A stretch of DNA of 64,000 bases. It comes from Rhytidiadelphus loreus (Eukaryota > Streptophyta > Bryopsida > Hypnales > Hylocomiaceae). This document shows, one piece after another, positions 1 to 64,000 of this stretch. The notes beneath the pieces were generated by a model. The model was not told the origin of the DNA, did not search any database, and was given only the letters and a program-made list of their open reading frames with translations. Each line of letters opens with the position of its first letter. The stretch's first letter is position 1. The DNA is taken from positions 7,130,001-7,194,000 of the forward strand of contig OX344764.1 of NCBI GenBank assembly GCA_947034895.1, in the 5' to 3' direction. The position numbers and the translations under genes are program-made.

Positions 1-210
1 TGTCCTCATTATGGAAATATAAATGAGGCCTCTATTGGAAAACGTGACATGTACATAAACTACAAACACGTTTATTATATCTTTCATTATTTGTGTAAAT
101 TTGATTGTAAGATAGACACATTCATCTACGCTCCTACCTTCAGCTTGGATGAAGTTAAGCAAATAATTGTTGTTGCCAGAATCATCAAGACTTGCGAGTA
201 TTCAAGTTAG
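1..210 (+). CDS. 3' end of SWIM-type MULE transposase (partial, left edge)
   Basis: Frame 1 is open from the window edge to TAG at 208-210 (69 residues). It aligns without difficulty with the last residues of the transposase ending at 52610: both have CP near the start, then YIN-x-KH, then a hydrophobic/aromatic run, F(I)-APxxS, and a Leu/Val-rich end. This is the C-terminal part of a SWIM zinc finger (CxC...CxH) plus tail. The Cys of the CxH pair is replaced by Tyr here (TAC at 61-63; TGC in the other copy), so zinc binding is probably lost. That makes this a decayed second member of the transposase family whose body lies left of the window. The transposon terminus follows 535 bases downstream, as expected. 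Confidence 0.75.
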   Translation, partial: CPHYGNINEASIGKRDMYINYKHVYYIFHYLCKFDCKIDTFIYAPTFSLDEVKQIIVVARIIKTCEYSS

Positions 211-745
211 TTGGTAGATAATAGCATGATATGAAGTATATACATAGTATCAATATATTATCTTCAAAATCTCTAAATTCGAGTAAGAAAGTATTATTTT
301 CATATTCCAATATGTATCCTTTGTTGCAATGAAAGAATATTTTATTATGTACACAATGCTTTACATCCTACGATATTTTCACTGCATTTGTTTTCCTCTT
401 ATCTTTAGAATTCACTGTAAATTATATGTATTCTCACTTGATCAATCCACCCTCAAATAACCTCTTAGAATGTAATATAAATTTCAAAACATGCAATAGC
501 ACTAACTTCCCAAGCTTTTAGATATAAAATCCACGGGCATAGGTCCCATGGTAATAGGTCATTTTTTTTTCTAGACATAGCAATTTTGGTGAAAAAAATC
601 AGTCTTTTAACTTTTTAACCAAAAATATTTACAATTTACATCATATTTTACATTTCTAGTCTCTAGGCTCAAACAATCCCTGCTCATTGCTTTTAGGCTC
701 ACGCTCACTCATTCATACTCACACGCTCACATGCTAGCATCATTG
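1..745 (+). mobile_element. Right end of a Mutator-like element, same family as 39009-53707
   Basis: After the transposase stop at 210 comes about 320 bases of AT-rich sequence. Then, from about 528, there is a block like the one before the right end of the big element: 'aaaatccacgg.cataggt', a T-rich stretch, 'ctctaggctca', repeated GCTCAC words and finally GCTAGCATCATTG at 733-745. The big element ends GCTAGCGTCGTTG at 53695-53707. The distance from SWIM stop to element end is about 535 bases here and 1,097 there. The right TSD would be 746-755 (cctttgaatg); its partner is outside the window. Confidence 0.75.
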
Positions 746-755
746 CCTTTGAATG

Positions 756-2191
756 CACCCTACCAATAGCTTGACCCAAACCATGTCGCCTTGCCACTCC
801 ACCACACCCATATCTTGCCATCACCACCAAAATCCCAACAAAAAATACAATCAATTGCACTCTCCAACCAAAATGACTCCACCTTTGAAGCTCTTTGAAC
901 ATTTACATGGCCACACCAAGTTCACATGCAGAAGTCTCATTTTGACGAGCCCAGGCTCCCATGAAAGTTTTTCTTAATTTCATTTATTTTAGGTAGTGCA
1001 GAAAGTGATAATCATTGGAAGGATGAAGCTATTTACATCCATGGAAGTGGATGAAATTTGCAATCAATGGATGAAATTTCATTTATTCATCGAAAGCAAT
1101 GTGCATTCATCCATAATAGAGCGATAATATCCTAGATTCGATAACAAATTGGCGTTTTCATCCACTAAAAAGCAAGAATATTTTGCCCAAGATTCCCTAC
1201 CAAAAAGAAATCGTCGCTTTTCAGGGAAAAAATGCTCAAATAAAAAACCCTGCTCCCTTGTTCTCTTCCCATGTCCTCTTGGTGCCCTCATAGTGGGCAT
1301 AACCAAGGCACAGCCCATCCCCAGTGGCTTTGCCGTCCCGGTCCCTTACACCGTCCAACAGTGTGGATGCTCTACAGCAATGACCATAATGGGGTCATCC
1401 CCGACATATCCCCAAACCGACACTTTACAGTATTGAGAGATTTAAATAAAGCTCAGTGTTCAAAAGCACTGAGCTCCATCCTTTCGTCTGCATTTTGACA
1501 AGTGCTATGCATAGCTGCGGGATCCGAGAAACAGAGCACGCGGAAGCAAGACTACACATTCAAGAACTTCTACCAAAGCAACGAATTCTTCGTACAAATT
1601 CGTGAAAATTCGTCAAGCATGCTCCGTCATGGAAAATTTGGGTGCTAGTCGTCTCAGCTGGAGCTCCTTCTCAAGTGCATCAACTCCTCCAAGCACTCGT
1701 TGATTTAATGCAACAATTCTTCCGGTCATTGCGAATTCCGAGCCATGCCTACAACTAGAAAAAACGACACCAAACCTTTCGCATTTAAGTTCACTGGGAT
1801 CTTGGCAACCACGCAAAAATTGAAGTGCCTAGCTTTGTTCATCAAGTAGGGCGAGTTTCTGGAGATCGTTGTTTGATTATTCTTGAAGAAGATCGAAAAA
1901 GTTTGAGCTCATTTCACGAGTGGTCTGATGTTCGTATGCTATTGATAGAAAAGGCTTTGCGCCAGTCGCGAATTAAAGAGTGTGTTTAGGTGTTGAAGGC
2001 TCCAACTCCAGGAACCCAAGAGTTTCAGGGCTTGCTATTGCAGATTGCTACAAGTGGGTGAGAACTGCTGGCAATATTTCCACAACGCGGCGGAGTTCTA
2101 GAGCCGGAAGCGGGACGTGGAGGTCCTCTGCTGTATTGGGTCTCCTTAAAGGTGAAGATTTGAGGTTGAGGGCGAAGACTGCTTGCTAGCG
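756..2191. other. Upstream region of the VCCN1-like gene
   Basis: No convincing gene. GC rises from about 1250 towards the gene, fitting a promoter and 5' UTR. The block at about 1020-1060 (GATGAAGCTATTTACATCC and following) recurs at about 4850-4895 behind the gene, a short direct repeat flanking the locus. An out-of-frame Ser/Arg-rich reading frame occupies roughly 2050-2189, just before the ATG; see findings. Confidence 0.4.
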
Positions 2192-4839
2192 ATGGCGCCC
2201 AAGCTGAACATGCACCGGAACACGGTCTACGGACACCCAGAATGGGCAAAGCACAAGTCGCCCTGGCGTCACGGTCGTCAGATGATGGCCATCTTCTCCT
2301 CGGGGGTCATCGCGGCGCTGGCTCCCCCCGTCCTCCTGTCCACGGTCGCTGCTACGTTCGTGACCCTGATCAACTACGGAGTTCTCGAGCACCGAGTCGC
2401 CGCCTGGGTGCCCATGTTCCAAATCGCCATCACGCCGTTCACGCTATTGGCGCCCGTGCTGGCGCTCCTGCTGGTGTTTCGGACGAATGCGTCGTATACG
2501 CGCTTTGATGAGGCGAGGAAGGTGTGGGGGTCCAATGTGAATCGAAGCCGGGACCTCGCGCGACAGGTACACGACCTTGGCCCTGCTTTTCATTGGCAGA
2601 ATTGCGTTCAATTGCCCTGTTTCCCATCAGATTTTCCCTAAATGTGCGTGCAGGTGCCCTATTTCCTTCTGGGATTTTGATAGAATTGCGTGCAATTGCC
2701 TTGTTGCTCATCGGGATTTCGACAGAGTTGCGTGCAATCGCCCTATTTTCCATCGGGATTTTTGATAAATTTGCGTGCAATGCCCTGTTTCCCATCGGGA
2801 TTAGGACAGAATTGAGTGCCATTGCCCAGTTTCTCATCTGGATTCCTACAGATTTGTGCGCAAATGCTCTGGAATTCCACAGATTTGCTCGCCATTGCCC
2901 TGTTTTCCATTGAATTTATCCATCGAATTTCCCCTAAATTTGCGTGCAATTGTTCATCACAAGTTTTCCGGTTCTGAGTGAGATCTGGGGTGACATTTGG
3001 GGAACTGGCGTTACAGGTGTTGACGTGGGTGTCAATGGCGGAGGATAGGGAGAAGAAGGATATGGTGCTGCGGTATTTGAAGGCGTATCCGTATTTTCTC
3101 AAGCATCACTTGACGCAGGGGGGCAGCATTGAGGAGCTGGCGGACATTCTGCACCAGGGGGAGGTGGAGGCTATTACTCTGGCTCAGAGTCGACCCCTTT
3201 TTGTGCTTCAGGTTTGTATTCAAAACATTTCCCGGTCAATTGTCTTTGGAAGATGAGAAGAAGTGGCACGTAACCCACTTGGATTCATATTTCTTTTTAC
3301 TCTTATTAAAGTAGTTATGAATTTTTGAAGTTGGAATTGGTGGAGGTGCTCTAAACCTTGAAGTCGTCATTGGACTCACTTTGCTAACACCACTTCGAAC
3401 ATCAAGTGCAAATGGACCACTAAGTAATTATAGCCAACTTCAATGCTTTTGTAGGAGCATATGTGGCACACCTTCGTTTGCTTCGTGTGCAACAAATTCA
3501 AACCAAAGCTTGTTGATTTGCACTTGTTGCGATTCCGTTATCGGTAATGCTGGATAGATTATTGTGTGGTGAGCTAGGGCTTGTACTATGAGAGATTCTG
3601 TGGAGATCCATAGAACTTGCAATTACAGAATGTAACTGTCATTAGGAAGGGTTGAATGCTGGTTCAAAATTTGAGAAATTTGAGAAATTTGCAGTCGGAA
3701 ACCATGCTCAGAACCATTGCTTAGACTAGTCATTCTTTTGACTAGTATGAATTGCTCAGTTTCTCTGTAAATTCCTTCACAGGAGTGCCTCACTTACTCA
3801 TTTTCTAGTGTGTACCACAATGTTATAAGACCTTACACGAACTTAGATGTAATGTCTGATGTGCAAGGAGTATTACAGTGCTTCAAAATATTATAATTGT
3901 CGAAACGATGGTGCTTCAGTATTAAGCATTGTATACTTTCAAAAAGAAATCCACTCTTTGTGAACACCGAAGAAATGAGTCGAATACTATGAACTGATGA
4001 AGAATGAGAGATTAAAATGCAATGATCTGTGGCAGGGTGGATTCAAACAGCAATGTCAAATCGCTAACCTGGTGTCCTAATTTAATCGGATTGATTGTAT
4101 CATGAATTGCACGGTGGAGTACTAAAGTTGAACCACTCTAAATTCATGTAAATCAGTATACTTGCAACATTGTAGTGCAAAATATTCCTTAGTTTTACCA
4201 CATCGATGTTTGCGCTAAAAGCAATTGCTTGCAATTTTGTTTCGGCAGGTCATCTCCGAAACCATCAACAAGTGTCGGGTGGGCGAATTCGAGAGGGTGG
4301 CCATGAATTCGAACCTCACCCAGTTCCACGACAACGTGGGTGCCTGCGAGCGGATCTTCAAGACCCCCATTCCAGTGGCCTACACCCGCCTGACGTCGCG
4401 CGTCTTGATGTTGTGGCACTTGGCCCTCCCCTACGGCTTGTGGGATACATGCCGGTGGCTGACGACGCCCGCGACGTTTATGAGCGCGGTGGCCTTGTTT
4501 TACATCGAGCAAGTGGGCGTGATGATCGAGGAGCCCTTTTGGATTCTGCCTCTGGACAGTCTCTGCAGCGGCATTACGGCGGCCATCGACGGGTTGTGTG
4601 TGGCGCAGGAGGAGGCCATGGTGATGATGTGGGGGTTGAAGGAGAACAGCCAAGCGAAACCACCGCCGCCAGCACTACATGGGAGTACGACGTTGCACGC
4701 GCAGCGGTTGACGAAGAAGGAGCAGATCGTGCTGAAAATCAATCCCAGCAAAGCGGCCGGGCCAGGGCACGGGCATTCATACTCGGACATGAGTGTTGTA
4801 ATTCAAAGGAGCCCGGGAAGTACCATGACTAGTTCTTGA
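2192..4839 (+). CDS. VCCN1: Bestrophin-like chloride channel, VCCN1/UPF0187 family (3 exons)
   Basis: Exons are 2192-2566, 3017-3211 and 4249-4839, all phase 0, with cag|gtac, ttacag|gtg, cttcag|gttt and ggcag|gtc junctions; the protein has 386 residues. It belongs to the plant bestrophin-like (UPF0187) family. The Arabidopsis member VCCN1 is a voltage-dependent anion channel of the thylakoid membrane that adjusts proton motive force. Visible family features are the W-A-x-H entry motif at residues 18-21, a first membrane segment at about 31-62, a second at about 76-96 running into FRT-x-ASYxRF-E-xRKxW (96-112), the I-P-x-x-Y-T-R-L-T-S-R motif at 231-241, membrane segments at about 243-276, and VGV-x-IEEPF at 279-287. 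The Pro/Gln-rich tail is not conserved. The ATG at 2192 is the first after an in-frame stop at 2153 and leaves only about 10 residues before the conserved start, so no chloroplast transit peptide is visible in this model. An upstream exon could supply one. Confidence 0.9.
2597..2960 (+). repeat. Degenerate 42-43 bp tandem repeat in intron 1 of the VCCN1-like gene
   Basis: About eight diverged units begin near 2597, 2640, 2684, 2725, 2768, 2810, 2853 and 2890. The shared core is TTGCGTGCAATTGCC followed by a T-rich half with CATCGGGATT. The ATTGCgtGCAAT part is an inverted repeat. Because the period is close to 42 bases, frames stay open across several units and give false ORFs on both strands. 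The block fills most of the 450-bp intron. Confidence 0.8.
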
Positions 4840-5400
4840 TTGGAGTGATGAATGGATGATGAATCTATTTACATCCATGAGCACGGATGAAACTTACAAA
4901 TATGGATGAGTACACATCTATATGTACTTTCATCCAAAAGAATGATTTACCATCCCAACACGTAGATGCAAGTTGAAAGGTTGTGTGTATTTGTACATCC
5001 TCCAAGCAAGACGTAAGTAGAGGTAGATTGAGAAGTCCCTTTGAACTAATTGCCATGAAGGTAATATGATGTCAATAGTAGGAACTGCTATGTACCATAT
5101 AGATACCCAAACATTTTGGAAGCCAGCATTAGTGTAAATTTTATATCTCTTTGCAAGACATCAACTGATCCAAATGTCTGTGAAAGTATCTTCATTCCTA
5201 TGTGTTTGCGCCTTTCTGCTCAACACCGTTTTTTAATTATACGATGTTCCCACTTGCTGCATGTGCTAAATATAACGTGAGTTCATTGCATGATAAAAAA
5301 AAATGCATTTTGGACCCTGCAAGATAAAAAAAACGTGCATTTCCAATTTGCTTCTGAATGGTCTCTATTGAGTACTAACTGAATGCGACCCTCGGATTTC
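4840..5400. other. Intergenic, 3' flank of VCCN1-like gene
   Basis: Holds the second copy of the GATGAATCTATTTACATCC block near 4850 and then AT-rich sequence. I see no gene or recognisable element. Confidence 0.4.
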
Positions 5401-5414
5401 ATATATTCCAAGTC

Positions 5415-6640
5415 TTTTTTTGTTGAGTGAGTTGGAACACCACAAAACTAAACCCGTGCACCCTTCCTCAATGAGCATATTCTAATGCTACCAAAAACGT
5501 AATTGAGGGACATACAATCCAAAAAGATCTCATTGTAACAAACAAAATAAAACAAACATCATATTTAAGGATTAAGACTAGTAAGTGTACCATGTACCAT
5601 TGCCACAATCAAAATAAAAGTAGAAGTGGCATTTTCTATTTCTTTAACTCATAAAAGCCTCCAAATTCAATATATTTTTTTGTCATGAGTCAGAATGCCA
5701 CAAAACCAAGCTCGTGCACCCCTCTTCACTAAGGGCTTTTTGATGGTACCAGAAATGTGATTGGAGGATGCACAATCCAAAAGATCTCACCGTAACGAAG
5801 AAAACTAAAAAAACAAACTAACTTAGAGCATCCCCACCAAGGGCATTCCCTATCTCTATCTAAATGAGTTTTATTAAAATAGGGAAGAAAACTCCCCACC
5901 AAGGTTCTTCATCCTTAAATATTGAAGGGAACTCAAGGCCCAATTTCCCTATAGGGGAAGAGATTTTGCGAACTCAAATCACCTTTTTCTATATGCTTGG
6001 GGTAGAACAATACAAGTGGCAAAAGAGCATTCTCGATCCCTATATTTGTTCTTTCTTCATCCACATGGATATAGGGATAGGGAAGAATTGGTGGGAATGC
6101 TCTCAAGGTATAGGCCAATGTGCCCTATGCCGTTGCCACAATCAAGGAAAAAGAAAAAGTAATTTTCTAATTTTTTAACTCATAAAAACTTTGAAATTCA
6201 ATAACGTTCACACCATAGATCTATACACCATGAAACAAAGCCTGTGCATCCCTCTTCATCGAGGGCTTTCCGACAGTACCAGAAACGAGATCAAGGGATG
6301 CATGGGCTTAAAGATCTCAACGTAACAAACAAAACAAACAGACAACCTAATTTAAAGTATGGACTAATGGGCCCTATATTATTGCGACAACCAAAATAAA
6401 AATAAAAATAAAAATCTAATTTTTAAATTCATAAAAACTTTGTAATTCTATATCTTTCACATCGTCAGTTGGAATGCTATGAAACAAAGCCCATGCACTC
6501 ACCCTTGCAAAGAGCTTTCTAACGGCACCAAGAATGCAATCAAGGGACATACAGTTCTAAATATTTTATTGTAACAAAAAAATAAAACAAAACAAGTAAA
6601 CAAATAGTCTAACTTACTGTATGGATTGACTTTTACTTCC
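5415..6640 (+). repeat. Tandem array of about four ~250-bp units
   Basis: Units share 'ggaacaccacaaaac..aa.cccgtgcaccc', then 'gggcttt..ga..gtaccagaaa.g.gat', then 'aagatctca..gtaacaaa.aaaac', a stretch around 'ttgccacaatcaaaataaa' and 'taactcataaaa.c'. Anchor positions are about 5431, 5687, 6217 and 6466. Once the inserted MITE at 5826-6102 is subtracted the period is close to 250 bases. No coding signal; it looks like a local satellite-type duplication. Confidence 0.75.
5826..6102. mobile_element. Tourist/PIF-type MITE inserted in the 250-bp repeat
   Basis: Left end GAGCATCCCCACCAAGGGCA. The right end, reverse-complemented, reads GAGCATTCCCACCAATTCTT. The flanking triplets are TTA (left) and TCA (right), one mismatch from the usual 3-bp TTA/TAA duplication. 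It interrupts the second unit of the surrounding array, whose sequence resumes after it. Length 277 bp, no ORF of its own. Confidence 0.7.
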
Positions 6641-6889
6641 AAACCTTTCTCTTTACCAATGATTTAGTTTTTTTTTACTTTTACCTTTCTAGTGACTTTT
6701 ATTTATTTATTTTGGACAATGGTTGGATATATGTAGGGGGGGTAGGATTTTATATTTTTATCTTTTGTTTCATTTGCATGCCCTTTGCTTTTCATCTAGA
6801 GGTTTGCAAAGTATATTGTTGTTTCTCCTCCATTGTCTGAATGGGTAGATTTTAAGTCAGGATTCTAAATAATTGATTATTTTGAAGAA

Positions 6890-7343
6890 ATTTCCGAAAT
6901 TGAAGAACCTCTTGAAATTGAATTTATTGACTCAAACCCCAAAGTTGAAGAAATTCCTCACATTGAACAATAAAGTTGAAGAAAACTTTGACATTGAAGA
7001 TACTCTTGAAGTTGAATCCATTGGCTCAAACTAGGAAGTTGGTGAATATCCTAACATTGAAAAAACTCTTGAAGTTGAAGTTGAATGCATTGACTCGAAC
7101 AATAAAGTTGAAGAAAACTTTGACAATGAAGATACTCTTGAAGTTGAATCCATTGGCTCAAACTGGGAAGTTGGAGAATATTCTGCAATGGGAGGATATT
7201 ATGGAGTTGAAGAATATTTTGAATTTGAAGATTATTTTGAATTTGAAGAATAAATTGAATTTGGAGAATATTCTAGATTTGAAGAATGTTATGGATTTGA
7301 ATATTATTCTGAAATTGATGAAATTGAATCTATTGGATCAAAC
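6890..7343 (+). repeat. Degenerate Glu/Leu-rich simple repeat
   Basis: Irregular repeats of words such as gaagttgaa, ttgaagaa and cattggctcaaac lead into the regular 77-bp array. Long frames here (for example 6976-7398) are low-complexity Leu/Lys strings and not a credible protein. Confidence 0.6.
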
Positions 7344-7716
7344 TTCGAAGTTGAAGAAATTGTCGAAATTGAAGAAACATTTGCAGATGAAACTATAAAA
7401 TTGAATCTATTGGATCAAACTTCGAAGTTGAAGAAATTGTCGAAATTGAAGAAACATTTGTAGATGAAATTATAAAATTGAATCTATTGAATCAAACTTC
7501 AAAGTTGAAGAAATTGTTGAAATTGAAGAAACATTTGCAGATGAAACTATAAAATTGAATCTATTGGATCAAACTTCAAAGTTGAAGAAATTGTCGAAAT
7601 TGAAGAAACATTTGCAGATGAAACTATAAAATTGAATCTATTGGATCAAACTTCAAAGTTGAAGAAATTGTCGAGATTGAAGAAACATTTGCAGATGAAA
7701 CTATAGTAGATACATC
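7344..7716 (+). repeat. 77-bp tandem repeat, about 4.8 copies
   Basis: The unit starts ttcRaagttgaagaaattg at 7344, 7421, 7498, 7575 and 7652, a constant 77-base step with few substitutions between units. Since 77 is not a multiple of three the reading frame shifts each unit, so this is not a coding repeat. Confidence 0.9.
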
Positions 7717-9311
7717 ACTTCTCCTTTTAGAAAAGGTAGTAGATACATTACTTTTCCTTAAAGTGATTTTGTTAGTGATTTTGTTCATTTTTTTCTTATC
7801 AGACTTTGATTTTTTAGGCTTAATTTTTGGCCTTACCTTATTTTTCACTTTCTAGATATTTCCATTGTACCTCCATTGTGGAAAATTTTGGAGAAGAAGA
7901 TAACTACTTATATCCAATTATATTATGGATATTAGCCATATAAGTAGCCAATTATGTTATGTATAGCTCTTGAAAATATAAAAAGAATAATATCAAATTG
8001 TGTGAAACATCCACAAATATCTTTTTAAACCTATGATTTTAATATTATTCCATTTGCTATAACAAATTATCATAATAAATATGTTACCATTATTTTTGAC
8101 TACAATATTGAAAATTTTGAAACTAAATCAAATCATGTTTGTATACAAATTAATTTAATTAATTTTTGAGTTTCAATAGTGCAAGATCTCATACTATTTG
8201 AATGAATTCTAGATGAATGTGATCTAATTAGTGTACACATTTGGATGAATATTAGAATATATTGGATGAAAGAATAAATGGAAAATAGTTGAAAGTTGGA
8301 TGAAAATTATACCATTGGGACAAGATGAAAATAACTAGCGTAGACCACAATATAATATTGAATTGATCTAGAATACTTTGGAGTACCATATCACTGCACC
8401 CTACAAATTTCCATATTTACCAATGTATTGCATATTAGTGTTATTACAAAGTGATACTTGTGATTGCAATGCAAGTATCACTAAAAATAATATTAATTAA
8501 TTTGTATACCACTACAAACATTGATTTTAGCAAGACCCACTAAGGCCCACATAACAATCTAGAGAATCTTGTGGAGCACCCATGGAATCACAGTCCTTAA
8601 CTCCTAAATGCCCAATGCCTTTTTAGAGCTTCTTGTAGTTTGCTCTAAAATTCAACAAAAATTCAACAAAAATTCAAAGTTTATGATGAGTTTCATCAAC
8701 TTTTTTGAATTGTAACTATAAGAATTCAACTAGGACGTGTTGTGGATCACATGTGAAAAGAAAACACTACAACAACATCACTTAGGGACTAAAAGATTGT
8801 AATGTTTGACCATGAAACTGTGTTTCACACCAAAATGTGATGCCTTGGGTATTTAGGGGTTAACACCTTGTTTTGCAAACTTAAGCTCGAATTGAACAAG
8901 TGAGAGCTCCTTAAGCCCATGACTTAAGCCACGTGAAAGTATGTCAGAGCTCTTAATTTTTCTTGGTTTACTTTGATTGACAAGATTTTGCTACAAATTA
9001 TTCGGAATTGGCAGTGTGGGGCACTGCTCAAAGAAGTTATGCACTAAGTTATGCCACCACACCACTCAAGTATGGTGTTTTGACTTCAAAATTTCATAAT
9101 TAATTCCATGAAGCTTCAAAAAATATGAAACGACTTGGGTTAGATGTCAATTCTCCTTGTCTTTCAAGGAAAATTTATTGAAAAATATTTCAAGGTGTTT
9201 CACCTCCCTAAAATTCAGTTCCAGCCCTTACATGGTCCAATGTGCCCCAGGGAGTCCACAGTAACTTATACAGAAAATTTCAGAGCCGTAGCACTGCAGC
9301 TGCAAGGCCAG
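7717..9311. other. AT-rich intergenic sequence
   Basis: No gene recognised. Contains 'ttggatgaa' words (8210-8340) like those near 1020, 4850 and 10330, and a 'TTTAGGGGTTAAC' word near 8850 of the kind found at ends of several repeats in this window. Confidence 0.3.
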
Positions 9312-12300
9312 TTACCTTCTCGCTGATCGGCTTCTTTCTCTCTTCCTGAAACGCTCCAGCATAATTTCATCAGTGGAAGCTGGCCTCCCATTCCCATCAT
9401 CCAGAGTAGTGTCGCCAGAAGGATCAATAGCTGCCCCTCGCCCAACGCCTTCAGCGCCCACGTTGCTTTTGTAGAGGTCAGGATGATCTGTTATGAAGAA
9501 AAAATATCAGAACGAGAGAAATTTCCAAATCGAATGGAACAAGTTTGCACAGGTTGCACAACATACAGTACATAGCGATGGAGCTTCAAATTTCCAGCAC
9601 CTGGAACGTCACGAGTCATACAAACGATTAACCCCTAAACGTCTGGATTCATCTCCAAAATTGACAATTTGAGAAAAACCATTGTAAACTACAATTTGGA
9701 AGAATATTTTGGAATTGGTATACAAATGAAAGCTGTAGATTTTGATTTTTAAATTCTATCCGTACGGTTAGATCTACTAATGCTATCACCAATCTTTTTC
9801 TATAAATTTTGAAAAGAAAATTTCAGAATTCCTTCTAAATTCAATTACAAGTAAAATATTATCATTTTTTGAGTAAAACCTGTTGGAATGGATTTGAAAT
9901 AAGGTTCTCTTCATATGGTGATTTTTTGAAATTTTTGTGACCTTTACATCTTTGACCTCATTTTTGCACATCTAGTTTTGAACTAAAGTCAATGCAAATT
10001 GACCACTTGACATACTTCCACATTTATAATTTTAGAAATGTATATATTCTAGTAACACCAAATCCAACCGATGGATAGGACAACAACTTGATAAAGTATC
10101 ACCAGAAATTAGGATGACTTTCATCCAAGCAGGAATGAGACAGAAACAAGGATTTGAATCTGTTCATCGTCCAAAAAATGGACGTCGGAGCGCTCTAGGG
10201 TTAACCCCTTTTTTGGGGTTTTGCACATTTTTGCTTCTATCTTGGTACGTACATATTATCTGTCAATTTCATCGAATTGGGATCATGAAGACTGAAGGTC
10301 ATCTCTTACAGATTCTAGAATTGATTTGGATGAATGAAAAATTATCTAGACAAAACATTGGATTGAAGCACTCTATTCATCATCCAAAATGCAAATGTAG
10401 GAGCCCCTAGGGGTCAAAGACAGATACACTTCATGCGTTTTCTTCCTACATGTTGTCTCTCTCTCTCAAGAGGAGAGCCCAAGAACTGGTTTGAAAATGT
10501 AGAAAGTTCTATGACAATAGGTCGCGTTAAAAGCAATAGTAGCAATCGTCCATCATTTCAAAGAATGAGTCTCTTTTGTGGAATAGAATTGTATGGAATA
10601 GTGCCACTCTAAGATAGTCAAACAAGTTTTCAATCGATGAGGATTGTAATGAAGACTATGTGGAATAAATAAAACACATGAAATCTATACATTCATATTT
10701 GGGGTAGACAGTGGCGATTCCTTACCAATCCGAAGTTTCTCAGCATACTCCTGACCTCGATGAAAGTAATCAGCGCTGTAACTGGCGGGTATGCTAGACC
10801 GAGTCCTGCTACGACCTACAAAGGGGCGCTTATCTTGTAGTTGCTTCTTTGCAGCCTCTGTTTCTTCAATATTCTTGAGCTTGTATCTGAACCATGTGCA
10901 GCATTAGTAGTTAGACTACTTATTTTGAATTAAAACAAGCGTGTGAGTTAGCTTCCCCCGTCGCCAACTGACCAAAGAACTCACTCAAAGGGTAGTTGCA
11001 CTTCAGCGATTCCAGTTGTCCATTGTGTGGAGCTCTCCTCTGCGTTTCTTCTTCTTACCTGGACGATTCAAATACACTAAAGCATCACAACTCAGCAAAA
11101 CCAAAACAACATACGCAAAAAACAACATAAAATTTGGACAGAATGATTTTTTACAAGAGTCAGAGGTGTCCCCTAGGAGTTGATCTCTTTGAACTTTGGT
11201 ATTCGTAAATGCACTAGGGTTCTCTATAGTTTGGATAGGACTTCAGTACCCTGAAGAACACTGAATCTGAACAACGGATCCTCGACACCACTGTCCCTGG
11301 AAATATCTGAAACTGAAGTAAAATAGAACACGAGCACAAATGTCTCCTAAACATGAGTCAAGGTTCACAAAGCATATAACATACCTTCAGATGCTCGGGT
11401 GTGACATACAGATTATCTTCTGGAGATTTCACTTCTTCTTCTACGATACCTAGCTCCCTACCTCTCCTTTTCGCCATCTCCTGCTCAATGTACTGCAACC
11501 TGACGCAGTTGTAGTATGAGAGCACCCACATGACAATTAATTTGAATTGGCTATCGGCAATCTAAATTCACAGCTAAATTTTGTTAAGCAGGGATCCTTG
11601 GAAAAAGAAGATCTTCCCAGAGTCCTAGTAGCATAATAAGTACATAATAAGACTGTCAAATGAAAAGACATTGAGTGATAAAAACTTTAGAACATACATG
11701 GAAACATTAAGAGATACTAAACTGACTCAGATTTATGAAAAGTCTTTCAATCCTATGATTTATAGTCAATGTTTCTAACATGTATTGTATTATTCTTATT
11801 TAGTAAGGTTATAAAAATCCACTCTCTTCAAAACTATGGAAAAACAGAATCAAAACATGAGAGTCTGAGAACCTGGTGTTGGTTTTAGGTATAACTAGAG
11901 CCAGTACTTTGAAAACTCATCACTTATTCATAAGGTGTCCAAATAAAGCATGCCCCGTTGTAACTAGTGACGATTATAGGTGCGCTTACCTTACAAGGTG
12001 TCGATGGACTCACATGTTGGGATCTTCGATGGTCACGGCAGTTTCTTGAGCAAAGGTGTCTTGCAGTACAAGCTCCTCCTTCTCCCCCTCGCCCTCGCCC
12101 TTGTCCGCCACTTTGGAATTGGCTCCTCCAACAGGCTGCGCAAGCTGGTTGGCCAACACTCCAGACCTCCGTTCCCTCTGCTTCTGCAGAAACCTCACCT
12201 CCTCTAACGTGGATCTGCTACACTCAAATGGAACGGAAACACATCTATGTCAACATAATCAGAAAATTCTAAGCACAGCCGAGTCATATCACTACTGCAA

Positions 12301-13264
12301 ACCCCCGTTGAAACATGTTTTAAGAAGCAAAAACATAAAAACGTAACAGTTTCAGTCCGTTTCACACATTATTATTCATGTGAGAATAACCACTTATCAT
12401 TTGGTCTTGTTGAAGCTATGTGAACCGGTCGCGCACCTCCTACTAGGAGAGTTGATAAGTGGTATGTGAAAATCCAAAGCATGAAATGAAGGAAAAAGAG
12501 TTTACACAAGAGCCCTTACTTTTGCGTAGAGCATACCGGTATTGCAGAGACCTCCATGTTCAACTGCTGATTCCAAAAGCCCACCTCGTTAAGCAGGATT
12601 TTATTTTATTCAAGAGAAACATGATTCCACAAGGGAGACACCATCAACTCAACCATTGATAATCACCAAAAGATGCCTTGATAAGCAGTTTGTGAAATCC
12701 TCTATCGGAATGTTGTTTCAACCTCCCAGTTGGTTGATAAGACATCCCATGGACCTTGTTTTTCAAATGTCGATTTCTTAATGTTGTTTCAATACAAGGT
12801 TTGCACTAGCGTATCACAAAGATATCATCAAATCTGAACATATCCTTCACCGACACACATCCTAGTTAGTCCTTTGTAAGGTTGCATCCTATACTTTGAG
12901 AATTAGAATATACGGTACATTGCATCTGGCATGACGCCTGGTCCAAGACTAATTTTCTTTGTTTTCTAAATTTCATCACGCATTCTTCTACTCCCATTGA
13001 GCTCTTAGTAGCTCATTGCGATGCAATTAATGGCAAGAGTCCAACCATCATACAAAACTTAGCTCAACATTTGATAGAATCAGAAATATAAATTCGGATA
13101 CTACGAAGACTCGTTGAGCAAGATGACTGCAAGATGAAAAGAAAAAGAAAAGAAACCCTAAATAATGGCTTGGCTTCTGAATGAAATCCTCACCTGACTT
13201 CGTCGTCATCTTCAGGTTGATCTTCCCGTTCCAGGACGTTACGTTTCCGAAACTGCTTCACCAT
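9312..13264 (-). CDS. CSU2: CSU2/TLS1 (human C9orf78/HCA59) family spliceosome-associated protein, 6 exons
   Basis: Exons on the minus strand: 13264-13194, 12214-12014, 11499-11385, 11058-10985, 10886-10726, 9487-9312. All junctions are GT-AG and the phases fit, giving 265 residues. The family is a small nuclear protein associated with the spliceosome; Arabidopsis CSU2 represses COP1, and fission-yeast Tls1 affects splicing of telomere-related transcripts. Recognisable blocks in order: MVKQFRKRN start, LEEVRFLQKQRERR (exon 2), VLQDTFAQETA-x-x-xEDPNM (end of exon 2, with the Met codon split across the intron), YIEQEMAKRRG and LYVTPEHLK (exon 3), the GIAEVQLPFEYKLKNIEETE block spanning exons 4-5, PASYSADYFHRGQEYAEKLR (exon 5), and the C-terminal DEIMLERFRKRER...RR (exon 6). 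Length and order match the family, so the gene looks intact. Intron 5 (10725-9488) carries repeat sequence. Confidence 0.92.
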
Positions 13265-14150
13265 GTTGGCTTCCCCAAACTGACCTAAACTGGAAATGTG
13301 CAACGAAATCCTATTCTCATGATCCCTCCGGCCAAGAATGAACCCTAAACTATTTTACTACATGCATCATTAATTTGTCAAAGTTCCTTCAATTAACTCT
13401 GTAATGCCTTCTGAGTTGCAATCCTAAAAGTTTATACACTGAATCTTTTTGAAAATTCGCTACCATTCCTCGACCTTTGATTCGAAAACTAAAGCAACAA
13501 CATCGCACGAGAGATTAGCTTACCGAAATTGTTGAACCCAGTCGTTGTGGCCTGCAGTTGCTCAAGAGACAGCAGCACAGACAACTTACATGGCGACGAA
13601 GATGCAACTGATCGTTGACAGAAACCGACGAGCGTCGACGAATACGTAGGTTTTCGTCGTTTGGACTGCATGAATTTATCAAGGTCACACTGTTTTGAGT
13701 TAGTGCAAGTTGGAATATTGTTTGTATTGTATCAACTTTCAATAAAAATAAAATATTTTTTCTTTTGAGGTGACAAAGATTTTCTAGATGATGCTAATTC
13801 TCCCTTGCACTAAGTTAATAGTACAAATTAGTGATCACTTTTTCAAGCAATTATTTTTAACACAATAATTTTTAATGAGAATTTTTATAGGCCCCATCAG
13901 ACAATTCATCATTTCCATCAATCTTAAACTTGTTTGATGGAAATGATGCAGCAATTTGGCACCCAAAAAACAAAGCAAATCATGTAATATGTTTTACTTA
14001 AAGGAATAACAAAGAACATCTGTCACGTCTTCAAATGAAATCGCTCTCAAATTACTCGCGCTGTTACTAGTCATTAGTCAGTGACATGTCGAGTTCCATT
14101 CTCCAAAAATTTGAGGAAAAAATCCCATCTCGCACTATCAAAGATGTCTT
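13265..14150. promoter_or_regulatory. Probable 5' UTR/promoter of the CSU2-like gene and flank
   Basis: Sequence just upstream of the minus-strand ATG at 13264. The stretch at about 13500-13670 has raised GC and is a candidate UTR or promoter. The segment 13671-13850 is repeated, diverged, at about 20985-21150 (shared 'ttttgagttagtgcaagttggaatattg'-type sequence). No further gene seen. Confidence 0.35.
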
Positions 14151-14620
14151 TGTGAAGAGAAGCTGAGTTTTGTCATCATTGTAAGCACTATTCTGCTTTC
14201 CAAGCATTCTCTCCAACCGCTTGAGATTCAATGAATCAATGGAAAGAATGACACAAGATAATAAACTGCGACTTCTTCTGATTTATGCCGCAACACATCT
14301 TGAAAAATTGGATGCCGCCAAATGCCTTCAGTGGATGGCAGAAGCTCTTTATCTCTCTTTTCTTGTTTTTATCCCGGTGCAACATGGCTGGTGGAAGACT
14401 CAGAAAGCTATAATTGTACCGGCCCTTTCAATGTGCTCTCCAATCGTAGCGGACACATCTGAATTGGACATCTTATCGGCGCAATGCAGTTGGCAAAAGT
14501 AAGTGGTGAAGATATGAATGGTATCAACAACTTAGAATATCTTGGAGCATCTGTATCGAAGAAGCAGACATGAGTATTTTCTCTTAAGTTTCGACCGCAG
14601 AAGGTAATTCACAGTTCATC
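14150..14620 (+). pseudogene. Sec1/Munc18 (SEC1A/KEULE-like) gene fragment
   Basis: Two pieces match the C-terminal third of plant SEC1 proteins, which regulate SNARE pairing in vesicle fusion and cytokinesis. The first, from about 14254, reads DNKLRLLLIYAATHLEKLD. The second, from about 14484, reads MQLAKVSGEDMNGINNLEYL, then ends at TGA shortly after KKQ with FSLKF just beyond. In the family these blocks are nearly adjacent and followed by KFD-rich sequence. Between them lies about 140 bases that may be a retained intron. A stop follows KKQT, and the upstream two-thirds of the protein is missing. This is a broken gene copy. The presence of an intron-like spacer argues against a retro-copy. 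Confidence 0.6.
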
Positions 14621-14639
14621 AATTATTGACCTTGCAGGT

Positions 14640-16450
14640 TCCAAGATTGTTGAAGTCAATGATATTCCTACAGATTAAATCTCTTGTGTAGCAATGGATA
14701 ACTTAGAGGAAAGAGAATTGAGTGTTCTCAATCATTAGGAGATGTTCATACCACTCCATTCTAATAACAAGCCTTGAACTCTGCCCCTCGCTCTCATATG
14801 TAGCGGCTGGATCATATTTTGTGCCACATAATGAACACAGAATTGTGTTGTCTTTTTTAATCACAACATCCGATCAATGAGGAAGGAGAAGAACCAAGAC
14901 AAGATTTCCTTTCATTGATAGAGGTATGAACACCTTGGATTTCCCTTCTATAATGATTTTTGGGACTTGAATGGTGCTCAACAGATTGAGGAGCTATAAA
15001 TCTTGTTTTTTTTTAAAACATATATATGAAGTTTTGCCGGCCAATAAACCAGGAAGCAGATCACTGCTAAAATAGGCAGTTGATTGCTCCCTTTGTTGAT
15101 TGTTGGAGCTGAGATTATGGGAATAACAGAGCGAGTCTTCTCTTTCGTCATCCAGAGTCACATTTTCTGTGAACATTTTAGGATAAGCAGTCATTATGCA
15201 ACAGTAGAGAGATTTTGATCGTTCTTTAGGAGAAGTAGCAGGTGAGAAGCAAGCTTCAACGAACACCTCTGCTATTACAGCACGAAAGTATTGCTTGCAC
15301 TGTGCTTTGCAGAAGCTGAAGTCTCTATCATGGTGAATTACCGGGAGGCTAAACTAACTTCTTCATACTAACCATGAGCTTGCCTCCACTTTCTCTAGAA
15401 GTTGTATGATATTCAAGTATAGTTTATTATGATTCTTATGCAATTTGCAGTTTGAAAATCTATGCATGTAAGAGCATGGAATAGCATCTTGAAGTTCATG
15501 GACTTTTTTGCTAGTTCAATCTGTTTGGGAAGAGAAATTCCAATCGGTAGATTATTGGACCTAATTGTATTGTACATTGACAAGCACTACACGACTTAGT
15601 TAGCAATATCTATGTAGTAAGGCAGTTTGGACTGGTTAGGTTTTTGGTTTGTTTTTCTATTGTATTGTAAATCGTTAACATAATGGGTGCAATTCTTATG
15701 AACTAGAGGACTGATGGTTGTGTGTTTGGCATTGTTTGAAAGTCTTTTGAAAGAGAAGTTGTACACTTGTTTTTTCAAGAGGTTGCAATATATATGACAA
15801 GAACATATTTGTTAATTATAGTCATTTTTTAATCATCATAGTATTTATATTGTAATAAATATTTAAAAACAAGAAAAGAAAACTATACCTAATATATGGC
15901 TAATGACAGGAGGCATATTAAGTAGTCTTTGGGATACAAAATATTAAGGTGGCGGACACACCCAAGTTTGATCTTAGTAACTTCAAAACAACTATTTACA
16001 ACTTGCTTATAATCTATATAGATTTATTTATTCATTATTATTTGATAGTAATATGATGATCATATTAATTTATAGAATATGATCTAAAAATACTATGATG
16101 TAAAAAAATATTCAAAATAAGTTCAAATTCAAAAGAAACTACATGATTAATAAACTTTTGCATGGTGCTTTCAAACAACATCCAATATGTATCCATCAAT
16201 ATGACAAATTTAGATAATAATATGATAAAAAATAAAAAAAAGCTATGACAATCTTAGCAAGTTAGCAAATGTAATTGTTGAATTGCTACAAAATCTTGGG
16301 ATTATATGACTTTTTTTTTTAAATGAATGCATATACTTTGGGATGCATAAATAAAGTATCATCTATATTTTGCATGCTTCATACATGACCATAGATGTAG
16401 GTAATTTAATCACTCTACGAACATTGCTTTCTACACTACCCAAATTAAAT
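14640..16450. other. Intergenic, no gene recognised
   Basis: AT-rich sequence with only short unrelated reading frames (for example 14994-15266 on the minus strand), none showing a recognisable motif. 15800-16350 is very AT-rich. Confidence 0.3.
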
Positions 16451-16681
16451 CACTACAAGAGAAAGGGGTGTTTTAAGTATAGTCCTAGAGATAACATTTT
16501 AAGTAATGACCTCTTTAGGAGATTTTCAGTAAGAATTTACAAGATATTTGTGTCTTTCTAGTAAATTTTACTAGAAAGACACAAATATCTTGTAAATTCT
16601 TACTGAAAATCTCCTAAAGAGGTCATTACTTAAAATGTTATCTCTAGGACTATATTTAAAACACCCCTTTCTCTTGTAGTG
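16451..16681. mobile_element. Foldback (hairpin) element with CACTA-type ends
   Basis: A near-perfect palindrome of 231 bases centred at 16566. The left arm starts CACTACAAGAGAAAGGGGTG and the right arm is its reverse complement, with only about one mismatch seen over 115 bases per arm. The ends are of the CACTACAAG type. The triplet AAT flanks both sides (16448-16450 and 16682-16684), matching the 3-bp duplication made by CACTA transposases. No coding capacity. Confidence 0.85.
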
Positions 16682-16684
16682 AAT

Positions 16685-18226
16685 GAAACCAAAGAACTTT
16701 GCATGGAGCCATTTGTAACGACAAAGTTGTAAACTAGTTTGAGTCAATATAGATGTTCTTCCCTTAAAAAGGGTATTATTTACTTGAGAAGTTTACATTT
16801 GAGTACTACTGTACTAGTAGTGGCTTTCAGTAATTCAGTGGCTTTAAATTTGAATTTTTGTTACTCTACAAATTTCCTAAAAATCATTTATTTCTTAATA
16901 GTCATTAATTAACTGACATTGACTATGCAAAATTTTCAATGTAGGTAAGGTATGGGGTTTCTATTTATTCTTGATTCATACATAGAAGATAGTAGGACGG
17001 AAATTATAGGAACTCCCTCCTAAATCCAAAATCAAATTCATCAAATCTAATCTACTCATTTCAATGACTCTAAAGGCATTTAAATTAGTAAGTATGCCAA
17101 AGACTAAAAGTATTTAGGTGCATTCCTTGTCTCTACAAGTTTTCTAAAAGTCATCCATCAAACATCCAAAAATCTCAAAAATTTTGGTTGACTACCTTGG
17201 TGACAGCCGAGTTACATCCTTCTAAAAGGATTAATTAGGGAGGATCAAGTTTAATAAATGTATTGAAATTATATTTTGGAAGGTTGGACCAACTAGAATG
17301 TACCATATCAACTATTTTTCAACTCCAAGTTCTATTCATATTTTTTATTGATTCTCATAAGGAATTTCTATGATTCCTCCTATTGTTCTCTATGCTATAA
17401 GATTTTGGATCTACAATAAGGGGAGGGGGGGCATTATATGAGTGGAATGTAGTAATTGAATTAATTTGTATAGTCATTTGGAAACTTAACCCCTCAGCTC
17501 CCTTTGTGTATTTATGAGTTTCCAACTATGAGGGCATGAGGCCCTCCTTTTGACTAATTTATTGTTGCATGTGCTAAAATTAAATCCGGAAAGTTTCACT
17601 ACTAAGTATCAAAAGGGGATCGGCTCCAGAGGTGCTTTGAAATTTTGGTGAGGATTAACCGTTGGAGTCTAAAGATTATAACAGTCAAAGTTGCATTGAC
17701 CATTGTTGAATGACATCATTTTGGTTTGGTTTTGCACTTTGGCATACCACCTAAGCCAAAGGCAAGGGGCATTGATTTATAAATTTTGGTAGGAGGTGGG
17801 ATAAAAGTGTAGCTTCCAGTCTACCAAAATCCAATTGCACTTGATAAAGACCTTGTGGTTTGTGTAGCATTGAATTTGGCCCTATGCACACCCCAAGGCT
17901 ATTGTAGATTGAAAGCAAGGTGAGACTTTGAACCCAAAATCCCTTGAAAAGCAAATTTTCACTATATCCCCCAATTGTGTGCCAATCCCCATATTCAAGT
18001 ACAACAATAATGCCTATCAAGACCACTCTGCTTCAAATGTCATCCAACAATACCCTATCTCTAGTATTACAAATGAGATCTAGTTGAATTTTGGCTCAAA
18101 TTCAATTTGGAGGGGCAATATTTGAGGTTGTGGGGCACTCACGGATTAAAACAAAGACCATTAGTGGACCCCTAACTACGAGTTTTCTTCTTCTTGCCTA
18201 TGCTATTGAGACAAAGTTATGACAAA
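16685..18226. other. Intergenic, no gene recognised
   Basis: AT-rich sequence. A 91-residue minus-strand frame at 17751-18026 has no recognisable motif and sits in unremarkable sequence. Confidence 0.3.
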
Positions 18227-19676
18227 CACTACAAGAAAACACTGTCCGGAATGACTGCAGAAATGTAACTCCTTGTCTGATGTGACTGTAGCGTGACTCT
18301 ACCTCCATAATTGCACCAAATTGCCAAAAACCGCACAGGCGCAATCACATAGCAGTCGCGACCGTGACTTCGGGATGAACAAAAGAACGGCGTACATTTT
18401 CATCTACAACGTTTCGTCCACTATGCTGCGAATAGCGTGACATGGCAGGTCACGTTCTTGACTGGTTTTTGCTAGTCACAGTTAAGTCACGCATCGGTTA
18501 CAAAACGTCTGGAACTCACTTAAGAATGACTGCAGAATGACTTCCTCAAGACTAGAAAATGACTATACATACATTTTCTTTCAATATTTGATAAAGATAA
18601 AGATAACGGCGTAAGAAGGAGTGGAAGGAAAGATATATGATTGTGTTTACACTGCATTGTGACTTCTATGCAACTACATTACTTCTTCTACATCACTAGA
18701 ATCAAAACAAATGTTAAGAAAATATTCTTTTCAATCTTCTTCTCAAATTTATCCACAACTTTTGATTTGAGGCTCAAAATCTAAAACAAATTTTTGGAGA
18801 TGAAAGTGAGATTGAATTCCAAACTTTTATTAGTTCAAAGTTTTTTGAAAACAATTAATCTACTAGTCCTAAATGAGATCTAAAATATTACTTACAACAC
18901 AATTTCTGTGTTTTACTTGTCCCACATGGTTTGTCTTGCCTCCTATCACCCCACTTGTATAAAAGGTTTGTCATTTCAACTCTTTACACTTACACACTAA
19001 GTGGCTTTAAAAGTCATGCAATACATTTGTCAAATATTGTGTATTGTATGTGGTATATAGTATTTGATGTATGATATATTGTATATGGCGTATGATGTAT
19101 TTTATATGATTTCTTGTTTCATATGTGACTGTAGAATGCCTACTTCCCATGCAATTGTTAGTACAGTCCTTTTTACACATTGCCACAACTTGAAAATCCT
19201 AAATTCAAATCACTTCAGAAATGACTTGCCACGTGTCAGTCCACTAGAGTGGTGCAAAGACTCCACTGCAACTTCTAAATGACTACAATATGACTTCTAA
19301 TGTGGTTGTCGACGTCAGATTTGTAAAGGGTCTATCGTGACTTTAAAATGACTATAAAATGACTAGTAAATGACTGCCTACGTGGAAGTCCACGTCAGAT
19401 TCATGAGGGGTCATCTGCAACTAGAAAATGACTTCAAAATGACTGAACACATCTTATTTAGGCTCTTTTCTTTATCCTTCTTTTCCCTCACTGTTATCAT
19501 CCACTTTTTCCATCCAAGGCAATATTGAATGGTGATAATAAACTAGAAGTCATTTAATAAATGACTTGTCCGAAATGACAGTAAGGCCTTGAAGTCATTT
19601 ATTAGTCTCATGACTGCAACATGACAGTTTTGCAGTCATTCCCAATAGTCACATTGGACAATGATTTCTTGTAGTG
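18227..19676. mobile_element. Non-autonomous CACTA (En/Spm) transposon, 1.45 kb
   Basis: Left end CACTACAAGAAAACACTGTC; right end, reverse-complemented, CACTACAAGAAATCATTGTC. AAA flanks both sides (18224-18226, 19677-19679), a 3-bp TSD as expected. Subterminal zones are full of AATGACT / AGTCATT words (about 18250-18560 and 19210-19650), the kind of repeated subterminal motif bound by CACTA transposases. No transposase frame is present. A simple TGTAT/GTATG-rich patch lies at about 19035-19110. Confidence 0.85.
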
Positions 19677-19679
19677 AAA

Positions 19680-20135
19680 TAAAAGTTCAACAATTTGAAG
19701 ACACTATTTTGAATTCTAGAAAATTAGTTAGTTAGTAAACCATTTTGTATATGATTGGTTAACTTGGCTAAGTGCAAAACTACTTAATATAATTTTTATT
19801 ATGTTTACAACTTCAAACACATAGGCAAAACTTGCCCTCTCAAAAATTGTGCCAATCAATTTTGCTATAGTTTGAACATTTTAATTCATCAATTCTATTC
19901 AATTGATATTTTAAGATCTTGTTTGAAATTGAAGTAAATACTAAATTCTATAGTTGCTTAAACAAATCACTATAAGTTTGAGGTAAATATAGGACATTTT
20001 CAAAGAGTATCTCCATAAGGGCTAAAAAGCTTCATTTAAGCAATGAATGTCCGTCAAAATCATTCGCGCAGCATGTCTCCGTGAGCCCCACGGTAGCTTT
20101 TGAGCCCTTAGTGCAATTTTCTCACTCAATTAGCA
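19680..20135. other. Intergenic, no gene recognised
   Basis: AT-rich; the last 100 bases before 20136 rise in GC, as would a short UTR for the candidate exon that follows. Confidence 0.3.
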
Positions 20136-20327
20136 ATGTCAATGACCACGGAAGACGATCTTACTAAGGAGTGCAAATCGAAGGAGTGCGAACCTATCTG
20201 CGCTGGCGGGGAAGGAGTCATTGAACAATTCGTGGATGCCGGAGGACATGAAGATTCATCTTCCACCGACCTGTTATGTGACCATTTTGAAGAGTTCATG
20301 GAGATTTGCGGTCCCATTACCCATGTG
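20136..20327 (+). CDS. Candidate first exon of an unrecognised acidic protein
   Basis: ATG at 20136 (a second in-frame ATG at 20142) opens 64 codons that reach a good donor, catgtg|gtaagc at about 20328. The peptide is acidic and Cys-containing, with LLCDHFEEFMEICGPITHV at its end. Base composition is higher in GC than the surroundings. No matching downstream exon was found within the next 2 kb, so this may be a captured or truncated gene end. I do not recognise the family. Confidence 0.3.
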
Positions 20328-20394
20328 GTAAGCACTAACGCGAAGTTAAGTTACTATGTAAGTACCACGTTGTTCGTTTTGCAAAATTAGCTTA

Positions 20395-22102
20395 ACTACG
20401 TTTCCTCCACAGGCTAAGTTGGTTCTTGTTTATTGGTATTAATTTAGTTGTAGTTCATTGGTTTGTCTCCAAAGGTTAGAAAAGAATTTCCAGAAGGAGA
20501 TATGCAATAGTAGGAAGAAGTCTGAATGCCAATAGAGGCCAAGAATGGTTACTATTAACTGGCATTACCATTTGACATGACAAACCATCAAAGATTTCAT
20601 GGAACTGTGGGATACAATGTGTTTTTAGACAATTATATGTCTAATTTTTTCAAAAAAAATTGGATAGCTTCAAGCCTATCAAAGTTGACAAAACTCATGA
20701 AAGCCTATGTCTTGGACAAATTCACATCCAAAATGAGGTCATCCAGACGGGATGGACGTTACATCCGAGGTTACATCGGATAATCGAGTTGGATAAAACG
20801 AGACCTTTTGCCATATTTACCTTGAGGAAAACGGACGCAATGGCGGACGACAGACAAGTTGGCAGACGACAAGGTCCATCCGCCCCATTGTCCGTCAGAT
20901 TCAACACCCGCGACTATGCGGACCATACGGCGTCCGCTTGATTTGATGTTGGATTGCATGATTTGTCTTAATAGTACTTGTGACATTAATTTATGAAGGT
21001 CAAACTATTTTGAGTTAGTGCAAGTTGGAATATTGTTGTATTGTACCAATTTTCAATAAAATTTTCAATTGTAAGGTGATAATAAGTTTTTAGTTGATAT
21101 TAGTTTTATCCTTCAATAATAATACAAATTATTGGTCAATTTTTCTAATAATTATTCTTGGTTAGAGTTATTCTAGGGAGGGTTTTTCATTTAAAAATAG
21201 CCATGACTTTTAATGAAAAGTGTCATTTAAAAATTTTAACTTGGTTTATGCTTGATTTTATTTTAAAGTCTTTTGTATGTTTTTACTTTTATATATACAT
21301 AATTTACTTTAATAACATCAAAATTGGTTATAAACTCGGTTATAAAGAATGGATATTTTTTAAAGATTCAATGATTGTTTTGGATGAATGAAAAGATATG
21401 TAGACAAAACATTGGTGTAAAGCCCTATGTTCATCATTCAAAATATAGATGTTGGAGTGCTTAGAGACAAAAACAAAATAGATTGGTAATCAAGCCTCAT
21501 TCATTACATGACAATTATGTCCACGAGTGACAATTTTGTAGTAATAATTTACCTTACATTTACTCTTCATTATCTAAAAGGTTTTTTACAATGCATAAAG
21601 ATACCTTTTTTTGTTCTTAAATATAGTATTTGATTCATGCGAGCTCTCCTTCATTCTCTCCTACAATCCATTTGATTCTTCCATCATCATTTTTGATGTT
21701 CTCGCCAAACATTTTGCAATACACTTATTCCTAAATTCTACCAAAAGGATGGTATTCTAATTGGTTCAAGAATGTTATGCAATCAAATAGTCTATATTTT
21801 ATGTTATTTTTTTACAAGCCCAATTAAACTTTGTCCACAATTGAAGAAAACAAGAACAATGTACTAACCATGAGGCTTTGTTGTAGGTTAAATTATTGAT
21901 TGGTTAGACCCAGCATGCCCACTCCAACCAAACCCTATCTGCATTTTGAAGTGTAAATGTCGTTGCAGATAGGGTTTGAAAAACTCAAATTCTGAAACTA
22001 GTGTCGATGCTATAGTCTCTATCCTTTGGACAGAGCCAATAAAAATTGAGATAACACAAATGAAGAGTCATCCTCCCCTTTGAACCACTCTTGTTGCCTC
22101 TA
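20395..22102. other. Intergenic with diverged repeats
   Basis: 20660-20941 has raised GC and overlapping frames on both strands but no motif. About 20985-21150 repeats 13671-13850. About 21365-21480 repeats 10330-10430 (TTGGATGAATGAAAA, then 'agacaaaacattgg'). No gene recognised. Confidence 0.35.
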
Positions 22103-22480
22103 CACCAAAGCGGAGGAGGCTTTATACTCACATAGTTACGTTGTTTGTGAGGTACTTTTGAGGAGACACTTATCCTAAACAATTGAGCCAATGTTTCACC
22201 AAAGCGGAGGAGGCTTTGCACTCACATAGTTACGTTGTTTGTGAGGTAGTTTTGGGGAGACACTTACCCTAAACAATTGAGCCAATGTTTCACCAAAGTG
22301 GAGGAGGCTTTGCACTCACATAGTTACATTGTTTGTGAGGTAGTTTTGAGGAGACACTTACCCAAAAACAATTGAGCCAATGTTTCACCAAAGCGGAGGA
22401 GGCTTTGCACTCACATAGTTACGTTGTTTGTGAGGTAGTTTTGAGGAGACACTTACCCAAAAACAATTGAGCCAATGTTT
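22103..22480 (+). repeat. 94-bp tandem repeat, 4 copies
   Basis: Units begin CACCAAAG(C/T)GGAGGAGGCTT at 22103, 22197, 22291 and 22386 and end with 'caattgagccaatgttt'. Unit-to-unit divergence is low, so the array is young. Confidence 0.92.
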
Positions 22481-22489
22481 TAGGAAGAA

Positions 22490-25352
22490 AGCCTCTTGTA
22501 GTAGTATAGATGCTTGTCTCGAGATGCTTGTTCCTCAGTCTCCTCTTTACTCTTTACCGTAGAGTCTCTCTCTCTAAGGTAGGAGGCTGTAAAACAGTGC
22601 GGGCTTTAAGAATGGCTCCTATAAATGGTTGTGAAATGGTGCATCTAAAGTTTTGAAATTGACCAGTACATTCATTGAATGAACCAAGGAAAAAAAAACA
22701 TTATTAATTGTAAGAGCCAATCATTCTCTATGTTTTCTCCATTTTTATTTAGAATTGCAAGTGAACCATTCATGAAAGATCTAGGGTCACAAATAGGGAC
22801 CTATGACCCAACTTGTTTGAAAATTCATAAGTAATTCAAAAATCTTTGAAAAAATATGAAACCACTTGAGTTAGATTCCTCATCAATTTCCCTTCCCTTC
22901 CCTGAAGCATTTTACACACTGGAAAAAAAACAGAATAGAATGAATTCATGAACAAACTGAAAAAAAGTAGCCAGAGAAACTCATCACTTCCCAAGTCCCA
23001 AATCCTGTGCAAGGATCGTGGAAGAATATCCAAAGTTCCGTCTTCAATTCAACAGTGCGTACTGATCAGTACGTCGTCACTCTCTTTGTCGGCGGCACAC
23101 GCTACAGTAGCTAGACTGATCGAGATCGAGATGCAATGAACAAATTTCACCCATAAGTTATTACAGATTTACAGGACAATCATTTACAACAGTCACCTGG
23201 CTGGCCTTGCCTTGGCGTGACAGGCTCAATCTAAAAGTACTTCCGCTTGAAAAAAACTCGTTGCTGCTGTGTAGTACAGTAGTACTGCAAGCTAGCAGCG
23301 GACCCTACCGCCGGCGATTGCAGCAGCGACTGTTCCGTCGTCGAAGTTCAATTGAAGTTCGAGCGCAGCCACCGATGTAGTAGCGCCGGTCCTCTCGTTC
23401 ATTTCGTTGTAGCTTCCCCATGACCCCATCTTGACTCCTCCACTCCACTCAATCATAGAAAGAAGAAAAAAAAATGGCTGGGCCATTTCGGGATGTGCTC
23501 ATCCAACAAGACCCAATAAAACCATGATAAGTTATTGAAGATTCTCTAACTTTTAAAAGAGTTTCAAGGAAAAAGGGGAGAGACAAATACTATTGATTTT
23601 GCAATTTTAGTTTTAAAAAAAATGTAGATGTGAACCCATTGAGGTGGATCGGAGGACCTCGACAGATAATCTTGACAATTTTGACAAGTCTGCATTTTCT
23701 AGGAGACTCATCATCTACCACCATGATACGTTGAGAAATGCATAATATTATCAACAAAACTTTGGGATCCTGGCCTTTTGCTCCCCCCAAAAGTAGTAGG
23801 ACCCTCTAGTGTTGTAACTTCCCAAGTCAACCAATGGCACTAGTGTTGTAACTTCCCAGTCAACCAATGGCTCTTTGCAAATTAAACCAAATTCACTACA
23901 AGGGATCTAGGGAGGGATTATCTCCAAGGGGGAATGGTTTAGATTGGTTCACAATGTTATGTATTAGTGAACATAAGAATCACTCTGTTCCTTCTAAAAT
24001 TGCAGTTTGAATGGTGCATAGAAATAGGTTATTAGAGGAAGAAAACTATTGAAACATACTTGTCTTCTATTCATCCATCACGGCATGGTGCATTGCAATT
24101 GGAATAGAAGAGACTTGAAAGTCATAACCCCAACTTCACTTGCACTTTGAGGGAAACATAAAACTTTTAGACCATATATATATAATTCCACATAGAGAGG
24201 AGAATTAAGTTTGATAATCAAGTCTTGATTATTTAATCCACGACTGATTGAATAGGACGCAATTTGGCTCTCAATGTACAATACACTTCAACAAAAATTT
24301 GGACCATGTAAACCTTATGTAATACAAAAAATGACTCTCCTATCTACACTTCAACAAAAGTTTGAACCTCGTCATAGTATATCTCATATAATGTGCATGG
24401 AGGACCAAGGTTAATGAGTCATTTCTGAAAGATGGGTTATGAACTTCTCATATGCGTATGATAAGTGTACGTCACATTTCAAAAACAAAAACTCATATGA
24501 TATTGTAATAATTAGGATAAACGTACCCTTCAAATTCAAATTCAAATTCAATCTCAATTACAATTGATAGACTTTTTGAACAATATAATCATCATATTCT
24601 AATTATAAGAGAAATATTTACCAAAAACTCCTTGAAATCGCTTAATATGATCCTGATATCAATCAAAATAAGAAACCATAATACGGAGTACTTTAAGTTT
24701 AGTAATAATAGGTACAATTATGAGAGTCTACTAAAGTACAGTCTTATCATAAGGGAGTTGCCACAGACTCCAAAAGTTTCGACCGACCCTTGCCTGCTGA
24801 GATCCATGCGCTACAGCTTGGACCATCCTGTAACTTACTACTACGTAACCAAAGCTCTCAGTCTATCTACACTTCGACAAACGTTTGGCCCAAACACGCC
24901 TCAAAGTCTGGAAAAAAACAATGACTAAAGTTTGGACCACCTGCACCTCAAGTTTTGGACCACCCCTGCCTAAGGTTTCAACCATCTATAGTACGCCTAA
25001 AGGTTGTACCAAAAGATTTTGGACCACCCTGCAATATGTATATAAAATAATATAAATATGAATACCAATACCAATACCAGTGCTCAATTTATACTGCGTT
25101 CAAAGTAGCTTGAATAACAAGGTTGAGTGGAATTCAAGCAGCTGGGACCCAAGTTTCTGCTTGAAGACGACACTCGAGCAGCAGCAGCAGCAGCAGCAAG
25201 AAAAAGTACAAACAGAAGGGTCACACTGTTTAACTTGCAGAATCGGGACCCTCTTCGAGACATCTTCAAGAGGAGACATCATGTAGAGGTGGGTAACTAT
25301 CTGTGTGTATTTATTCTGCAAGCAAGCAGGCTGGGTTGGCAATTCTTGCGTT
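22490..25352. other. Mixed intergenic region, weak candidates only
   Basis: 22950-23490 is more GC-rich than its surroundings. A 64-residue minus-strand frame (23486-23292) is the best candidate there but shows no motif I can name. 23780-23870 has a short duplicated segment ('ctagtgttgtaacttccca'). 24340-25040 repeats the word 'tttggacca' many times. A (CAG)n-type microsatellite lies at about 25175-25198. Confidence 0.3.
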
Positions 25353-25634
25353 TCATCCTCTGGAATCCTCCTGGCTGGTTAAGCCACTCTCGCCTTGATC
25401 GTCTTGCAGAATCGAGTCGAAGTAGGATCCGCCAAGCTCCTCCTGAATGTCTGCCAACAGCCCTCGCACATTGATCACTTCGTCTTCGTCGCGATCCAGG
25501 GCTTCTTCAATCTGGTCACGCACTTGACTCCCGAGCTGCTCCTCAATGGCTGCTAACAAGTCACGCACATTCGTCCATTCGGGTAGATTCTCCAAGGAGA
25601 AATCCTGTGCTACCTGGCTATTGTGATCAGCCAT
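25353..25634 (-). CDS. Small acidic protein with an internal duplication (93 aa)
   Basis: ATG at 25634 to stop at 25353. The sequence is acidic, with two matching helices: NVRDLLAAIEEQLG (residues 22-35) and NVRGLLADIQEELG (55-68), 33 residues apart. It has no signal peptide or membrane segment. GC content is clearly above the flanks, which together with the repeated amphipathic pattern argues for a real gene. I do not recognise the family. The 5' flank (25635-25760) resembles a UTR. The end of the frame could also run into an intron. Confidence 0.45.
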   Translation of the reverse strand: MADHNSQVAQDFSLENLPEWTNVRDLLAAIEEQLGSQVRDQIEEALDRDEDEVINVRGLLADIQEELGGSYFDSILQDDQGESGLTSQEDSRG

Positions 25635-25844
25635 TGTGACAGAGCTAGTACTTAGCTAGTTTTGAACCGACTCTTCGTCCTTGTTCTCCTTCGAAATCTG
25701 TTTTAGGGAGTGACCAAAGGATCGAGGCGCTAGCTATATAGTACTAGTGCAGTTGCGCCGGAAGATGTTTAACTGTTTAAAAACTTCGGGAAAGTAATTC
25801 TGAACTTCCAGCAGCTGTAAAGTTATGCTGATAATGAATTAAAA

Positions 25845-25864
25845 AGAAGAAGAAGAAGAAGAAA
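25845..25864 (+). repeat. (AGA)n microsatellite
   Basis: Uninterrupted aag repeats within the 25840-25865 stretch. Confidence 0.8.
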
Positions 25865-26457
25865 GCTCTCTCGTTTTAAATCTGATTTTGTAGTTAACAG
25901 TATCAGAATCGAGTGGTACTGCAATAGTGCGTCTACGCTAGTCCCTTATCAAAACTGCGTCTTGAATCGTGGGATATTTCAACCCAGCACTCGCCACAAA
26001 AGTCTGCTAGCTGACATTAACAAAAATCTCACTCGTACGGCCTCAATAAACTTCAGCAGAAGCGACTGGCTGATTTTTGGAAAAAAAAACAGGGGAAAAC
26101 AAAGGAGCTACGTACACCTATTCTTGTCCATTCCAGCATTTGTCGCCGCGAACGAATTCTTCCTTGCCAAAATTTTCACGACAAGTACGCAACTCTAATA
26201 TCGCGTCGCAAACTCTCAAGAGTGAGAAAACGGCCTCTAGAGCTCCTCACCTGAATTCATCATAGCAGCAACTACAGTATATCACCACTCAGTCTCTTTC
26301 ACGCGTCCGGACAAAATTATGAGTTCGTGAAGTTGTAGCGCTTTAAAACAATGGAGCGCTACCTCCTTCTGAAAGCAGCTTGAGTGCCGGCAAATTCAAA
26401 TCTGTCGGACTAATAAGCAATTTCAAACCCAAATTCTCGTTCAAAAAAACCAAATTC

Positions 26458-26865
26458 TCAGTCAAAACCAGAAACTCCCGTCAGCGAACTTGGAGTTCGA
26501 AAGTTCGTTGAATTGTGGGTTTCGTTTGCGGGTGTTGCTGCAGATGTTTCGAGTTGCGTGCTCGACAAGATATGAGTAGGCCCCGTCTGTAGGCCAGTGA
26601 CGGAGTAGGTCATTGGAAACCTTATTTTGGGCTCCACAACAAACGGAGGCGACAAAACTATCCTTCTTTTAAGGGCGCATTCACTGGGGGTTTCTGTACT
26701 TGCCGCGTCTGTTCTGGTGCGACTGCGCCACTGTTCGCGGGATGAGTTGCTTCCCGGCCGCTTTCGGCACCTAGCGAGGCTGGAAGGATGAGAAGGGCTT
26801 TCCAGGAAGCTTCCACGGGGCTGGCTTAGAAGCTTCCAAACCGTGGAGTTGACTTTCGAATCCAT
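26458..26865 (-). CDS. Candidate Ser/Arg-rich protein (135 aa), unrecognised
   Basis: ATG at 26865 to stop at 26458. The N-terminal half is rich in Ser and Arg with few acidic residues, as in organelle-targeting sequences; the second half holds PPFVVEPKIRFPMTYSVTG. GC is well above the surrounding sequence. A long pyrimidine tract on the plus strand (26885-26965, purine on the gene strand) lies immediately upstream. No domain is recognisable and no splice partners were found. It may be a lineage-specific gene or a chance frame in a GC-rich patch. Confidence 0.3.
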   Translation of the reverse strand: MDSKVNSTVWKLLSQPRGSFLESPSHPSSLARCRKRPGSNSSREQWRSRTRTDAASTETPSECALKRRIVLSPPFVVEPKIRFPMTYSVTGLQTGPTHILSSTQLETSAATPANETHNSTNFRTPSSLTGVSGFD

Positions 26866-26884
26866 TCTTTGCTTAATCGGGATC

Positions 26885-26965
26885 TGACTTTTTCTTTTTC
26901 TCTTTCCCTACATTTCTTTTCTTTTTCTCTTTTCTTTTTTCTCCTCCTTTTTCTTTTCTTTTTTT
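26885..26965 (+). repeat. Polypyrimidine tract
   Basis: About 80 bases of almost pure T and C. Confidence 0.8.
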
Positions 26966-27043
26966 TGTTATGAATACAAAACTAAACAAACCACAAAAAT
27001 GTAGTAACAACCAAAGTATGCAAGAATGATCAAGTATCAATTA

Positions 27044-27370
27044 GAGGCACTCTCCATTGCTTCCTGGAACTCCAGGATCGGAGGGGTTCAGGAGGGCTCC
27101 ATTGCAGAAGCCACCGGCTTGGAGGTCCAGGCTCCAGCCCGTGCATTCCGGCCGCGTAGGGCTGGAGGGGCCGGACCCTCCCCTGGACCCTTTAATTTTG
27201 TAACAGATTTCTTGGTCCCCGCAAATCTCACGCTTGAGTTAAAAAAAATTCTTTTTTCTGTCCCTGCCTCCAGATGCAATGGAGACCACCCGGAGGGGTC
27301 CAACGCCCTGACCTGGAGGTCCAGGGGGGGCCGGCTCCTGGACGTCCGATTGTGCAATGGAGAGTGCCTC
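27044..27370. mobile_element. GC-rich Tourist/PIF-Harbinger MITE
   Basis: Ends GAGGCACTCTCCATTGC on the left and the same 17 bases reverse-complemented on the right. TTA flanks both sides (27041-27043 and 27371-27373), a 3-bp TSD. It is much more GC-rich than its surroundings. Overlapping frames on both strands (27026-27388, 27088-27357) come from this element and are not genes. Confidence 0.88.
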
Positions 27371-27373
27371 TTA

Positions 27374-28850
27374 GAGGGAGAGTTTTAGTATAAATAAAGA
27401 GAGAGAAAAGAAGAATAGTTCTTCTCTCCTATTGAATCAAAGAATTCTTATCTAATTCCTAGTTGACTATTCAACTATGATGAGCTGGAGAGCGTATTAA
27501 GATAATAATATGTATTTCTTAACACTTTTGTCTATCTTTATTTTTTTTCTTTTGTTGTTTCAATCCCTCCTTTGGTTTTTCTTCCTTTTCTTTTTCTTTC
27601 CTTTTTCGATGTTTTGATGTGCCTTAACTTCATAGCTCTTCAGGGTTTCATTACCCCCCAAAAGCCCAAGGCACAATGCATTGAAAAGAAGCAACACATG
27701 ATGTTCCAAATGCATTTCCCCCCCCCCCCCCTCCCATCCATCAATTTTTTTTTTAAATTCTCCCCTCCAATGTCATTGATCTCAAAAAATCAATTCAAGA
27801 TATAAATATGGATACAAAATGGTATGGATACATACATAGCTATAGATATGGATTTGGATACAAGACATATTTCATATCAAATGCCAATCCCACCCCACCT
27901 AAAAATTACAAAAGGGTGGGATGAGGGGGTATTTGAAAAAAAATAATTTATTTTTTTTATTTTTTAACTCATCAAGTGGGAGATTAAATGAAAAAATTAA
28001 TAAATCTGATTTTTTATTTTTTCTGAGCTCATTGTGACACAATTGTGTATTGTGTCACAATGCACTCAAAAGACAATGCACTCAAAAGAGACAATAATTG
28101 CTTGCTTGAAAAAGAACTGCCTTCACTATATTTTTGTGTCAAGGAAAATTTGAAGTAAAATTGAGGTCAATGAGAAGGTACTTTCATGGAATTTTAGAAT
28201 CATAAGGAACTCAAATTCTTTTGTTAAGTAATTGTCATTCATTTTCAACCCCTAAAGTCCTAAAGATCCCTCAAGGGACAAAATGAATTTTAGGTAGGCT
28301 TGTATATCTTCAATTTTTGAGGTGATTTTTTTACATTTTCTCTTAAGATAGAAAAACACATTAACTTTTAGGAATATAATTTTTATTTTACAATTCAATA
28401 CTCAGAGCAAAATTTATGTAACAATTATAAGCTCAAAAACAAGGAAAGTGGGCAACAAAAAAAATAAAAATAAAATTGAAAAAAAATTGAATTTTTTTTC
28501 TTTCTAGATCATATTTTTTTCTACATGGAAAGATTTGATTCATTTCATTTGGATTAATGATGTGAAAATTATGGAGCATCTTCTTTTCCAAGCAATTATA
28601 AAATCTTCTTGAAAAAATAAAATATAGGATTTGTTTTTGAACTCAATTTTTTCAATTTTTAAGAGAAAAAGTTCCTCAAAGTTAAGTTTGTTTCGAGGTT
28701 TGTTTGCTAGAACAATCTCACCATTGCAATTAAAGTAATCAACCTATGATATGTAGAATGAATGGTTTAAAGGCCTATTGGCATAGTTGAAGTTTTTTTT
28801 AAGTATTTTCTACGTAAAGACAAATGATAGAAATGGAAGAACAATTGAAA
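27374..28850. other. AT-rich intergenic sequence
   Basis: Poly-C run near 27719-27731 and several poly-A/T tracts. No gene seen. Confidence 0.3.
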
Positions 28851-28859
28851 TTTATTTTT

Positions 28860-29450
28860 CTGACAAAGTACAAATGGTCTATGAATTTTTGAAGTGTGCT
28901 ACCCAATTGGCTCAAAAGAGTCTCTAGACTACCCCAAAACCAACAAAAAGCATTAGATATTTTTCCGGGCTTCTAGGAGACTGTTTCAGGCCTGTTTCCT
29001 TCAATGATCCCTGTACAATGAAGGAACAGTCAGCTGTTAGAAGAAAAAAAATTTGATTCTTCAAATTTGAAAAATAAATTTAATTTTTTTTGAGAAATTA
29101 GTTAGTAGCCTCTCGGTCACGTAGGACCACTAAGGTGTCACTTCAGTAGTCATGTTTCCTGGTTATCACATCATTATAACTTGCGGTCTCCTGGAGGCCC
29201 GAAAAAACATCTAATGCATATCTATAATAGTCATCTTACTTACCTAAAGCATTCACAATATTTCTTAATATGGCCACAACATGAAGGCCTACAAAAGTCA
29301 CTTCATGTGATGAATTTAAACTTAAAAGGTGGAAGTTCGTATAGTAGTCACTAATTACTCCATCACCATCATCCAAGACATTGATTGTGGACTTTAACTC
29401 AAACTATGTAGCCCAAATCTCATTTATTGAAAAAAGTTTGTCATGGGTTG
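28860..29450 (+). mobile_element. Diverged copy of the 480-bp MITE, split by another MITE
   Basis: The parts 28860-28950 and 29217-29450 together resemble 33890-34374 and 55892-56368: 'tatgaatttttgaagtg', 'gtctatagactacc', 'tacctaaagca.tca', 'actacatcattatc.tc.aagaca' and similar blocks in order. The middle is interrupted by the element at 28951-29216. Confidence 0.6.
28951..29216. mobile_element. CATTAGAT-ended MITE (266 bp)
   Basis: Left end CATTAGATATTTTTCCGGGC; the right end reverse-complemented starts CATTAGATGTTTTTTCGGGC. The inverted similarity continues about 33 bases. It sits inside a copy of another MITE. Related CATTA-ended elements occur at 38445-38742, 61785-62028 and 63196-63488. 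Confidence 0.8.
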
Positions 29451-29529
29451 ATGCAAGAGTGTAATGGTTCATTCCTTAGATGTCTAACATGGACCTTTTG
29501 CCTATTATAGGCCAGTTTACGTTGGTGTG

Positions 29530-30991
29530 TTTCAATTCCATTTTAAAGCTATTGATGATGTATTTTTTCCTTCAATCTTGTACTTACTTCTACTCTTAAC
29601 AACTTTTTAAAGAATGAAAATCAAGTATTTAAAAATTACTAGATTTTCAATTCAAATATTCAAAATGAAAAGATTTGAAATCAAAATATTGAGTGCAAAA
29701 ATTTTAAGTTAAGAAGATTCAACGTCAAATAATCTAGTCATGGAACATGCTCAAAAAACTATTTTTTTTTACTTTAAGCACAACTATATCTTGCACTATA
29801 TTTGGTGAAAAAAATTCTTCCGCACATTCTTATACTAGTCATGTGCAAGATCTTACAATTAAATAAGTAAACAAAAAGAGTTCTAAATTCTTTTGGTCTT
29901 TGCAATAGAAATGGTAATTTTGAGTGGTTTTTATGAAAGAAAGGCCTTTGGACTTTAGGGGTTTAGAGGTACTCGAATGCAACTATCCTATTATAGGCTC
30001 AATATCCTATCAATTTTTTTGCCATGACATCAAACGGGGAACCAAAGTCCAATGCATAGTTCAACACCTCTTGAGTAAACCAATTATCTCCAAAATCAAG
30101 TTTCTTACAATGGCCTAAAATTGGCTCTCATTCCATCAATTATTCCTATATAATTTTGCACTAATTTCAAATACATCATGTTTATAAGATTGTGTACCAA
30201 GAATTCGCCGTTGAATTTTTTGCTTTGTGATATAATTTTTGTAAAACTCATCAAGCTAAAATATTTCTTTTGTCATTGTTTACACCTGTTGAGTATTTCC
30301 ATTGCAAATTCATTCAAAATTTTGATTTGTTTGATATGGAGGGGTAATTGATTGATTTCAATGTAGGCAAACCTACAGACTAGTGTTTTTCTAGGCAATT
30401 AAATTTCCAATTGCCTTAAAAAAATGGACAACTTCAAGCTTGTAGAAAAAAAGAAGATAAATGTGTTTTAAAATGCCAAACTATAATCATGGCCTTGCAC
30501 TCTACTACCATAATCTCATTTCATACGTCATGCAAAGGGAGCACATACAAGAATTGCATACTCAAAATTGACCTCTTTCAATTCAAGCCCCCCAAAATGA
30601 AGAAGCCAGGGAATTAAGAACCTTCTTGAAAGAAAGGCCACATAACCATTGGTCTGAAAACCCAAAGAAAACCCTACTACATGTACATATTTTTTTCAAT
30701 ACCATTTTTCAAGATTTACCACCTCTATTGGCATTTGAAAAATGGAATGCCTTAAGGTGGAAAATTTTTATTAAAAAAATAGAATAGGTTCACATTCAAA
30801 CAAATATATATTAAAATTGGCCCCTCCCATTGTGTTGATTCTTTTTGCAACTCACACTTTGAGAGTTCAATTCAAAGATCCTATGGTTACATTTTAGTTT
30901 TGATGTGCTTGAATTCCACTTGTATCTTATTTTCTAAAATGTAATAAATGCACACCTAAAACACCCAAACATTGTTTGGGAATTTTAAGGG
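29530..30991. other. AT-rich intergenic sequence
   Basis: No gene recognised; short frames such as 29924-30118 are AT-rich and without motif. Confidence 0.3.
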
Positions 30992-31964
30992 TTAACCCCT
31001 CACTGCCCAAGGCCGTTTTGGGTTCAAAAACATCACTGCTTTTGAAGTGATATATATCTAAATGTCACTAAGCTATAGAGATCTTAACCGTACAATTTTG
31101 CAGTGTACATGTTGTAAATGATGTCTATCAAATTTGAAGTCATTTGACGACATAGATTGCAAGATTATAATGTTTTAGTGTTGAAAAAGAATGCTGGAAT
31201 TTTCCTAAAAACGCATTTAGAGGCGAAATTTGATTTCTAAACCTAATCAAATGAAAAAACTTTAAAATATGAAGTGATTCAAAACCAGCATACAAACACA
31301 TTGGTGAAAAAATATCATTTGATTGACTCAATGTGTTTGCAAAATAGCTTGCAAATGTCAAAAAATAGGCAAGAAAAGTTGTAGAAAACACAGACAAGGC
31401 TAAAATTCCTACTAAAATGGTTCTCAGTCATTCATAAATTCTTGGATTGATATGAAATTTTAGCCACACAAACTAGACTAGTATGCTTAACTTTCCCAAT
31501 AACTTTTATTAGAAACGGACACTATATGAGGAAGATACAAGCCACCGAAGTTCACTGTAGTCCAAGAATGGTGGAATTTTGAATTTTGAATTGCTCATAA
31601 ACATTCAAAACAACTTGGATTGACATGAAAAATTTACCACAATAACTAGACTTCAAGGGTAATATAAATCAACAAATTTGATTGAAATCAAACATTGGAT
31701 GAAGGAGATACAAGCCTCTGAAGTTACAACCATGAATTACACTTTGGTGAATCAAATTGAACCTGTGAACTTCGATTGGCTTCCAAAAAATCATTACTTC
31801 TTGGATTGATTTGAAAATTTTACCAAACAAACTAGAAGAGAAGGTACAAATTCTCCAACAAGCTTTATTTAATTTGGACATTGAATGCAAAAGTTACAGT
31901 ACTTTGAATTGGACATGAAACTCTGTGAGGACACTTTTGGGCCCCTTGGGTGGTGATGGGTTAA
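30992..31964. mobile_element. TTAACCC-ended element with internal tandem units (973 bp)
   Basis: Left end TTAACCCCTCACTGCCCAAG; right end reverse-complemented TTAACCCATCACCACCCAAG (17 of 20 match). Inside, three diverged units of about 175-185 bp start at 'cttggattgatatgaaa'-type sequence near 31441, 31614 and 31801, each followed by 'aaactagac' and 'gaagttac'. No transposase frame. The word TTAACCCCTA also marks repeat ends near 34838, 35393, 37064 and 38190, suggesting a larger family. Confidence 0.65.
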
Positions 31965-32639
31965 TATATACGGTATCCAACTATGAAGATTAAACTTTCA
32001 TGCCAAATATTTAATTGAAGTTGAAAAATAAAATCCAATAGATGGTAGAAAATAAGAATATTCCCTCAAATTCTGAATTTTCATCATGTAAAAAAAACTT
32101 TTCCTAAAATTATGCCATCTTTCTTAGAATTATTCTTTGCTAATCCTCATAGCCGGGTATGGTAAGGTAGAACTACCCATTACCACCCCGATTCGCAATC
32201 TGACTATATTGGAGCCAACTCTAGGAAAGACACATATGTTTAGAGGTGTGCTTTTGTTTAAGGAGTCAAATCCAAGTGGAATTATAATTTTCCAATAAAA
32301 ATTGTAATTTCTGTGAATTTCTAAAGTGAAATTGCAAAACCACCACTAGACTGGATTCATAAACGTCCTCTTACAACTCAATACCACTTTCCAATGTATC
32401 TAACATCACTTGAAGATCCACCAATCATTAATTGACACGTTGTCTTTTAATAGCATTAATAAACTACTCTTGTCAGAATTTGAAGCGAATTTGCATGTTT
32501 TTTCTGACGGAATTGGAACAAAGCTATAGACCACGGAATTGAATCACTGACGGAATTGAGCAGTTCTACCGCTTATATGTTTTTTTTGTTTTTTTCCTTT
32601 GATGGCTTCTGAAATTTGGTGTGGGGTACCCATTTTGTT

Positions 32640-32865
32640 AAAAATATTTATGTTTGTTTGTTAAATAGAACTCAACATATACTTTAATTTTTTTTGTGGT
32701 TTCCAAACAACACCTCCAATGTGGAACTACAGGTGTCTTCTCACTCAGTGTTTCAGAGATATTTTCGTAAATGCATGTTGATTTTGCAGTTTCAGGGTTG
32801 ATGACGAGGATAGGACGTCCAGGTAGTCTCTTTTCTAGCTCCGCTTGCGTCAGTATCCCCTGAAA
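32640..32865 (-). pseudogene. Orphan exon-like segment
   Basis: A minus-strand frame enters after a good acceptor (ccttttcag|ggg, near 32861) and reads GILTQAELEKRLPGRPILVI before continuing about 40 residues. The segment 32760-32860 is of higher GC than its flanks. No neighbouring exons were found and I cannot name the family. Likely a gene fragment, possibly carried by a repeat. Confidence 0.3.
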
Positions 32866-32892
32866 AGGGACAAACACAGATCTTATCAATTA

Positions 32893-33270
32893 CTTTCTCT
32901 CCGTCCCACTAAAAACCTCCAAAAATTCTTCTTTTTGAGGGATTAACTATATTTTTGAGGGATAAACTACACTAATGATGGTATTTAGTGTTATGGTATA
33001 AATAGTGTTACCTAATTTTTACCAGACCCATTTAGGGTTTTACTTTCCACCTCTTGTGAGCTCATTTTGAATATGAAATTATCTTTAACACTAAATGAAG
33101 TCTTGTTAAAAATTTATATCGCATAAAATTCAAAAAGTTGTCAAATAGTGCCTATATTGACATTTAGTGTTAGTAACATTAGTGAAATTGTTGACATTTA
33201 GTGTTGTACTTTGTAATAAGTGTTGCCAACACTATTATTAGTGTAGTATCCCATTACGGATAGAATGGGA
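32893..33270. mobile_element. Probable Stowaway-type MITE
   Basis: Starts 'ctctccgtcccactaaaaac', the usual start of plant Stowaway elements. The right side contains 'ccattacggatagaatgggag', an imperfect inverted match. A similar end ('tttagtgggatagagggagta') lies near 34816-34837. Boundaries are uncertain. Confidence 0.4.
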
Positions 33271-33336
33271 GCAAACCCAGTGTGGCTGAATTTTGATAGT
33301 TGTGTACATTTCGAAAATTGAATGTACACCAGCCAT

Positions 33337-33796
33337 TAAGGTAGGAGGCTCTTAAACTGACCATCTACAGGATAATGGACCTTTGTAGGAAAATCAATAG
33401 AGTATAACATTTTTCACATATTTTTGGTAGAAAGAGAAAAAATAAACATTTCATTGACAATTTAAATCGTAATTTTCTGACTTAGAATGAATTAACTACA
33501 AAGTGAAAGGTGCGTAGGTAGCAATTAGTGCTCATAGACTAAACCAATCTTAATAAAAATCAGCCTTTGAATGGAGCACTTCAAACCTAGCAAGTTTCTA
33601 TAATTTTGACTCTTAGAGAATGATCTACATCATGCTATCACGTATATTTTACTCAAAGGGATTTCAGAACACAATTAAAAAGCAAAAAGCACATTGAAAG
33701 GAACTATGATCCATTTTTGAAACTCTGTATACTATTCATGATAGTTCTACTGGGCCATTGTAATTGCCCCTCCAACATTCGAGCCTCCTACCTTAC
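33337..33796. mobile_element. MITE with TAAGGTAGGAGGCTC ends (460 bp)
   Basis: TAAGGTAGGAGGCTC at the left end and its exact reverse complement at 33782-33796. No coding capacity. The TAAGGTA start resembles that of the neighbouring 485-bp MITE. Confidence 0.65.
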
Positions 33797-33889
33797 AATT
33801 TTGTTTACAATGGACTTGCCCTCCCATTCTGTCCATAATGGGGTAGTTTACCTTACATGTATTCAAGAACGAGTAAGCCTTCTACTAAT

Positions 33890-34374
33890 TAAGGTAAACC
33901 AATCTATTGTAGGTCAGAATAAGGAATTTGACATCATGTGGTTACTAAAAAATTTCACTTTGTTTCCCACAGTAGTACAAGTGTGAGAAACAGTGAGAGC
34001 AATTGAAATTATGGGTTTTTTTGACACAATATGAATTTTCTATGAATTTTTGAAGTGTTCAATGCATCTTTGCCTATAAGAGTGTGTAGACTACCTTAAA
34101 ACCAAGAAAACTTGAATCCATCATGCTCACTTGGCTCACCTAAAGCAGTCAAAGTCTTTTCTAACATGGACAGCCTGAAAAGTCAATTCTCACAATGAAT
34201 TCTCATTGAAAAATTGGAAGTTCCTAATGGAGTCACTAACTACTTCATTATTGTCATGTAAGACATGCATTGAAGACCAAATCTGAAAAACTTGAAAAAA
34301 AACCCCATAATCATGGGGTCATTTGGTAGGTGTCCACAATGGATCATTTGACCACAATGGGTTGGTTTACCTTA
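33890..34374 (+). mobile_element. MITE with TAAGGTAAAC ends, copy 1 (485 bp)
   Basis: Ends TAAGGTAAACCAATCTATTG and, reverse-complemented at the right, TAAGGTAAACCAACCCATTG. A second copy, colinear over its whole length, is at 55892-56368, and a third, split copy lies at about 28860-29450. Confidence 0.85.
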
Positions 34375-34837
34375 GATCTATGCAAAATCTCCAACTTAAG
34401 TGTTGTATTTTAGGTATCTAAAATCCATATGGAAAGTATGATATTTGAGCATAATTTGTAAATGCTACAAGCTCTATCATTTTAGATGATTTAAAAGACG
34501 GTGGCAACAATAGGATTCTAGAAATGTGTTTCGTGACCTAAATATGTGCAATAAAAAAACCTAGCCCACTTTATGAACAAATTTTTATAACATTGAAGTG
34601 GTCACTAAATGCATCGTCAACACTACTATCTGAGGAAGCAATTTGTACAAGGTGTCTTATATGGGCAAGACCAAGTGTGCTAGGCCAAAGGAATGCTCTT
34701 TGATTGTTTCACTTGCCCCTACGAGGTTGTTCAATACGGAAAACACTTACTCAACGGTCAAAATAAAAAAAAACGGAGCTTTTTAGTGGGACAATTTTTT
34801 TGCTTAATTTGGAGTTTTTTAGTGGGATAGAGGGAGT

Positions 34838-35393
34838 AACCCCTAAAGCCCGGAGGCATATTTTATTGTGATAAACTGCCACTTTTAAGAGCAGTGAGAA
34901 AAAAATGAAAAAAAAAGTTTTTTTTTCAAAATTCATTGTACAAATTTGTACTAGACTACTATGGGAATATGAAAAAAAAAATTAGAAACTTTAACCACAT
35001 CGATTGAAAGATTATAATGTTTGAAGTTAGAAGATTTTTTTTTTGACAAGGCCAACAACCTTTAACTCCTCCGAAAGTGAAATTTTTACACTACACATGG
35101 TTATTTTTTTTAACATTTGCATCTTCTATCATGTAAGTTACATACCTACCATATTTCAGAAGTAAAGGAGGAGTTTTGCAAAAGCTACTTGAGTTGTTAG
35201 AAAAGTTCATGATAGCATAACTTTTTATCTAGGCACCTAATTGGAAAAAAAAAATGAAATTCCCACTAAGAGGGTACACATTCGTACCTTGTGTCAAAAT
35301 TTCGTGAACATGTGACAAAAATTGACTTCATAGGTAGTACCTACCCAAATTTTCAATTGTCCATTCAACAGACGATTGTCTTGTAGGGGTTAA
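34838..35393. mobile_element. Possible TAACCCCTA-ended element
   Basis: TAACCCCTAAAGCCCGGAGG at the left and, reverse-complemented, TTAACCCCTACAAGACAATC at the right; only the terminal 10 bases match, so the boundaries are tentative. A poly-A-rich interior, no gene. Confidence 0.35.
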
Positions 35394-35639
35394 TTAACCA
35401 CCCTTGCAAATAAATAAATAAAAATAAGTAAATAAATAAAACGCCCAATTCATCGACCCACCACCCACCCACCGAAAAACAAAATCAAAATCTTTGATAC
35501 AAATACAATATATGGAATATGTATAAAGATAAAATACATATGGATATGATATATGAAATACAAATGGTACATGGAGTACGTGGAATACGGATGTTGTACG
35601 TTATATATTGATATGATATGACAAATGGGTATGGGAAAT

Positions 35640-36230
35640 AGGATATGGTTGTTACTCCAATATCGATTGTAGTCTAGAATGTTGAGAAAAAATATCCATA
35701 GATAGGGGTAATGATGAAAATATAAAAATGAGGGTTTAGGGTTTCACTCGCTTACTTAGTGAGGTCGGTGATGACTGAAGCCGGAATTCACTCACATTGC
35801 GCACTCCTTCATTCCTCTTCACCCTTTCAATTCAAAGCTTTAGCAATGTGGTTCTGAAGACCGATTAGTTGTTTTTGTTTTGCGAAGTAGAGGCGTTGCG
35901 TTGCTGGAGGCGGAGTGACCTTAGCAGCAGTGCAACAGCTTGTCTTGGGGGATTTCAACAATGAATTGGTGTTTGAATCACTTGTTCTGTCACAATTTTT
36001 TTTTCCTTCGTGTACGTTACGGGTCGTCCATTGCTGCCATTTTCTGGGTTTACAGCAATTTCGAAATTGAAAGAGAGATCTTTTCATTCCCCCCCGAATT
36101 CTGACTCCCATCATTGGCACTTTCACAGATGCGCTCTAGCGAATTCGTGCGATTTTAGGGTTTAATGTGCTACCATCTGTTGTTGCCTTATGCCGCATTG
36201 TGAAGTACGTGAAGATTTTTCTTACTTACT
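35640..36230. other. Higher-GC stretch, possible small-gene promoter or exon
   Basis: A 99-residue minus-strand frame (36126-35827) spans most of the stretch, is rich in Lys/Arg/Cys and has no motif I recognise. The sequence may instead be the 5' region of the small frame at 36234. Confidence 0.25.
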
Positions 36231-36233
36231 ACC

Positions 36234-36395
36234 ATGGCACTCCTGCACGACCCTGTAGACGTTGTCGCCTTCGTATCGACGTTGTTGTTGGTGTTCTTCT
36301 TCAACGTCCAAGGCACCATGCAAAAAGCATCTCGGGTTCATATCTTTCAATTCCAAGATACTGATGCCTTCGGTACTGCAGAAGATTGCCAATAG
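36234..36395 (+). CDS. Candidate 53-aa protein with one membrane segment
   Basis: ATG at 36234 in a reasonable context (ttactaccATGG), TAG at 36393-36395. Residues 8-25 (VDVVAFVSTLLLVFFFNV) form a hydrophobic segment able to span a membrane. The surrounding 1 kb has higher GC than the flanks. Too short and unfamiliar to assign; could be a chance frame. Confidence 0.25.
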   Translation: MALLHDPVDVVAFVSTLLLVFFFNVQGTMQKASRVHIFQFQDTDAFGTAEDCQ

Positions 36396-36399
36396 AGCT

Positions 36400-37063
36400 T
36401 GGAGGAACCTCAATCTTTTTGAATTGAAGCAACGTTGCATTGCTTCCGAATCTTCAATTCAAACTCCTTGTATTCTAATGATTTTGGCTATTGGGTAAAG
36501 CCGTGCTTTACAGCTTGGTTCACAAGGTTTGTAATCGATCAATTCGATGACGAGTGGTGGATTCCGAATGGCAAAGGATTTTGTCTTCAAGATTGGCACA
36601 GATGCCTCTGACTGTATATCAAGAGAAAAAAAATACTCGATTTAGGTTTGCAATTCTTGTAGTTGTGCCCATAGCTTGTACCTTGTCCAAGCTTGCTCAA
36701 GGTGCTTGCATGACTATATGTTCGGAATTGTTTGCCGTCGGAGTGAGCATTGTCTTGGGAAATGCTACCGCTTGAGCGTAGAGCAGGGATTTGGGCATTT
36801 TTTCCAAAGTTTTCAGTGTTCAAAATAGAGACATTCTATGACCTTGAGCATGAAGTCGTGGAAAATTAGACTCTGCCAATTTCTGTGAATGTGAAATAAA
36901 AATAAAAATAAGACTCTTAAACCTTGTAAGAACGTGGCTCCCGATGATCAAGGTAGTCACCAAAATCCTCCAATTATTGGATTAAATAGGTGCATTTTCT
37001 TTTTCTACACTCAATAGTGAAGTCATCCATCAAACCACTTTGGTTCACAACATCCTTATGGGA
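36400..37063. other. Intergenic, no gene recognised
   Basis: Higher GC until about 36850, then AT-rich. Short frames only. Confidence 0.3.
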
Positions 37064-38190
37064 TTGACCCCTAAATTACCAAATTGCGTTTTTCAACAAT
37101 ATAGCAATTTTGGGGAGCTCACTACAACTAGAATTTTATTTTAATCTCTTTGAAATTTTCATACAACATGTGCCCCCATGGAGTAGCTTTCAAGCGCAAC
37201 AATTTTCATAATTTTTGATTTCATGGTTAAAAAGTTATTGTATGATGTGTAATTTTTAACCCCTTAAGTGCCTTGACTATGTTTTCACCAAAAATGTTCC
37301 AAAACTGTCATTTCTAGTGCAAGTACCACATTTTAGAAAAGAAAACATTTTTGAACACATAAAACTATAGGATCTTGTAGTATGCTAGTTTGAAAAGATG
37401 TAGAAAAAATTTCAAAAGTTTCCACTGTGTCGATTCTAAGATATTAGCGTTTTGAAGTGACAAAAATCTTTGTTTTAGCCCTACAAAAAATTAGGCAATT
37501 GCACTTCACAAGGTCACATTTGTATGAAAAAATGTCCAAAATGGTGGTGCTTCTTTGCATTCATTCTTGAAATCAAGTTGGCTACGTGCTTGAAAAATTT
37601 CAAATCATTTGGAAATGTACAACATATAGGAAAAATGTAGTAAGTAGAAAGAATTAGAGATTGATTCAAAGTTCAAAGCTTTTAAGAATGTTTTTATGGA
37701 GTTGAAAAATGACAATTTCAATGGTTGCAATGTTGTATTAAACAATCTACATCCTATGATTTTATTTTTTTCAAAAAATATTGAAAATTGAGTAAAATAA
37801 AGGACTTCAAAGTTTATTTTAGAATAGAGAATTCATAATTGCCCACAAACTAAACTCCTCATAAATTTCATCTCATTAATCAAAATGGAATGATTCAAAG
37901 TTTTCTATGTGTATATAGATCTAGTAAACCAATTTCAAATTTTTGTTTATGAAAAAAGTGATTATTTCTAGATTTGCCCAAATTTCCCATCCGGTGAAAA
38001 AAATTACATATCATACAATAACTTTTGAACCATGTAGTCAAAAGTTATAAAAATTATTGGGCCTTAAACTACTGCTCGTCCCCATGTTGTGTGAAAACTT
38101 CAAAGAAAAATAAAAAAAATCTCCATCCGTAGTGACCTCCCCAAAATTTCTATATTGCCCCCAAACAAAGCTTGGTCCTTTAGGGGTTAA
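37064..38190. mobile_element. TTRACCCCTAAA-ended element with ~190-bp inverted ends
   Basis: 37064-37258 and 37985-38190 are diverged inverted copies: left TTGACCCCTAAATTACC..., right reverse-complemented TTAACCCCTAAAGGACC..., both continuing through 'caatatag.aattttgggga' and 'aaaagttattgtatgat.tgtaattttt'. The enclosed segment 37258-37870 is repeated in inverted orientation at 38200-39008 and, beyond the large transposon, at 53718-53835. Confidence 0.6.
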
Positions 38191-38444
38191 TGCTCAATGG
38201 GCAACTCTTTAGTTTGCAGGCTATTATGGATTCTCTATTCTAAAATAAACTTTGAAGTCCTTTATTTTACTCAACTTTTAATATTTTTTGAGAAAATAAA
38301 ATCATGAAAATATAGGCACTATTTGACAACTTTTTGAATTTTTTTGCCAACACTGCAACCATTGAAATTGGCATTTTTCAATTCCATAAAAAAATTCTTT
38401 AAAACTTTGACCTTAGAATCATTCTTTACTTCTTTCTACTCACT

Positions 38445-38742
38445 CATTAGAAGAGATTTCAGGATTTTGAGGGCCGTTTGAGGGCCGTTCTTGGCGCTAT
38501 TCCCCTGGCAGTGAAAGAACGCCGCTGTCAGATTTATTTATTTTTGAAAAAAAAAAAAAAAATTAAGTCCTTCAAATGAGAAACAAAGTTTATTCTTTTA
38601 TTCTTTTATTTTTTCGAAAAAACTGACCTGGCCGTCTCTCGGCCAAGTCAACACAGGCGGGGAACAACGGATTTCGGCGGTTCTCGGGGGGGGTCGAGTT
38701 GGAAACTCGCAGCCCTCCCTGAGAGCCAAAACACATGTAATG
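38445..38742. mobile_element. CATTA-ended MITE inserted in the inverted repeat copy
   Basis: Left CATTAGAAGAGATTTCAGG, right reverse-complemented CATTACATGTGTTTTGGC; inner ends share GGGCYG / AGCCCTC. The paralogous segment near 37600-37660 lacks it, which supports the boundaries. Confidence 0.65.
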
Positions 38743-38998
38743 ATATTATTCCTCCATGTTGTACAATTCCAAATGATCTGAAATTTTTCAAGCATGTAAC
38801 CAACTTGATTGCAAGAATGAATTCAAAGAAGCACCATCATTTTGAACATTTTTCATACAAATGTGACCTTGTGAAGTGCAACTGCCTAAGTTTTGGCAAA
38901 GCCAAAACAAAGATTTTTGTCACTTCAAATACTAATATCTTACAATCCACACAGTGGAAACTTTTGAAAAAAATTCTACATCTTTTCAAACTAGCATA

Positions 38999-39008
38999 CT
39001 ATAAGATC
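38999..39008 (+). repeat. Left 10-bp target-site duplication (CTATAAGATC)
   Basis: Matches CTATAAGATT at 53708-53717 with one transition. The related unoccupied site (reverse strand of about 37379-37401) reads actacaagatcctatag, with a single copy of this word. Confidence 0.85.
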
Positions 39009-39210
39009 CAGGGTTGCTAGCGTGCGAGCCTGTGAGCATGAGCGTGTGAGCTTGTGAGCTTGTGAGCAGGAACTTTTTTTGGTTAAAAATAGGTGAGGGA
39101 CCTATGGCCGTGGGTCAAGATTGCTAGTATGTGAGACAGAGCCCATGAGCCCATGAATTGATGAGCCTTGCATTTTTTGTCTATTACCTATGACTATGGA
39201 TATTAAATTG
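39009..39210 (+). repeat. Left terminal inverted repeat, internally duplicated
   Basis: The terminal pattern (TTGCTAG, GTGAGC words, T-rich, 'cctatggccgtgg') at 39009-39115 is followed by a second, looser copy at about 39120-39207 (ATTGCTAGTATGTGAG ... 'cctatgactatgg'). Confidence 0.7.
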
Positions 39211-42200
39211 AGGTTGAGGGCAAAGATTTTTGTATAATTTGAAACTAAAGGGTTGGAAAAAAGTAATGATTTTACTTATAAGTAATGTCTTTTTAAGAAA
39301 ATATATGAATTTGAGTAGAATAAAATCATGAGATACAATACAAGAACTAAGAAAATAAAAGAAGAATTAGTTACGTTCAAGAATTTAAAAAATAATAGTG
39401 TAATATAGAAAATCCAATCCAATCTATAGCAATGCAAATCACTAATATATTGTCATGAAGAACATAAATCCAATTTGGAGACTACAAATCCAATCCAAAT
39501 CAAACTAAACACCTCCAAATTAAGAACTAGTAGAAGAGTCCGATACTGACTCCCCATGTGAAGAAACTGCCTCGACATCAACATAATCCAAAATACAAGG
39601 GTCTACTCTTTGATGATGGGGCAAATTACGTGTGCTGCCATGAACTTCGAATGCTCGAGCCAAGTCCTCAGCATAAACTGGCAAGGCAAAAGACTTCTCC
39701 GGACTTGGAAAGAAGTCGGGTCTACCAAAAAATGGCAAGTTCAACTGGGAGTTCCACCTCACAGATCTAAAGGACAAAGACAAAACAATTTAGTCAAATT
39801 GCAATATAAATTTATAACTTAATCAAATGAAAAGTCTAAGGTTGACTTACGTACTAAATCGTGATTTCTTCTTGATGGGTTCCACGATACAAAGCTCTTC
39901 GTTGGAATCACCCAAGTCTTGGACCACTGGTATTGTAGTAACCGCAACAGATGACGAAGGACGTATTAGTGGTTCCAATATGGCTTTAAAGATGCCCTCA
40001 TCTTCCTCAAGAGCAACAATGTGGCGACCAGAAGATCGGCATGCATGGATAGAGGCACCTACATCAAAACAAATTATTCCAATTTAGACAAAGTTGACAT
40101 CCTGTACATTATAGCTACACATGAAAATATGCTAAAACTTAAGAATTTATAGAAGATAAAAGTAAAGAGAACATGTGCTTGCAGTGGAATCAAAAACAAC
40201 ATCTCCTTGCAACGTGCATGACTCAATCAACATATTCATTAACAAATGGCTCTTCTCTCGAGGACCACGCCATGGACTGTTGCCATTCATGGCCAAGTCT
40301 TCAATAGACATAATGTTTTGCAAAATGTCATCTTGGTTGACATCAACGCCACGGAACTTGAGGTCGGGGATTTGCTGGAAGTTGAATTTTGAAGCCGGAA
40401 TCTTAGCAAGGTTCCTAACTAGTAGAGTAATTCCAAATCGCAGAGTCTGCATTAGGAATTTAGAGTTAATATTTCAAGTTCTTAAGGAAATATCAAGACT
40501 TGCAAGTTCAACAAGGAATATGGAGAAAATAAAGTTTCTTACTGGTTTTCCCATGTCTGAGGGGTTTGTCAAATATAGTCGATTCATGCCCCACCAATCT
40601 TTCTTCTTCTTGAAAGAGTATGCATTGCAATGTTGAAGAATTGTCATCTTTGCCTTTGTACTTTGAGGGTGAATGACAATGAAGGCGCCATCATCATGGA
40701 GATGATTATCAGCAAACTCAAAAAGTGGTTGCAACCACGAGTCTGGTAGAGCATTCCACTGTGGAATGCTCGATTCTGGCTCACTCACACCGGGAACTGG
40801 AAGATCCTCGGGCATGTCCACCAAAATGAGGTCGAAGCCGGGGTGCTTATCAACCACTCCACGGTAAGCCCTCCCTCGCTTTGATGCGTTCTACAAAACA
40901 ATGCAAATATCAAATAATTGCAATTACCATGACAATCTACAAAGACAACCATTCATTCTTATACATTGTATTACTTCATTTGAATTTTGTTACAAGTACC
41001 TGTTGAGAGAAGTCCAAGATGCGTGTGTATTCTGTTGGAGTTGGACCGCTCATACTGCCAAGAATTGCCTCCACATTCGTATTTATAATCAACTCCGCTA
41101 TAGAAACAACAAGTGTAGCCTCCTTAGTCTTTGGCAAAGGTCCACGAGTGAGGACCTCTTCAATCAACAACGTATACGGGGAGGTGGAAATCTTAGCCAT
41201 GGTTGGTAGACCTTGTACTACCGAGGTGTTATCCACTGATGATGCAAGAACCTCTGGAATAGGTGCTGTTGCAATGGCCTTCTTTCCCTTTAACTTTTGA
41301 GCCTCTTTCTCTGCAGCCTTTGCAGCCACCTTCAATTTCTTCTCTGTCTCCCTTGCAATTGCCTTTTCTGCATCCTTCACAAGTTTTTCCTCTTTCTTTC
41401 GATCTTCTTCTTGACGCTTCAAAATGGCCTTCTGCTTTGCAGATTCCTCCAAGCCTGCGTACTCCTCTAACACAACATCAGTAGCCCCCATTGTTTGAAG
41501 ACTTTGTCGCAGTGCAACCTCTATAGGTGGTGTAAACGTGGGCTCACACTCTAGATACCATCCACAACCGTTTAGATGTGTGGTTGTCTAGGTCTTCAAC
41601 TGGTTCAATGAGAACATGCACTCAGAAGACCCTCGATCAATCCATGTGCTCAAGAATGGAGGCAAGTCATGTTTGGAGATGGCCTTCTTGTTGTATAACT
41701 CTAACTTGAAGTACCTAATGAAGGAAGTGAAGATCAATATTAGAGATCACGGTCACATAAAATGAAAGATTTAATTTTGGCAATATATTCAAAGATAGTA
41801 AATGATAACTAATTGTACCTAAAAACGACGCGTTTTATCACGTTGTCGTTACCACTGAATTTTCTGAAATTGTCTCCTTTCTTGAAATGACCTTTGCCAG
41901 TTAGATTACTGTGGAATGCCTGATCCCAAATCTTCATGCGCCATCCTTCAACATAATCTGCTGCCGTTTCAGGCTCAAGAGGACTTTGCATGTCCACTGT
42001 CAAATTGTCCCTACAGATTATCGTGTCTACAACCTCAACCACGGCCTCTTCAATCTGCAAAAAAATACAAAATTACTAAAAAATAAATAAATTCAAATGA
42101 AATGAACATTGAATGTCAAAGACAAAGCATGGAGGATGTTGGAGTAAATTCTAAACTCACTCCTGCCCACCACACTGCCCTGTGAAGAAAGGCAGTGAGT

Positions 42201-43959
42201 TTGTCGTCGTTCATTGGCTTTGGAGGAAACTTCCTTGCTTCACGTGAATGGGTGGACAAATTCCACCATTTCAACCACTTTACTTTGTAAATAGCTTCTG
42301 CACTAGAATTTGAGATAAGCTGAAGTTTATCAAGAGTCATCTCTGGCTCAACGTTTAAACTCCAATGCCTCTCAATCTGCAATACAAAAAATATGAATTT
42401 ATTTAGATTTTAGAATTTTAAGCATAGACAATGAATATAAACTTGGTTTGGCATAAAAAATCCCTCAAATTTGATTTGGACCCTTACCTCTTCAAGCCAG
42501 TGTGGACCAAAGGCTGGATTTGCCACCGCCACCATTTTCGCAAGCTTGTAATACAAATTGGAGGTCTTATCCCTTGCCCCCTTCCGCATAGCCATCACTG
42601 CTCCAGCTTCATCCACCTCTCCGTCTGGGGTACATTCATGGTACACTCTCACGGCCGCATCTGCTGCAATAGCAATCTCATGCTACAAAAATGCACCACA
42701 ACACAATTGAAGATACAAAAGAAGTAAAAAACTTTAAAAAGCCTCATCTGAAAATAGAAAAATTGAAGAATACTTTCCAAGACATACCCGAAAGATAAAC
42801 GAAGTGAAAACCTCCAATGGCATTGAATACCATGTCTTCTTTGAATTTTGCTGGCACTTTACATATTCGGAATCACTAAGAAGTTCCTTGAATTCTTTTA
42901 ATGGCATCACTCCATACTTTTGGATCTGATACAAAATGTGAACGAGTTTTGTTTTGACATGAGAGTCTTCAGTGTGCCTGTAAAACAATATAAAACAAAT
43001 AAATATTATTGAAGATATTGAACAATAATACAATGCATTTACAAATGCAAAATTATATGAAAATGAAAATGTTGTAAATACACACTTACTTATTGATATC
43101 ATGCATCGCTTGCATGACTGCACCCGTACGACCTTTTGTCTCAAGTAAAATGCAATCCACCTTGATATGCCAAGATGGATCTTCGCTGTGGAGTCTCGTA
43201 ATGTGAGACATCCAAGCAATGTGACGGTGATTACCATCACAAATAAAGAACTTCGAGTTCTTAAGACGCCTGAGCTATGGTGTACAGTCTAGAAATGCTT
43301 CAAACTTCACCACCTCTTCTTTCCACAATGGACTTAGGGATGCATGGTCTTCCGGTGTCATCAATTGCATATCCCCTCTCTCATTCATAGTTGAAACATA
43401 AAAGACACAAGCCCCATCGCGATAACCATGGATGAATTCTTGCTCGAGCTTAGTGAGATCACAGGTCAAAGTAGGTCTCACCATAGGCATTGGAGTCAAA
43501 AGGCAAAGCGGAATACAAATTCGAGAAAGTGGTAAAGGCTTCAATCGCATGCTATTGATGGTCGTGATGGAGTCCACTTTTTGCTTCCTCCGAAGATCAT
43601 CTTCAACGTCAGCCTCCTGGTCCATTGCCTCTTCACCATCCTCGTTGTCCTCTTCATCATCACTATTAGTGTGACCAATCTCGGGTTGCTTATTCTCCTC
43701 TGAGTTAGGTGTTGATGCTTCTGATTGAATCCCCTGTGTCAATATAGGTGTACTAGGATCCTGAACTCATGCAAGACATTGAAAATTTAGTTAAAATATT
43801 CAAATGGGTGAAGCATGGAAGGCTTGGAAGCATGAAATGTAATATTAGATCATCCTCTAAGGTTATTCAAATTGATTGAAGTAATGTAGTACTTGCTCTC
43901 ACCAAGGTCTTATTGGCAATTTCATGCTCTTCCAGATGAGTTGGTCTAGATGATGGAAT

Positions 43960-45809
43960 CTGAGATACAAACATTAATGCCATAAGAATAATGTTAATGT
44001 CAATAAGTATACTAAGATCTTTAACCAATTCAGACCCCATCATTCAATCCCAAAAATAAACATCATTGGATACTACATTTTGATGAAATGTTGGAATATC
44101 TAGTGTTCATGATTTGAATCCAAAACAATTTATAAATTAAAGTAATCACTTAAAACAATGACTATGGAATGAAAATAATGTAGAAGATGTACAAAGACCA
44201 CATTGCGGCACCGCAAGGCCCATGCTTTAAAATTTAAGAACCATTTTGTTAACCATTTTAGATCTTCAACCATTTCTAAGGACTACAATCGATACTAAAA
44301 TCTATAATAAATTGATCTCCCTCTTTGATGGAATGCTAGATCTCACCAAATGGCTTCAATAATTTGAACCTTTACCTTCACTAGTTGCAAACTTAGTGGC
44401 TAGTGTTCTATTATATACAATGATATAAATATGAACATCATATGAACTTCAAATTCATATGAATTAATAATCAAATGAATGAAGATTATAGAGGACAACC
44501 ATTTTGTTCAAAACAAAAATAATACATCCGTCTTGACCCCATTGCATTACCACAAGTACTCTCCTTGATGATGAATTAAAATAAATTCAAAGAGAAAATA
44601 CTTTGGTGAAGACTACTTTCAACAACATACTCCAAACAAATACTTAAATTTTTTTGTCCCAAAATCCATTGCGGTCACGCAATCTCTAAACGTTGTAGTC
44701 CTTCAAAACAAGGAATGAATCAGAAAAACAAAAAACAAAAGTTTCACAATGTTCTTAATTCTGCCTATATAGTATATACTAGTGTCATGGGAAAGTTTAT
44801 GCATCATCTTATTGAAAAATTATTTCAATTAGTCAAGTAGGTCTAACAAGGGGGAATTTCTAACCTTCACATCTTGTTGAAAAGGCAAAGTCAACAACAT
44901 AGTGTTGCATTGAGACAACAAAATCAAGATTTTATGATCATGTGATGAGGTTTAAAAAAATATTAGAATTTCCTACATGCTACTTGCGGTAACGCAAGTA
45001 TTCAAAGAAGGTTCTCAAACAAAAATCTGAAATGAATAGAAAATAATAATTAGCTATATTGAAGGGCCTCGGCATACACTCTAGATGCCCAATGGACCTC
45101 AAAGATCAAAAAATCATGAGCTCCCCAACACCTTCATTCTAATTTGAATTGAAAGTTATTACCACAAGCAGTAGTTGCGTCACCGCAAGCAATTGATCTA
45201 CGAAATCAAATTAAAAAAGAAGCGTCATCTGTCAATGCACATAAGGAATTGCATCACCGTAAGGCCCAAGCAATTGCATCACTGCAAGGTGCAAGGAGTT
45301 GTATCATTGCAAGGCGCAAGCACTTGCGTCACCGCAAGGCACAAGCAAGTGCGCCACCATAAGGCAAAAGTAGGTGCGTCACCACAAGACACAAGTAAGT
45401 GCATCACCGCAAGGCAAAAGTAGTGCATCACTACAAGACGCGAGCAATTGCGTCACCTCAAGGCACAAGCATGTGCGTTACCGCAAGCAGGTGCATGACG
45501 GCAAGGCACAAGCAAGTGCATCACTACAAGACGCGAGCAGTTGTGTCACCTCAAAGCACAAGCAGGTGCGTTACCGGAAGCAGTTGCGTCACCGCAAGGC
45601 ATAAGCAAGTGCGTGACCGCAAGCAGTTGCGTCATCGCAAGGCTCAAGCAGGTGCGTTACCGCAAGGAGTTGTGTCACCACAAGGAGTTGCGTCATCGCA
45701 AGGCTCAAGCAGGTGCGTTACCGCAAGGAGTTGTGTCACCACAAGGAGTTGCGTCACCGCAAGAGTTGCATCACTGTAAGGCATAAAGAGTTGCGTCACC
45801 GAAACTTAC
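43960..45809 (-). other. Intron 1 of the ParB-methylase gene
   Basis: Bounded by a consensus donor (gatgag|gtaagt, 45809) and an acceptor at 43961-43960. Besides the tandem array it holds isolated palindromic copies of the array core: TTGCGGCACCGCAA at 44203-44216 (six-base arms), TTGCGGTCACGCAA at 44669-44682, and ACTTGCGGTAACGCAAGT around 44982-44999 (seven-base arms), plus a weaker one near 44542. Confidence 0.75.
45160..45805 (-). repeat. Tandem array of ~25 palindrome-like units (core TTGCGTCACCGCAA)
   Basis: The core TTGCGT[CT]ACCGCAAG recurs with steps of roughly 25 bases, shortening to about 17-18 in places near the 3' side, separated by 'gcacaagca'-like linkers. The arms TTGCG/CGCAA are inverted. 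Good copies start at about 45175, 45324, 45583, 45766 and 45791; others differ by one to three bases. The last unit runs into the exon 1 splice donor. Long frames on the plus strand here (45175-45786) are only translations of the repeat. Confidence 0.9.
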
Positions 45810-45999
45810 CTCATCAACAATCGGTTTCTTTGAATTCTTTGGCAACTGCTTGTTTGTCCGAGATCCCTCAATGTCATTCTTCTTCTTGGCAGCACTCCTC
45901 GTCGACCGCCGTTGATCCATGGTTTCCTGCACAACTCAAGAAATTGAATATTAGTTTCTAGCAATCAACAAACTCATGCGTGTTTTCAATGAAGTAGTG

Positions 46000-47600
46000 A
46001 GAATGGGAATATGAATCACAAACAACTAACCAACGTGGCCGTCAATTACAACTGCAATATCACAAAAAGATCATGCTTGAAGATCCGTGAATAAGAGACC
46101 GATTCACAAAGGTTTTGCAATGGCACAAAGACATCGGTAGCAAGAACCTTTAGGCAGGAGCTGTCTACGGAAGCTAGAAGCCAAAAGCCAGGCTCGGCTT
46201 ATCACAAAGATAATCTTGCAAGGAGGGCAAAATTCCGGGCTCGGTGCGTGATGTACAGTACATCTTCCCCAAAATTTCGGCAACCAATCTCTTCGTAGCA
46301 TTTTCGCCCAAAATTTTCAAACCCAATCTTATCTTATTAGATATCTCAACCATTGAATTAAAATGACAGTAAGGATTACTAACCGTTAGTTGGCAAGTAA
46401 TTCTAACATTCAAATTTTATATTCAAATAAATAATTTATATTTTATATTCAAACAATTTTATATTCACTTATATAAGATTGTTTGCATTGTTACATTATT
46501 TATGGCTTGACTGTTAGTTTTAGTAGTCTATCTTAATTTAATTTCAATATATAATATTTGAAAATTAGTTGGAATGTGTTATTATTCATCAATAGTTTTT
46601 TGGTTTAATCATTGAAGGATACGGCTCTTCATGAAAAATGCTTCAATTATTAGACCAATAGGTGCATTCTTTGTATCTATAATGAATAGTCAAGTCATCC
46701 ATTGGACATTTTTCAGTCTCAACATTCTTTAAGGGTGAAGAGACATGATGTAGGTAATTTTTTTCAAAAGGCTTTAATAGAAAATCTTATTGGAGATTTT
46801 ATCTTTTAATTAGGTATTTTGGATTCTTCTTTCAAACTTTATTTTCATAATTTCTCTAAATTTTTTATTACCAATGAAGTGATTTTATATATATATATAT
46901 ATATATATATGTGATATTCGTATATTTCAAAGCCAGTAGCATCTAAATTATTTCTTTTGTACATATGTTATTAGTCAAAAAAATAATTTACGTTCTTTAC
47001 TAAATTATAGAAAATTAAAGGCTAAATAGCTGTAGGAAATTTAGCAAGAAAAGTATAAATGGATGGCTTCATTTTTCTATATGTAGTTAGAAAATTAATG
47101 AAAAAATGACATATTTCAAAAGCCATATTCATAAAATATCCATTTCAAGAAGATTATTGAGATCTAATTACAAAAATAATGAATTCAAAAATAGTGCATT
47201 CTGGTTATCTAGTAAAATTATAATCATTAATCAATTTATAAATTGTATCAACTGCATAGAAATTAATAAGGGAAATTCCAATTTCAACATATTGTGCATT
47301 ATAGATATCTTTTCTTTTCATACAACATATTATTTTTATTCATTGTTTCACTATAATAGAACACTGGAATACAAATTTCATATACCTATTATACTATATC
47401 AACATTTAAAACTATGAGCACAAGATTAAATTTAATTGACATGTATACATTATATAGAGTAGCTAATATCTAAACTATTCTATTTATTTGTACCTATGAA
47501 CAAATAATGTATAATCAAACATATAATGGATTAGGCTATATTTTAACATCAAATAGCTAATGTAAACAAGTTTATAGTAGGAGCACAAAAAGGTTCATAT
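46000..47600. other. AT-rich interior of the large transposon
   Basis: No gene recognised. 46104-46413 has higher GC with two minus-strand frames lacking motifs, possibly UTR. An (AT)n microsatellite lies at about 46888-46911. Confidence 0.4.
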
Positions 47601-47720
47601 TCTAAAGATGAATCTTTTGACAACAACAAATCTTGTAAAGTGCACTATAATGTTTTTTTCAAAAAACATATGATTGCAAGGAATTTGAAAGACATAGAAG
47701 GTGTTTGTATAGATGCATAC

Positions 47721-48044
47721 ATTTTCCATGTCCTCTCCAATCGGCTCCTGTTGTGCAGTAATGGTCTCCTGTGACATTTCTACCAGAGCCTCCAAATTTG
47801 TCTCTACTATGTCTACCTCCATGCCGCAACCTCCTTCTCCATAACCAAGTACGCGGATGGCTCCAGATGTACCTTGACTTGTCTTTGATACGGCTTTTTT
47901 TCCTTTCATCTTGGATCTCCTAAGTGCCTTGGAAGAAGAGAATAGAAGTGACCTACGCTTTCTCCTACTTTTTGTACCCTTTGCAATAATACAAAAACCA
48001 CTCTGGATCTCTATGTGCATGAAGTACCAAAACAAAATATGCAT
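47721..48044 (-). CDS. Candidate 5' coding exon of the ParB-methylase gene
   Basis: A minus-strand frame from ATG at 48044 runs 108 codons to a donor (gaaaat|gtatgc, 47721), phase 0. A good acceptor precedes the downstream exon at 45926 (gtgcag|gaaaccatg), also phase 0, so the two could join and make the 45920 ATG internal. The peptide has a strong basic nuclear-localisation-like cluster (KSRRKRRS), then ALRRSKMKGKKAVSK and an acidic end. An acceptor-like aag at 47980-47979 would allow an exon of 47978-47721 instead. GC is above the flanks. It could also be a separate small gene. Confidence 0.4.
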
Positions 48045-48630
48045 ACCTATACTCTAACTTCTTAGTACTTCACCGCATAGAATGCATTTGAAAGACTTGA
48101 CACTGGAATACATAAGTCCTTATATACTCTCACAAGTAAGCTTTGCCAAACCTTTTCATTCAATAGAGTCTGACAGAGTCTTCCATTTCAAAATAGAAAA
48201 CCTTTAAGACTGAACCCTAAACTGCGTTGCCAAAACTTGAAGAGTACCATTTGCAAATCCATAATGTAACCTCCAACTACCACCTACAGGCCATAGTCTG
48301 ACTCAGTGGATCTATGGACTATTGATGAAGGATCTTAGGTGACAAATATTTCAATAGTATTGAAATTGCAAGTTCCTGACACAGTCGCCTATTTCATTAA
48401 ATAACTTTTAAAATTTGGCGCTTCATAACTAAGTGGATGGTGGCATGACAACCGTTCTGCCAATTGAAATTACACCCTTAATTACTCACTTACATCATGC
48501 TCAAGTATTCCGTAATTCCTGTTTCAAAAACCTACAATACTAAACTCCATTACAACAATCAATTCTTCATCTTTCCTTACAATCATTGGCTACCTTTTGT
48601 TTTTGAGAGAATTTGGTCAATGTTGTAGTC
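48045..48630. promoter_or_regulatory. Divergent intergenic region, candidate bidirectional promoter
   Basis: Lies between the minus-strand candidate ATG (48044) and the transposase ATG (48631). No repeat or gene in it. If the upstream exon is real, both transposon genes start from this 586-base gap. Confidence 0.35.
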
Positions 48631-51600
48631 ATGGCGTGCATTCGAGTAGATGGTCATGAAATTCCCCTCGTTTTTCCAGTTGATGATGGTGTACAAGCTA
48701 GAGTTTGCAGTCACCTCCTTCATGTACGCTTCAGATTTATAGAGTCTTCTATCTACGTCGAGGAAGAGAAGAAGTCAGAATCTGGTGCATTGCAACAATC
48801 TGTGCCAATTGTGAAGTCTGTGGAAGATGAAGGGCATTGTTGGTACCTTCCTGCTGGAAACTTTAGAGCATATGGTCTTCCCTTATCTTTGCTAGATGTG
48901 TCCACAGGGATACTTAGTCGTCACTCAGAAACATCTACAGTAGATATGCCTTACTTGGCTCAAACAATTTCATCCGGTCCACCAAGAGAAGTTTCTCCTA
49001 TACTTCCAAAGAATGCATTGCTCCGAACAGTCAAGATAGAGCCTTTAGATCCTATCATTGAATTGTCTAGTGAATCGGAGAGGGAGTCCCCACACTTGAT
49101 ACTTCAGAAGCAACCATCATCTGTTCAAATTGTATCGACCCAAAAAACACTTGATAGCTCTGCAGTGGGCACTTTGTCTGATAACCTTACACAATCTCTA
49201 TTCTCTCGTCCTCCATTGCACCCAAGTATAGTTGATCGATTTAGCATAATGGATTGCTTGAAGAGACTAGCGAGCATGCACCGTTCTCGGAACGAGCTGT
49301 CTACTACAGATTTAGATGCTATGAAGCACCATTGTGTACAATTTCTTCCACCGGTATTCAACGGAGATGTCATTTTTGAGTTGCCTCCATGTCGCTCATC
49401 TGCTTCTACATCGGCAGCTCGAAACTTGGAAGGAATGGACAAGCGATACGATGGACACCCATGGTGCAAGTTAGTAACGATGAACATTCACAACTCCGAC
49501 CATTTGAAGTTCCGTAAGTCATACTGCGCTGGTCATCTTGCTTGTGCAAATTCCAAATGTGATTTTTTGAAGAGGGCTTCTAAACAAAACGAAACAGAGT
49601 GGACTGGTTGTACTACCTTTCCATTTGCAGTTGGGAAAAGTCCTCCCAAAGATTCAACTCTAGTTTGTAAGGTTTGCAAGAATCCTCCTATATGCTTGAA
49701 AGTTTGTGATGCTAGGATATACTACTCCTACAGTGATAATTCCAAGATGACAAGGGCTGTTATTCATTTTGGAGATCATACACACCCAATTGCCAAAGGT
49801 ATGTATAGAGATTCTACTGAAGAAATTTGTAGCCTCATTGGGGAAGTGGTGGCAAAAACACCATTGGCCACAAATTCGGCAATTGCACTTTCTGCAAGTA
49901 AGGAGTTCTTGAAAAACTACCTATTTCACAATGGAGAAGGAGAGAAGGAGATGTTGTGGGATAATGAACTAGAAGATGTCATGGACCGCTTTCAATATTT
50001 GAGTAGTTCCAATATACGGAACGTGATATCATCCTTTCGCTCAAACAACCGAGGAGGTATTATTGACAACATCATGACTATGAAGAAAGACTCAAGATTT
50101 GAATACATTCATGACAGCGTCTTCCCTGGCCAAGGCAAGGAGAAGGTCTACTTGTTCAAGATGCTCACTGAAGGACCTGGTAGTGGAGTGGACTTGGTGA
50201 AACGCATGCAATCTGGTGGGGATCTAGCAAACACGTGGATGATGTTTGACCACGTGAAGCGTGTGAAGGATTGGACGACCATGGCATGTCACGTATATGA
50301 TCCAAATTACAAAAAGGTCATGACTATTTCAACATGCGATATGCAGTCAGAAGATACAGAGATCCAAGTACAATTCTGGAGGTGCTTGAACACTGTTATA
50401 TCTCGCTATGGAGTACATCATCCAAATTTCAAAGGGTTCGTGGCAGATAGTGCTATGGCCAATTGGAAGGCTGTTCGAATTGTTTACGGCACTGGATCTG
50501 CAGAAGACAAAATGGAGAATCGAGAAAGGACCTGCTTGCTACATTGGAGTACTTCTCTTCAGAAACATACGCAGAAGTACATCAAGGCAGATCTACAACA
50601 TCAACACACTAGATTGTGTAAACAATACAAGGATTCAAAAACTATGGACGAGGCAGAGATGCGCTACCTCGCAATTCGGTCATGGTGGTTTTTATCCGGT
50701 GCTGCAACTGAAGATGCGCTCCATCACTTGGACCATTGGCTAGCATTTTGGCATTTCCGTTATAGGCAATGGGGAGGCTTCATGCAGATGGTATGTGAAC
50801 ATGAATTTTCCTTTCAATCATGTAGCCATTATAGAATTGCCAATTAGGTCGAAGAGTATTGTATATTTTTTTTACCATAGGTTGATTTGATTGTGAATTT
50901 TTGAAAAAATAATAGTTTAGAGGACTATATATGAGTTTAATTATTGTTGAATGTTTGTGTACTCATTAAAAAATCAGAAATGTCAACTTTTTTTTTTCTA
51001 TTTATAAAACAAAATTATTCAATAAGAGAAATTCCTAACATTCCATAAATTAAATATGTTGTCCTCCAATAAGTTCTTAAAGGTAAGGTATCTATAGAAT
51101 AAAGTGCTTTATTGGATTGAAGTAGTCTTTTATAGCAAATCATGCACTCAAAGAATATTATAGCTTTCATGTCAGAAATGAAAATCTTTCAAGTAAATTG
51201 TACTTGTGTTTTGTTTTTTAGGACTTGACTTTGGAGGAGATGGCGGACATGCCTTCTTGCAATTTGTCTGAGACCGTCCACAATAAGTGGCTTCAAATGT
51301 CTGGAAATCGAGGAAACAATTTGTTCGACGCTACTTGTGATGATAGTATCCGCGCATTCATGCAAATGACAAACTATAGAGCATATTTAAAAGGCCATGC
51401 TTCTGGATCAGGTCCATCAAAGGGGGAGTTGAAGTTGAGAGCTGCAAAACGAAGTGGAGACCCTAAGAAAATGGCAGAGGCTTTAAACACATTACCTGGA
51501 ATTGAGGGTGTTGGAACTCGCATACCACATTTGGAAGGGGAAGAAATCTTTGGAAGCACAAAAAGGAAGTTGGACATACCGATTGGTGCCGAAGGAGACT

Positions 51601-52610
51601 CACATCGCCCAGATAAAGTAAACTTCTCTCAACATCGTGTTCGAACAAGGTCTACTATGGCTAGTGCAACGTCTTCTAAAGATGGAGGAATGCATATGGA
51701 GGCAAATATTGCCACTCATGTAACAACAGCTTTTGAAAGTGATTGTGACACGTCAAAGTGGCATATTGCCAGAATTAGCCACAAATCGAGTGCCAAATGT
51801 CAAGCTCAACAAAGGGGTTCAAATATAAAGTGCACCGCCAAAATTGCAAAGGGATCAAAGGGAACTGCCGCTCCGACCTATCACGGGAGGAAAGAAGATT
51901 ATGGAAGTCGTCGGGAGGTGGTAGCGGACTTTTGGTTTTACTGGGATGATATTGAATGATGTGTGAAAGGAACAAAGCGGAAATAGGTGATTGATTGGCC
52001 TGAGGTACCTGAGATGTGGCCTATCTTGACAGGAACTAATCTGAGTCGAGAAGAGACTTTATTATTGCAACATGCGGGCTTTCGTTTGCAAGATTGCCCT
52101 ACATTGTCTCCACGTCGTCTCTTCCACATGTCGAAGACATTTCAGAGTGTTCTTTATGACCACCCTCCACCAATGAACCCAGATGCATACCCAACAGTGA
52201 GGAACAACAAAACCATCCGCCGAATTGCGAATGCACCAACAACAGAACAACGAAACAAGTGGGAGAGTGCATGCAACATCAAAGGACAAATTATAGGATT
52301 GACCTTGCTTCCCTTTCTGGGATTAGGTGCAATCGTATCTCTAGAGACTGGCCCAGAGCAAAATCGAAATGTGTACCGAATTACAGTAGGTATGTTTCCA
52401 ACATGCACTTGTCCGGATTTCCTGAATATGGCCGTCTCTGCAATTGGAGGTCGTCAACAATACATAAATTGCAAGCACTTGTACTACTTGTACAAGTACT
52501 TTTGCAAGATGGATATCCATAAAGACAAGTTCATTCATGCTCCAAGTTATAGCTTCAATGAGTTGAAGCTTCTTCTTGTTCGAGCTGGGATCATTTCAAT
52601 TTTAGAATAG
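48631..52610 (+). CDS. MULE-type transposase with SWIM zinc finger, two in-frame stops
   Basis: Exon 1 is 48631-50790 (720 codons) with donor cagatg|gtatgt; exon 2 starts at 51222 (ttttag|gac), phase 0. It reads to TGA at 51957-51959; the same frame then meets TAG at 51984-51986 and stays open to 52610. The order fits a Mutator-like transposase: unrecognised N-terminus; a Cys/His cluster (C299, C305, C310, C346, C349, C355, C359, then GDHTHP at 381-386) like the WRKY/GCM1-type DNA-binding fingers of MULEs; a DDE-like core with D540 (MMFDHV), D606 (VADSAM) and a CLLHW motif, third acid perhaps E694; then a C-terminal SWIM finger, CTC at 52404-52412 and CKH at 52470-52478. The two stops look like TGG changed to TGA and TAG. 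Alternatively a 69-base intron (gag|gtggta near 51918 to tag at 51986) removes both. Confidence 0.85.
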
Positions 52611-53500
52611 AACCTCAGATGGGTTTGTAGGTACTTCATTTGTAGCATATTATTATGCAATTGTTACAAGTGGAATGACTTCAACCATGTGGCATGGAAA
52701 ATATGTTTGCATTCACTATATATAGTTATATACACATATGTGTCTGTGGAGCGTAAATTTTCAATTAACACTACATGAATGTAATGAACCTCAGATTCTG
52801 CAATAATAATTAGTAATCTTTATTGAAAAAGAAATTGTGCAAAATTGTCTTTTCATTTTGATTTGAAAATGCAAAATTGGTTGCGGTCCTACAACCCATT
52901 TTGGGAACTTTTAATAGAAAAAAAATTAGAAATGACTCTTTTGGCCCACCTCGAATGTTGAATCAAGCATTGTGAATGAGATTTCAAGGCCAACAGAAGT
53001 TGAAACACTAGTTTCAAATAGCTTACGGTACCGCAACCAATTTATTCCGTTTCTCTAAAAGTTAGTTTCCCATTTTTTTTCCCATTTTTTTTCTATTGAA
53101 AAAAAAATCAATTTTTTCCATTTTCTTTAGAGTATATCTTCCGTATTTTATCGTTCTAGTTTTCCTAGGATTGGTCACTCCATTAGGTTGGAGTATATGT
53201 GTAAGAGGTCCATTATATACAATATGATGGCCTGGGTTCAAATTATGCTGGTGGGTTTAGTCTCTACATAGACCATAATGACAAGAGTTGGTTAAGAGAA
53301 TTTATAGTGGAGACATAGTAGTAGTTACCTTTTTTCTTATGAGTATTGTTAGCTAAAGTCATTATATTGTGTTGTATTAGAATTCTCTAATTGCATAACT
53401 AGTGAAATTGTAGTGGGTGAAGTAAGTGTTGAAACTATATATTGAAGTTTGAAGGTCTTTTACTGTTGCAAATGACAATTGATACACAAAGAAAAAAATT
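52611..53500. other. 3' flank of transposase inside the element
   Basis: AT-rich. Two looser copies of the array core, TTGCGGTCCTACAA at 52881-52894 and TTACGGTACCGCAA at 53023-53036, lie here. No gene. Confidence 0.6.
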
Positions 53501-53707
53501 AAACAAAATCCACGGTCATAGGGGTAGTGGTCATAGGTCACAAAATTTACTATAACTAGAATTTTTTTCTTTTTTCAAGTTCTTTTTTTAAAATAAAAAA
53601 TTTCGGAAAGAAAAAAGAAAAAACTATAGTTTGGGGCTCTAGGCTCACAAGTTTTAAGCTCGTAGCTCACAAGCTCGCTGCTCTAGGCTCGCATGCTAGC
53701 GTCGTTG
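53500..53707 (-). repeat. Right terminal inverted repeat
   Basis: 'aaaatccacggtcatagg' near 53508, a T-rich zone, then GCTCAC-type words and GCTAGCGTCGTTG at the end. It matches 528-745 directly and the left end 39009-39115 in inverted orientation. Confidence 0.8.
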
Positions 53708-53717
53708 CTATAAGATT
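53708..53717 (+). repeat. Right 10-bp target-site duplication (CTATAAGATT)
   Basis: Pairs with 38999-39008; one mismatch. The interrupted host repeat resumes directly after it. Confidence 0.85.
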
Positions 53718-53839
53718 CTACAGTTCTATGTGTTCAATTGGTATTTTCTTTTCTAAAATTTGGTATTTGTACTAGAAATGGCAATTTTGGAGCGTTTTTA
53801 GTGAAAACATAGTCAAAAACCTTTAGGGGTTAAAGTCAT

Positions 53840-55891
53840 TTTTGTCATCCATACTAGTCATTAAAAATTTGTTACACAATGGAATTACAGAGAATAACTT
53901 CACTTGAATTATTAGAAACCAATAAAATTATAGAAAATAGAGATATTTTTAGTCTCATTGGTGAAACCAAAACATATTAATGAATGTAGATTATGATAAA
54001 TGTCATGGTCTATATTATGCTATGAAGGTTGCTATTATGTGAACTTAGGAACATGAGCCCATGGGCCTAGAAGACAATACATCTACATTATAGGTGTCTA
54101 TCATAGAAACCATCTATAATTATTCTATAACTATGTTATAGAATAGATACCCATATTATAGGTGTTTCTTGAAGTGTTTATATCATAAGCACCTTCAATG
54201 GTTGTAGCATATTTACTTATACATATTCTCAAAGCTCACATGCTTGCATTTTTATACTTATACACTAACTTACACATTTTAATGAAAATAACTTCACTAA
54301 CAACTAATAGACAATTGAAAACAAGTATATGGTGATGAAAAAGAGCAATTCCCATAATTATCAACTCTATATTTTTTTGAAATGTCTAGCAACAAATTTT
54401 AGTAGTATATAATAGTAGCATATGTCTTGGAATGACATTTGTAAAAATCAACTAATTAAAAAAAATAGTTTACTTCATCTAAATTTATTTTATAAAAATT
54501 GAATATTCTTTCCCTAAGATATCAAGTAAAATGTCCTTTGTAGTTAAACAACTTATTTTGTTTTTTTACTATGTATGCATTTTGTAGTTAAAAGTCATTG
54601 AATTCTTAAAATTTTGGTAATCCATATGGTTTGATACAACACAATTCATTATCCACATTTGTCTGTACATGATCATTTTCAATGATTCTGCACAATAAAG
54701 AGGAACAATATATGAAGTTTAAAATTTTTTGAAAAAGGTGAAGGCACTATTTAATGTATTGTAGAGAATTGAAAAAAGGACATGCAAAATACTTTTTATA
54801 TGTTCATGTCATTTATAGCATGCTATAAAAAGTCATTTGATCCCTTAGAATCAAATAACATGGAAGCTATCCAATAATGCCTAATTCAATTGTTTGTTAA
54901 ATCTTTGTAATGTAGTTTGTTCATGCTTGATGTCAATTGACAACTTTGTATACAAAAAACATGTAACCACAAAAAAAAATTAGGATTCCATTTAGCATTA
55001 ATTGAACCTTGAAGATTGAATTTTTATTTTTGTACCTTGCACAAGTCTATAATAGTAGTAACTTACTAAATTACATAACAACAATTGTTGAGGATAGTGA
55101 CTTAAATGATATATGACAAGATTTCATTCAATTATCAATCATTTTTATTTTTGTCCATGATAAATCATGTCAATGCTTCTTGGGTCAAAACATGGGAGTA
55201 AAATGCCTAACCAAGTCATAAGGGTGGCAACTAAAAGAGGTGCAGTGATACAATGAACAACATTAAGAAGGTGTAGTCACAAGGTGGACTTTGCTAGACT
55301 CGCCTTTATGAGGATTTGCATTGTTGATGTGTTTAATTAGAAGTTGCGCTAGTAGGTTCATTGGTGCTTCTCTAGTAAAAGGCACCATTGGAATTGTGGG
55401 ATTCATAGCATTTTAAAAATGGACCTCACGCCAAGCAACTACTTCAATAAATACTTTCCTTCAACCACTTTTCACGTAAGAAGTCTACACTTGACTTGCA
55501 TGGATGACCGAAGACAATTGTCCACTAAAATTTCTTATGCAAATAAGGTGTTATGTTATTTTGAGGGTATACCTCTCGGTAAAGGATATAAGTGTTTGTG
55601 AGGCACATATTTACTTTGAAGATGAACAACCTTTGCTACCACTTTTTAGTTTATATATGATGTACATATATGTACCATGGATTTGGTCTTGGACATCCTA
55701 CTATGCATATTTTGTGTATACAAATATTGAATGGGTGAAGACAATATTTGCACTACTTCCCTTCCAACATGCTCGATAACTGTACAATTTGCAACCACAA
55801 GATTTGTTGTGGTGCTCAAGAAGTACACATACTATGTATTGATCCATATAAATGAATTCCCCAAATACTTCACTATACCTTGTAATCTATA
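53840..55891. other. AT-rich intergenic sequence
   Basis: No gene recognised. A small perfect hairpin, ttctataac-tat-gttatagaa, sits near 54124. Short frames at 55419-55949 show no motif. Confidence 0.3.
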
Positions 55892-56368
55892 TAAGGTAAA
55901 ACAACCCATTGTGGTCAGAATTAGGAGTTTGACCACATGTGGTTACTGAAATTTTCAATTTTTTCCCCCAAATAGTACAAGTGTGAGAAAAAATGAGAAC
56001 AATTGAAATTATATATTTTTTTGACAAAGCATGAATTTACTATGAATTTTTGAAGTGTTCAATGCATCATAGCCCAAAAGAGTCTATAGACTACCTTAGA
56101 ACGAACAAAATCTGAATCCATCATGCTCATGTTGTTTACCTAAAGCAGTCATAATATTTTCTAACATAGAGAGTCTAAAATGTCAATTCTTACAATGAAT
56201 ATACATTGAAAAATTAGAAGTTTTTAATTTAGTCAATAGTCACTCCATTATTGTCATGTAAGACATGCATTGAAGCCAAAATCTTACAAACTGAAAACCC
56301 CCCATAATGGGGATATTTCCTAGGTGTCCATAATGGGTCATTTGACCACAATGGGTTGATTTACCTTA
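55892..56368 (+). mobile_element. MITE with TAAGGTAAA ends, copy 2 (477 bp)
   Basis: Ends TAAGGTAAAACAACCCATTG and, reverse-complemented, TAAGGTAAATCAACCCATTG; colinear with 33890-34374. Confidence 0.88.
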
Positions 56369-59300
56369 TACATGTATCAAATTTTTTATTATGGGGGCTA
56401 CTTAGCTATTATTTCACAATAGATATGTCCCTATTTTTTTCTACTTCTACTTTTCACCCATTTTCCTACACCCTATGGTAGTTAAAACTGAAATTTGAGG
56501 CATTTAAACATATCCTATTAGAATTCAAAAATTTATATGCAGTTTTAGAGTTGTTTAGTACAACATGTACACTCTAACTAGCGTTGAACACAACCTACAT
56601 TGTAAACAATACATATATAGACATCATATATTAAAAAATTCATACAAATGAATCATATATATACAATAGGAGGAATAAACACAGGAATTGAAAATCCCAC
56701 TAGTATTATATTGGCTAAGTTTGACTTATGCATTTACAAATGCAGTGATTCAGGGTTCCAAAATCTTACAAATTGTACTAGCTAGTAGACTAGTTTTAGA
56801 GTTTAGGGTTCAAAATATAATACAATGATTACATAGCTCTTACCTAGAAAAAAAGACCAAACTATACACATACACAACCTAAAATGAGATGTTGTTGATC
56901 ATTTTGTCTATTTGTAGATGGAAAATGGAAGCTCTTCATGTAGGTTCCTCCCCTTCGTTTCAAACTATCCCTTGTGTACATTTACAAATTATGTAAGTAC
57001 CTTGGATCATTACAATCTACTATGTAGTAGTTGTAATATAGTATGCTTCAAATAAGTGATACAATAGTAACTTAAGTATTTTTAAACTATTAGCTCTAAC
57101 ATTTAAAATTTACCTTTTAGTATGTCTCTCATTATTTCTAAAGTATCTAGAATGCATTCTCACTATGTGCCAGTCCTTGTGAAATTTCATGTTAACTTTT
57201 TTGAGTAGCTTGTGTAGTCTCCACATACAACAAGGAGTAGAAGAATTTGGGGCTTCTGAGAAGAAAATTTCATACTATTTGTATGTCAATGATTATACAG
57301 GGATTAAGTCAAATGGGACACTACTCCAAATTCATTGCATTTTCCACTCCTTAGAGTCAATCACACTGGTGTTTTGATGATTCTTGCCCACATATACCTC
57401 AAGATCCTAGCAAAACTTAGATACTGAATAAGTTAGCATTTACACCTTTATACCATATTTTGTTAGCTTACTTGAGATGTTATGGTTGAATGGGCGATAC
57501 CATCTCGAATAAGTGACCATGATGGACTCATGTACACAAAGATGTTCATCCAAGTTTTCATGTTGCTTGAAGTTGAAACAAATCCAGTTTATAAGACCCC
57601 ATGTTTTGATCAACGGGTCACAATCTTATGCTATGGTGCTCAAGTAGACCAAATTGAGGCATTTGAGAATCTACTTGAATCGAGTTCTAGACATGTAGTC
57701 CAATATTATGGGACATACTACCTCAACTTTATTGCGCCTCCAACACTTCTATAAGGATGAAGGACAATTCACCCCCATTATAATACATATTCCAAACCAC
57801 ATACAAAATTCTTGAAACGTGACATGCTTCCATTGACGGCCACACTTCATCTTCCCTACTTTTAAATTGTTGTTTGAGAGTAACGATTTATCTTACGATT
57901 GATGGTCTCCATGATGAATTGATTCCAAAAAGTTCAAAATACTCCCATGGCTCTAGCATACCTTCTCTAAGATATGGTTTGGGCCTCAAAATAGGGCCTC
58001 AAAAATTTGGACGTTGACTATGAAGAAACAAGGATCAAAAGTGCTAGTTACAATTAACATACATATCTTTGAATGATTTGTCTCTCTTTGCCAAATGGAT
58101 ATTATAATTTCCAAGTCCTAGCAATATGCCAATCACATCTTCATCTGAGTTGAAGTCTCCACTAGGGAGTCCACTACTCAATTTTCCATCAAGAATATAG
58201 AGAATCCACTCTTTGCTACTACTGGAATTGTAAGTGGCTATGAAATTGCCAAAGAAGCATTTGAACAATTTGTACTACACAATGTCTTGAAGCTAGTCAT
58301 AGCTCACAACCTTGTAGTCTATTACACCTTTTAGTGACATCTACCTCTTCATGCTCACCCAAAGAGCTTCTTAGATACTTCACTTCTAATGACACCAAGA
58401 GTTATAATTTTCTAATAGTATATGTGCCATGTACATACAATGCTAGGTTCCAACTATAATCATGGAGTTTTCATTTCCCTTGACTCCTATCATTTATTGC
58501 CACAAAACTTTAGGCATGTCATTTAATGATATAGGGTGGAACTTCTATACATGTATAAATGCCTAGTGGTCAGTTGACAATTCATCACAGAGGAACTTTG
58601 TGATTGTGACACTATTCACTACCATTGCTTATCACTCTTGAATAGTACTCAATTCCTCATTAGGCCCAAGCAATCTCACTTTGGAACTCATATTGGGACT
58701 CACTAGTTGAGACATATTACAACCTAGCATGGAAGGGGGACACCACCCAACTAGTATTAAAGAGTGCATAAGTACTCCATGGTAACATAAAAGTGGTGGT
58801 GAGGCTCCATTGTCAACTTCACCATACATGACCAATATGGCTCACTATAGTACTATTTGGGATTGAGAAGGGAGACCACCCCTCCTCGTAGTACTCTATC
58901 TAGAATTTCAAAGATCCTCCTAAGGGTCTTTAGGACATCTAAAACACACTCTATTTTGGAAGACCACCTCATTCCGTGCATTAGTCTCAAAATTGAACCC
59001 CACATGCCCCGACCTTCCTATTGGGATAATTTTTAGCTTTAAACTCCAAATTCAAATTGCAAGCCCATTTTCATGATTTACTCTTTTCTTTGAACAACAT
59101 GGCTATTCACTTCCCCAAATGTAACAAGTATTGAGGAAATTATGGCTCTCCAAAGATCCAAGTCCCCTAGCTAGGAGATGTGGTTCTTTGAGATTTTACA
59201 TCCTTTGGTTGCCCATAATAGCTCATAGCTAAACTTCTTGCAAAACATAGCATTATGACAACCTTATCTTGTTAGATTTTCAACAATAAATAGCATGCCC

Positions 59301-59934
59301 TATTTAAACAAGAGAATCCTCCCATAACCCCTACTTCTACATCTCCACCTTAGGTTTGAAGTCAATACATTGTCAACTTTAAAGAACCATAACAATTGAC
59401 TCCCACCTTAAATTCTTGTGTTTTTTGGATCCATAGATGTGTGCTCTTACATTTAGATTCCTATGCATGTGTGACATGCAATCCAATTTGTCATGACCAA
59501 AGAGTGAGGGTGCCCTATCATCTCGAGAATGCAATCTATGACTTTTCTCATATACTTATGTCTGAGCTTTGTCATTAGCATGTCCACATCACCAACTGTC
59601 CTCCTCCTTCCAAAGATTCATGCTCTTTAACCTTTCCCGTTTGTATAACCTATAAGGAGTTTGTCACATTTCCTCACGCATTGTTTTCTACAATTCTAAT
59701 TATTACATTTGGTTGCTTACAAGCAATTTTCAAAGTTGTTGGGTCACTATATATGCAAGGCATACTTTTGTCTCTAATTCCCCAAGTCACTTTTGACTTA
59801 GAGATAGTATGTATGTTGTTCCATCTTAAGTGCCCTTAGTTGTATTCGATTGTAGGATCCTCAAATTGTTGATGTCCAAGAGCAAAAATGGAATAACATT
59901 TGTGCATTCACCAATGTGGATTGGTGAAGTCCCC
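56369..59934. other. Intergenic, no gene recognised
   Basis: Mostly AT-rich sequence. The frame 57482-57754 is the longest here and has no motif I can name; 57800-59900 has slightly higher GC and many short frames, perhaps an old eroded gene or element. I can support nothing specific. Confidence 0.3.
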
Positions 59935-60239
59935 ATTGGACAACTAGTGGTGCTATTCTATGAGTGTGTGAGCATGAGCCTACGAGTGGTGAGCACAAAT
60001 TGTGTGAGCGTTGAGCTCAAAAATTTAAAGAAGCAATAGAAAACTAAATAATATCCTAGAAATAGATTCCATCTAGAAATTTTAGTCAAAATTTACTATT
60101 TTTAGTAAACTTTTGCACCTATTACCGTGGTCCTATTATTGTGGTTACGTAGAATTTAGATGAGAATTATAATTTTCAATGTTGTCTAAAATATTAGAAG
60201 TATACATTATGAAAATGATGAACTTCATTGATATGAAAG

Positions 60240-60925
60240 ATGGATGGAGATGAAAATAAGTTTGTATAGAATATTGATTGATCATTGTTCTACATCAATG
60301 TAGGTCTTCATGGGGCTGATGGGAGGGTACCAATAATATTCTCTTGATGCACCATTATTGGACTTGTTTAGATTTTAGAAAAAAATTGTTGATAAGAATT
60401 ATTTTTATGTCTAATGATCTTTGTCATAGTAAATTTTGTTTTGGTTGATCATTGTCTTGTAGCATCATAAATCTTTTCATAGTCAATAGGAAGGTACCAA
60501 TACTTCTTTTTGGATTTGCAAGTCAATGGACTTGTTTAGATTTTAGAAAAAAAAGTTTGTTAATAGGAATTCAATATATATGGAAAGAGCTTGGCCGCAT
60601 CGGATTTCATTTTTGTTGATTACTATCTTGTAGTAGCTTGGGTCCTCTTGAAGTCGACGAAGGGTACCTGTACTTTTGTCTTGATGTGCTAGTATTTGAA
60701 CTTGTTGAAATTTTAGAAGAAAATATTTGGTTGATAGGGATTATTTTTGTAAAGAGTGACCTTAGTTACACCAAATTGTTGATTAGTTGACCATTGTTCT
60801 CTTGTAGGACCTTCGGAGATCCAACTCTTCTATCTTTGATCAGATGGTCATTTGGTTAATCACTCCCCTCTTGTTGCTTGGTACCTCTTAGTGCTGAGAG
60901 GAGGATCAAATACTTGTCATCTTCA
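60240..60925 (+). repeat. ~165-bp tandem repeats inside the small element
   Basis: Four to five diverged units share 'ttgatcattgt.ttgtag', 'gggtacc.atact', 'ttggacttgtttagattttagaaaaaaa' and 'ttgttgataggaatta'. The unit continues into the left arm of the hairpin that follows. Confidence 0.7.
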
Positions 60926-61300
60926 AGTTGATGTGCTACTCATTGGACTTCACTAAGTTTTAAGAAAAAAAATGGTTATTAATTACGATTCATTTGAAAT
61001 CAACTGAGGTTGTTCCATTGAGATTATAATCACTCTCCTCTTGTTGTCGGGTACCTCTTGGCGCCAAGAGGTACTCCTAACCGCGGAGGATTTTTTATTT
61101 TTTATTTTTTTCATTTTTTTTAGCTTCTAGAGGCGTCCTCTCGGCGCCAAGAGGTACCCAACAACAAGAGGGGAGTGGTTATAAAAATCAAAATCTCAAT
61201 AGAACATCCTTTACCAATTTCAAATGAATCCTAATTAATTATCAATTTTTTTCTTTTTAAAATCTAGCAAAGTTCAATAAGTAGCACATCAAGGTTGTTA
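60925..61300. repeat. Large inverted repeat (hairpin) with GGCGCC cores
   Basis: About 150 bases on the left (to about 61075) match, inverted, 61130-61300. Each arm contains CTCTTGGCGCCAAGAGGTAC or a one-base variant of it, itself a palindrome, followed by CAACAACAAGAGGGGAGTG in inverted orientation. The 60-base loop is T-rich. Confidence 0.8.
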
Positions 61301-61434
61301 AAGGGACCATAATGATAGGTATCAAAAATAATAAAATTTAACCAAAATTTTTAAATGGAATCTCTAAAAAATTATATGCTCACAAGTTCAAGTTCATACG
61401 CTCACAGAATAGCAACCCTGATTGGACAACTTGT

Positions 61435-61784
61435 AAATGAAAAAATTGATTGTGAATTTAGTGAACAAAAATGTGAATGGTGCAAATAAAACATTATGCC
61501 CTTGCATACTAACTCTGCAATCATCCAATAGCTTGCAAAGATGGACCACTTCAAAAAGGCATTCCCCAAACACTACAACATGCTTCCGAACCATTTCTTC
61601 ATGCATGGTATGCGTGAGACTGCCATCTTGATGCAAGACATACCAAAGAAATATGGTGATTGATAAATGGACAAATTAAGGTAGAAATAACTTACCACGC
61701 ACTACAATAAAGACTCCTTAGTCTTGGTTGTATCTATTATTGATTCCTATTAGTGCATTGAATGATAGCAACAACTACGATTCT
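61435..61784. other. Intergenic, no gene recognised
   Basis: Continuation of the target sequence of the small element; no motif. Confidence 0.3.
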
Positions 61785-62028
61785 CATTGCTTCTTTAGAG
61801 GGCTGTAGGTTCCTTGCAGTTCCCAGACTGCAAGAACATAGCCATGTAGCATGTTGACGTGACCAAAAGACTTCCACGTCAGTAAATAATAAAAATATAT
61901 AAAAATATATATACATAATAATATGTATTTTTTTTTTTTAAATTTAAAATTTAAAATAGCAGTGATTGGCTCCTAGCAACGGGAACTAGCCTCAAACAGC
62001 CCTCCAATGGGCTAAAACACATCTAATG
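61785..62028. mobile_element. CATTA-ended MITE (about 244 bp)
   Basis: Right end reverse-complemented CATTAGATGTGTTTTAGCCC; inner blocks GAGGGCTGTAGGTTCC (left) and, inverted, GAGGGCTGTTTGAGG. Interior AT-rich. Same family as 38445-38742 and 63196-63488. Confidence 0.65.
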
Positions 62029-62029
62029 T

Positions 62030-63000
62030 CTAAAATAACCTTGATATTGGATGTCCTTTCAACTTGTCACAACACCTACATGATTGTTTTATATAATAAG
62101 AAATCAAGAAAGATGAATTCTTGAAGAATAGAGAGCACTTATAGGAAGAACTCATTAGTTCTTTTGACCTAACATTCAGTCCAATGCAATAAATTTTCAA
62201 CTTAATAATACTAAAGGCACTACAAATGTTTACTCTACTATGGATCGCCTCACTAATCATTATGGCCTAAAGAAAAAAGAAATTATAATAAATACAAAGG
62301 AAAAAAGAATAACCAAAATGTCAAGTTGCAAGCCTTGAATTGAATGTGATGCACCCCAATCATGATTTTGGACACTACATCAACATCCAAATTCACGAGT
62401 GGGAAGAGGCATTTGTCATGTTTATGGTCCCTATCTTTGTCCTTTAGGACACTATATGGGGCTACCATTGCCATTGTCTCCATCAAACAAATCTTTCACG
62501 TTGTGCATGTCTAGCTTCCACTACTTTCTGCATTCATACCTCTCACAATCTTACAAGTCCGCCACTATTCTACCTAAGTGCTCTCCACAAGTATATCTAA
62601 ACCAACCAATTGAAAATGATGTAGTTCACTTCCTACTACAATCACCTCTCCTTGACTGTGATGTAAGGGAGATGAAACTACAAGTCTAGTATGAAAGAAA
62701 AACACCTAGTAATTTTTGCTCATCTCAACAAAATCTAAGCTCCACTACATAGATTACGTTGCTTATCTTGAATTCATTTACATGCCATGGAAGAGAGAAG
62801 CCTTCTCTGTAAGGTCAGCCTCAACTTACTCATATTTGCAACAATTGTCTATGCTCCTAAACCCTTCATTTCAAATTTCCAAGGTTTTCACCATCATCTG
62901 AGTAGATTGTCATGTCGCATATGGTGCCAATAGTGGCCGGCCATCTTTCTACAATCTTTACAACAATGTACTCCCCAAACTATGTGATCAGTGTCACATT
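62030..63000. other. Intergenic, no gene recognised
   Basis: Short AT-rich frames only (for example 62399-62689), none with a motif. Confidence 0.3.
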
Positions 63001-63118
63001 TACTAGTAGAAAATGCAGGAATTTTGACAGAATTCTGTTGATTTGGTCACGTTGTCTTGGTCACTGTATTGTTGATTTCAATAGAAATCTATTGAAATTC
63101 CTACATTTTCTACTAGTA
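63001..63118. mobile_element. Very small MITE (118 bp)
   Basis: Inverted ends of 24 bases with one mismatch: TACTAGTAGAAAATGCAGGA and, from the right, TACTAGTAGAAAATGTAGGA. ATT flanks both sides (62998-63000 and 63119-63121), a 3-bp TSD. Confidence 0.85.
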
Positions 63119-63195
63119 ATTTGACCAACTAGATTCCACTTGCTTGGGGTTTTGCCTCACGACATTCACTATATAGTTGTCCAAAATATTGTAGT

Positions 63196-63488
63196 CATTA
63201 CATGGGATTCAGACTTAGGGAGGTCCGTTTCAAGCTAATTCCCGTTGCTGGGAACTAGCCTGTGCTACTAAAAAAAATATATTAAATTTTCTTTTTAATT
63301 TTTAAAATAAAAATATTAAAATTATAAATTATTATATATATATATATATAATCATAATTTTATTTTTTTTAATAATTGTTGATGTGATCGTCTCTCGACC
63401 ACATCAGCATCCTATGTGGCGAAGTTCCCAGCATTTGGGAACGTATGGGAACTTGCAGCCCTCTACTTCACCAGAATCCCATCTAATT
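63196..63488. mobile_element. CATTA-ended MITE (about 293 bp)
   Basis: Left CATTACATGGGATTCAG, right reverse-complemented 'aattagatgggattctgg'. Inner blocks hold 'gggaacta'/'tagttccc'-like and 'gcagccctc' sequence as in the other family members; the interior includes an (AT)n stretch near 63331-63350. Confidence 0.65.
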
Positions 63489-64000
63489 TCAAAAAATCCT
63501 CAATCATAGACCACCACTAACCCTAGAATGCAAATGAGCCTCTTGTTCTTGGAGGGTTAAAAGACTTGATGAATTTTAATTCTCTTAGTGTCTTTTTATC
63601 ACAAACACATTAATCTAGGATCCAAAGTCCTTATCTATTTTGTTTTTCAATGAAACTATTATAACAATTCAAACTAAAGAACCATTGTATCTAGTAGAAT
63701 GGGTAGTTCCTTCAAAATTTCATTGAAAATTTCTAGTTCATCAAGAAGTTATAGCACTTTTTGAATTATATGAAAACATTGAGAGCCGTTGTAAGTCAAT
63801 AGGGTGGAAATCCCTTGAGAAATAGGTCTAGCAAAAGTTTTGGACATAGTGTAGTACAAATGAAACATTATGCATAGAATTGAGCTTCAAATTCCTTATT
63901 TAAAATTTAGAGTCCTATTTCATTTAACCAGATTCCTCAGTAAAAATAAAAAATTTCATGCTCTTATAAGATTCTTTAGTAAGAAGCATAAGAAATTTAT

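Follow-up and report, generated by a model that had tools for sequence, protein, structure and literature searches.

A Mutator-like transposon family of the moss Rhytidiadelphus loreus with a divergent ParB- and methyltransferase-like cargo gene and internal palindromes

A locus in the genome of the moss Rhytidiadelphus loreus raises the question of whether a transposase gene and a large, divergently transcribed second gene (here the cargo) travel as one mobile unit and, if so, what the cargo does for it. How transposons evade silencing by the host, and restrict that effect to themselves, is still debated; a known plant case is VANC. The locus lies in a stretch of 64,000 nucleotides (contig OX344764.1, positions 7,130,001 to 7,194,000; here the window). 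The element itself occupies 39009..53707 (14,699 bp, CAGGGTTGCTAGC...GCTAGCGTCGTTG) and is flanked by target site duplications (TSDs), CTATAAGATC at 38999..39008 and CTATAAGATT at 53708..53717, that are identical at 9 of 10 positions. Imperfect terminal inverted repeats (TIRs) lie at 39009..39067 on the plus strand (degenerate GTGAGC repeats come after the core GCTAGCGTGCGAGCCT) and at 53636..53707 on the minus strand (minus-strand core GCTAGCATGCGAGCCT). As the preliminary description had it, the inverted ends share GCTAGC-R-TGCGAGCCT, which is found at 39016 (+) and 53700 (-) and at no third place in the window; past this 16-bp core the two ends match imperfectly and over a short distance. 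The 16-mer core has 59 exact matches in the genome, both window ends counted, against none for the reversed control.

The preliminary description also held that the element interrupts a host repeat, a related copy of which carries the target without an insertion. Indeed, when the flanks were joined (38740-39008 plus 53718-53870) and aligned to the reverse complement of 37200-37640, they gave one continuous repeat in which the junction holds just one 10-bp word, and a score of 516, against 386 for the left flank only and 142 for the right flank only. The corresponding word at the empty site is CTACAAGATC. This site (37200..37640, minus strand) is a diverged, inverted copy of the host repeat inside a foldback and not an allelic site.

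Elsewhere in the 407-Mb genome, two more complete elements have these ends and the two divergent genes in the same order, and both are bordered by a perfect 10-bp TSD of their own (GCATTTGGTC and CCTCGGAGTG). The TSD is thus 10 bp in all three complete elements (9/10, 10/10 and 10/10 identical), and the ends of the window element recur in both relatives, so that the borders read from the window hold in independent copies. The imperfect inverted repeat is the sole point in favor of reading the locus as two unrelated, adjacent insertions with chance ends, a reading of vanishingly small probability that is refuted by the shared ends, gene order and perfect TSDs of the two relatives. The size called unusual at first is not so within the family, two relatives measuring 16.8 and 17.4 kb, and the cargo, also called unusual, is of a type already known from algal transposons of another superfamily. 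Linkage extends well beyond complete elements: the cargo is present in 7 of 7 elements picked by their transposase, and a transposase (pieces of 45-75% identity) stands at the expected place in six of eight distant copies picked by their cargo. The transposase and the cargo gene therefore move as one mobile unit, as had been proposed. The element has at least dozens of relatives in the genome; 60 near-full-length transposase matches, the window's own counted, were scored out of 1,768 first-look candidates, and 39 of them have no internal stops. The window copy is broken: the cargo model and transposase exon 2 are each interrupted by two in-frame stops, which rules out an intact copy.

The transposase is encoded on the plus strand by exon 1 (48631..50790), with a zinc-binding region, a first aspartate in MMFDHVK, a second in GFVADSAMAN and the motif CLLH, and by exon 2 (51222..52610), with a glutamate in NLSETVHNKW and a CTC..CKH signature of SWIM type. 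The order D..D..C-x2-H..E was read by eye, and putative catalytic roles were assigned in the same way. MMFDH and CLLHW are invariant in all 15 transposase rows and the second D is kept in 90% or more; NLSETVHNKW and the CTC..CKH pattern were found in both copies read for exon 2. Pfam MULE models matched none of 15 exon-1 proteins, nor exon 2 of copy C, one of the relatives; the Pfam SWIM match in the window copy (E 0.05) is under the cut-off, and copy C exon 2 has none; the transposase profile found no match in the PDB; and the AlphaFold model had a pLDDT of 32, too low for a fold search. The lack of a match to any MULE model counts against the explanation favored below. Mutator-like elements (MULEs) have TSDs of 8-11 bp and commonly a SWIM zinc finger (PMC6446971). 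The 10-bp TSD and the short imperfect TIR with its 16-bp core support the Mutator-like assignment made earlier, as do, more tentatively, the D..D..C-x2-H..E order and the CxC..CxH SWIM-type signature, by features and not by a match to a family model.

The cargo gene (39520..43959, minus strand) was modeled with 11 exons, its start exon not being fixed: exons 1-6 at 43959-43903, 43760-43090, 42977-42788, 42682-42488, 42376-42161 and 42054-41819, and exons 7-11 at 41714-41000, 40890-40543, 40446-40173, 40058-39851 and 39766-39520. Spliced models of C, L035 and L036 likewise have 11 exons of similar sizes; those of L037 and L038 have ten, the short first exon not being resolved, and that of a sister copy is irregular. 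This recurrent exon structure, together with conservation in other copies, rules out a chance cluster of open reading frames. The predicted protein of about 1,115 aa joins a ParB/DGQHR-like region to a CcrM-like amino-methyltransferase domain. The former, with a CDGNHR motif, lies in exon 2 (43090..43532, minus strand) and contains an in-frame stop in the window copy. NCBIfam DGQHR matched the copy C protein at E 0.0053, under the cut-off; Pfam gave no convincing match for the region, and an AlphaFold model of the exon (pLDDT 62) had no significant structural match. These values point faintly to a ParB/DGQHR-like N-terminal region, and the weakness of the assignment counts against the self-recognition role proposed below.

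The evidence for the N6/N4 amino-methyltransferase-like domain (39955..40890, minus strand, exons 8-10) is firmer. Pfam PF01555 matched all six members with E values no higher than 0.1 (best 1.3e-6), although the listed scores of 20.3, 23.4 and 20.7 bits fall short of the curated cut-off of 26.7, and CcrM (PDB 6pbd) was matched by profile at E 5.6e-5 (profile A2). Phage site-specific methylases matched with about 25% identity (best E 4e-4); in a scan of viral contigs with the methyltransferase profile, 81 stretches fitted a pattern and none was confirmed as a relative. CcrM-type beta amino-methyltransferases are colinear with most of the cargo domain, the catalytic motif preceding the S-adenosylmethionine (SAM) motif, which in the window copy falls at the exon 9/10 boundary. 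However, where CcrM has DPPY, the window copy reads DMPE, and the canonical [DNS]PP[YFW] is missing in all 14 elements compared: 13 read D[MVC][PQH]E and one DMPK. By these comparisons, the domain is of bacterial type and was kept across subfamilies after loss of the standard catalytic motif. Might the cargo nevertheless methylate the DNA of its own element, at N6 of adenine or N4 of cytosine, by way of a variant catalytic motif? Motif IV retains its leading aspartate in 14/14 and the SAM motif a DCTA core in 11/14, the cargo is conserved across subfamilies, and its two-domain architecture, length and antisense orientation resemble those described for the 1104-aa Ectocarpus Sola1-1 protein (PMC12477816). 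In contrast, the aromatic residue and the first proline are missing in all 14, and the change of SPPY to APPA is reported to abolish activity of the rotifer N4CMT (PMC8885841). We consider such an enzyme unlikely. Since the motif has become D[MVC][PQH]E with the fold and, mostly, the SAM motif retained, the domain is probably a DNA-binding module that has either no catalytic activity or an altered chemistry, and not an ordinary 6mA/4mC writer.

What such a module might bind is suggested by palindromes that recur in the non-coding DNA of the window element and its relatives. Nine TTGCG-N4-CGCAA sites lie in the non-coding center of the window element (44203..45762), four dispersed and five in a minisatellite (45243-45774), against none in 49,281 flanking bases; TTGCGTCACCGCAA occurs four times in 407 Mb, always within this element. 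The word GTCGGATCCGAC has 657 genome occurrences against two for the reversed word. Of the 50 places listed, 15 fall no more than 15 kb from any of 12 listed family genes, compared with a shift mean of 0.49 (P 0.0004). These 15 cluster at just 4 of the 12 genes, which speaks against self-recognition. Only 9 of the 20 transposase loci L009-L028 have a GTCGG site, which directly follows transposase exon 1, and the fetched stretches of the more distant elements L044 and L046-L059 have none; both results likewise speak against self-recognition. The palindromes are a candidate address that the cargo protein may read. Alternatively, they could be hairpin-forming or repeat-derived by-products unrelated to that protein. 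In the GTCGG sites the outer arms differ from site to site yet remain partly self-complementary: 61 positions pair where 46.7 are expected, and 2 of 5000 re-deals come to as many. A hairpin or an inverted-duplication process would fit this no less well than a protein site. Also speaking against self-recognition, some of the TTGCG sites in the window arose from each other in tandem, and common descent accounts for several of the GTCGG sites. Of the nine window sites the sister copy retains one, and it has other palindromes (TGACT) in a repeated inserted stretch. The commonest inverted repeat in one stretch of the window flank was likewise reached by only 1 of 60 shuffles. Against this stand the clustering near family genes and a 10-letter core that is invariant across several diverged subfamilies, and we regard by-products as possible but on the doubtful side.

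Both genes look to be maintained by selection across subfamilies. The transposase has a median dN/dS of 0.098 (range 0.07-0.53; 176 of 190 pairs kept by dS), and for the cargo, dS could be estimated in 10 of 20 between-subfamily pairs, where it is saturated (1.7-3.5) and dN/dS is 0.08-0.16; at the level of the predicted proteins, both are conserved despite these saturated silent sites. Their histories differ in part. When the cargo and transposase alignments were each confronted with the complete tree of the other gene, both rejected it (AU p 3e-4 and 1.5e-7). In single-split tests the methyltransferase rejects E36+E38 (p 0.0008), and the transposase rejects C+E35+E36 (p 0.02) and a C clade with the E48 group (p 2e-7); the methyltransferase data do not reject a grouping of the window and the C clade (p 0.37). 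Co-descent of the two genes is only partial, and by these tests cassette exchange is supported within one clade only; it is not shown for the window's own subfamily. The conflict bears on whether the cargo directly helps the transposase, for example by choosing donor sites or assisting strand-transfer assembly at internal sites, and plays no part in silencing. The cargo sits regularly beside the transposase, and the position of the GTCGG sites after transposase exon 1 would suit such a helper, but the palindromes are interior and not at the element ends, and since the trees conflict in places, the two proteins need not be tightly co-adapted. We judge a helper of this kind quite improbable.

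We favor a model in which the divergent cargo protein would be a self-recognition factor of the family, binding its internal palindromes. The transposase would bind the short inverted ends and move the element, leaving 10-bp duplications; the ParB/DGQHR-like N-terminal and methyltransferase-like C-terminal parts of the cargo would bind palindromic sites in element copies; and the bound protein would keep those copies expressed or transposable, by analogy with VANC and VANDAL elements. As a whole explanation, in which the locus is one inserted, now disabled copy of a large, old family of Mutator-like cut-and-paste DNA transposons with such a factor, we hold this to be about evenly balanced between right and wrong. 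More tentatively, the family might bear its own address system, in which a ParB-like and non-catalytic methyltransferase-like protein of bacterial ancestry reads parS-like family palindromes and tells self from host; subfamilies with different cargo clades would then use different palindromes (GTCGGRYCCGAC versus TTGCG-N4-CGCAA), and cargo and address would coevolve.

Cargo of this type is already known. ParB-methyltransferase cargo has been reported in algal transposons, including the giant Ectocarpus transposon Sola1-1_Ec32, with similar proteins cited for green and red algal transposons and a suggested role in methylating their own element (PMC12477816). Like the window element, Sola1-1_Ec32 carries, antisense to its transposase, an accessory gene whose product of about 1,100 aa combines a ParB-like domain and an N6/N4 amino-methyltransferase domain (PMC12477816). 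In contrast, the Ectocarpus element is named a Sola, whereas the window element has short GCTAGC ends, TSDs of 10 bp and a transposase with a SWIM-type signature; the passages describing the Ectocarpus element, from which the likeness is drawn, say nothing of an altered catalytic motif or of palindromes inside it (PMC12477816). A Mutator-like element with ParB-methyltransferase cargo was named in none of the titles or abstract openings searched, a set that most subscription papers fall outside, and the altered motif and the palindromes were likewise not met in that literature. Fungal DNA transposons with a TET/JBP dioxygenase also carry a gene for a DNA-modification-type enzyme, but the enzyme class and the transposons are others (PMC12730594). 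The VANDAL elements of Arabidopsis are, like the window element, Mutator-like with a second gene, and their anti-silencing protein VANC targets specific motifs, often in tandem repeats (PMC5735166). The likeness of VANC to the cargo is one of description, and anti-silencing would be ascribed to the cargo by analogy only. Beside VANC, the family may offer a second, differently built protein of anti-silencing type, which a single genome holds in many diverged versions, and palindromes that are candidate recognition sites open to direct testing.

The preliminary description had claimed that a Mutator-like transposon, bounded by a 10-bp target site duplication (TSD), could be set against a related empty site in the same window. 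Indeed, when the flanks are joined without the insert and compared with the reverse complement of 37200-37640, they give one continuous alignment (score 516; one side at a time, 386 for the left and 142 for the right), and the junction holds a single 10-bp word, so the claim stands. By this flank alignment to the related empty site, the window element occupies 39009-53707. Its 10-bp TSD falls inside the 8-11 bp range given for MULEs in the excerpted text of PMC6446971. Both ends share a 16-bp core. The window has two occurrences of it and the whole 407-Mb genome 59, both window ends counted, versus 0 for the reversed control. A foldback of inverted repeats (approximately 81% identity) lies at 37097-38448, the window element having inserted into its relative, and a dispersed repeat flanks the element on both sides (33890-34374 and 55892-56368, 83% identical). 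Elsewhere in the window are two tandem arrays (7167-7705, offsets of about 75-230 bp; 22103-22480, about 94-190 bp) and, at 2156-4839 (+), ORFs resembling what we take to be a plant-type bestrophin channel gene.

The transposase gene comprises two exons (48631-50790 and 51222-52610). Its motifs are conserved and, by eye, compatible with a D-D-E enzyme having a C-x2-H plus SWIM-type CxC..CxH signature; no Pfam MULE match to the transposase was found. Of the 190 pairs among 20 transposase loci, 176 had a dS between 0.05 and 2 and were retained; their dN/dS (NG86) ranged from 0.07 to 0.53, with a median of 0.098. Searching the genome yielded at least 60 near-full-length transposase matches scored (window included) among 1,768 first-look candidates, with no internal stop in 39 of the 60. 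For the cargo gene there were 2,587 candidates, and the 150 of them that were scored contributed at least 318 exon matches; both family counts are lower bounds.

The closest relative, here called the sister, lies on contig C2, is 16,780 bp long, begins with CAGGGTTGCTAG, finishes with GCTAGCATCGTTG and is bounded by two perfect copies of GCATTTGGTC. It is colinear with the window element across both genes, with 94.8% and 94.4% identity in the two main aligned blocks. A second complete relative, copy C (17,422 bp, contig C4), has perfect duplications of CCTCGGAGTG and a transposase 76% identical. Four further transposase copies, picked from the 60 scored matches, were each read at the left side alone; in all four the cargo lies on the opposite strand, and the left end is CAGGGTTGCTAGC. 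Cargo is thus present in 7/7 elements chosen by their transposase (window, sister, copy C and the four left-side probes). For the reverse check of linkage, eight cargo places (42-62% identity) were picked from those listed, and 6.5 kb was fetched at the expected transposase position of each. The transposase was found on the expected strand in six, in one of them in pieces; the remaining two had, respectively, nothing recognisable and a second cargo gene. At locus L053, a cargo gene (3677-6499, +) stands where the transposase was expected, adjoining another cargo copy. At L036, another of the elements, a second cargo-gene fragment (236-1401, +) whose sequence closely resembles the L038 cargo lies just beyond the left end, which we read as nested or neighbouring insertions.

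The cargo of the window element was modelled with 11 exons, and the window protein guided spliced models for six other copies. Exon sizes agree in copy C, L035 and L036, with 11 exons each, and in L037 and L038, whose ten-exon models leave the short first exon unresolved; the sister gave an irregular model, and two of the six, C and L037, are stop-free. The C-terminal domain matches PF01555 in all six members, and its profile matches CcrM over most of its length (E 5.6e-5). One member also matched seven Staphylococcus phage records (best E 4e-4, identity about 25%), the majority of which carry annotations as site-specific or modification methylases. The N-terminal exon carries a CDGNHR motif and a sub-threshold DGQHR domain match (E 0.0053); it is mainly because of these, together with the architecture reported in Ectocarpus, that this exon is labelled ParB-like.

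The DPPY of CcrM aligns with D-C-Q-E of the cargo. Read directly in 14 elements, this motif IV is DMPE (5), DVPE (3), DCPE (2), DCQE (2), DCHE (1) or DMPK (1), and in none of the 14 is it the catalytic [DNS]PP[YFW] of amino-methyltransferases; the nested extra L036 fragment, outside the 14, has DCPK. Eleven of the 14 have the DCTA core of the S-adenosylmethionine motif. After removal of the first 60 aligned columns, cargo dS was estimable in 11 of 21 pairs. Between subfamilies, dN/dS is 0.08-0.16 at dS 1.7-3.5 (10 pairs with estimable dS; the other 10 inestimable), which means saturated silent sites and only rough values. Window versus sister gives 0.52, as expected of decaying copies.

Trees of the transposase and the methyltransferase conflict for 13 elements (AU p 3e-4 and 1.5e-7). 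Methyltransferase intron-spill columns were masked ahead of tree building, E50, E51 and E54 were retained with their partial transposases, and E47, where no transposase was found, was omitted. Single-split tests place a supported conflict at element E36 (p 0.0008 methyltransferase, 0.02 transposase); the grouping of the window subfamily with the C clade in the transposase tree is not rejected by the methyltransferase data (p 0.37).

Palindromes recur in the family. TTGCG-N4-CGCAA has nine sites in the window element, where composition predicts 0.006, and none in its 49,281 flanking bases; four are dispersed singles and five lie inside a minisatellite (45243-45774). The exact form TTGCGTCACCGCAA occurs four times in the genome, always in the window element. 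On the strength of this one element, the TTGCG palindrome is provisionally assigned to the cargo clade of the window. In the window element, the sister and copy C, the commonest inverted repeat has a higher count than in any of 60 shuffles, which is not so in the four partial elements; in three stretches of window flank its count was reached by 1, 23 and 27 of 60 shuffles. The TGACT-N6-AGTCA palindrome occurs seven times at element positions 7516-7930 of the sister; most of these sites lie in sequence that the window copy lacks.

The palindrome of the other clade, GTCGG-N2-CCGAC, occurs 19 times (overlaps included) in 278,086 fetched bases, in which four control palindromes have 0 occurrences. 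Its carriers are nine of the 20 transposase loci, copy C and L035-L038; there are none in the window flanks or in the sequence fetched for the more distant elements (L044, L046-L059). Genome-wide, GTCGGATCCGAC has 657 matches versus 2 for the reversed word. Among the first 50 of these, the ones listed, 15 lie within 15 kb of a family gene, clustering at four of the 12 such genes listed in the same 35 Mb; circular shifts gave a mean of 0.49 versus the 15 observed (P 0.0004). That 35 Mb also has four exact end-core matches, and none of the 50 comes within 15 kb of any of them. On contig C1 (11101590-11119052 and 11249385-11268064), GTCGGATCCGAC is repeated several times running at about 5.8-kb spacing, apart from one gap of 7.1 kb; the pattern looks like tandem amplification of part of an element. 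The palindromes might originate from hairpins or duplication, a reading compatible with the partial covariation of the outer arms in 14 distinct 28-bp GTCGG sites (61 versus a mean of 46.7; reached by 2/5000 re-deals).

The unit is mobile, both of its genes are conserved, the catalytic motif is altered and the palindromes are recurrent. Together with the case of VANC, the anti-silencing protein of VANDAL elements, as excerpted from PMC5735166, these features suggest that the cargo would read the palindromes and act on its own family. It may prevent silencing, write a methyl mark or aid transposition, and the sequence is compatible with each. According to the excerpted text of PMC12477816, a 21.5-kb Sola element of Ectocarpus encodes, on the strand opposite its transposase, a protein of 1104 aa that combines a ParB-like domain with an N4/N6 methyltransferase domain, and green and red algal cases of such cargo are cited there. 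The R. loreus cargo resembles that protein, as excerpted, in its putative ParB-like and its methyltransferase-like domains and in lying on the strand opposite the transposase (PMC12477816). This kind of cargo is therefore already known; within the literature searched, the new points are that a Mutator-like element carries it, that all 14 elements read have lost the standard catalytic motif, and that palindromes are present.
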